A DNA stretch of 33,058 nucleotides from Anaerotruncus sp. G3(2012). Lineage in GTDB: Bacteria; Bacillota; Clostridia; Oscillospirales; Ruminococcaceae. A model generated the notes under the pieces. That model was not told the DNA's origin, ran no database searches, and saw only the letters and a list, made by a program, of their open reading frames with translations. Below, in pieces: positions 1 to 33,058 of this stretch. The translations under genes and the position numbers were made by a program. Numbering within the stretch: the first letter of the stretch is position 1; each line of letters begins with the position of its first letter. The stretch covers positions 108,884 through 141,941 of the forward strand of contig NZ_KE159678.1 in NCBI RefSeq assembly GCF_000403395.2. Direction: 5' to 3'.

Positions 1-92
1 TAAAGATTATGAGATATCCGTCTCATCTGCTGAGACTATCGTCAAAATTTCTCATTTCCATACCTTGCTTAAACGCTTATGAATACAGCTTC
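1..92 (-). other. Non-coding end of window with a possible tail-motif remnant
   Basis: No gene is supported downstream of the SpoVG-like gene. On the minus strand, positions 51-64 read GGT ATG GAA ATG AG, identical over 14 bases to the internal tail motif at 8362-8375. They are preceded by AAGG and followed after ten more codons by a stop. This may be a decayed copy of the Gly-Met-Glu-Met tail, or the start of a broken small gene. A minor 6-bp inverted repeat (GTCTCA/TGAGAC, 20-36) is also present. The sequence alone does not settle a function. Confidence 0.3.
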
Positions 93-455
93 TTACATTT
101 TCATTTCCGGGGCAGGCGGGGCCTCCTGACTCTCCTGCTGCCGCAGGGGAATCTGGGTCAGCGTCTGCTGGTAGGCGTCCAGCACCGCCTGGTGGAACTG
201 CTGGTGGAACTCCTTGGTGCAGGGGAAGCAGATGTCCTTGTAGCCGTCCCTGCCCTTGTAGCTGGGCAGGGAGACGAAGGGGCCATTGCTGCCGTCCACG
301 ACCTTGATGCCCCGGATGGCGAAGCATCCGTTCAGATTGACGGAGGCGTCGGCCAGGACGGGGCCGCTGGCGTGGAGGGAGTGGATCTTCACATCCACCT
401 GCATGGGGAGGGCCTCTCGCTGGGGAGCGGGGGCCGGGGTAGGGGCCTGTTTCAT
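93..455 (-). CDS. SpoVG-family domain protein
   Basis: A 120-residue protein with a Pro/Ala-rich N-terminus (about residues 1-18) and a central SpoVG-like domain. The domain shows the family pattern of a short beta strand, then IRGIKVVDG, NGPFVSLPS and a DICFP segment, followed by a C-terminal helix. In Bacillus and Listeria, SpoVG is a small nucleic-acid-binding regulator, and copies are frequent on Clostridial mobile elements. The ATG at 455 is chosen over an in-frame start 48 bases upstream because AAGGAGGAA sits just before it. It is the last gene of the methylase block, 44 bases after the DUF3849 gene. The C-terminus ends in Pro-Glu-Met-Lys-Met, loosely like the Met-x-Met tails of the neighbouring proteins. 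A regulatory role is inferred from the family. Confidence 0.8.
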   Translation of the reverse strand: MKQAPTPAPAPQREALPMQVDVKIHSLHASGPVLADASVNLNGCFAIRGIKVVDGSNGPFVSLPSYKGRDGYKDICFPCTKEFHQQFHQAVLDAYQQTLTQIPLRQQESQEAPPAPEMKM

Positions 456-499
456 TGTCGGTTCCTCCTTAAAATGTAAGAATTTTTGATATAATGGGA

Positions 500-1258
500 T
501 CACTCCATAGTCATGCCGTCCATGGAGTGGCCGATGTCCTGTTCCTGCTGGACACCGCGAAGTTCCTCCAGCTTCTCCCGCGCCCAGTCCGGCAGATACT
601 GCTCATCCAGAACGCCAGCGAAGTCGGAGCGGTTCCAGCGGGTCTTTTCGCCGTCGCTCAGGCAGGTGGCGTAGACCGCCTGACCTCTGGCGTGGGGAGA
701 ACAGCCAAAGCCGCCTTCCGCCAGCCAGAGCATATTGCGGGGGTCCCAGCAGCTCTCCCGGAGCGTGTCGGGACACATCACCAGCACTTTGCCCTTGTAG
801 TCCTGCTCCAGCGGGTTACCGGCACAGTGTTCCAGGCCGAACAGCCCCAGCGCCTGGTATGCGTCCCTGGCCTGTCCGATGAACGACTCCAGCAGTCCCG
901 CGGCGGTATCCACCGCGTAGCAGCGGTTATATTTGCTGTCCTGGGGAACAAAGGTTATCCTGCCCCACTGGTAGGTCTCATCGCTGACCAGATGCTTGCA
1001 GGCCGACTCGCGGAACTCCTGCAGGGAGTTGGCGAGAACGAAGTTTACATGCTTAAAGCCGAACTGTTCCAGCACAGACTGGGCGCAGCCCTCGGCCAGC
1101 GACTCGTCCGCCGCGTTGAAATGATCCCGGACAGCCTGCTCGATGGCTCTGGCGCAGTCCACATTCACCCGAAAGCTGTCCTCGTGCATCTGCGTCTGCC
1201 TCAGACGGCGGGCGTCGGCGCGGGAGTAGGGGTACAGATAGGGAAAATCAGCCGCCAT
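500..1258 (-). CDS. DUF3849 domain protein
   Basis: A 252-residue soluble protein. The N-terminal half matches the DUF3849 pattern: a YPYSRADA start, an acidic helix with CARAIEQAVRDHF, and GFKHVNFVLANSLQ near residues 67-81. The C-terminal half carries the companion segment with LGLFGLEHC, GKVLVMCPDTL, LWLAEGGFGCSP and ATCLSDGE, usually found with DUF3849 in Clostridial ICEs. The molecular function of the family is unknown. The start ATG has GGAGG nine bases upstream and overlaps the 3' end of the AbrB-like gene by 11 bases, which implies translational coupling. The protein ends Asp-Gly-Met-Thr-Met-Glu, one of the shared Gly-Met-x-Met tails of this window. Confidence 0.8.
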   Translation of the reverse strand: MAADFPYLYPYSRADARRLRQTQMHEDSFRVNVDCARAIEQAVRDHFNAADESLAEGCAQSVLEQFGFKHVNFVLANSLQEFRESACKHLVSDETYQWGRITFVPQDSKYNRCYAVDTAAGLLESFIGQARDAYQALGLFGLEHCAGNPLEQDYKGKVLVMCPDTLRESCWDPRNMLWLAEGGFGCSPHARGQAVYATCLSDGEKTRWNRSDFAGVLDEQYLPDWAREKLEELRGVQQEQDIGHSMDGMTME

Positions 1259-1754
1259 AGACGGTATCCTCCGCGATCAGATGCTCCTCCAGCCTGCCCA
1301 GGCAGGCGCCCACCACCATGAAGGTCTCCAGCAGATCCGCCGGAAGGTCCCGCAGGTCATAGCGGTGTTCCGCCGCCAGAACCGTAATGGTGTGGGCCTC
1401 CTCGTCCACCTCGGCGCACAGCTTGGCCCCATCGGGGATGCCGGCGGCCTCCCGCAGATACTCGTTCACCTGAACGATTTCCTCCTCGAAGTCATTGTAG
1501 GGGCAGCTGTCCTTATCACAGTCCTCACAGGGGCCGCAGACCTCCGACAGGTAGTGGAGCAGCTGGGCCGACGTGCTCGTGAGCTGTTGGACAACGGCCA
1601 GCAGCTCCGGGGCGCTCATCCGCCCTTTCAGCACCAGCATGGCCCCATCCAGGGTGTGGTACTCCACCTTGTCGCCGGCGTTGAACCCGGCCAGCCGTGC
1701 GGCGGTCACTGGAAGCAGGAGACCCTTGGGTGTGATCTCTTTGATGAATTTCAT
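1248..1754 (-). CDS. AbrB-like protein with a four-cysteine cluster
   Basis: A 168-residue protein. Residues 1-45 look like an AbrB/SpoVT-type swapped-hairpin DNA-binding domain (KEITPKGLLLPV, then AGDKVEYHTLDGAMLVL). A helical segment and a cysteine cluster follow, spaced C-x2-C-x2-C-x4-C near residues 74-84, a plausible metal site. A second AbrB-like strand pattern is present (YLREAAGIPDGAKL...ITVLAAEHRYDL), ending in a helix (LETFMVVGACLG). The ATG at 1754 is preferred to an upstream in-frame start because of TCGGAGGAA just before it. It follows the methylase gene by 22 bases and overlaps the DUF3849 gene. Probably a transcriptional regulator of the element (inference). Unlike most of the neighbouring accessory proteins it lacks the Gly-Met-x-Met tail. 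Confidence 0.65.
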   Translation of the reverse strand: MKFIKEITPKGLLLPVTAARLAGFNAGDKVEYHTLDGAMLVLKGRMSAPELLAVVQQLTSTSAQLLHYLSEVCGPCEDCDKDSCPYNDFEEEIVQVNEYLREAAGIPDGAKLCAEVDEEAHTITVLAAEHRYDLRDLPADLLETFMVVGACLGRLEEHLIAEDTVYGG

Positions 1755-1776
1755 GTGATATTCCTCCGATTTCTGA

Positions 1777-2610
1777 TTAAATTTCCTGTCCGAAATCAAA
1801 CAGGTTCAGCTGTGTGGCGGCACGCTGCCGCACGGTCATGTCATAGTTGGCGATGAACACCTCGGCAAACTGGCAGTTGGGGTCGTACCGCTGCTTGATG
1901 TTGTTCAGCCGGGTCACCGCCTCGATCTGGATGCCGGGAGCGTCGTACAGCTCCCGGACAAAGGCGTCGTCATTGTAGGAGAGCAGGAACTTCCCCTCAA
2001 TGGACAGAAGGGCGTCCCGCAGGCGGATGTGGTCTTTTTCTGTAAATCCGTCCTCCCCGATGTTCTGGTAGTACCCCTCGGTGGCATGGTAGGGCGGGTC
2101 GCAATAAAAAAGGCTCACCGGGCGGTCGTACTGCCGGATGAGCTTCTCAAAATCTTTGTTCTCCACCACCACGTCCTTCAGACGCCGGTGGGCCTGCTCG
2201 ATGAGAAGGAAATTGGCCCGCATGTCATGGGGCTGGCTGCCGTAGCTGGTGAGGGCGGAGGCGTAGCTGTAGCGGATGATCTGATAGAACCACGCCGCCC
2301 GCTGGACGTCGGTGGTGCGCTGGCGGCGCAGGGCCAGCCGCACCCGGTCAAAGTCCTCACGGGAATTGAGAACATATTTCAGGGCGTTCATCAGCAGATC
2401 CGGCTTGTCCCGGACACAGCGGTACAGGTTGGCAAGAAGGCTGTTGAAGTCGTTGTAGACCTCAAAATCCCTGCCGGGGGGCTTGTGGAACAACACCCAG
2501 CCGCCGCCCCCGAAGATCTCAATGTAACGTTCATAGTACAGAGGGAACCTCTGCACCACCTCCTCCCGCAGCGCCTTTTTGCCGCCGACCCAGCTCATGA
2601 AGCTGTTCAA
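1777..2610 (-). CDS. dam: DNA adenine N6-methyltransferase, Dam/D12 class
   Basis: A 277-residue protein with the D12-class signature. Motif I-like WVGGKKAL is at residues 7-14, FGGGGWVLF at 33-41, and the catalytic DPPY at 171-174 in FYCDPPYHATEGYY. The expected length for the family is 260-300 residues. It transfers a methyl group from S-adenosylmethionine to adenine N6. No cognate restriction endonuclease is visible nearby, so it is probably an orphan methylase that protects the incoming element or alters regulation (inference). The start is TTG at 2610, not the ATG four codons later. GGAGGTGA lies at an ideal distance from the TTG, and family members begin with a similar NSF-SW-GGK sequence. 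The TTG overlaps the TGA of the upstream winged-helix gene. Confidence 0.93.
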   Translation of the reverse strand: MNSFMSWVGGKKALREEVVQRFPLYYERYIEIFGGGGWVLFHKPPGRDFEVYNDFNSLLANLYRCVRDKPDLLMNALKYVLNSREDFDRVRLALRRQRTTDVQRAAWFYQIIRYSYASALTSYGSQPHDMRANFLLIEQAHRRLKDVVVENKDFEKLIRQYDRPVSLFYCDPPYHATEGYYQNIGEDGFTEKDHIRLRDALLSIEGKFLLSYNDDAFVRELYDAPGIQIEAVTRLNNIKQRYDPNCQFAEVFIANYDMTVRQRAATQLNLFDFGQEI

Positions 2611-2933
2611 GGGCTGTCACCTCCCGGGATGCGGAGCTGGGCGGTGTCGAACTTCTCCAACGACTGGTTCAGGCCCCGGATGGCGGCGGCGATGCCGCTG
2701 ATCCGGTGGGTCATGTGGGCAATGGTGGCGCGTACCTCCTGCTCCGCGGCGGTATAAAAGTAGCCGTTGGAGCTGCTGGCGATGGGGATGCCCCTGCGCC
2801 GGAGCCGGTTGACCGCGTCCCGCAGTTCCTTGCCCCGGACGGAGAAGGTCCGCTCCAGTTCCCGGCTGGTAGCGGCGCTGCCCTCGCCCAGATGGTACTG
2901 CCGCAGATATTCGGCCAGCTGTTTATCCTCCAT
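2607..2933 (-). CDS. Small winged-helix DNA-binding protein
   Basis: A 108-residue protein. Residues about 5-58 form a predicted winged helix-turn-helix (LAEYLRQYH, ATSRELERTF, GKELRDAVNRLRRRGIPIASSSNGYFYT). A C-terminal helix with heptad-like hydrophobics (about 60-95) could mediate dimerisation. The ATG at 2933 has GGAAAGGAGGAAT upstream. Longer in-frame starts would read through the structured 2948-3125 segment and are rejected. The stop overlaps the methylase start, so the two are probably co-translated. It may control its own operon through the inverted repeats just upstream (inference). No closer family name is recognised. Confidence 0.65.
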   Translation of the reverse strand: MEDKQLAEYLRQYHLGEGSAATSRELERTFSVRGKELRDAVNRLRRRGIPIASSSNGYFYTAAEQEVRATIAHMTHRISGIAAAIRGLNQSLEKFDTAQLRIPGGDSP

Positions 2934-2947
2934 GATTCCTCCTTTCC

Positions 2948-3125
2948 GGGGCCGTTTTTCCGAAAAAGAGCACAAGCGGGAACCCCACGGGAGCCCAGCG
3001 AAGCGGGTCCCGTGGGGAGAGGAGAAGCAACGGAATGAGCGAGCTTTCGGGCCTCGCCCGGAAGCGAGGGATATGGAGCTTGCGACGACGAAGGAGCCGC
3101 TTGTCCCTTTCGGTAAAACGGCCCC
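2948..3125. repeat. 178-bp structured segment bounded by inverted repeats
   Basis: The segment is bounded by GGGGCCGTTTTTCCGAA (2948-2964) and its inverted copy with one mismatch (3109-3125). Weaker pairing continues inward around ACAAGCGG. Inside are a strong hairpin at 2983-3017 (CCCCACGGGA paired with TCCCGTGGGG, plus an inner CCC/GGG) and a second at 3052-3069 (CCTCGC/GCGAGG). It lies in the 5' region of the winged-helix/methylase genes and has no convincing coding frame. It could be a structured RNA leader, a MITE-like insertion or an operator region. The structure is seen directly; the role is unknown. Confidence 0.6.
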
Positions 3126-3139
3126 TTGATGCTGATTCG

Positions 3140-3175
3140 TTATTGAATGAACTGTCTGGCATGGGCTGTGCCCAT
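3140..3175 (-). CDS. Possible 11-codon leader peptide
   Basis: A tiny ORF on the minus strand encodes Met-Gly-Thr-Ala-His-Ala-Arg-Gln-Phe-Ile-Gln and then TAA. AAAGGAG lies nine bases before its ATG. Its first 15 bases form a perfect hairpin, ATGGGC-ACA-GCCCAT (3161-3175), so the start codon would be paired in RNA. It sits just upstream of the 178-bp structured segment that precedes the winged-helix and methylase genes. That arrangement recalls translational or transcriptional attenuation leaders. A chance ORF is quite possible. Confidence 0.3.
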   Translation of the reverse strand: MGTAHARQFIQ

Positions 3176-3206
3176 GGAACACCACTCCTTTCCTCTGGCG
3201 GTCCAG

Positions 3207-3233
3207 TCACTGCATGGTCATGCCCTGCTCAGG
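3207..3233. repeat. 27-bp direct repeat, copy 1 (tail-coding)
   Basis: A perfect 27-base repeat with 3870-3896. On the minus strand it encodes Pro-Glu-Gln-Gly-Met-Thr-Met-Gln-stop in the frame next to that of the gene it terminates. The spacing equals one gene length (663 bases). This suggests that tail-coding DNA was duplicated together with, or recombined between, adjacent genes. Confidence 0.85.
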
Positions 3234-3873
3234 TGAGTACCTGGCTGGGCGTTTGTATGGTTTCCACTCTCCGGGTGTGGACAGGATCGGTCCACATCTC
3301 CTGGAAACCCGCCACGATGGACTCACAGGCTCCAAGCCCACTGTCCAACGCCTCCTGATTGATTTCGGAGAACTGGCCTGCCAAGTCAATGATATAGTTC
3401 TCCAGCCCGATAATAATATTTTCTTTCCTGCCCTCACTCAGTTCCGGCACATCGACTCCGTTTTGGGCGGCGGACACCGCATCATCAAAGAGGGCGCCAT
3501 AGTGTTCTTCCCGCACCACTGGATCATCGTCCTCTTCGAAGGGGTCAGGCCAAAACGCCGCAAGACCGCAGATGAAATCCCGCAGGGCAGGGAGTTGTTC
3601 ACCGCTGCCATGAGCGGCGAGACAGGCCCCATGTCCGATGAGTCCGTGCAGACAAAGCCGTATCTCCTTGAACCGCGCGTGATAGAACTCATCTGAAAAG
3701 TTCCAGCCCTTGAGTTTTTTCGGCGGGATATTTCCGGCAATACAGGCCAGCGCGGGACAGGACTGGAGTTTTCTTGAGAGCGGCGATCCGGGGTTTCGCA
3801 TGTGCCCCATGATAAAATGCCGCACACGGGGCTTTCCAGGCTCGATCAGTAACAATTTACCTCTTCCTTTCAC
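3229..3873 (-). CDS. Unknown protein, paralogue of the N-terminal half of the 7692-8879 product; 3' frameshift
   Basis: A 214-residue frame. Residues about 65-170 align with the N-terminal half of the protein at 7692-8879: shared blocks are CLxGLxxHxxxLAAxGxxEQLP, a following AxFW, then FDxAVSAA and PELS. The family is not recognised. A GTG start is taken because it overlaps the upstream TGA (GTGA); no clear Shine-Dalgarno is visible. The frame ends in TGA at 3229. The neighbouring frame, without a stop over the same region, continues to 3207 and ends Ser-Pro-Glu-Gln-Gly-Met-Thr-Met-Gln, nearly the same end as the upstream gene product. A single-base frameshift near the 3' end is therefore likely, and the intact gene would have been 3207-3873. 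Function unknown; translation of the 5' part remains possible. Confidence 0.6.
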   Translation of the reverse strand: MKGRGKLLLIEPGKPRVRHFIMGHMRNPGSPLSRKLQSCPALACIAGNIPPKKLKGWNFSDEFYHARFKEIRLCLHGLIGHGACLAAHGSGEQLPALRDFICGLAAFWPDPFEEDDDPVVREEHYGALFDDAVSAAQNGVDVPELSEGRKENIIIGLENYIIDLAGQFSEINQEALDSGLGACESIVAGFQEMWTDPVHTRRVETIQTPSQVLT

Positions 3874-3896
3874 TGCATGGTCATGCCCTGCTCAGG
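3870..3896. repeat. 27-bp direct repeat, copy 2 (tail-coding)
   Basis: Identical to 3207-3233. Here it encodes, in frame, the final Pro-Glu-Gln-Gly-Met-Thr-Met-Gln of the ArdA-like protein and contains the GTG start of the following gene. Confidence 0.85.
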
Positions 3897-5291
3897 CGGG
3901 GACATGGCCTCATTCCCGTGGACGTACAGTCCGGTGCTGCCGGATGTGTAGATGCTCTCGAACTCGTGGGTCAGGGCGGCGTAGGCGGTGAAGTCGACGC
4001 AGCGGTCGATCACCTTTTTGTCCAGGCCCTTCTCCAGCAGTTCTTTCTCTGCCTTCTCCCGGAAGCTGCCGATCTCTACGAACTCATAGCTGTCCAGGCG
4101 GTCGGCGATCTCCACCGCCTCCTCCAGACTGGCACAGTCCTCCGATTCCATCGCCGCCTGGAGCTGCCGGAGGCCGCATTCGCCGCGCCCGGCCAGAGCC
4201 TCCGCAATGGCGGCTCTGGCTGCGGCAGCATCCTCCGGGGCGGCCTGGCTGGACATCTTCTCCAGCATGGGGACGGCTTTCAGCACATCCTGCTGGGCCG
4301 GGGCAGTAAAATCACGGACAAATTCCTTGCCGTTGCGTGTCAGATAGCCGGTTTCACTGCCGGCCTCCATGTATCCGGAACTCTCCAGCAGATCTTCCGC
4401 ATAGGCGTCCAGATCAATATTACCGGACCGGATCAGCTCCTCCGGTACATGATAGGTGCGCAAGTTGTTTGCGGCAAATTCCTTTACACCGTCACGGGGT
4501 ACCCACTCGTAGCAGTGGAGGTTCTGCGCGATGTCCAGGGCAAATTTCAGGGTACGGCAGTCTTCATACTCCAAAGCGGCGGCAAACTTGTCCAGCCAGT
4601 GCGCTTTGCCCTGACCCTGCTCAGCCAGAACATAGCCGAGATTATCCCCATCCCGAACCAGATCGGTAATGCTGGAATACTGCTTCGTAAGGTCTCCGGC
4701 CTCGGGGAGAATACACCGGGCTTCCAGCAGAGTGCAGTCCTCCAGAGACTTGACCCGCAGCTCGTCCAGTGCCAGCACGACCTCGTCCGCGTCCTCCGCC
4801 ATTTTGCCGTCATATCCCGGCAGACGGAGCCACACGCCCTCGGGGACCGCAGGGGAGGCCAGCTTCAGCTTGACGCTCCAATCGCTGTCCTCCGGCAAAA
4901 ACGCGTTCTTTCCGGAGTAAGCTGGTTCTGCTGCCTTTTTCGGATATTCCACATAATAGCCTCCGATGAACAGTCCGGGGTGCTCATCCTCAAACTCCTG
5001 CCCGATGTGATCAAAATCCACATAGGGCAGGACGTCCTCCGGCAGGCTGGCCGCTCCTTTCTGGCTGTACTTGCCCAAATCCTCATAGCTCCCAGCCGGA
5101 TGGAGCGTGCAGTCGGGCAGGCTCAAAATACTCTTGATGGCGTCAGCCGCCTTTTCGGGTGGATACCCCATCGAGACGGCGGCGAGGGCGTAGCTCTCCC
5201 GGACGCTTAACGTCTCCAGCTGCTCCTTCAACCACTCCTGTTCCTGGGGCGTACCGGGCAGTTCCAGGAATTCTTTGAAATCATTCATCAT
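3870..5291 (-). CDS. ArdA-like repeat protein (putative antirestriction)
   Basis: A 473-residue acidic protein with what look like three ArdA-like units. The first, about residues 25-120, has YALAAVSMG, DYVDFDHI-like spacing and GLFIGGYYVEY. The second, about 230-340, has LEYEDCRTLKFALDIAQNLHCYEWV, then LDAYAEDLLESSGY and GETGYLTRN-like residues. The third, about 370-455, has MESEDCASLEEAVEIADRLDSYEFV, then VDFTAYAALTHEFE. Units two and three are clearly alike. ArdA proteins mimic B-DNA and block type I restriction; that function is inferred here from motif order and acidity only. The start ATG overlaps the upstream stop (TGATG), with GGAG encoded in the preceding tail. The C-terminus is Gln-Gly-Met-Thr-Met-Gln. 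Confidence 0.55.
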   Translation of the reverse strand: MMNDFKEFLELPGTPQEQEWLKEQLETLSVRESYALAAVSMGYPPEKAADAIKSILSLPDCTLHPAGSYEDLGKYSQKGAASLPEDVLPYVDFDHIGQEFEDEHPGLFIGGYYVEYPKKAAEPAYSGKNAFLPEDSDWSVKLKLASPAVPEGVWLRLPGYDGKMAEDADEVVLALDELRVKSLEDCTLLEARCILPEAGDLTKQYSSITDLVRDGDNLGYVLAEQGQGKAHWLDKFAAALEYEDCRTLKFALDIAQNLHCYEWVPRDGVKEFAANNLRTYHVPEELIRSGNIDLDAYAEDLLESSGYMEAGSETGYLTRNGKEFVRDFTAPAQQDVLKAVPMLEKMSSQAAPEDAAAARAAIAEALAGRGECGLRQLQAAMESEDCASLEEAVEIADRLDSYEFVEIGSFREKAEKELLEKGLDKKVIDRCVDFTAYAALTHEFESIYTSGSTGLYVHGNEAMSPPEQGMTMQ

Positions 5292-6400
5292 CACTTCATC
5301 TCCATTCCGCCCTGTTGGGGGCTTTCTTCCATACCCTGGACCGGCTGTCCGTCCGAACGCTCGATCAGGCCATAGGGAGTCAGAACGCCGCCGCACTTTT
5401 CGATCAGCGCCTGTCCGTACTGGTATAGATTCAGGTGTGGGGCGAGTGTCGCCGCGTCCGGCTCACAGAGGATAAGAGAAAGCTCCCCCTTCGCCACTTC
5501 GATGGGGGAGCTGTACTGGGGGGAGAAGACGTAGTTGTCCAGCGAGTCCATGAGCGCCCCGGCGCTCAGGATGTCCTTGCAATCTGTGGCTTCCAGCAGG
5601 GCCTTGTAAGCGGTCAGGGCCTTCGGCTCCAGCCCTGCCAGTCTGCGGGCCAGCAGGTCCACAGTTTCCATTCCACTGGTCAGACCGATGAGTGACGGCG
5701 CGGTGCAGTCCACACAGCGCACCGGCTCCGTCCCCATGGGAGCGTTGGCCGGGTATGGGAACTCCACCCGGTTTCCGTCATATGTCTCAGCCAGGATGGT
5801 GTACGCGGGTTTTTTCGGCGTGAGATCCAGGGTTTTGTAAACCTGACGCGGTTCGCTGTGCCGCTCCACATAGCCGAAGCCGGTAAATGTACTGCCCTCC
5901 GCCTCCCGATGGTTCTTCCCAATCTGCGCGTAGTCCAGCAGTTCAAGCGTGGCGTCCGGAATAGCGTCTGTTTCCGGGATAAACCCGTTCTCCACAAGGA
6001 ACCTGCCCAGTTCCTCATCGGTCACGGCATCCTCCAACACATGGCAGCATTCCCCGCTGTAGGCGTAGTCGATCAGGCTGCCAATGGGGATCGTTTCCAC
6101 GCCTTTCTGAATATCCATGCAGACCAGCCCCTCGAAGACAGCCATACCTCGCGTGTCCAGCTCTGCCAGCCGCTTGGCCAGGGCATTGAGCGGGAAGATG
6201 TCTGTCTCCTGAATGCACTCGTTCAAGTAGTCGTATCCCTCGACAGCATGGAACTCCAGATACGGGTGCTTTCCGTCCTCCAGCCGGAGCTGTTCCATCG
6301 CGTCGAGAAGTTCGTAATCCGTGGCTGGCAGATCCAACTCCACTTCCTGATAGGCTCCGTTGGGGCTGCTGAATGTGCGGATATGGAATACCTTATCCAA
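5291..6400 (-). CDS. ArdA-like protein (putative antirestriction)
   Basis: A 369-residue acidic protein. Residues about 55-185 follow the ArdA pattern: [48 protein letters not shown], then [14 protein letters not shown] second, weaker copy follows at about 245-355 ([47 protein letters not shown]). ArdA-type proteins are DNA mimics that protect incoming conjugative DNA from restriction; this assignment rests on the motif pattern. The start is TTG at 6400, since GGGAGGGATGA lies upstream inside the 3' end of the DUF4314 gene and the two genes overlap by eight bases. The protein ends Gly-Gly-Met-Glu-Met-Lys, and those codons supply the ribosome binding site of the next gene. Confidence 0.6.
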
Positions 6401-7691
6401 GAGTCATCCCTCCCATCGGCGCTCCAGCCTCCATATCGGTGGGGGACTGGAGGGTCTGCTCATAGGTCCTGGGATCAGCGGCAGGGCAGTCCCAGCCATG
6501 CATAGACCCGGCCTCCATTGCCAGCCGCTGGGCGCCGGTGACGCCGAGACGCTGGTTGTTGTAGTCCGCCAGCTCCCGGTTCTGGGCGGGGACGCCGGTA
6601 TCCCAGTCCGAGGGGTAATAGCCGCTCTCGCCCCGTTTGATACAGATGAGCGCCCCAGTGCTGGGCAGGACGGAAAAGCACAGTTCCGGCAGTCCCTCCG
6701 CCAACTTCTGTTCAGAAGCCGCTTTTTTCATCAGCGCCTGTTCCTGGATGTAGTGCCTGGGATCAGCGGCGGGGGAGTCCCAGCCACGCAGGCAGCCGCC
6801 CAGCATGGCCTGCTCTTGAGCCTTGCTGATTCCGCGGCATTGATTGCGGTAGTCCGCTATGTGCCGGTTCAGACCGGGTTTCTCACTGCTGTTCTCCGAC
6901 ACCTGATAGCCGGCGCCTCTGGTAATGCAGATCAGGGAGTCATCCTCCGGCAGGACAGAGAAGCACATATCCGGGAGCCGCTCAGAGAAGTGGGGATCGA
7001 AGCGGTCCTGCTCCGGCATGATGCTCCAGTTCTTGCTCTGCCACAGGTGGACATACAGCTCACAGCCATCTCCGATGCCAATATCACGCTGCTCAAAGCC
7101 CTCGCCCCAGCCATCAGACATCTGCCCGCTCAGATAATCAGTCAAAGTGTCCAGTTCCACAGGGGTCAGCGCTTCTGCTGCCTTGCACTCCACTACCGCC
7201 CAGAGCCGGCCTTCCCGTTCCTCTGTAGTGAAGAGAGCAGAGCGGACCTTGCGATCCACGGCATCATCTTTGCCGTACCAGTGCATAATGCCGCGCTCCG
7301 CTTCTTCCGGCATCCGTTCCCGGATCAGGGCGGCCAGGATGCTGTCCGCATAGTGGCGAAGATCCCGCCCGTCCAAAGGAGTACCATCCTCATCCATTCC
7401 GCCGTATTCATCGGGTTCAAAGAGTTCCGCGGTCATGGGGGCGTACAGCTTCAGCGTCTGGAGGGGCGGGGGCAGGACAGAGAAGCTGTCCGCCCCCAGC
7501 ACCAGGTTCAGGCTGCGGCCACTGTCCCAGTTCACCAGAAAGTGGCCGGCGTCGTCGATGCCCTTCAGCGTCCCCATGCTCCCTGGCTCCACCGGGTGGG
7601 GGTCGTCTTTCATCTCGCGGAGCTTGATCCGGCTGCCCACTGGAAACTGTTCCCGCAGAAAATCCAGCCATTCTTTTGGTATCCGGTCCAT
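6393..7691 (-). CDS. DUF4314-domain protein with an internal duplication
   Basis: A 432-residue protein. Residues about 15-73 match the DUF4314 pattern ([44 protein letters not shown]), a small beta-barrel-like domain of unknown role. Residues 80-235 are an unrecognised acidic region. Two copies of a unit of about 76 residues follow (239-314 and 334-410). They share LP-CFSVLP, LICI-RG, LADYNNQ-like and GWD-PAADP-Y motifs. The ATG follows the upstream stop directly (TAAATG), with GGAGGG in the preceding tail codons. The protein ends Met-Gly-Gly-Met-Thr-Leu-Gly. Function unknown; the context suggests an accessory or anti-defence role (inference). Confidence 0.7.
6462..6692 (-). repeat. Intragenic protein repeat, copy 2
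   Basis: Encodes residues about 334-410 of the DUF4314 protein. Shared with copy 1 (6750-6977) are the LP-x-x-CFSVLP entry, a LICI-x-RG strand, an AD-Y-N-Q helix and the GWD-x-PAADP-x-Y exit. The copies are diverged, so the duplication is old. Confidence 0.75.
6750..6977 (-). repeat. Intragenic protein repeat, copy 1
   Basis: Encodes residues about 239-314 of the DUF4314 protein and aligns with copy 2 (6462-6692) over its full length. The copies are separated by a charged linker of about 20 residues. Confidence 0.75.
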
Positions 7692-8879
7692 TTACATTCC
7701 CTCCATTTTTATATCAGTTTGCGGCCCGTTCCTCTGCGGGGGCCCGCCCTCACGCGCCTTTTGAATGTCCGGACAGTCGGAGAACCAAATTGTGTGATGA
7801 GACTTCAGATGGAACTCCACAGCGCACGGTTCCAAATACTTCTCACACAGGCGGGGAAGATACTCCTCAACCTCATCCCATTCGTAGGGATAGTCGACGC
7901 CTTCTCCATAGGTAATACCTTTTTTTAACTCCGCTACCAGTGCTTTGTATGCGTCCGGGTCCGTGTTTTCATAGGCGTCCTTGCTGGTCAAATGCTTCAT
8001 CGTTTCGTTTCCAGTGTAGAGTAATTCCTCAAACTGGCAGCCTCCATAGGCTTCCACATCTGCCAGAGAGTCCGGATCAGCCAACGCCGCCATGTAGACC
8101 TCCTCGCCCTGGGCGATGAGCCATGCCCGGAAGTCGATGAAGCCGTCGTCTGAGCAGCCGTTTTCACACATCAGAGAGGCAGCGGTCCACAGTCCATACT
8201 GATATGATAAACTCATGTATCCGTCCATGATATGGGTGAAGTCCTGTGTCTGCTGGGGGCCGCGGGCAATGAGCTGACTGGTCAGCCAATTGATGGATGA
8301 GCCCATATTCTGACCGCATTCTTTCTTTGCCCCGGCAATCAGCTCCCAGAAATCGGACTTGCTCATTTCCATACCGGCCTGCAGCGGCTGAGGAGAGGAT
8401 GCTTCCATTCTCCAGTCCCTTTGCAGCTCGGATGAGAGCGCATCGCACTCAGCGATCCACCGCTCCAGACCGCCACAGTCCATCATCTCCTCAGCATACA
8501 GCCGCAGTCCATTCAGGATATCTGTTTTTGTCTGCGCACTCAGCTCAGGTGCGCCGCCGGAGTCTCTGGCGGCGGATACCGCCTGATCGAATGTACTGCC
8601 GATTTGCTCCACCATCTCCCGGTATCCCTTGGGTGTGTCATCCTCAGCCAATCCCCAGAACTCAGCCATATCTGTGAGCAGTCTGCGGAATGTGGGCAGC
8701 TGTTCTTCCTGACCCTGTGCGGCAAGCCGGGCGGCGTGTTCCGTCAGGCCAGCGATGCACTGGCGCATCGTGTTTTTATATGCCTGATACTGCGGCTCCA
8801 TCTGAGCGAGAAGTTCATCGACGGTATAGCCGCGGGTGTTTTCGCCCTGGGCCGGCGATGTCTGTTCTCTGTTATCCAA
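7692..8879 (-). CDS. Fused protein: unknown paralogue domain plus DUF4240
   Basis: A 395-residue frame made of two former genes. Residues 1-171 are a paralogue of the product at 3229-3873 (FDQAVSAAR, PELS, LAAQGQEEQLP). Residues 172-395, from Met-Ser-Lys-Ser-Asp-Phe-Trp (codon at 8364-8366), match DUF4240: an FWELI start, a CSDDGFIDFRAWLIAQG block and YMAALADPDSLAD. Between them lies Gly-Met-Glu-Met, the tail that ends separate proteins elsewhere here, so a stop codon has apparently been lost. The start is TTG at 8879: GGGAGGAATG lies upstream, and the TTG overlaps the TAA of the previous gene. It ends Lys-Met-Glu-Gly-Met, with GGAGGGA for the next gene in those codons. Functions of both parts are unknown. 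Confidence 0.7.
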   Translation of the reverse strand: MDNREQTSPAQGENTRGYTVDELLAQMEPQYQAYKNTMRQCIAGLTEHAARLAAQGQEEQLPTFRRLLTDMAEFWGLAEDDTPKGYREMVEQIGSTFDQAVSAARDSGGAPELSAQTKTDILNGLRLYAEEMMDCGGLERWIAECDALSSELQRDWRMEASSPQPLQAGMEMSKSDFWELIAGAKKECGQNMGSSINWLTSQLIARGPQQTQDFTHIMDGYMSLSYQYGLWTAASLMCENGCSDDGFIDFRAWLIAQGEEVYMAALADPDSLADVEAYGGCQFEELLYTGNETMKHLTSKDAYENTDPDAYKALVAELKKGITYGEGVDYPYEWDEVEEYLPRLCEKYLEPCAVEFHLKSHHTIWFSDCPDIQKAREGGPPQRNGPQTDIKMEGM

Positions 8880-9885
8880 GCTGCATTCCTCCCATTTCAA
8901 TACGTTCCGCCATATCCTCAGCCTGGATAGGCGGCGTCTCATAGAGCGTCTTTTTTCCGTAGGTAATTCTGGTGATGTCCTCCGCACAGTAATTGGCGCC
9001 GCGGCCAAACAGCCGCTCGAACTCCTGACGGTCAGCGGCGGCAATATGGCTGGTGCTGTAGGAGTTGTAGCGTCCTCTTAACGGAGTAGTTCCTGTCCTG
9101 AAAGACAGTTCTTCTCCATTTTTCTGGACAGTAACGGTCACCGTCTTGGCGCCGCTGGTTTTGATGGCCTCTGATATCGCCTTGACCCGGTGGAGGGGGC
9201 TGTCAGTATTTTGTACTATCGCCTGATATTCCGCCACCAGAGCATCGTTTTTCAGAAATTGCAGGAGGAATTTCTCTTGGTTGATTTTAATATGCTGATC
9301 CGCCTCTGTTTGAATGAGGCCCTCCGGATTCTGGAGCCAGGCCATAAAAGTGGCCTCCGGCAAATTGCCCAAGGTGTAGCCACTGTGAAACTGTCCATCT
9401 GGCTCGCTGCCGCGAAAGAACCAATCAATGGCTTCCCTGTGCGCGCCATCCTCCAGGTATTCTTTCAGCTCCCGCGCCGCCTGCCAGCTGGTGACCTCTT
9501 GGACAGACAGGTTGTTCCGGTCGTTGGCGATAGTTTCCTCCACGCACTGGTTGATTCTGCCGCATATCTCATCCACCACAGAGGGGATGGTCTTGGACGC
9601 AAACGGGACCTGTCCGTCTATGAGAATCGTTGTAAGGCTTTCTGACAGATACAGTGTCTTTTTTCCAATATCATGTACGCCGCAGAACGTCAGACCATTT
9701 CTCCAGGAAATACTTCCGTCTGCCTCAACGGCGGTTTGGTATAGATAGTCAACAGGCCTCTTTTCAATTTTGAGGAGCATCGTGACAGCCTCCTCGCCCT
9801 TGTATATTGTTAAAGGCGTCTTTCCCCAGTACAGCCAGCGTTGGAAATCATCACGGGAAACCGTACATTGAACAAGGTCTTTCAT
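8872..9885 (-). CDS. Unknown accessory protein
   Basis: A 337-residue soluble protein with no recognised family. Visible features are an N-terminal mixed alpha/beta region (residues 1-90), a helical middle with CVEETIANDRNN and REAIDWFFRGSEPDGQFHSGY (about 112-170), and a basic beta-rich segment with VTVTVQKNGEELSFRTG and PLRGRYNSYSTSHI (about 245-290). It contains no membrane segment or signal peptide. The ATG overlaps the previous stop (TGATG), with GGGGGGA eight bases upstream inside the tail codons of the LPD28-like gene. It ends Met-Gly-Gly-Met-Gln-Leu-Gly. Its place in a fully overlapping gene string argues for joint expression with the ArdA-like proteins. Confidence 0.6.
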   Translation of the reverse strand: MKDLVQCTVSRDDFQRWLYWGKTPLTIYKGEEAVTMLLKIEKRPVDYLYQTAVEADGSISWRNGLTFCGVHDIGKKTLYLSESLTTILIDGQVPFASKTIPSVVDEICGRINQCVEETIANDRNNLSVQEVTSWQAARELKEYLEDGAHREAIDWFFRGSEPDGQFHSGYTLGNLPEATFMAWLQNPEGLIQTEADQHIKINQEKFLLQFLKNDALVAEYQAIVQNTDSPLHRVKAISEAIKTSGAKTVTVTVQKNGEELSFRTGTTPLRGRYNSYSTSHIAAADRQEFERLFGRGANYCAEDITRITYGKKTLYETPPIQAEDMAERIEMGGMQLG

Positions 9886-11195
9886 CAGGTGATTCCCCCC
9901 ATCGTCATGCCGGTACCACCGTAGTCCTCGATCTGGCGGGGATTCTCCTCCCCATACAGGCCGCAGAGCATATCGTCCACGGCCTTGCGGACTTCCGGGT
10001 TATCCGTCAGGGTTTCACAGCGGAAGCCGGTGGCGGCATGGCAGGGCAGCTCCTCACGGACGGCCTGGAGATATTTCTCCGGGTCAGTATAGTTCCACCG
10101 TTCCCCGCTGGCGAAGGTGACCCGCCCGACAGCCGGGCTTTCGTCCAGTACCTGCCGGAGACGGGCGGCAGCCTCCGCCGTCACCGGGTCATCCTTGAAT
10201 TCGTCCATCCTCAGCCGGTCTTCTGACAGCCACTCCCGGCCATCCCAATGGATGGCCAGATCCACCGCGGCGATGCCGTCCTTGGTGACCCCCAGCCGCT
10301 TGTCCTCGCAGTCAAGACCGGCGTATAACTGTATGGCCTCCTCCAGCGGGAGCTGGTGGGTCACTTGCCGCTCAGGCGTGTTGATGTGTTCGATCACATA
10401 CCACTCATAGCTATGGGGGAGTGTGGGATCAGCGGCGTTTTGGAGCGACTGGCGCCCCTGTTCCGTCAGTCCCATCTGCTGAGCCTGTTTATCGAAACAA
10501 CTGAGGTAGCACTGGTAGTCGCCCTCTATGGGATTGCACCGCAGACGGTAGAGATACCGTCCTGTCTCCAGCGTGAAGCCGTAGTTCTGGCAGCAGGAGC
10601 CGCCGGCAATGGCGCCCTTACTGCCATAGCAGTACCGCCGCATGGAGGGGAGGTCTTTCAGGACGCCCTTGCGAAGATCGTTCACCACCTTGTCCAGCTC
10701 ATCCCGGAACTCCTGGGTGTTCAGCTCCTCGGGGCCTCTGGGCCACCAGGTATGGTAGAAGCCCCCGCGTCCGTTGTGTCCGAAGTCGATGCGGACATGG
10801 CCGATGGCCCCCAGCTCCTCATCCTTCTCCGGCGTCTGAGCATAAAAAAGCCCCGCATCCTCGGGAGATGCGGGGCACAGCTGATGGCGGACAGGCGTTT
10901 CAGGGCAGCGGATCTTTTCCTCAGCACAGAACTCCGCCAAGCAGGGATTTGTACCGGTCATCTGGAACATATCCCTGACCAGCCGGAACTGGGAACGGGC
11001 TTTTTTCAGCGGCAGACAGGAGAGGATCGAGCCGGCATGGTTTTCCTCCGCCAGATCCACCAGCGCGTGGGGTTCGTCCGGATGCCGGGCTGTACCACGC
11101 AGGTCGTAACAGTACCAGCCCTGGGGCACATCCTCACGGGGGATGGGCGCGGCACTGTACAGCACCGAGGCCCCGAACAGGCGAGCCCCCAGCAT
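9885..11195 (-). CDS. LPD28-like accessory protein
   Basis: A 436-residue protein. The N-terminal 70 residues resemble the large polyvalent protein domain LPD28 (IPREDVPQGWYCYDLRGT, then NHAGSILSCLPLKK). The middle holds further segments often joined to it in Clostridial ICEs (LAEFCAEEKI, LCPASPEDAGLFYA, IGHVRIDFG). The C-terminal half contains HQLPLEEAIQLYAGLDC, RLGVTKDGIAAVDL and EDRLRMDEF. Function is unknown; LPD domains occur in mobile-element polyproteins. The ATG at 11195 has AAGGA five bases upstream. In-frame sequence continues a little further (Ile-Asn-Ile-Tyr-Lys-Asp-Lys), so a native start may have been lost at the joint with the adhesin gene, whose out-of-frame tail overlaps the first 190 bases. 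It ends Gly-Met-Thr-Met-Gly-Gly-Ile-Thr. Confidence 0.65.
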   Translation of the reverse strand: MLGARLFGASVLYSAAPIPREDVPQGWYCYDLRGTARHPDEPHALVDLAEENHAGSILSCLPLKKARSQFRLVRDMFQMTGTNPCLAEFCAEEKIRCPETPVRHQLCPASPEDAGLFYAQTPEKDEELGAIGHVRIDFGHNGRGGFYHTWWPRGPEELNTQEFRDELDKVVNDLRKGVLKDLPSMRRYCYGSKGAIAGGSCCQNYGFTLETGRYLYRLRCNPIEGDYQCYLSCFDKQAQQMGLTEQGRQSLQNAADPTLPHSYEWYVIEHINTPERQVTHQLPLEEAIQLYAGLDCEDKRLGVTKDGIAAVDLAIHWDGREWLSEDRLRMDEFKDDPVTAEAAARLRQVLDESPAVGRVTFASGERWNYTDPEKYLQAVREELPCHAATGFRCETLTDNPEVRKAVDDMLCGLYGEENPRQIEDYGGTGMTMGGIT

Positions 11196-14100
11196 TTTGT
11201 CCTTGTAAATATTGATTTGGTGGTCTTGCCCCAGAGGAGGGAGACCTCCTGGACCGTGCTGTCCAGCACATAGCCGGGTTTTGCCTCCACCTCCTGGACA
11301 TAGTAGGTCCCCTGCTCCATGCCGGTTAGATGGATCTGGCCCAGCTTGTTGGTGGAGAAGGTCCCCAACTCCCGGCCCAGACGGTCGGACACTTTGAACC
11401 TGACCCCCTCGATGGGCGCCTTGGTCTCGGCATCGATCTTCACCAGCTGCAGGTGGGGATAGGGCTGGTTACGGTATTCCACCAGGTTCAGCTTATCCGA
11501 AGCCACCTCCACATTCCGGAGGGCGTTGTCCAGCTTGTAGCCGTCCAGCGTCCGGGTCTCGGTGACGACATACCAGCCCTCCTTCATATCGGGGACGAAG
11601 ATAAGCCCGGCGTCATCGGTGACATAGATGCCCACCGGCTCGCTGTTCAGCTTGGTGATCTTGAACTCCACGCCCTTCATGGGCAGGCCGGTGACCGCGT
11701 CCACCTTCTTGATCTGAAGGCCGGCCAGCGGCTTATTGGAAAACTCCAGAGTGGTTGTGCCATTGGGCCTCAGCACCGCAGTCTGCGGGGTCTTGTCCAG
11801 GATGTACCCGGCCGGGGCCGCGGTCTCATAAACGGTATAGGTCCCCGCCTCCAGGTCAGGGGTCACAAAGAAGCCCGCCGAATTGGTGACGAAATCGCCC
11901 ATCCGCTCGCCGCTAGATTTTTCCACCCGGAATTTGGCACCCGCCAGCGGTTCTCCGGTCTTGGTATCCACCTTCTTGACCAGGATGGGATTGCGGGGCT
12001 GGTTCTCAAACTGGAGGGTGGTGGTCTTGCCCCACTCCACCAGCGCCTCCTTGCTGCCGGTGAGCATGATGTAGCCATCCGGCGCCTTTACCTCGGTGAC
12101 GACATACAGCTCCGGGTCGATGTTCTCCAGGTAGATCCGCCCAGCAGCGTCGGTGCGGTACTCGCCCAGGGTCTTGCCGTTCTTGATCTGTACCTGGAAG
12201 GAGACCCCCTCCAGGGGCTGCTTGGTGACCGAATCGATCTTGAGGATCTCCAAAGAGGGCTTGTGCCGGTTCTTGATGATCAGTTCCGAGTCCTGCCCGG
12301 CGATCAGCTCGATATACTGGGGCTCATCGTTGAGGAGGTAGCCATCAGGCGCTTTGATCTCCTCCACAATATACCAGCCGGGCTCCAGGTCCTTTACCAG
12401 ATAGGTGCCGTCTGCTCCGGTGGTCACATCCTTGTACTCCTTCGCGCCGTCCTTGGTGATCCGCAGCACTGCGCCGGGGACGCCGGAGCCGGTCTGCTCG
12501 TCCACCTTGCGGAGCAGCAGGTCGGGCTGCTGGAGGTTATTGATGATAAGGGGTACCGTCTTGCCGGGGATCATCTCCACATCGTAGTGCCGGCTGTCCA
12601 GCACATAGCCGGAGGGGGACCGCACCTCGGTGACGGTGTACCAATCGTCCTCCAGGTTTTCCAGCAGCACGGTGCCATCGCTGCCGGTTCGCACCTCCAT
12701 ATACTCCTCACTGCCCCGGCGGGAGACATGGAACACCGCCCCAGGCAGGCGCAGCCCCGTCACCTTGTCGATCTTCTCGATCAGGAGCTTCGGCTTGGGG
12801 AGGTTCTGGAATACCACAGTGATATTCCTGTTGACCGCCTCCGGCTTGATCTCAATGGTCTGGACATGATGCTCCTGGTCCAGCAGGTACCCATAGGGGG
12901 CCTGGGATTCCACGATGGTATAGTAACCGGGTTCCAGCTTCTGGATGGTCACGCTGCCGTTCTCGCCGGACTCCCAATCACCCAGGTAGGCTTTTGGGTC
13001 CTCCTCCGAGCCCTTGTACAGCTTGAAGATGGCCCCCGGCAGGCCCTTAGCATTGGTCTTATCTACCTTGCGGATCATCAGACCGGTCCAGGGCTCATTG
13101 CGAAATTCCACCGTCACCGTTTCGGTGTTCCCATCCAGAATGTTGACGGTGTGGACGGTGGTAGTCCCCATGTAAAATTGGGGCGGGGCGATCTCCTCCA
13201 CCCGGTACTCGCCGGGGATGAGGTTGGTGAACACTGCCCGGCCGTCCGGCCCGGTGGTCTCGGTGTAGGACTGGCCCCCCTCGTAGGGCGGGGTGTTGGA
13301 GCGCAGCAGGGTCGCCCGGATAGATGCCCCCGCCAGCAGCTGGCCGGACTGGGCATCCTTTTTGATGGCCACCAGCTGGGTCTTCTTATCGTTGGGGATG
13401 TCGATGGTCTTCTGTTCGCCTTTGGCCACCGTGACATCATAGCTGGTCTTGGTGTTCATCACATACCCGGCCGGAGCGGAAAGCTCCTCCACGATGAGGG
13501 CGCCCGCCGCGGGCAGGTCGATGTGAATTTTGCCGCTGCCATCGGTGGTTTCGGTCCAGGTCTGGGCCGAAACATTGGGGTCGGCGTAGCGGATACGGAA
13601 GGAAGCGCCTTCCAAAGCAACGCCCTTATTGCCGGTTTCGTACTTGTAAATCTCCAGGGAGCAGGCTTCGGGGTAGTTGACAAAGCCAACCTCCACGATG
13701 TTGACTGTTTCGTTGGCCGTCACCGTGACCGTCTTGGGCGTGCTGTCCTTCACATAGCCGGAAGGAGCGGTGACCTCGGTGACAGTAACATCCACCTGGG
13801 TCTGCCCCTCCGGGATGGGGATGACAATGGTTTTGCCGCCGTAGGGCACATCCACCGCATCGTTGATATACCCGTCACACTCCACCTTGAAGATGGCTCC
13901 GCCCAGTGGAAGGTTGGTATCCCCATCATATTTCACGATGGTCAGGTATCCCAGACCGGGCTCCTCCGGGGGCGTCTCCGGGGTGTCGGGAGGATTGGGG
14001 ATAAAGTTGTTGGTGAAGGCCATATAGCCATCGGCGGGAATCCCCTGTGTCTCGTCAAAGCTGGCCTTGGTCTGTTGGCTGCTGTTCCAGAAGATAAGGC

Positions 14101-15172
14101 CGGATTCCCCGCTGCCGCTGTGCCATTCCATATAGGCGTCCTGGTCCGGCTCGCTGTCCGATTCCACCGTTAGGGTGTCCCCGCTGACCGAGAAGTCGAA
14201 AGGCGCCCGGCTGGTAAAATCCGAGGCGTTAAGAGTCACGCTGGAGTTGGTGTTCTCAAGGTCGATGTTCCAGCTTCCACCGTTATCGGTCATCTCATGG
14301 ATGGTGGGGTTATTGGGGTCGGGGCTCATAAAGCTGGGGATCTCGCCCATAGATTCCATGTCGGCGCGGATCTGCTCATAGTAGCTGCCCAGCCGGCCGG
14401 AGTTGGCGGCGATCACCGCTTTGTAGACGCTGCCGGAACGGGGTGTCTGGCCATAGCAGATCTCCCAGATGATGGCCTGGGCAGCAAAATATTTATCACC
14501 GTTGGAGTATCCGCCGCTGGCGGCGATGGCTTTGGCGATCTCCTTCTGCTGGGTGCTGCTCAAAGCACTGTAGCTGAGGCTGCCGGTAACAACAGTACCA
14601 TTGGTCGAATTGAATCGCGCCGGTTCCACGCAGAAGGCGGCGCGACCATCCGCGGTGTACATCTTGTAGGCGCTGTAGGTAGTGCCGCCGCTGAAGGGAT
14701 AGAGATGGCTCAGGCCGCTGATCTTCTCCATGTAGATGGTGGTGCTGCCGGGGTTGGCTCTGGCTTTCCGCATTCCAGAGGCAGAGGCCGAACCGCTGCG
14801 GACAGCTTCAAAGGAAAAGCTGTCCGGAGGGTCCAGACCGGAAGCACCCACGGTGGGCTCGGTGGGGAGGGGAGCATCGGCATCCCCCTGCAGGGATTCT
14901 CCTTCAGAATCTTCCGGCGGTTCCCCGGTATCCACCACCGGAGGCACCGAAACATCGGGCTGGGGCTCGGAGGAGGGAGGCTCCTCCTCACGGGGTTCTT
15001 CTTCCAAAGTGGGAAGATCCTCATCATCCTCGGTAACAACGGGGGTATCCTCCCCATAATCGGTGATGTTGCTGATTTCGCCGAGCCCTTCAAAAGCGTA
15101 GGCCGGGACGGCGGAACCGACAAGCATCATCACCGCCATGAGGAGCGAGAGGAATCTTGCAGGTTTTTTCAT
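11006..15172 (-). CDS. Thioester-domain, Cna_B-repeat surface adhesin; C-terminus broken
   Basis: A 1388-residue frame. A signal peptide (1-26, ending AYA) is followed by an acidic Pro-rich linker (about 40-120). Next is a TQXA-type thioester domain with Cys181 in AFCVEP and Gln232 in AQAIIWE, the pair expected to form the internal thioester that couples to host surfaces. From about 405 to 1318 there are ten SpaA/Cna_B repeats, each opening with a strand such as IKKVD or IEKID and closing with a Glu-containing GYV-LD/VTE segment. The tenth stops before its last strand. Residues 1319-1388 are an out-of-frame reading of the next gene, so the LPXTG motif and TM anchor are missing. The ATG at 15172 is chosen for AAAGGAGA upstream and the signal peptide. 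An adjacent sortase would have anchored the intact protein (inference). Confidence 0.88.
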   Translation of the reverse strand: MKKPARFLSLLMAVMMLVGSAVPAYAFEGLGEISNITDYGEDTPVVTEDDEDLPTLEEEPREEEPPSSEPQPDVSVPPVVDTGEPPEDSEGESLQGDADAPLPTEPTVGASGLDPPDSFSFEAVRSGSASASGMRKARANPGSTTIYMEKISGLSHLYPFSGGTTYSAYKMYTADGRAAFCVEPARFNSTNGTVVTGSLSYSALSSTQQKEIAKAIAASGGYSNGDKYFAAQAIIWEICYGQTPRSGSVYKAVIAANSGRLGSYYEQIRADMESMGEIPSFMSPDPNNPTIHEMTDNGGSWNIDLENTNSSVTLNASDFTSRAPFDFSVSGDTLTVESDSEPDQDAYMEWHSGSGESGLIFWNSSQQTKASFDETQGIPADGYMAFTNNFIPNPPDTPETPPEEPGLGYLTIVKYDGDTNLPLGGAIFKVECDGYINDAVDVPYGGKTIVIPIPEGQTQVDVTVTEVTAPSGYVKDSTPKTVTVTANETVNIVEVGFVNYPEACSLEIYKYETGNKGVALEGASFRIRYADPNVSAQTWTETTDGSGKIHIDLPAAGALIVEELSAPAGYVMNTKTSYDVTVAKGEQKTIDIPNDKKTQLVAIKKDAQSGQLLAGASIRATLLRSNTPPYEGGQSYTETTGPDGRAVFTNLIPGEYRVEEIAPPQFYMGTTTVHTVNILDGNTETVTVEFRNEPWTGLMIRKVDKTNAKGLPGAIFKLYKGSEEDPKAYLGDWESGENGSVTIQKLEPGYYTIVESQAPYGYLLDQEHHVQTIEIKPEAVNRNITVVFQNLPKPKLLIEKIDKVTGLRLPGAVFHVSRRGSEEYMEVRTGSDGTVLLENLEDDWYTVTEVRSPSGYVLDSRHYDVEMIPGKTVPLIINNLQQPDLLLRKVDEQTGSGVPGAVLRITKDGAKEYKDVTTGADGTYLVKDLEPGWYIVEEIKAPDGYLLNDEPQYIELIAGQDSELIIKNRHKPSLEILKIDSVTKQPLEGVSFQVQIKNGKTLGEYRTDAAGRIYLENIDPELYVVTEVKAPDGYIMLTGSKEALVEWGKTTTLQFENQPRNPILVKKVDTKTGEPLAGAKFRVEKSSGERMGDFVTNSAGFFVTPDLEAGTYTVYETAAPAGYILDKTPQTAVLRPNGTTTLEFSNKPLAGLQIKKVDAVTGLPMKGVEFKITKLNSEPVGIYVTDDAGLIFVPDMKEGWYVVTETRTLDGYKLDNALRNVEVASDKLNLVEYRNQPYPHLQLVKIDAETKAPIEGVRFKVSDRLGRELGTFSTNKLGQIHLTGMEQGTYYVQEVEAKPGYVLDSTVQEVSLLWGKTTKSIFTRTKCWGLACSGPRCCTVPRPSPVRMCPRAGTVTTCVVQPGIRTNPTRWWIWRRKTMPARSSPVCR
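11218..13955 (-). repeat. Ten tandem Cna_B/SpaA domain repeats
   Basis: Protein-level repeats of about 85-95 residues. Each contains a lysine strand (K-x-D or K-x-Y), an LPGA-F/LEGVSF-type loop, a G-x-G turn, an x-PG-Y-x-V-x-E-strand and an N-x-P or N-x-K exit. Such domains usually carry Lys-Asn isopeptide bonds that stiffen surface stalks. DNA identity between units is limited, so this is an old expansion rather than a recent tandem array. Confidence 0.85.
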
Positions 15173-15205
15173 AGGCTGTGGGTCTCCTTTCCTGATTTTG
15201 GGCAT

Positions 15206-15240
15206 CAAAAAGAGGCAGCCGCATCATTTGCGGTTGCCTC
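15206..15240 (-). terminator. Intrinsic terminator-like hairpin upstream of the adhesin gene
   Basis: On the minus strand GAGGCAACCGCA and TGCGGCTGCCTC (15212-15240) form a near-perfect stem around a five-base loop, followed directly by TTTTT. It lies after the CAP gene and 34 bases before the adhesin start. It would end or attenuate transcription from upstream, leaving the adhesin dependent on read-through or antitermination. Confidence 0.75.
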
Positions 15241-15259
15241 CAACTGTGGGGACGACTGG

Positions 15260-15955
15260 TTATTTTGCGAAAAGCTCCAGGACTGCAATGCCGGGGCCCG
15301 CCGGGGTCTCCCCCCAGGCAACGCCGATGCCGGCATATTTGTGGTTAGGGTCCAGCAGGTTGGCCCGGTGGGACGGGCTTGCCAGAAAGCCGTTTACAAT
15401 GGCTTGGGGACTGCGGCTGGTGGACATGATGATCTCCCCAGTGCAGGTAAGCTCGGTATCGTACTCCCGGAAGATGGTGTCCGGGGTGGTGCCGTCCGGT
15501 CGGGTGTGGCTCAGCTTGCCGCCGCTTTCCCCCATCCGGGCCTGAGCCATCTGGGTGAGGACCGGGTCGGTCTCCAGGGCGGGCGCCCCTGCCTCGGCTC
15601 TGGCCTCATTGGTGAGACGCAGCACCTCGGCGGCAAAGGTCTCCAGGTCGTAGGGGAAGTCCTCCTTGGGATCAGCCGGTTCGGCAGATTCCACAGGCTG
15701 TGCCGTGGTTTCCGGCTCCTCCGGGGGCTGCTCCGGCACCCAGACCCAAATTTCCTCCGGGCTGGGCTCCACAGAAGACGGGGCCTCCACCTTGGGGCTC
15801 ACAGGCTTTGTCTTGGGGGGATCGGGCTGCACCGGCTGGCCAGAGCCGGCGTAGGCTGCCTCGAAGCTGAACACCTCTGCGGCGAACGCCTCGGTGGCTG
15901 TGGTGGTGAGGATGCAGACCAGCATCAGGATGATTCCCAAGCGCTTTTTGAACAT
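15260..15955 (-). CDS. Secreted CAP/SCP-domain protein
   Basis: A 231-residue protein. It has an N-terminal signal peptide (about 1-26, ending AFAAE), a Pro/Glu-rich linker (about 35-98) and a C-terminal CAP (SCP/PR1-like) domain (about 103-231). The domain shows LRLTNEARAEAG, MAQARMGE, LSHTRPDG, GEIIM and the SPSHRANLLDPNHKYAGIGVAWGE block, with His and Glu at the usual positions. Bacterial CAP proteins are secreted or wall-associated; their chemistry is poorly defined. AAGGAGC precedes the ATG. It lies between the sortase and the adhesin, in a cell-surface group that may aid mating-pair contact (inference). Confidence 0.88.
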   Translation of the reverse strand: MFKKRLGIILMLVCILTTTATEAFAAEVFSFEAAYAGSGQPVQPDPPKTKPVSPKVEAPSSVEPSPEEIWVWVPEQPPEEPETTAQPVESAEPADPKEDFPYDLETFAAEVLRLTNEARAEAGAPALETDPVLTQMAQARMGESGGKLSHTRPDGTTPDTIFREYDTELTCTGEIIMSTSRSPQAIVNGFLASPSHRANLLDPNHKYAGIGVAWGETPAGPGIAVLELFAK

Positions 15956-16035
15956 GAAAAACAGCTCCTTTCGTTTTTACGCTTACATCCTACCCATAGG
16001 AGCAAAGGGCGGAATTTGCAACAGCTTTCGGGAAT

Positions 16036-16794
16036 TTATTTTACCTCGGCAGCCTGTACCACCAGCCTTTTGGTGGGCTGCCCGGAGATACAGGTGATCA
16101 GGGTGATCTTGTTTTCCCCGGTGCGGCCGAGATAGCTCCAGTCGTCCTCCGCAATCGTCTTGAAAAGCTCCACCTCATAGGTGCGCTCTCCCAAGCTGGT
16201 GGAATAGGTGAGCTTATCCCCCTTCTTCAGCTGGTGGAGATTTTTGAAGTACCCGTCGCTGAGGTCAAAATTGACATTGTGACCGCAGATGCCGATGTTC
16301 CCGTCCCAGCTGCTGGTGTGGGAGAAGTGGGCCAGCCCCTGGGTCATGGCCTCTAATTCCTCGCCCTGCTTTGCCGCAAAGACATTGACCGAAAGACCGA
16401 TCTCCGGGATAGTAAGCACCCCCAGGCTGCCATCCTCCTGCTCCACCTTGTCGGGCAGGGTGAAGCTGTTGTAGGTAATGACCTGGTCCTCCTCCCAGAT
16501 GGTTTCGGGGTCATGGGTGATAGAAGCGGTCTGGGCCAGCTGGGCGGCGGAGGGGGCGGGCTCGATCACCACCACCCCGTCCTCGGCGGAATAGGCTTTG
16601 TTCTGCTCCAGGTCAAAGGTCAGCTCTGCCGGGTCGGCGGGCTGGGCGGCATACTGGGGCGTTGTCAGATCGCTCTGCTCGAACTTTCCATTGACATGGG
16701 ATACGATGGCTCCAATGGTAAGCCCCGCCAGGATAAGCCCGACGAAAAACCACAGGCCGTAGGTTTGGAAGAACGAACGCAGCTTCTCATACAT
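16036..16794 (-). CDS. Sortase
   Basis: A 252-residue type II membrane protein. A TM segment lies at about residues 13-34, followed by a linker and the sortase barrel (about 120-250). Catalytic residues are His172 in ICGHN, Cys235 in TLITC and Arg243 in PTKRLVV. Sortases cleave LPXTG-like signals and link surface proteins to peptidoglycan or to pilin lysines. The start at 16794 is preferred to an ATG six codons upstream because GGGGAGGTACGGAGA precedes it; this ATG overlaps the upstream TGA. The likely substrate is the Cna_B adhesin two genes downstream, whose sorting signal is missing in this copy. Confidence 0.9.
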   Translation of the reverse strand: MYEKLRSFFQTYGLWFFVGLILAGLTIGAIVSHVNGKFEQSDLTTPQYAAQPADPAELTFDLEQNKAYSAEDGVVVIEPAPSAAQLAQTASITHDPETIWEEDQVITYNSFTLPDKVEQEDGSLGVLTIPEIGLSVNVFAAKQGEELEAMTQGLAHFSHTSSWDGNIGICGHNVNFDLSDGYFKNLHQLKKGDKLTYSTSLGERTYEVELFKTIAEDDWSYLGRTGENKITLITCISGQPTKRLVVQAAEVK

Positions 16795-17839
16795 TCTCCG
16801 TACCTCCCCCATCCTGCTCCATCTCCCTGGGCATATAGATTTTCGTTTTCTCCCTGGCCGGCCGGAGATCCCGGTTCTTCCAGAGGAACCAGGCGCCGGT
16901 TCCGGCTGCGCCTACCAGAATGATCGCCCCCAGAATAAAGAAGGGGGTACCGCCCCACTCGTTGGGCTCGTTCAAGGGCGAAAGCGGCTGATCCACCGAA
17001 GGAGCAAAGACGATGGAGTAGAGGACATCGCCGGGGACAGCTCGCTGTACCTGGCCGGTGTAGGTGGCGGTAGCGATATACTCGGTGGCCCGGCTGCCTG
17101 TGGCGTAACCGGAATATTGGGCAGTGGCCGTAAATCGGTTAGGGGTGAGCCGCCCGTTTGCCTCGCCGCAGCCCATGGTGGTCCAGTCCACATCACACAG
17201 CTGCAGTTGGATGCCGTTTTTGCAGGCGGTCTTGGGGATATAATAGGTGTCGTTGCGGTCCATCCCGGACATCTGCCGGGTCTCCGTCACCAGATACCGG
17301 TAGGGCTCCGTTTCCGAAACCTCCGTGATGATACGCCCCGCATCCAGCTGCAGCTGTCCCTGGTACCCATCCTCGTCATATGCGAGCGTGGGTTCAAACA
17401 GCTGGAGCAGCTTTGCCTCCTTGTCCGAATCGCTGGCAGCCGTTACCGTTTTGCTCACCGTCTTGGTTTCCAGCTCATCCGCCAGCGGCTTCTTGAGGAC
17501 CTCCTGCACCTCGTACCGGATGCCGTTTTTCTCGAACTCCCCGGTGAGGCGGGATACCGAAGTATTTGCCGGAACCTGATAGGTTTTGATGATGAGCTTT
17601 TCGCCGTCTGTCTCTTCGGTGCGGATCTCAATGGGATAGAATCCGCCGTCGGGCTCGGCTGCCTGGTTTTCTCCGGAGAGAACTGAAATCACCGAGCCGC
17701 CATCCTCCTCATTTTCCGAATAGCTGACGGTGTAACCGGAGATTTCCGGCGTGCCAGGGGGTTCGGCCGCATAGGCCAGCGTTGGGGCCGCCGCCAACAG
17801 CATGGCTGCCAGCAGCAGGGAAAGCGCCTTTTTCACCAT
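16787..17839 (-). CDS. Signal-peptide, single-TM surface protein of the ICE
   Basis: A 350-residue protein. It has a signal peptide (about 1-25, ending AYAAE), an extracellular beta-rich region with SGYTVSYSENEE near the start and a middle containing ITEVSETEPYRYLVTETRQMSG, and a C-terminal TM (FFILGAIILVGAAGTGAWFLW, about 309-329) followed by a short basic tail. It may correspond to the membrane protein encoded near the CD1107 position in C. difficile CTn elements, but I cannot confirm that family. The ATG at 17839 has GGAGGTAA upstream and starts the signal peptide. Its stop overlaps the sortase start, indicating coupling. Likely part of the mating surface (inference). Confidence 0.7.
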   Translation of the reverse strand: MVKKALSLLLAAMLLAAAPTLAYAAEPPGTPEISGYTVSYSENEEDGGSVISVLSGENQAAEPDGGFYPIEIRTEETDGEKLIIKTYQVPANTSVSRLTGEFEKNGIRYEVQEVLKKPLADELETKTVSKTVTAASDSDKEAKLLQLFEPTLAYDEDGYQGQLQLDAGRIITEVSETEPYRYLVTETRQMSGMDRNDTYYIPKTACKNGIQLQLCDVDWTTMGCGEANGRLTPNRFTATAQYSGYATGSRATEYIATATYTGQVQRAVPGDVLYSIVFAPSVDQPLSPLNEPNEWGGTPFFILGAIILVGAAGTGAWFLWKNRDLRPAREKTKIYMPREMEQDGGGTENV

Positions 17840-17897
17840 ATAGGGATTACCTCCATTCTTTCGTTTGCCACAGTAAAAGGCTGCGGCTTTGTGCGTA

Positions 17898-17932
17898 TAT
17901 AAAAAGCACCGAGCCCAAAACGGGAGCGGTGC
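17898..17932 (-). terminator. Intrinsic terminator-like hairpin before the surface block
   Basis: On the minus strand GCACCG and CGGTGC (17906-17932) close a stem with an inner CCC/GGG around TTTT, followed by TTTTTAT. It lies in the 214-base gap between the small protein at 18054-18509 and the surface-protein gene at 16787-17839, in the same transcription direction. Confidence 0.7.
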
Positions 17933-17940
17933 GGACATTC

Positions 17941-17975
17941 AAAGGGGCCAGCCGTTTGATACGGCCAGCCCCTTT
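17941..17975 (-). other. Second hairpin in the same leader
   Basis: AAAGGGGCTGGCCGT and ACGGCTGGCCCCTTT pair over 15 bases in minus-strand RNA, with two G-U wobbles and a five-base loop. It lies nine bases before the terminator-like hairpin at 17898-17932. The tandem arrangement looks like an attenuator or RNA-processing site. Confidence 0.6.
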
Positions 17976-18053
17976 GATTTGGAGGGAGGGATATGGAAGG
18001 GGTAAAAACTGCTTTTTTACCTGTACCTATTGTAACACGAAGGACTCTCCGCT

Positions 18054-18509
18054 TCAATTTCTATCTGTTCCCATCCTGCTCCCGCCGGACCTGCGGGCTG
18101 CTGTCAGAACACTTTCAAGTTGCTGGCAGATGTACCGGAGGCCCTGGCGAAACTCCCGGATGCCGCCCTCCAGAAGCTGGTCAAACAGCTCCTGGGACAG
18201 CCCCTGTGGAAAACAGATGATCTGCTTATACAGATAGATAACGCCGCCGGAGTATTCCAGTAGCTGGTGCAGTCCAGACAGAGAGTCTCTGTTCAGGCGG
18301 TCCAGGATGGAAAGAAACAGCGCCCGATCCTGAGCAAAGGGCAAAAGCTTGTCGGCGATGATCAAAAAGCCCTGTGTCCCGGTCTCCAAAGTACCGGCCA
18401 ACACCACATATTCCTCCGCGCCCTTATGGAACAGCCCCGCGCAGGCTTCCTCCGCTTCAAAAAGGACCGGCATCTGGCGTTTCATCAGACAGAGGAGACT
18501 GCCCGCCAT
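18054..18509 (-). CDS. Unknown small helical protein of the transfer operon
   Basis: A 151-residue protein without signal peptide or TM. It is largely helical, with MPVLFEAEEACAGLFHKG (about 13-30), a short beta region EYVVLAGTLETG, and a long C-terminal helical stretch (LFDQLLEGGIREFRQGLRYICQQL). No family is recognised. ATG at 18509 is chosen for AAGGAGG just upstream. It begins 10 bases after the S1-domain gene and is followed by a 214-base gap with two hairpins, so it ends this section of the operon. Confidence 0.6.
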   Translation of the reverse strand: MAGSLLCLMKRQMPVLFEAEEACAGLFHKGAEEYVVLAGTLETGTQGFLIIADKLLPFAQDRALFLSILDRLNRDSLSGLHQLLEYSGGVIYLYKQIICFPQGLSQELFDQLLEGGIREFRQGLRYICQQLESVLTAARRSGGSRMGTDRN

Positions 18510-18519
18510 GCCGGCCTCC

Positions 18520-19845
18520 TTACAGGTGTTGTTTGATGATCCGGGTGATAATGCCAATGGCGATCCCCGCCTCCTCATCGATCCTGGTGACAACAAAGCT
18601 GACATCGTCCTTCCGGCAGGGAGTGCGCCGGTCGTGGACCGCCAGAGCTACCGCATTGACCCCCACATTCAGCCGCACATAGATGGCGTTGCGGTTGACA
18701 TCGGTGACCTTGCCGATATATTTCCCCTGCACCACGCACTTCCTGATATTCTCCTTGGCGGGATTGGGGACCGTTTCCCGGATAGACGCCTGAAGCCGGA
18801 TGTTTCCGGGATCGGAGCGGTCGATGGAAAGGAGCTTCACCAGTACCCGGTCCCCGATGCCGTAGTAGTCGTTGCAGTCGTCTACCCACTCCCAGGCCAC
18901 CTCCCTGGCAAAGATGGGGAACTCCACCCCGAAGATCTCCACCCGGACCACCCGTTCACTGACCGCGATCACACGGGCCTCCGCCACGGTGCCCTCCTGG
19001 ACCAGAGGACGGCCATCCCGCCCCGGAGTGAGGAAAAACTGCCGCTGTTTGCGGCGCATGGCATCGGCGCGGCTGGCTACCACCGAGCCGGAACGCCTGT
19101 CCAGCCCGGAGACGGTAAACTCGATCTCCGCCCCCATCATCCAGGAAAGGATCTGGGCATACCGGTTGTGAAGCTCCTTGTCGCCGCTCTCCCGGTGGTC
19201 CTCCAGACGGATGTTCATTTCGGTGGCAGGGATGACCACCCGCATATCCTTGTAGTAGACGATGGCCAGAGGCAGACCGGAGGAGGTCCGCTCCACCCCG
19301 CCCAGGATACCGGTCAGGGAGCGCTTGGTTCGCAGGGAGTTGCGAAGCTCCATCCAAAGATAGGCTTCCTTTTCTTCCACCGACTGTACCTTGCTTTCTT
19401 CATCAATGGCAAGGACCCTTGGAGCAGGGGCTGTGGAGGCTGCCCCCCTTCTGCGGGTGGGAGCCGAGCTGACGGCTGCCTCCTGCTCCGATGCTGCCGC
19501 AGATGCCCTGCGCCGCCGGGGGACAGGGGCAGGCGATTCGGCGGTAGGCGATTTCTCCGGTGAAACAGACTCGTCCGCCTGCGGGACATCCTGGGACTCC
19601 TCCGAAACGGAAGGAGGCGGTTCCTCCATAGAGGGGGCGTCTTCCAGCTGGGCATCCTCTTGGCCGGGAATATTGTCCACCGGTCCACCGCCGTCTTCTG
19701 TCGGGGGCTCAGAGATGACCCCTTCACTCTCCTCCGGCGGGCCGGTGAAGTTGTCGGGGGCCTCCAATGCCTCCTCCTGTGCCGTAAGGGATAATACCTC
19801 GGCTTCCTGGTTTTCGATTTCGGGAACTTCCTTTTTTCTGGGCAT
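18520..19845 (-). CDS. S1-like RNA-binding domain protein of the ICE
   Basis: A 441-residue protein. Residues about 1-130 are low-complexity, rich in Glu, Pro and Ser. A central region (about 150-270) has TGILGG and VIPATEMN and resembles a degenerate OB/S1 fold. Two S1-like barrels follow at about 280-355 (VQEGTVAEARVIAVSERVVRVEIFG, GDRVLVKLLSID) and 370-441 (GKYIGKVTDVNRNAIYVRL, KDDVSFVVTRID). S1 domains bind RNA. Similar proteins are common in Clostridial ICEs, with no defined role. The ATG at 19845 is preferred over a GTG three codons upstream because AAGGAG lies ten bases before it. It could affect translation or antitermination of the element (inference). Confidence 0.75.
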   Translation of the reverse strand: MPRKKEVPEIENQEAEVLSLTAQEEALEAPDNFTGPPEESEGVISEPPTEDGGGPVDNIPGQEDAQLEDAPSMEEPPPSVSEESQDVPQADESVSPEKSPTAESPAPVPRRRRASAAASEQEAAVSSAPTRRRGAASTAPAPRVLAIDEESKVQSVEEKEAYLWMELRNSLRTKRSLTGILGGVERTSSGLPLAIVYYKDMRVVIPATEMNIRLEDHRESGDKELHNRYAQILSWMMGAEIEFTVSGLDRRSGSVVASRADAMRRKQRQFFLTPGRDGRPLVQEGTVAEARVIAVSERVVRVEIFGVEFPIFAREVAWEWVDDCNDYYGIGDRVLVKLLSIDRSDPGNIRLQASIRETVPNPAKENIRKCVVQGKYIGKVTDVNRNAIYVRLNVGVNAVALAVHDRRTPCRKDDVSFVVTRIDEEAGIAIGIITRIIKQHL

Positions 19846-19867
19846 AAGATTCACACTCCTTAAAATT

Positions 19868-19903
19868 GATATATATTTGAAAGTGCGGGAAAAGCACTGT
19901 CAA
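19868..19903 (-). promoter_or_regulatory. Possible internal promoter with a dyad
   Basis: On the minus strand a perfect -35 TTGACA (19898-19903) is followed by AT-rich ATATATAT about 20 bases on. The -10 match and spacing are imperfect. A GTGC-7-GCAC dyad (19883-19897) lies in the spacer. It sits 5' of the S1-domain gene, in the 80-base gap after virD4. Confidence 0.35.
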
Positions 19904-19925
19904 AGCATTTGAGGCCACAGGCTGT

Positions 19926-21818
19926 TTAGGGAGCCTCCTCCAGCTTGCGGTATTTTTTTCGTGGGCGGACCGGCTTGTCAGGCACACCGCCTTCCGGCTT
20001 CTCCACCTCTTTTTCTTCTGGTGATTCCAGCACGGGGACTTTTTTTGCCTGTTCCTCCTCCGCCCGCCATGCAGGGATATACTCCGATGCCCTGGATTTC
20101 ACCAGCCGCTGTGCGTCCGGGTGCAGCGAATAGTCGAACTTTTCGCACTGGAGGACATTGTGGCCCCGGATGATCACCAGCTCCTGATCCAAAGGCATCC
20201 GCAAAATCTCATCCATGGTCATCAGCTTACGGCGGCCCAGGCCGCTGGTTTCCCGATACTGGGGGGTGTAGCTGCTCACCTGCCAGGAGGAGAGCTGCCG
20301 GGCGGTGCTCTGGACGCCGATGGTGATCTCCCCGGTGCGGTCGCTCAAAAACTTGGCGGTGGCCTCATCGGTGCAGCCCAGCGCGATCTGCACATCACAG
20401 TTGCCGATGATCTCCTGCCAGACATCGTTGGGATACCGGTTTTTCATCTGGGCCAGGTTCTGGAAGATCACGCTCACCGAGATAGCCCGGCTGCAGGTGA
20501 CGGAAATTTTTTTGTTGAAGTCCAAAATGAGGCCGCTGTTGGGATGCTCGTCCAAAATGAAATTCACCGGAATATCGCAGCGGCCGCCCTTTCCTACCGA
20601 ATCGGCATACCGCACCAGCTTGATAAACAGGCAGGAGAAGAAAAGGGAGGAGAGGAAGTCAAAGGTGGCGTCCTGGTCGCTGGTGATGCAGAAGAAGGCG
20701 CACTTCTCTTTGGCCGGCAGCTCCAGATCGATCTCGTCAAAGGAAGTGATCTTGCGGATCAGCTCCGACTGGAACACCTGGAGCCGACTGCCCAGGCCTA
20801 TGATGACGCCGCCCCGCACCGAGTCGGCCGCCTGCTTGAAAATATTGTAGGGAGCTTTGGCCGGATGCCCTGGCGGCAGGGCGCCGATCATCTTGGTAAG
20901 GGCTGCCTCGCTTTCATTGCAAAGCAGCTGGTAAACCTCGCCGATGTTGCAAAGCCTTTCTGGGTAGGTGAAGCGCACATAGAGGATCAGGGCTTTCAGA
21001 AGGTTCAGTTCGCTGTTGTCCCAGAAGTGGTCGCTTTTGCCGCCGGAGGTATTCTTGATGATGGTATCCGCAAAGACCTGAGCCATTACCTCGTCACCCA
21101 CTTCGTTCAGGCAGTTCCAACTGTCGCTGTTCTGGGGGCGGATCAGGTTCAAGACCCGGACGGTGTAGCCGCTTACAGAAAGGAAGGCTGCCATATCCTC
21201 GAACAGCTCGGATTTGGGGTCGGTGATGATGACCGATTCCCCCCGGCGCACCGCTTGCAGCACCATATTGCGGACAAAGGCCCTGCTCTTGCCGCTGCCG
21301 CTTGCGCCATAGATGGCAAAATTTCGATTGAGGCGGGAATCGGTGGGGAGGCAGACCGCCTTTGCCCCTTTCCTCCCCAGGATGACGGCATCGGTGCTTT
21401 TCACATCGGTGACCCATAAGGTTTCCCGCAGCTCCCGGTCGCTCATAAAGCCCGCTGTGCCGTAGCTGCCGGAATCTGCGTAGGTCAGCTTGCGGGCGCT
21501 GTCGTACTCCCCGCCGCCATCCCGGCCGATGCGGAAGACGAACAGAATGAGAACTGCCAGCACTGCCAAAATGAGGCCCATGCTGATAAGGCCCTCCGGC
21601 CAATGAAAGGAAGCGGCCAGGCACCGCAGCACCGAGGGGTCCGGCGGTTTTGGCGCGTTGTGACCGAGAACGCCGCCGGTCTGCTGCCACGCTTTGTAGT
21701 GAATAAGCAGTTGGGCAAGGAATCCGCCGCCGTAGAGCAGCAGCCCCAACAGCAGCGGGAGAAAAACAAGCAGGACGATTTTCTTTTTGGGTTCTATCTC
21801 AGCCCCACCTCCTTCCAT
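19926..21818 (-). CDS. virD4: VirD4-like coupling ATPase
   Basis: A 630-residue type IV coupling protein. Two TM segments (about 12-40 and 62-90) are followed by the TraG/VirD4 ATPase. Walker A is YGASGSGKS at about 170-178, preceded by NFAIYG. Walker B is FILDEHPN at about 417-424, followed by the sensor-like SVSVIFQNLAQM. It docks the relaxase-DNA substrate to the channel and belongs with CD1115-type proteins of Clostridial ICEs. The C-terminus is charged and Pro/Lys-rich. The ATG at 21818 has no Shine-Dalgarno; a strong AAGGAGGTG lies just downstream of it, 10 bases before an in-frame ATA, so the true start is uncertain. It overlaps the upstream gene by 25 bases. Confidence 0.95.
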   Translation of the reverse strand: MEGGGAEIEPKKKIVLLVFLPLLLGLLLYGGGFLAQLLIHYKAWQQTGGVLGHNAPKPPDPSVLRCLAASFHWPEGLISMGLILAVLAVLILFVFRIGRDGGGEYDSARKLTYADSGSYGTAGFMSDRELRETLWVTDVKSTDAVILGRKGAKAVCLPTDSRLNRNFAIYGASGSGKSRAFVRNMVLQAVRRGESVIITDPKSELFEDMAAFLSVSGYTVRVLNLIRPQNSDSWNCLNEVGDEVMAQVFADTIIKNTSGGKSDHFWDNSELNLLKALILYVRFTYPERLCNIGEVYQLLCNESEAALTKMIGALPPGHPAKAPYNIFKQAADSVRGGVIIGLGSRLQVFQSELIRKITSFDEIDLELPAKEKCAFFCITSDQDATFDFLSSLFFSCLFIKLVRYADSVGKGGRCDIPVNFILDEHPNSGLILDFNKKISVTCSRAISVSVIFQNLAQMKNRYPNDVWQEIIGNCDVQIALGCTDEATAKFLSDRTGEITIGVQSTARQLSSWQVSSYTPQYRETSGLGRRKLMTMDEILRMPLDQELVIIRGHNVLQCEKFDYSLHPDAQRLVKSRASEYIPAWRAEEEQAKKVPVLESPEEKEVEKPEGGVPDKPVRPRKKYRKLEEAP

Positions 21819-22879
21819 ATCGCGGCAGGGTCCAGCAGATGAAGCCGTACAGCCCTGCCAAGATAGCGTTCCAGACAGTCAGCCTGAAAATCTAAACAGA
21901 CGGCATGACCCTGTTTCCCGAAAAGCTCCAGCCCGGTCCGAAACCGCTTGAGCCGTTCCAGGTCGAAATCATAGGAAAACAAAACTGGGTTTCCATCCAT
22001 GGAAGCATCGCTGTCAAAGGGAAAGGCAACCGGTTCCCCATAGCTGCTTTGCAATCGGGCATGAAGCCGCCTCTGCAAATCTGGCCGGCAGAGCAGCTGA
22101 AGCTGCCGGACTCCATTTTCATCGCAGGGTAGATAGCGCATAACAGGGAAGGCACCGTCCAGCCGGAAATACTGCCGCCGGTTCCCGCCCTCGCTTTGCA
22201 GCAGGTCGAGAGCGGTACCCATATTCGCGCCAATCATCAGCCCCTCTATTTCAGAGAGGGGAATCCTCTGACGAATCAGGATACCCTTCACCGCGCCCAT
22301 CAGCTTTTGCTCCGCCTTGGAACTCCATTTGAGGGGCGCTGCGCCGGTGTGGTAAACGAGGGCGGCATATCCCGTCCCCATCAGCAGCCCCACAGCGCGG
22401 GTGGCCTTGATGCGGGTGGATTCCGCTCCCTGCCCTTTGACCTCCAGGGAGCTGTAAAAGGCGGGGACAGAGAAATCGGGGGGATTCCCCAGCTGATAGA
22501 AGGGCGGTTTTTCATCCGGGTAGAGCCGGACACCGGCCCGAAACATCAGCAGATAGACCGCCGCGGTACGGTGGAGGCGCTCCACGCTGATGGGGTCGCT
22601 CTTCCGGCAGCGGGCAAGATAGCTTTCTGTAAAAAGGGGCTGAAACCGTTCGGGGCAGGCCCTGTTCAGAAGCGTCCGTCCCTTTTGAGTCAGCCGCAGG
22701 GAGGGAACGCCGTTTTTGTGATGCCGCCTCAGCAGCTTGTCCGCCCGAAGGACAGAAACGGTTTTTCGGGTCCACTCGGTGCTGCCGGGAATCAGGGTCA
22801 GGAACCTAACGGGGAGGTCTCCGCACAGGGCTGTCAGCCCCAAAAGGGTGTCCTCCCGCACCTCCGAAACTTCCGCCAT
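21794..22879 (-). CDS. Winged-helix N-terminal protein of the transfer operon
   Basis: A 361-residue protein. Residues about 8-75 form a predicted winged helix (LLGLTALCGDLPVRFLTL, TRKTVSVLRADKLLRRHHK, SLRLTQKGRTLL). An acidic/basic mixed domain follows with RLHRTAAVYLLMFRAGVRLYPDE (about 102-124), IKATRAVGLLMGTGYAALVYH and MIGANMGTALDLLQ. The arrangement recalls plasmid replication-relaxation (Replic_Relax) proteins, but identity is not certain. ATG at 22879 is chosen over the TTG immediately before it because GGAGGTGG is seven bases away. It may bind DNA and prepare substrate for the overlapping virD4 product (inference). Confidence 0.6.
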   Translation of the reverse strand: MAEVSEVREDTLLGLTALCGDLPVRFLTLIPGSTEWTRKTVSVLRADKLLRRHHKNGVPSLRLTQKGRTLLNRACPERFQPLFTESYLARCRKSDPISVERLHRTAAVYLLMFRAGVRLYPDEKPPFYQLGNPPDFSVPAFYSSLEVKGQGAESTRIKATRAVGLLMGTGYAALVYHTGAAPLKWSSKAEQKLMGAVKGILIRQRIPLSEIEGLMIGANMGTALDLLQSEGGNRRQYFRLDGAFPVMRYLPCDENGVRQLQLLCRPDLQRRLHARLQSSYGEPVAFPFDSDASMDGNPVLFSYDFDLERLKRFRTGLELFGKQGHAVCLDFQADCLERYLGRAVRLHLLDPAAIWKEVGLR

Positions 22880-22989
22880 CAAACCACCTCCTTTTCCACA
22901 AAATTGCGACCAGTGCCGCTTGTACTTGGGTGCTTTTTTGCCCCTGCCCGGCCTGGGAAAGCCGCATGGGCAGAGCGTTTCCTTCTTTC

Positions 22990-23041
22990 AAAACACCTCC
23001 GTTTTTGTCCGCCTCAAAAAGCAGAAAAACGGAGGTGTTTT
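22990..23041. terminator. Bidirectional terminator-like hairpin
   Basis: AAAACACCTCCGTTTTT (22990-23006) and its exact inverted copy (23025-23041) flank an 18-base loop, with T/A runs on both sides. It occupies the 172-base gap between the DUF6100-like gene and the winged-helix gene. No gene is seen in the rest of that gap. Confidence 0.8.
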
Positions 23042-23051
23042 TTGGCCCTTT

Positions 23052-23693
23052 TCAGGGCGTTTTGATTGGGTGCAGATCCAGCCATTTTCCCAGATATTCC
23101 GGGGCCATGACATAGACCTCGGTGCCCTCCCTGTCACCCATGTCAGAGGTGTAGAGGTTGGTGCAGAGCAGCCCGTTGTCGTCCACCAAAAAGTGGTCGG
23201 CGATGACATCCAGCACCTGTTTGACCTCGATGTTGTCGTGGTCCCGTACCATCCGTTCCGGCAGCCCGGCGCTGTACAGGTGACGAAAGCAAACCACCGC
23301 CCGCCTTAGCCGCCGGATGGGATGCCCTTTCCCGTATTCTGTCAAAGCGGCTGAGAGCGGCCCGGTAAGAAAGGCGCAGGAACCTGCTTTCTTTTTGGGC
23401 AACAGCCCCGGCAGGAAGATGCGGTACCAGTGTTCTTCCGCTTCTACCTGGATGCCCTGTGTTTGGGCGGCTTCACGAAGCACCTCCGTCCTGGGGAGAA
23501 AACAGGTCTCCACCCGGACATCCCTGATACCACAGGCCAGCCGTTCCGCCAGGCCGGAGGCGTCCTGAAGGCTGCGGCGGTATCCCTCAAAGTCCTCCGG
23601 CAGCGACTGTTTTGCCCGGCTGAGCCAGAAGCCCAGCTGCTCGGTTTCCCCCTGATACCGGATCAGGCGCTTTTGCAATTCATGCTGATTCAT
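23052..23693 (-). CDS. DUF6100-like protein
   Basis: A 213-residue soluble protein resembling the DUF6100 family of Clostridial mobile elements. It has an N-terminal helical pair (residues 1-50, LGFWLSRAKQSLPEDFEGY), HWYRIFLPGLLPKKK (about 87-101), FLTGPLSAAL, and a C-terminal block with RDHDNIEVKQVLDVIADHFL (about 150-169) and DDNGLLCTNLYT. Biochemical function is not known. The ATG overlaps the upstream TGA (ATGA) and has AGGAGGAATC before it, so it is translationally coupled to the DUF5697-like gene. A strong terminator-like hairpin follows. Confidence 0.7.
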   Translation of the reverse strand: MNQHELQKRLIRYQGETEQLGFWLSRAKQSLPEDFEGYRRSLQDASGLAERLACGIRDVRVETCFLPRTEVLREAAQTQGIQVEAEEHWYRIFLPGLLPKKKAGSCAFLTGPLSAALTEYGKGHPIRRLRRAVVCFRHLYSAGLPERMVRDHDNIEVKQVLDVIADHFLVDDNGLLCTNLYTSDMGDREGTEVYVMAPEYLGKWLDLHPIKTP

Positions 23694-24229
23694 TCCGATT
23701 CCTCCTGTAAATATCGCTGGATGGTCCCGTCGTTGGCCACGGTACAGAACCAGTCGGCACCTGGGATCTCCAGCGTTTCGATTTGTTCCGGGGTCTCCAC
23801 GATGACAAGGATATGGGTGCCGCTCTGCTCCCGCTGGGAGAAAAGGGCGCCCATCATCCCCTCGTTTCCATAGGGTACATAGACGATCTCGTATTCTTCG
23901 CCTGCCATAAAGAAAAAGAGCTGGACCGGGTATTCCCCGCAGGCGTGGTACTCCACCCGGTCCGCAAATCCCGCCAGCACCCAGAACGCCGCGATCCGCT
24001 TTTCATCCAGCCCCTTCTTCAGCTCCGGCTCGTTGAGGGCCAGCAGGCTGCCGGAGGGGTCGCTGACCAGCTGCCCGCCCCGCCGCAGGTAGGAGAGCAT
24101 ATTGCCCACCACCCGGCGGTCTTTGTCCGAAAACCAGCGGTACAGCTGCTCGGTGCGAAGCACTCGGTATTCCTTCAGCAGCTGCTTGAGCTCCAGCAGT
24201 TCTTCCTTGTCTTGACCGGGGAAATTCAT
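23690..24229 (-). CDS. DUF5697-like protein
   Basis: A 179-residue protein. The N-terminal region (about 8-65) looks like a winged helix: LLELKQLLKEYRVLRTEQLYRWF, then RVVGNMLSYLRRGGQLVSDPSG. A C-terminal alpha/beta domain has HACGEYPVQLFFFMAGEEYEIVYV and HILVIVETPEQIETL. It resembles proteins annotated DUF5697 next to DUF6100 in Clostridial ICEs; that match is from memory of motifs and is moderate. The ATG at 24229 has GAAGGTAG just upstream; a longer in-frame start would run into virB4 and is rejected. Possibly a DNA-binding partner of the DUF6100 protein (inference). Confidence 0.6.
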   Translation of the reverse strand: MNFPGQDKEELLELKQLLKEYRVLRTEQLYRWFSDKDRRVVGNMLSYLRRGGQLVSDPSGSLLALNEPELKKGLDEKRIAAFWVLAGFADRVEYHACGEYPVQLFFFMAGEEYEIVYVPYGNEGMMGALFSQREQSGTHILVIVETPEQIETLEIPGADWFCTVANDGTIQRYLQEESE

Positions 24230-24356
24230 TTCACTACCTTCTTTTTGTTTGAAAATCATGCGTAATCGGTGCGTAAAGATGCCGCAAAACGGCGCAAAAA
24301 TACCGCATAACCACAGGTTTGTACGGTGAAAAAAGCGTAAAAGATGCGCTTTTGGC
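24230..24356. promoter_or_regulatory. 127-base gap with short direct repeats
   Basis: Between virB4 and the DUF5697-like gene. On the plus strand GCGTAAAGATGC (24271-24282) recurs as GCGTAAAAGATGC (24335-24347), with a third GCGTAA near 24260. Three related CGCA(A/T)AA-type words lie between them, and GCCG/CGGC forms a small dyad. The words look like protein-binding sites or iterons, but no promoter can be assigned with confidence. Confidence 0.4.
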
Positions 24357-27300
24357 CTAAAAACGGAGTGCCTGGATTCTTGCCTGGGCCTTTCTCTGCA
24401 GGATCTTCCCAAGTTCCTCCCTGTCGGTGGTGATCAGCTCCTTCTCCAGCTCGGAGCAGCGAAATTCCACCGTCACATTGTTGTTATTGGTGGAGATGAG
24501 GCCGCTGCCCCGCTGGAAGTGGGTGATGTTCATGATTTCCGTATCGGTGAGGTGAAGCGTTTCCTGGACCCGGCGGGCCTCGTCATCCTCCATGTTGAGG
24601 ATGATCTTGGTCTTGCAGACATTGAGGATGCCCCGGCCGTACTTGCCGTCCTCCAGCGCCAGAAAATCGGAAAGGTCCTGAGTATCGGCCACCGCACCGC
24701 CGCCGTAGCCCCGGATGATCTTGAAAATCTCCAGAACATAGTTCGCCACATCCCGGTTGGAGCCGCTGCCGATGAGCTTCCACATCTCTGGGATGAAGAT
24801 CATCTTGCGGGTGGTGCGGTCGGCCTTTACGGTGTCGAAGATGTAGTCCAGGCCGGAGAACATTCCCACCGAGAGCAGGTCGCCGGAAAGCTCGCTGATG
24901 TCGATGACGGTGTACTTGTTGTCCAGAGAGACATTGGTGGGCTGGTTGAAGGTGGAGGCAGAGCCGTTTACCAGACGGTTCAGGATATTGGCCAGCCGCC
25001 TGGTTTCGGGGCTCTCCCTGAGCAGCGCGTACAGGTTGCCCAATATGGGCATCTGCCGGTAGCTGCCAGGTCGCTCCGGGTCCTCCAGGGAATCGTTGTC
25101 ATGGGTGATGCCGAACCGGTTGTAGGTGCGGACGATAGCCTCATCCAGCAGCTGCTTCTCCTCGTAGCTCATATCGGGGATGAGGAGGCTAAAGAAGATA
25201 TGCAGCTTCTGAATTTTAGCCGCCAGCTCAGAGCGGTCGCCCTGGGGGCCGTCCAGCAGGTCATTGGCGGAGGTGTCCACCTTGCGGATCTCCATGATGT
25301 TGATGCAGTTTTTGGAGGCGGGGGAGATCTGGATGAACTCCCCGCCGATGTTCTGGCAGGCCCGGCGGAACTCGTGACCCTTGAGGGGGGCCAGGATAAA
25401 GACCTGTATCCCATGCTGCCGCAGGCGCAGGGCCATCAGCTGCATAGTGAAGGTCTTTCCCGCGCCGCTGGTGCCCAGGATGGCCATATTGGCGTTTTTG
25501 TAGAGTCGGGAGTTGAAGATGTCCACCACCACCAGGGAGTTGTTGTACTTGTTGACCCCCATAAGGATGCCGTTGTCATCGCTCATCTCGAAACTGGTGA
25601 AGGGGTAGCAGCTGGCCGCCCCGGTGGTCAGGACATTCCGCTTGGTTTTCCGGTAGAGCTTTTTTCCGATGCCAGCGATGGGCAGAACGCTGAGCAGCGC
25701 ATCCTCCTGCAAAAAACCGCACACTCTGGCATCCATGTCCTGGGAGATCAACAGCTTTCGCATCTCCTTGACCCGCCAATCCAGGTTCTTCACGCTGTCC
25801 GCTGTGATGGTGATGATAATGGACAGGTAGTAGAAATCCTCGTTGTTGGCGATGCCCCGCTTGAGGAAATACCCGGACTGGATGGCACCCTCGAGGTCGT
25901 CAAAGTCGGTATTGGTGTCGCTGGTATCCTTGATCTTGCTGCGGTTGATGCGGATCTGCTGTCCGATCTTCTGCTGGACGCGCTCCTTGGGCTCTTTGTG
26001 GAAGAACAGGTCTACATCGATCCCCTCCCCGGCGTTGACGATGAGGGAAAGCCAGCCCGCCACCACCTGCACCTTATAGGCGTCCGCCGGAATGATCAGA
26101 TAGCTGTGGTAGAGGCCGTCCATGAGGATATACCGGGAATGGGTAAAGTCGATAGAGGGCGGGGCCACCAGCTCGTTGACATCCACCTCCTCCAATTTTG
26201 TGGGCTCATCGCTCATAATGTACCGGCCCAGTACCTCTGCCACCCGTTCCCCCAGAGGAACCTGGGCCGAGGTCTTGCGGTTAAAGAGGATGTAGAAGAC
26301 CTCGCTGATAAACTCATCCTCGTTGTCGTGCTCCACAATGTGGTTGCCGCATTGGAGCAGAAAGCTGCGGGCGTTTCGGGCGGTGGTTTCCAGCACCGAG
26401 AGGACTTCCCGGTAGTCGGGGCGGCGGTTGGCGTAGTCGTTTTCGTACTCGAAAATGAGGAAGAACCTTCGGGTCACTGCCTCACGGGAGCCCAGCCGCC
26501 GGATGAGGCTGTAATAATCCTTCTGCAGCTCCCGGCACCGGGGCTCCGGCTCCTGCTGCATACATTCCCGCAGCTTTTCCAGATGCTGGCCCACATCCGC
26601 CTTTTTGGAGATGACCTTGAATTGCAGCTTTACCGGGCTGATTTTCAGAAGGCTGGCGAAGGAGTAGACGATCCCACGCTGCTCCCTGGGGCCCCGCAGC
26701 AGGAAGTTCAGCGGCTCTACCTCCAAAATTTTGATATACCGACCGTCCTTGGTGATGACAATGCCGTTTTCAATGCGTTCGATGGGAAGGTAGTCCTTGA
26801 GGACCTTGGCGTCCTCCAGCTTGCGCTTCACCCTTTTGCGGGGCTTCTTCTGGTCAGTGGCTGCCGGCGATAGGGGACGGTTTTGGAATTCGTCCCACCG
26901 GGCAGCATTTTCCGGTACCTCGGTCTCGCTGTCGTAGAAGACGATCTCGAAGTCCTCCTCGTCGGCCCGGACCTCTTTGGCGGGGAGTTTCGTCCGCAGG
27001 CGGTCCAAAGCCTTGCGGACAAAGCCCGGCTCCCACCAACGGCGCTTGTCCAGCAGTTCCTCCGGCGCGTTGCCGATGATCCTCCTCCGCCGCAGCCAGC
27101 CGAAGAAGTTCAGGACAAACTCGCTGAGGCTGTCGTCCCCGATGCCGATGAGGCCGAACAGGGTCAGCGGCAGGGGGATCAGGCACAGAAGGATGATGCG
27201 GTAGTAAAGACGAATGGGCAGGTGAAAAAGGGGAAAGCCGGTGGCCAGCCCCAGGATGGCGGCCTCCACCACATTCCGCCAGCGGAACATCCCGCCGAAC

Positions 27301-27368
27301 ACCTTGCCGCCTTCGATAAAGTTTTGGGGGATGATATAGACATCCTGCTCCTCTTCATTTCTTCTCAT
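24357..27368 (-). CDS. virB4: VirB4-like transfer ATPase with fused PrgI/VirB3-like N-terminus
   Basis: A 1003-residue protein. Residues about 10-75 carry a PrgI/VirB3-like membrane region (IPQNFIEGGKVFGGMFRWRN, then two hydrophobic segments). A VirB4 N-terminal domain follows (about 200-560) and the C-terminal ATPase. Walker A is LGTSGAGKT at about 630-640. The Walker B position reads IFIPEMWKLIG, with Pro860 where Asp is usual and Glu861 kept. A separate PrgI gene, common in related elements, is not seen. It energises assembly of the type IV channel and resembles the CD1110 family. AGGAG lies six bases before the ATG. It is flanked by a hairpin upstream and a 127-base repeat-rich gap downstream. 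Confidence 0.95.
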   Translation of the reverse strand: MRRNEEEQDVYIIPQNFIEGGKVFGGMFRWRNVVEAAILGLATGFPLFHLPIRLYYRIILLCLIPLPLTLFGLIGIGDDSLSEFVLNFFGWLRRRRIIGNAPEELLDKRRWWEPGFVRKALDRLRTKLPAKEVRADEEDFEIVFYDSETEVPENAARWDEFQNRPLSPAATDQKKPRKRVKRKLEDAKVLKDYLPIERIENGIVITKDGRYIKILEVEPLNFLLRGPREQRGIVYSFASLLKISPVKLQFKVISKKADVGQHLEKLRECMQQEPEPRCRELQKDYYSLIRRLGSREAVTRRFFLIFEYENDYANRRPDYREVLSVLETTARNARSFLLQCGNHIVEHDNEDEFISEVFYILFNRKTSAQVPLGERVAEVLGRYIMSDEPTKLEEVDVNELVAPPSIDFTHSRYILMDGLYHSYLIIPADAYKVQVVAGWLSLIVNAGEGIDVDLFFHKEPKERVQQKIGQQIRINRSKIKDTSDTNTDFDDLEGAIQSGYFLKRGIANNEDFYYLSIIITITADSVKNLDWRVKEMRKLLISQDMDARVCGFLQEDALLSVLPIAGIGKKLYRKTKRNVLTTGAASCYPFTSFEMSDDNGILMGVNKYNNSLVVVDIFNSRLYKNANMAILGTSGAGKTFTMQLMALRLRQHGIQVFILAPLKGHEFRRACQNIGGEFIQISPASKNCINIMEIRKVDTSANDLLDGPQGDRSELAAKIQKLHIFFSLLIPDMSYEEKQLLDEAIVRTYNRFGITHDNDSLEDPERPGSYRQMPILGNLYALLRESPETRRLANILNRLVNGSASTFNQPTNVSLDNKYTVIDISELSGDLLSVGMFSGLDYIFDTVKADRTTRKMIFIPEMWKLIGSGSNRDVANYVLEIFKIIRGYGGGAVADTQDLSDFLALEDGKYGRGILNVCKTKIILNMEDDEARRVQETLHLTDTEIMNITHFQRGSGLISTNNNNVTVEFRCSELEKELITTDREELGKILQRKAQARIQALRF

Positions 27369-27383
27369 GGCATTCTCCTAACG

Positions 27384-27412
27384 AAAAGGCGGCCTCCAAA
27401 GCGGAGACCGCC
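27384..27412 (-). terminator. Hairpin between the M23 gene and virB4
   Basis: On the minus strand GGCGGTCTCC and GGAGGCCGCC (27388-27412) pair over ten bases with one wobble and a five-base loop, followed by only four Ts. This could be a weak terminator, attenuator or processing site just 15 bases before the virB4 start. Confidence 0.55.
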
Positions 27413-27419
27413 CGTATTT

Positions 27420-28667
27420 TTACCGGCTCAGATAGCCCAACGGGTCCACCGGCGTCCCATCGATGATGACCTCGATATGCAGGTGCGGACCTGTGACCCA
27501 GCCGGTTTTTCCCACCTTGGCGATGGCCTGTCCGGTGGTGACCTGCTCACCCTCCCGTACAAGGATCTGGCTGCAATGGGCGTACAGGGTGACATATCCG
27601 CCGCCATGGTTGATGGCAAGGTGTTTCCCATAACCGGAGCTGCCGGAATCCCGCACAAAGAGGACGGTGCCTCCCTTGACCGCGCTGATCTCGGTGCCCA
27701 GGCCCGGCGCAATATCCAAGCCGGTGTGGTTGCTGGTGCCGGTTCCCACGCCGGGATAGGGGCGCTTACCGAAGGTGGAGGTGATAAGTCCCGACCAGTC
27801 CAGTCCGGGGAAGGGACTGCCAAAGGCGCCCTCCTCCAGCGGGGTCTGGTCGTCCTTGATCAGACCGCCGATGTCACCATGGGTGCCGTTACCGGCCGCC
27901 TCATAGCTGTCGTAGAGGAAGATGGTGAGGTTGTCGGCGTAGTAGCCGGACAGCTCCTTCTGCCCCTCGGTCAGCTGAAACAGTTGGTCAGGGAAATACT
28001 CCTCCCCGGCATACAGGATGGTGAAGATGGTGTAGGTCACTGTTTCGGACTGTTCCTCTCCATCCTCATCGGTCCAGGTGATGGTCCTCGGCTCCTCGTG
28101 GGTGGTGTAGTAGTAAAGCTGCCCCTTGTGGGCGGTGACCATGGCGGCCAGATGGGGGATGGAGATGTTGTCCACGCTTTTGTCCTGAGATGCACAGTAC
28201 CAGCAGAGGATCCGGTTGGCGTCATAGGCGATATTGCCGCCCACGGTGTCCATCACCTCGGCATACTCCAGGGCCGCAGCCTCGCTTTCGGCCTCCTCCA
28301 GCGCCTCGGTGTAGGCTTCGGTGAGGATCTGGCCGATGGTATTGTTTATCGTGCTGATGTTTTCCACGATCTGCGGGTTATCGTTGAGGATGGGCTGCTC
28401 TCCGGTGTCCGGCGGGTCCAGGCCGCCGAAGATCACCGTTGGGAGCAGCGCGATGAAAAGTATGGGCAGGGCCAGCAGGGTGACAGCCACGATTGCCAGT
28501 TCCTTTTTGAAGGACTTCACAGCTTCAGCGGCTGCCCCCGCAAGCCCGCCCGCTGCCGCGCCCTTGGCGATGTTGGCGATTGCCTTGCCTATTTTGGCGG
28601 CGCCCTTCACCTTCTGGGCGGCGTTCAGGACATCCTCCAGGCCGCTGGTTTGTCGGTTATCTGGCAT
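27420..28667 (-). CDS. M23-family cell-wall hydrolase of the transfer system
   Basis: A 415-residue protein. It has a cytoplasmic Ala/Gly/Lys-rich N-terminus (about 1-50), one TM segment (IVAVTLLALPILFIALLP, about 58-76), a linker domain (about 95-280) and a C-terminal M23/LytM peptidase (about 300-415). Zinc-site motifs are HTGLDI at about 313-318 and HLHIEV at about 395-400, with YVTLYAH preceding the latter. Such enzymes open peptidoglycan so that the conjugation channel can pass; this matches the CD1108-type position in related ICEs. The ATG lies two bases after the trbL stop, with AAGGGA upstream. Confidence 0.92.
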   Translation of the reverse strand: MPDNRQTSGLEDVLNAAQKVKGAAKIGKAIANIAKGAAAGGLAGAAAEAVKSFKKELAIVAVTLLALPILFIALLPTVIFGGLDPPDTGEQPILNDNPQIVENISTINNTIGQILTEAYTEALEEAESEAAALEYAEVMDTVGGNIAYDANRILCWYCASQDKSVDNISIPHLAAMVTAHKGQLYYYTTHEEPRTITWTDEDGEEQSETVTYTIFTILYAGEEYFPDQLFQLTEGQKELSGYYADNLTIFLYDSYEAAGNGTHGDIGGLIKDDQTPLEEGAFGSPFPGLDWSGLITSTFGKRPYPGVGTGTSNHTGLDIAPGLGTEISAVKGGTVLFVRDSGSSGYGKHLAINHGGGYVTLYAHCSQILVREGEQVTTGQAIAKVGKTGWVTGPHLHIEVIIDGTPVDPLGYLSR

Positions 28668-28669
28668 GG

Positions 28670-30805
28670 CTAACGGTCCCTTCTGGCAGGCGCCCTGGGG
28701 AGCTTCTGGACGATCTTCTCGTCACAGATCACCTTCTCCTGCTGGGTGCGCTTGTCGGTTTCGGTGCGGACCGGTGTGCGCTCCACGGTGGGGACAGCGT
28801 ACTGCTTGTACCACTTCTCGCCATCCCTGGAGGTAACGGTGGTGAATTTCCCTTCCGGCTGGGTGTACTGGCCCGCATGGTACATGGCAAACCGGATGCC
28901 GGCAGGGTGCTGGGGAGAGATCTCGGTGCCGGTGATCCGGCCACTGCCCATCTCGATATTGCGGAAGGTGGGCGGTTCGGCGTAGGGGGAGGCGCCGCTC
29001 CTCCCGGCATACTGGCCGGCGAAAGCCGCCGACTGGGCGCCTGGGGAATAGGTGTCCTCCGATACCCGGCCGCTGCTGCCGGAAGGAGTGGCTGTGGCCG
29101 CGGCAGAGGGAATGGTGGTTCCGCCGCCCAAAGCGGTTTGTGTATCCAAACTGCTTTCCAAAGAAGCTGTTTCCTGAACAGTCCCACCTGTACTGGCGCT
29201 GGCCGGGATCTCCGCCCCAGCAGTAATATCTATGCCGCCCTCTTCCATACCAGCGGGGATGCCCGCGCTCTGGCTGACCTCAGAAGAACCAAAGGATACT
29301 TCTGAGAGATCGTTCGTTGTATCTGCCTCGACGCTTTCCGGGCCGTATGGAATATCTTGAGGTGTATCCGGCATAGTGCCAATGTAGCTTTCGGGACCGG
29401 TGTCTATGGAGGCGGAGGCTTCACCTTCCTCTTCCGGGCTCATGACAATCTGGTTTTCCCCGGCTTGCAGGTTATCAGCAGGGAGAGGAGCCATATCGGG
29501 CTCTGGTTCCGCTGCTCCATCCGGGCTGGTGAGAATAGAGGTTTCTGGTGTAACCGTGGGCTGCATCCCGGAGAAGCTGTCGGATTCCTCCGCGGCTGTG
29601 GCGGGGATCCCGCCGCCCATCGGCCCCATGTATGCCTGGAAAGCATCCACCGCCTTTTCGCCGCTGATGACGCCGTTCTGAGAGGCCGTGCCGGTGGCAA
29701 CACTGCCGATCACCCTGCTGGCAAAGCCGCCGTTTTCTCCCACCGAGCTTTCGTACATCTTGCTGCCAAGGCCGCTGAAGAAGCCGCTGGAGCTGCTTTT
29801 TTCAGAGGTGAGGTTACTGGCCGCTCCGGCTGCCGCTTTGCGGCTGACCATACCGGCCAGACCACCGGAGAAGGCCCCGGCAGCTGTGCCGGTGGGGTTG
29901 GGGATACCACCAGGCTTGCCAGAGACAGAGCCGCCGCCCATACCGCCCTTTTTGAAGCCGCCAAGGCTTTTGGCCGCGATCAGAGCCTCGCCCAGCATAT
30001 TGCCACCGGTATGGCCCACCGAGATGCCCAGGCCCGCCATAAAGCTGTCGATCTTCTGAGATACTTTGAGAAACGCGATGGCGCAGAGAAACCAGATGAA
30101 CAGGTTCCCCCCGTCGCCGGTGCCCAGGGGATTGGCGATGAACTCCCCGAACATATTGGTAAAGAGCTTGAGGCACCAGGCGTTCATCACCAGCAGAAAA
30201 ATCTGTCCTCCCAGCATCCGGCACCAGCTTTTGAAGATGTTGGAGGTGCCTTGAGAACCACCCAAAGCAAAGGCCACCGGCGCAGTAAAGACCAGCACCC
30301 CCAGCAGGATATACCGTTCCGCCGCCTCAAAGAGCAGCTTGATATAGTTCCAGGCGAGGATGATGAGCAGCACCAGGGCGATGAGCAGGACGGAACCGCC
30401 CACCGTACCGCCGATGACAACGGTGATGACGCTCATAAAGCTGGCAAACTGGATGGGTGGAAGGCTGGCGTCCACGATCCACTCATAGGGCGTCCCGCCG
30501 ATGTCCAGGATCAGGTTCACAATGTCCTGGGAGAAAAAGACCAGCCCCATAAACAGGATGGTGCGAAAAGTCAGCTTCAGGGGGTCCTCCGCCTCCAGGC
30601 CGACGCCCAGGCCAAAGTTGCGGAACAGTTGCCAGATGAAGTTCAAAAGCAGGATCCCCAGCCCCAGGCCCACAAAGATGCCGTACATTGTTTCCGCCGC
30701 CGGGAAATACCGGGTGAAGGTGTTCATGTTGCAGCCCAAAGCCCCTAAGATAGAGCCGTTTATCATGTCCAGCAGGTTCATCACCTGTTCGGCGATCCAT
30801 TCCAC
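28670..30805 (-). CDS. trbL: TrbL/VirB6-like channel protein
   Basis: A 711-residue polytopic membrane protein. The first 290 residues carry about seven hydrophobic segments (for example GIFVGLGLGILLLNFIW, SVLLIALVLLIILAW, ILLGVLVFTAPVAFALGG and NLFIWFLCAIAFL). Residues 290-711 form a long Gly/Ser/Glu-rich, probably disordered tail with a basic end. It is the inner-membrane channel component, resembling the CD1112 family. GTG at 30805 is the first standard start, but no Shine-Dalgarno precedes it closely. A strong AAAGGAGG lies upstream, 10 bases before an in-frame ATC that begins Ile-Gly-Ile-Leu-Asp-Gly-Ile. The protein may therefore begin about nine codons earlier with a non-standard start. 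Confidence 0.9.
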   Translation of the reverse strand: MEWIAEQVMNLLDMINGSILGALGCNMNTFTRYFPAAETMYGIFVGLGLGILLLNFIWQLFRNFGLGVGLEAEDPLKLTFRTILFMGLVFFSQDIVNLILDIGGTPYEWIVDASLPPIQFASFMSVITVVIGGTVGGSVLLIALVLLIILAWNYIKLLFEAAERYILLGVLVFTAPVAFALGGSQGTSNIFKSWCRMLGGQIFLLVMNAWCLKLFTNMFGEFIANPLGTGDGGNLFIWFLCAIAFLKVSQKIDSFMAGLGISVGHTGGNMLGEALIAAKSLGGFKKGGMGGGSVSGKPGGIPNPTGTAAGAFSGGLAGMVSRKAAAGAASNLTSEKSSSSGFFSGLGSKMYESSVGENGGFASRVIGSVATGTASQNGVISGEKAVDAFQAYMGPMGGGIPATAAEESDSFSGMQPTVTPETSILTSPDGAAEPEPDMAPLPADNLQAGENQIVMSPEEEGEASASIDTGPESYIGTMPDTPQDIPYGPESVEADTTNDLSEVSFGSSEVSQSAGIPAGMEEGGIDITAGAEIPASASTGGTVQETASLESSLDTQTALGGGTTIPSAAATATPSGSSGRVSEDTYSPGAQSAAFAGQYAGRSGASPYAEPPTFRNIEMGSGRITGTEISPQHPAGIRFAMYHAGQYTQPEGKFTTVTSRDGEKWYKQYAVPTVERTPVRTETDKRTQQEKVICDEKIVQKLPRAPARRDR

Positions 30806-30870
30806 AATGCCGTCTAAAATTCCGATACGCGGTTCGCCTCCTTTCCAGTAGGATATTTAGGACGCTGCTG

Positions 30871-31260
30871 TTATGCGCTCCATCTGCCCCCTTCAAAGAA
30901 TGGGGTAACATAGGCCATGATGAAGCCCAGGCCATTGATGATGGCCCAGGTGATGCAGATGCGCTTGAGCCAGGCTCTGGATTCATCCACCGTGCGCCCG
31001 TTTTTGGAGAAGTTCATCAGCAGCAGGGCGACACTGGCCGTCATCACGGCGGCGATGGTGCTGATGGTGACGATCTGGCCGTAGACATCGTTCATGATCT
31101 GCTGGGCTTTGGTCCACACCGTTTCCCCAGCGGCAAAGGCATGGGTGCTGCACATGGCCATCATGGTGGCTGCCACCGCAGCCTGGTACATCCGCCTGCC
31201 GATTCGGTCTGGCTTGCTGATACGGATCTCGCTGTCGGGATTTCGCTCTTTCAGTTTCAT
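30871..31260 (-). CDS. VirB2-like two-TM protein, first gene of the transfer operon
   Basis: A 129-residue protein. It has a basic N-terminus (about 1-24), a hydrophobic signal-like segment ending THAFAAGE (about 25-46), and two TM segments (ITISTIAAVMTASVALLLMNF-like at about 63-84 and CITWAIINGLGFIMAYVTPF at about 101-121) separated by a basic loop. The size and arrangement fit VirB2 pilin-like or Maff2-like proteins that precede TrbL in Gram-positive ICEs; the exact family is not certain. AGGAGGTAG precedes the ATG. It is the promoter-proximal gene, about 150 bases from a predicted promoter. Confidence 0.7.
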   Translation of the reverse strand: MKLKERNPDSEIRISKPDRIGRRMYQAAVAATMMAMCSTHAFAAGETVWTKAQQIMNDVYGQIVTISTIAAVMTASVALLLMNFSKNGRTVDESRAWLKRICITWAIINGLGFIMAYVTPFFEGGRWSA

Positions 31261-31340
31261 TGGCTACCTCCTGTAAGTAAATTGGCCGCACATCCACATG
31301 AGGATATGCACGAAATGAGGATTGTCAAAATCCAGGGGGA

Positions 31341-31379
31341 CAGAAAACAGCCGCCCCGCATCCGAAGATGAAAGGCGGC
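31341..31379 (-). terminator. Attenuator-like hairpin in the transfer operon leader
   Basis: In minus-strand RNA GCCGCCTTTCATC and GATGCGGGGCGGC (31350-31379) pair at 12 of 13 positions around a UUCG tetraloop, followed by TGTTTTCTG. It lies between the predicted promoter and the first transfer gene, so it could terminate or regulate the operon. Confidence 0.65.
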
Positions 31380-31414
31380 CGCTTTTGTGCCGGAATAGAA
31401 TTTTGACTGTACTT

Positions 31415-31443
31415 AGTGTAACATCTCATTCTCTTAGGGTCAA
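31415..31443 (-). promoter_or_regulatory. SigA-type promoter of the transfer operon
   Basis: On the minus strand TTGACC (31438-31443) and TACACT (31415-31420) are separated by 17 bases. The predicted transcript would start near 31408 and run through the leader hairpin to the VirB2-like gene. It lies in the 331-base divergent gap 31261-31591, which holds no gene. Confidence 0.6.
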
Positions 31444-31536
31444 TTCCATCCTGCTGGCAGGTTTGTGGCAGGGGACTCGCAGAAAGCTGTCATATCTCTG
31501 CAACCTTGCATATAATTTCTTTTATAAGAGAAACTA

Positions 31537-31565
31537 TTGATATTATAAAGAGCTTGTGCTATGAT
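31537..31565 (+). promoter_or_regulatory. SigA-type promoter of the ATPase gene
   Basis: TTGATA (31537-31542), a 17-base spacer and TATGAT (31560-31565) lie in AT-rich DNA 26 bases before the start of the AAA/DUF4143 gene. The match to the consensus is good. Confidence 0.75.
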
Positions 31566-31591
31566 AAAAGAAAGATAGGGGGAGATATACC

Positions 31592-32809
31592 TTGATCCAA
31601 CGGGAACGATATATGCAGCAGATCCGCGACTTTATGGATAAGCCTGTTATAAAAATCATAACCGGAATGCGACGCTCCGGCAAGAGTGCATTGTTGGAGT
31701 TGACGCAGCAGGAGCTTTTGGGGCGTGGCATTAGCGAAAAGAATATCATCTCCATCAACTTTGAGTCGCTGCGCTATGAGGCATTAAAGGACTACAAGGC
31801 GTTGTATGCCGAAATATCTTCTAAGGCAGAGCAGGCTTCGGGGCGAGTTTATATTCTTTTGGACGAGATCCAAGAGGTAACTGCCTGGGAGCAGGTGGTC
31901 AATTCCCTTCGGGTAGATTTTGACTGCGACATCTATGTGACTGGCTCCAACGCAAGGCTGCTCTCCGGGGAACTGGCGACATTGCTCGCGGGGAGGTATG
32001 TGGAGATCCGCGTCTATCCACTGGATTTCAAGGAATATCTGGACTTTGCTGCCACCAACGAGGATGAGGCCCATCTCTCCAAGCAGGAACAGTTTGCGAA
32101 CTTTCTCCGGTTTGGGGGCTTACCGGGCATTCACCAGATGAAGTGGGAGGAAACCCGGATCATGCAGTATCTGCATGACATTTACAATTCCGTTCTCCTC
32201 AAAGATGTCATTGCCAGAAATAAGATACGGGATACGGCGCTGCTGGAAAGTATTGTCCTCTATTTGATGGATAATATCGGCAATACCTTTTCCGCCAAGA
32301 CCATCTCTGACTTTCTGAAAAGCCAGGGACGGAAGCTGAGTACTGAAACGGTTTATAACTACCTGAAGGCCCTGGAAAGCGCTTTTCTGATCCACAAGGC
32401 GGTACGGTTTGACATCAAAGGGAAACGGGTACTGGAAACTCAGGAAAAATACTACCTGTCCGACCTCGGCCTCCGCCATGCGGTGATTGGGTATCGTGAT
32501 AACGACATCGCTGGTGTGCTGGAAAATACAGTTTATCTGGAACTGCTGCGCTGTGGCTATTCAGTCCATATCGGCAAACAGGATGTGGCAGAGGTGGACT
32601 TTGTCGCCAACAAGGTAGATGACCGGCTTTATATCCAGGTTTGTTATGTGCTGACACCGGAGAATACGGATAGGGAGTTTGCGCCTTTAGAGGCGATTGC
32701 GGACAATTATGAGAAGCTGGTGCTGTCTACGGATACCCTGCTGCGAATCAATCGGGACGGGATAAGGCAGAAAAATATTATGAATTTTTTGACAGAAAAT
32801 TCAGGCTAA
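31592..32809 (+). CDS. AAA ATPase with DUF4143 C-terminus
   Basis: A 405-residue protein of the AAA_14/DUF4143 group. Walker A is GMRRSGKS at residues 25-32, Walker B LLDEIQ at 89-94 and sensor TGSN at 117-120. The C-terminal DUF4143 region (about 190-390) includes YLSDLGLRHA and an EVDFV...YIQVCY segment like a PD-(D/E)xK nuclease fold. These proteins are abundant in anaerobes, often next to mobile DNA; their role is unknown. The start is TTG at 31592, with GGGGGAGA seven bases upstream. It is the only plus-strand gene, has its own promoter and visibly lower GC than the transfer genes, so it is probably cargo or flanking DNA rather than part of the transfer machinery. Confidence 0.9.
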   Translation: MIQRERYMQQIRDFMDKPVIKIITGMRRSGKSALLELTQQELLGRGISEKNIISINFESLRYEALKDYKALYAEISSKAEQASGRVYILLDEIQEVTAWEQVVNSLRVDFDCDIYVTGSNARLLSGELATLLAGRYVEIRVYPLDFKEYLDFAATNEDEAHLSKQEQFANFLRFGGLPGIHQMKWEETRIMQYLHDIYNSVLLKDVIARNKIRDTALLESIVLYLMDNIGNTFSAKTISDFLKSQGRKLSTETVYNYLKALESAFLIHKAVRFDIKGKRVLETQEKYYLSDLGLRHAVIGYRDNDIAGVLENTVYLELLRCGYSVHIGKQDVAEVDFVANKVDDRLYIQVCYVLTPENTDREFAPLEAIADNYEKLVLSTDTLLRINRDGIRQKNIMNFLTENSG

Positions 32810-32829
32810 TAGTAAAAAGATCATTGCTA

Positions 32830-33058
32830 GATGGTGTCGTCAATAAAGAAGGAGCCAAATAGCAATACAACGTATTTGGACAGCAGCAGCGAAAGAAGCG
32901 GCATTTTTAGCGTAGCGAGTCGCAATACCGCGCCATCTTTTGAGAAGCAGGAAAGCGTTCTCGACGAGATGGCGAAGTTTGTAGAAATATTTATCATACT
33001 TCCGAGGATGTTTTCGGCTTTTCCTTGGCGGAATGACCGGCATCATTCCCTCGTCAAC
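32830..33058 (-). mobile_element. End of an IS5-type insertion sequence, cut by window edge
   Basis: The transposase stop lies a few bases inside GGTGTCGTCAATAAAGAAGG, which looks like the terminal inverted repeat, next to a CTAG that may be target sequence (32827-32830). The other end is beyond the window, so the boundary and target duplication cannot be confirmed. Confidence 0.6.
32840..33058 (-). CDS. IS5-family transposase, C-terminal part
   Basis: The frame stays open to the window edge and gives about 72 residues of the transposase C-terminus. It contains IPPRKSRKHPRKYDK and the DDE-domain block RHLVENAFLLLKRWRGIATRY, whose Glu is the third catalytic residue, and it ends AIWLLLY. This matches IS5/IS427-type elements. 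The N-terminal part, with the two catalytic Asp residues, lies beyond position 33058, so completeness cannot be judged. Confidence 0.85.
   Translation of the reverse strand, partial: VDEGMMPVIPPRKSRKHPRKYDKYFYKLRHLVENAFLLLKRWRGIATRYAKNAASFAAAVQIRCIAIWLLLY

Follow-up and report, generated by a model that had tools for sequence, protein, structure and literature searches.

A methionine-rich C-terminal tail common to accessory proteins and many relaxases of clostridial conjugative elements, a candidate type IV export signal

The window analysed here is the whole of a 33,058-nucleotide stretch of Anaerotruncus sp. G3(2012). Within it, LPD28, ArdA or related domains adjoin type IV secretion system (T4SS) genes of a conjugative element, the setting by which polyvalent (LPD) proteins are recognised. 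The genes and their C-terminal ends are listed in Table 1. All C-termini quoted in the original prediction were confirmed on the minus strand, as was GMEM at the domain joint of the DUF4240 fusion ORF (8364-8375). The QGMTMQ described as following a frameshift at 3207 was present too, but in a frame other than that of the main ORF. The ends of the SpoVG-family protein and of the DUF4240 fusion are variants of the GM-x-[ML] tail; the SpoVG end was absent from the earlier list. That the proteins share no other domain was only partly correct: both ArdA-like proteins match ArdA (with a weak mutual match, E = 0.004), and the N-terminal half of the DUF4240 fusion is 36% identical to the product of 3229-3873 (E = 1e-18).

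Table 1. Genes of the window and their C-terminal ends
Feature	Position	Strand	Assignment	C-terminal end
SpoVG-family protein	93..458	-	PF04026, Pfam 4.7e-24	PEMKM, ~93-110
DUF3849 protein	500..1258	-	PF12960	DGMTME, 500-520
AbrB-like protein	1248..1757	-	No Pfam match; name from the original prediction	No tail (control)
Dam-like methylase	1777..2610	-	Name from the original prediction	No tail (control)
Two-frame gene	3207..3873	-		TPSQVLT in main frame (3229-3873); QGMTMQ (3207-3227) in another frame
ArdA-like protein	3870..5291	-	Pfam ArdA, 24 bits (under the 27-bit cut-off)	QGMTMQ, 3870-3890
ArdA-like protein	5291..6400	-	Pfam ArdA, 33.5 bits	GGMEMK, 5291-5311; overlaps next gene
DUF4314 protein	6393..7691	-	Pfam	GGMTLG, 6393-6413
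DUF4240 fusion protein	7692..8879	-	Pfam	KMEGM, 7692-7709
Protein without Pfam family	8872..9885	-		GGMQLG, 8872-8892; overlaps next gene
LPD28 protein	9885..11195	-	Pfam, 77.4 bits	GMTMGGIT, 9885-9911
VirD4-like coupling ATPase, CD1115 family	19926..21818	-	NF045973, 408 bits	No tail
VirB4-like ATPase	24357..27368	-	Name given here; grouped with the relatives' ...LFGKAGGR proteins	No tail

Of the 12 genes that lie at 93-11195, six have the strict form GM.[ML] within the last eight residues. The count expected from internal windows drawn at random from these proteins was 0.014, and no draw out of 20,000 gave six or more. No GM.[ML] end occurred among the 13 further minus-strand genes (15260-31260). 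Across the whole genome, the DNA pattern GGNATGVNNHTGNNNTRR, in which TRR also matches TGG, gave 22 matches, four of them at these tails, compared to six for the reversed control pattern. The pattern GGNATGRMNATG was likewise in excess (87 matches and 16 reversed) but was unrelated to the tails in the 30 matches inspected: none of these was followed by a stop within two codons, and four or more belong to an interspersed repeat.

Related elements were compared in 89 stretches, of which 79 entered the Met and Shine-Dalgarno (SD) counts, with rows dereplicated at 85% identity; the other ten (L112, L113, L115-L118, L121, L122, L124 and L125) were not clearly type A. Two of these ten, L116 and L124, do have Met-type ends. 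The gene caller was home-made and missed 9885-11195 in the window; this gene was added by hand. In seven cargo clusters linked by BLAST, Met made up 14-28% of the last eight residues and 0.8-3% of the body (p = 1.9e-17 to 2.5e-100, values that are descriptive because the choice of cargo clusters, of Met as the measure and of the [ED]x(0-2)R rule used below followed inspection of the tails; seven is a rough family count, as clusters are single-linkage and the DUF4314, DUF4240 and 3229 families merge in one). All other proteins pooled, a set that still includes tagged singletons, had Met at 226 of 5832 such positions (3.9%). Met was absent from the last eight residues of VirD4, the VirB4-like protein, the M23 peptidase and the product of the small gene that precedes the relaxase gene and is MobC-like by position. 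The Dam-like and AbrB-like proteins, which the original prediction had described as lacking the tail, belong to clusters that lack it in the relatives as well (Met at 1/128 and 3/160 tail positions, respectively). The tag is absent from the machinery and donor-only clusters examined. Tagged proteins also include a primase-like protein and a pentapeptide-repeat protein. The plasmid and viral collections yielded only six and two relatives, respectively, of the LPD28 protein. The observation behind the original prediction holds and is broader than first described.

In the overlapping pairs of the window the Gly-Gly codons also serve as the SD sequence of the next gene, and in the DUF4314 tail GGAGGG sits at the expected SD position for the TTG start that follows. 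Translational coupling might by itself produce such tails, as a mere coding imprint of the next gene's SD and start codon. Gly-Gly is mostly GGAGGN in overlapping pairs, and GGAGG or AGGAG was present in 78 of 125 overlapping cargo and relaxase tails. However, an SD was as frequent in other overlapping genes (112/181), only 16/181 of which had two Mets, compared to 87/125 for cargo and relaxases. With 25 nt or more to the next start, two Mets were still present in 58 of 116 tails, 52 of these without an SD, and the Gly codons of tails with a distant or no next gene were mixed (GGA 15, GGG 16, GGC 16, GGT 6). The SpoVG rows had no SD in the tail in 13/13 cases and two Mets in 12/13. In the window, the gene after the DUF3849 gene starts 44 nt downstream with an SD of its own. 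The original prediction had raised the case of a tail conserved solely at places that double as a ribosome binding site. This was contradicted by genes whose stop is separated by 4 nt or more from the following start (or that are followed by no gene) and whose last eight codons contain no GGAGG or AGGAG: M.[ML] ends occurred in 59/135 cargo and relaxase genes and in 24/491 others (p = 3.5e-26). Two-Met tails persist without SD or overlap, and the SD was rejected as sole cause; we regard the imprint as a very improbable origin. Where genes overlap, the SD still acts as a partial, second constraint on GGM, explaining part of the Gly-Gly and not the Met tail.

The tails might also be left over from a cassette for gene joining or recombination, or reflect plain common descent of gene ends, with no present function. 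GMEM at the joint of the fused ORF is a point for the cassette, and the tails at 3207 and 3870 have 27 identical bases in common, which makes that pair a DNA-level copy. Yet among the seven families of direct repeats of at least 18 nt in positions 1-11300, only this pair lies at gene ends, and both the Gly and the Thr codons of the tails vary. The alignment of DUF3849 proteins runs from a conserved domain end through a variable linker to GGMxM at the last residues, and the tag is retained down to 42% protein identity despite divergence of the linker, again unlike a cassette relic. From this alignment, the tag appears to sit at the extreme C-terminus, outside the conserved DUF3849 domain. We consider descent without present function improbable.

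The collections of SpoVG proteins and MobP3 relaxases were assembled after the choices of clusters and measures given above. The original prediction had raised homologues outside the element that lack the tail. Such homologues do exist, the tail being present in 0/34 SpoVG rows of the chromosomal-type clade (chromosomal position was assigned by clade), but 27 of the 29 SpoVG rows outside that clade carry it, the untagged rows being L082 and L362. The tail therefore belongs to the mobile element and not to the protein family, and the pattern fits an element-specific tag. The SpoVG copies suggest that a gene may turn into cargo by gaining the tip.

The relaxase is the canonical T4SS substrate. 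MobP3 relaxases had Met at 54/408 of the last-eight positions (51 distinct ends, for example MGGMTMGGM, GPSMSM and PEMTM), compared to 1/248 in PF03432-type relaxases (31 ends, some derived from fragments; p = 7e-11). Among relaxases with a GHKxDDHE-type motif, Met was within the last six residues in 32 of 40 ends. Individual patterns were less general: M.[ML] matched only 18 of the 51 distinct MobP3 ends and [EDQ].?R only 14 of the 31 PF03432-type relaxase ends. A universal relaxase tag was rejected. The MobP3 relaxase on the window's own contig (G000:C22:74490-76964) ends EPVQQLR, without Met, and one MobP3 clade, ending HGLKQ, HGLKP or HGLRL, is untagged although its cargo is tagged (G437, G293, G365 and G265). 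The L205 relaxase was scored as tail-less; its reading frame ends early. The tag exists, is common to different families, has been kept across deep divergence and is present on many relaxases.

Elements with the other relaxase family have a different common tail, rich in K/R and mostly ending ExR or similar, which was found on DUF3849, ArdA, DarA_C, SpoVG, YodL and methylase-helicase proteins. On contigs carrying a DUF3849 gene and a relaxase within 60 kb of each other, the DUF3849 protein had a Met-type end in 10/11 cases near a MobP3 relaxase and a K/R-type end in 16/16 near a PF03432-type relaxase (including G204 and G211), counts that contain near-identical rows (G245:C59 with G123:C1, and two G000 copies). 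One MobP3-linked copy, G245:C3, has lost the tail. When gene sets of the two classes were compared (n = 282 and n = 231, dereplicated at 70%), [ED]x(0-2)R ends occurred in 50/282 vs 5/231 and ends with at least two Mets in 4/282 vs 32/231. The type of tag goes with the class of element. A search of the DUF3849 domain tree for repeated changes of type gave none beyond a single main switch; the three changes counted in the tree include two KGKEMEL rows labelled A by rule. Since the type changed essentially once, tag class and descent are confounded within DUF3849.

The genome of the window (G000) holds both codes, GMTME in the window and KKREPER in other elements, and this bears on what might read the tag. 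Bacterial SSB recruits partners through shared tips on different proteins, and the tail could similarly dock proteins to another partner of the element or host (the replisome, a chaperone or an SSB-like tip), holding them on incoming DNA with no export. The presence of the tag on DNA-linked proteins, namely the primase-like protein and relaxases, is in keeping with such a role, but SpoVG and the pentapeptide-repeat protein, also tagged, are not obvious replisome parts, and the tag type tracks element class within one genome. A tag that tracks class inside a single host is more likely to have a reader encoded by the element than by the host. Docking of this kind seems unlikely to us. Short hydrophobic or basic C-terminal tips can also be Clp recognition motifs, and a degron that restricts how long the proteins last, through proteases or adaptors specific to each type, would look alike; a host protease, however, would need no code that differs among elements of one genome, and the relaxases, too, would need to carry a degron. 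This is very doubtful.

Three explanations had been put forward in the original prediction, namely an export signal, a docking tag and a cassette relic, and export is favoured over the other two because relaxases carry the tail and another element class has a tail code of its own. We infer that the tail is probably a C-terminal T4SS export signal with one code per element class. It would be a short, presumably unstructured address tag read by the conjugation apparatus of the element, the probable reader being the VirD4-type coupling ATPase or an element-encoded adaptor. The tag may mark the relaxase together with antirestriction, primase-like and polyvalent proteins for delivery to the recipient, either together with the transferred strand or in parallel to it. 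Elements with MobP3 relaxases would use hydrophobic Met tags (G-M-x-M, M-G-G-M or a terminal hydrophobic-x-M), and those with MobA/VirD2-type (PF03432) relaxases would use K/R-rich tags, mostly ending E-x-R or E-x-L.

C-terminal T4SS transport signals were reportedly described by Vergunst in 2005. Those of the Agrobacterium VirB/D4 system are basic, and hydrophobic kinds occur elsewhere. The tails resemble such signals in being short C-terminal tips, basic or hydrophobic, and the K/R type resembles the basic kind. Unlike those signals, they occur in Gram-positive ICEs on many accessory proteins and often the relaxase, come in two class-specific codes and are known from sequence alone. T4SS C-terminal signals are described as basic or hydrophobic, and as varying among and even within systems (PMC11288057), whereas here one tag recurs across different proteins. 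Plasmid-encoded maintenance proteins of F/pED208 pass through the conjugation channel, according to PMC8406263 and PMC11288057. The LPD, YodL, ArdA and methylase-helicase proteins are like those of the polyvalent proteins of conjugative elements treated by Iyer et al. 2017, who discuss proteins delivered with DNA (PMC5512222); 'C-terminal tail' and 'secretion signal' do not occur in the text of PMC5512222. The 89K island of Streptococcus suis is named as a reported case (PMC12857230). The literature was searched for a description of such a tag and none was found.

The window is Tn1549-like (CD1110/CD1115 type) in that a CD1115-family VirD4 is present both here and in pMG2200. Tn1549 proteins have K-rich or H-containing ends with x-L-E-[LV], and four of the 14 inspected end in NELEV, GLEVE, HLEL or WTQEL. 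The accessory genes of the window use the Met code. The Tn1549 relaxase resembles the PF03432 type (37% identity), unlike the MobP3 relaxase of the window's contig.

The chance is about even that conjugative elements of clostridia use a true export code, a class-specific C-terminal passport that would load the relaxase and counter-defence proteins into the channel. If so, no shared signal of this kind would have been recognised before in Gram-positive T4SSs. Because a shared tag can be read from the sequence, the question is open to direct test, with candidate signals and lists of predicted cargo at hand. The Dam-like, AbrB-like, VirB4-like and chromosomal-type SpoVG proteins are built-in negative controls, and the Met and K/R codes offer a specificity swap. 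Families of these elements whose function is unknown could likewise be predicted, from the last ten residues, to act in the recipient.

A shared C-terminal tag is a real and widespread feature of the accessory (cargo) proteins. Every C-terminus named in the original prediction was found on the minus strand of the window. GM.[ML] lies within the last 8 residues in 6 of the 12 genes of 93-11195, where internal windows predict 0.014 (0 of 20,000 draws). The same ending was sought in 13 window genes between 15260 and 31260 and was present in none.

Cargo genes of the window, with family evidence and variant tails
Gene	Coordinates	Strand	Family evidence	Variant tail
SpoVG	93-458	minus	Pfam	EMKM
DUF3849	500-1258	minus	Pfam	
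ArdA-like	3870-5291	minus	Pfam, 24 bits, below cut-off	
ArdA-like	5291-6400	minus	Pfam, 33.5 bits	
DUF4314	6393-7691	minus	Pfam	
DUF4240	7692-8879	minus	Pfam	KMEGM
8872-9885 product	8872-9885	minus	no Pfam family	
LPD28	9885-11195	minus	Pfam	

Other features of this region were seen in passing. The main frame of 3207-3873 ends TPSQVLT, nearly identical to TPSQALT in a related locus (L058), and its QGMTMQ end sits in a different frame. Two 128-bp direct repeats, 70% identical, lie within the DUF4314 gene (6463-6878). Positions 1-90 hold an interspersed repeat of about 90 bp with the core GGTATGGAAATGAGAAATTTTGACGATAG, around which four of the inspected copies are nearly identical; the 12-mer GGTATGGAAATG recurs many more times across the genome. 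At 11006-15208 is a large ORF in which SpaA-like pilin/adhesin segments, recognised by eye, are repeated. About 190 nt of it overlap the LPD28 gene, and the end is out of frame; the regions of adhesin and cargo may therefore join at a recombination junction.

A profile of the LPD28 protein matched 71 loci in species genomes, mostly Oscillospiraceae and Clostridia, and 2 in the viral collection. Many are flanked by the same cargo families, and tags are kept though the preceding sequence diverges: DUF3849 relatives end GGMEMT, GGMNMK or GGMKMG, SpoVG relatives APPAPSMSM, PAPTMTM or GPAMTM, and relatives of the 3870-5291 protein GAGMTMQ, PEMTM or SEMSME. In the DUF3849 alignment (19 sequences) the domain closes with LPDWAxEKLEELRG, and a linker that varies in length then leads, in most rows, to GGMxM. 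In dereplicated sets from 79 of the 89 stretches, the Met share of the last 8 residues was 20% for ArdA-like proteins (187/928), 24% for the LPD28 cluster (79/336), 21% for DUF4314/DUF4240 (66/320), 28% for DUF3849 (38/136), 28% for relatives of the 8872-9885 product (29/104), 26% for SpoVG (27/104) and 14% for a cluster of 232-residue proteins (38/264). The bodies of tagged clusters contain 0.8-3% Met, internal 8-residue windows of the cargo match M.[ML] in 1.8% of cases (179/9866), and the remaining proteins, pooled, have Met at 226 of 5832 terminal positions. VirD4, VirB4-like and M23 peptidase proteins, and the product of the small gene that precedes the relaxase, have none; Dam-like and AbrB-like clusters lack the Met-rich end (1/128 and 3/160).

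The tail might be conserved only where it encodes a ribosome-binding site. Where genes overlap, the Gly-Gly codons do form GGAGGN at the expected Shine-Dalgarno (SD) position of the downstream gene. Of 181 overlapping genes outside the cargo and relaxase set, 112 carry this SD as well, yet only 16 have two Mets, against 87 of 125 cargo and relaxase genes. Where there is no overlap and the tail contains no SD, M.[ML] persists in 59/135 cargo and relaxase genes versus 24/491 others (p 3.5e-26), which contradicts that explanation. Gly codons vary, as originally noted, and both Gly and Thr codons are mixed in such tails. The tails are most simply read as under selection for the peptide, the SD being an extra constraint on GGM in overlapping pairs.

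SpoVG serves as a natural control. Homologues lacking the tail outside the element had been expected to count against the proposal. The chromosomal-type clade is indeed untagged (0/34 rows), but 27 of the 29 rows outside it carry a tag (20 Met code, 7 K/R code; L082 and L362 neither), in a tree that is coarse because it has few columns and with element context read for part of the tagged rows.

The K/R code replaces Met in other elements. In Peptococcaceae, Desulfosporosinus and Desulfotruncus (L112, L113, L115) the ends KKYEQER, KKKSHEPER, KKKHGIER, EKKAVGYER or similar ones occur on a DUF3849 relative, on a protein related to LPD28 residues 105-248, on a small protein and on one of very large size, which in L112 is a methylase-helicase by Pfam. 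A YodL protein (L121) ends HPKGPER. In elements whose relaxase is of MobA/VirD2 type (PF03432), DUF3849 ends KKREPER, two further proteins, both larger, end KKSAEREL and KKPKQHEEVR, canonical ArdA SHEER, a DarA_C protein NHEER, and SpoVG SRSAER or GKEGRDGR. Some of these relaxases end alike (ERRYER, RNYER, EQSHER, DHGQR), 14 of 31 with [EDQ].?R. DUF3849 copies no more than 60 kb from a MobP3 relaxase are of Met type in 10/11 cases, the exception having lost its tail, and those near a PF03432-type relaxase are of K/R type in 16/16; the Anaerotruncus genome has both (GMTME, KKREPER). Ends of [ED]x(0-2)R occur in 50/282 genes of one class versus 5/231 of the other, and two-Met ends run oppositely (4/282 versus 32/231). 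The K/R type forms a single nested clade in the DUF3849 tree; the switch therefore occurred once within this family. Four of 14 proteins read from Tn1549 on pMG2200 end NELEV, GLEVE, HLEL and, more weakly, WTQEL.

Many MobP3 relaxases, gathered by family model, carry the same tag after a conserved GHKxDDHE (MGGMTMGGM, MGGMTMGW, GGMVMGGM, GPSMSM, WPEMTM, SQTMSMG, PTITM). Met occupies 54/408 terminal positions in 51 distinct MobP3 ends versus 1/248 in 31 PF03432-type ends (p 7e-11); 18 of the 51 match M.[ML], and 32 of 40 GHKxDDHE-type ends have Met among the last 6 residues. The relaxase encoded on the same contig as the window terminates in EPVQQLR, and one MobP3 clade, with HGLKQ, HGLKP or HGLRL at the end, is untagged; its cargo nonetheless carries tags (APTMQM, APTMRM, SPTLSM, GGMTIGGM). 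The next gene beyond the relaxase clusters with a DUF3991/Toprim_2 protein; its product often carries a tag (TMEMGGMG, ICIQTM, CQALQL), though not universally (LQEQQKG). In L205 (G153:C9) the relaxase frame stops early, with a GMVMY end just downstream in another frame. Some 20-40 kb downstream from the cargo genes is a second T4SS set (G000:C22:70385-90076; L128, L129), with a VirD4-like gene (246 bits), a VirB4-like gene and a MobP3 relaxase with Sel1 repeats, in the gene order of other Met-code elements; together with the window's own CD1115 VirD4, it possibly marks two adjacent elements.

Literature searches for such a tag returned no report. Published T4SS signals include C-terminal motifs rich in basic or hydrophobic residues, according to PMC11288057, and both characters occur here. 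The polyvalent-protein paper considers delivery together with DNA, and its text names no tail or secretion signal (PMC5512222). The main rival is a tag for docking to some other partner that the element encodes; it seems rather improbable. Absence from the own-contig relaxase and the HGLK/HGLR clade weighs against the export signal first proposed. In its favor, the tag is common to different proteins, class-specific, present on many relaxases and presumed recipient-acting cargo, and off the tested machinery and methylase clusters, as a T4SS loading signal predicts. Judging from sequence, the tag is thus probably an element-class-specific C-terminal T4SS signal, by which cargo may be exported; the antirestriction, primase-like and polyvalent proteins would be expected to work in recipients.
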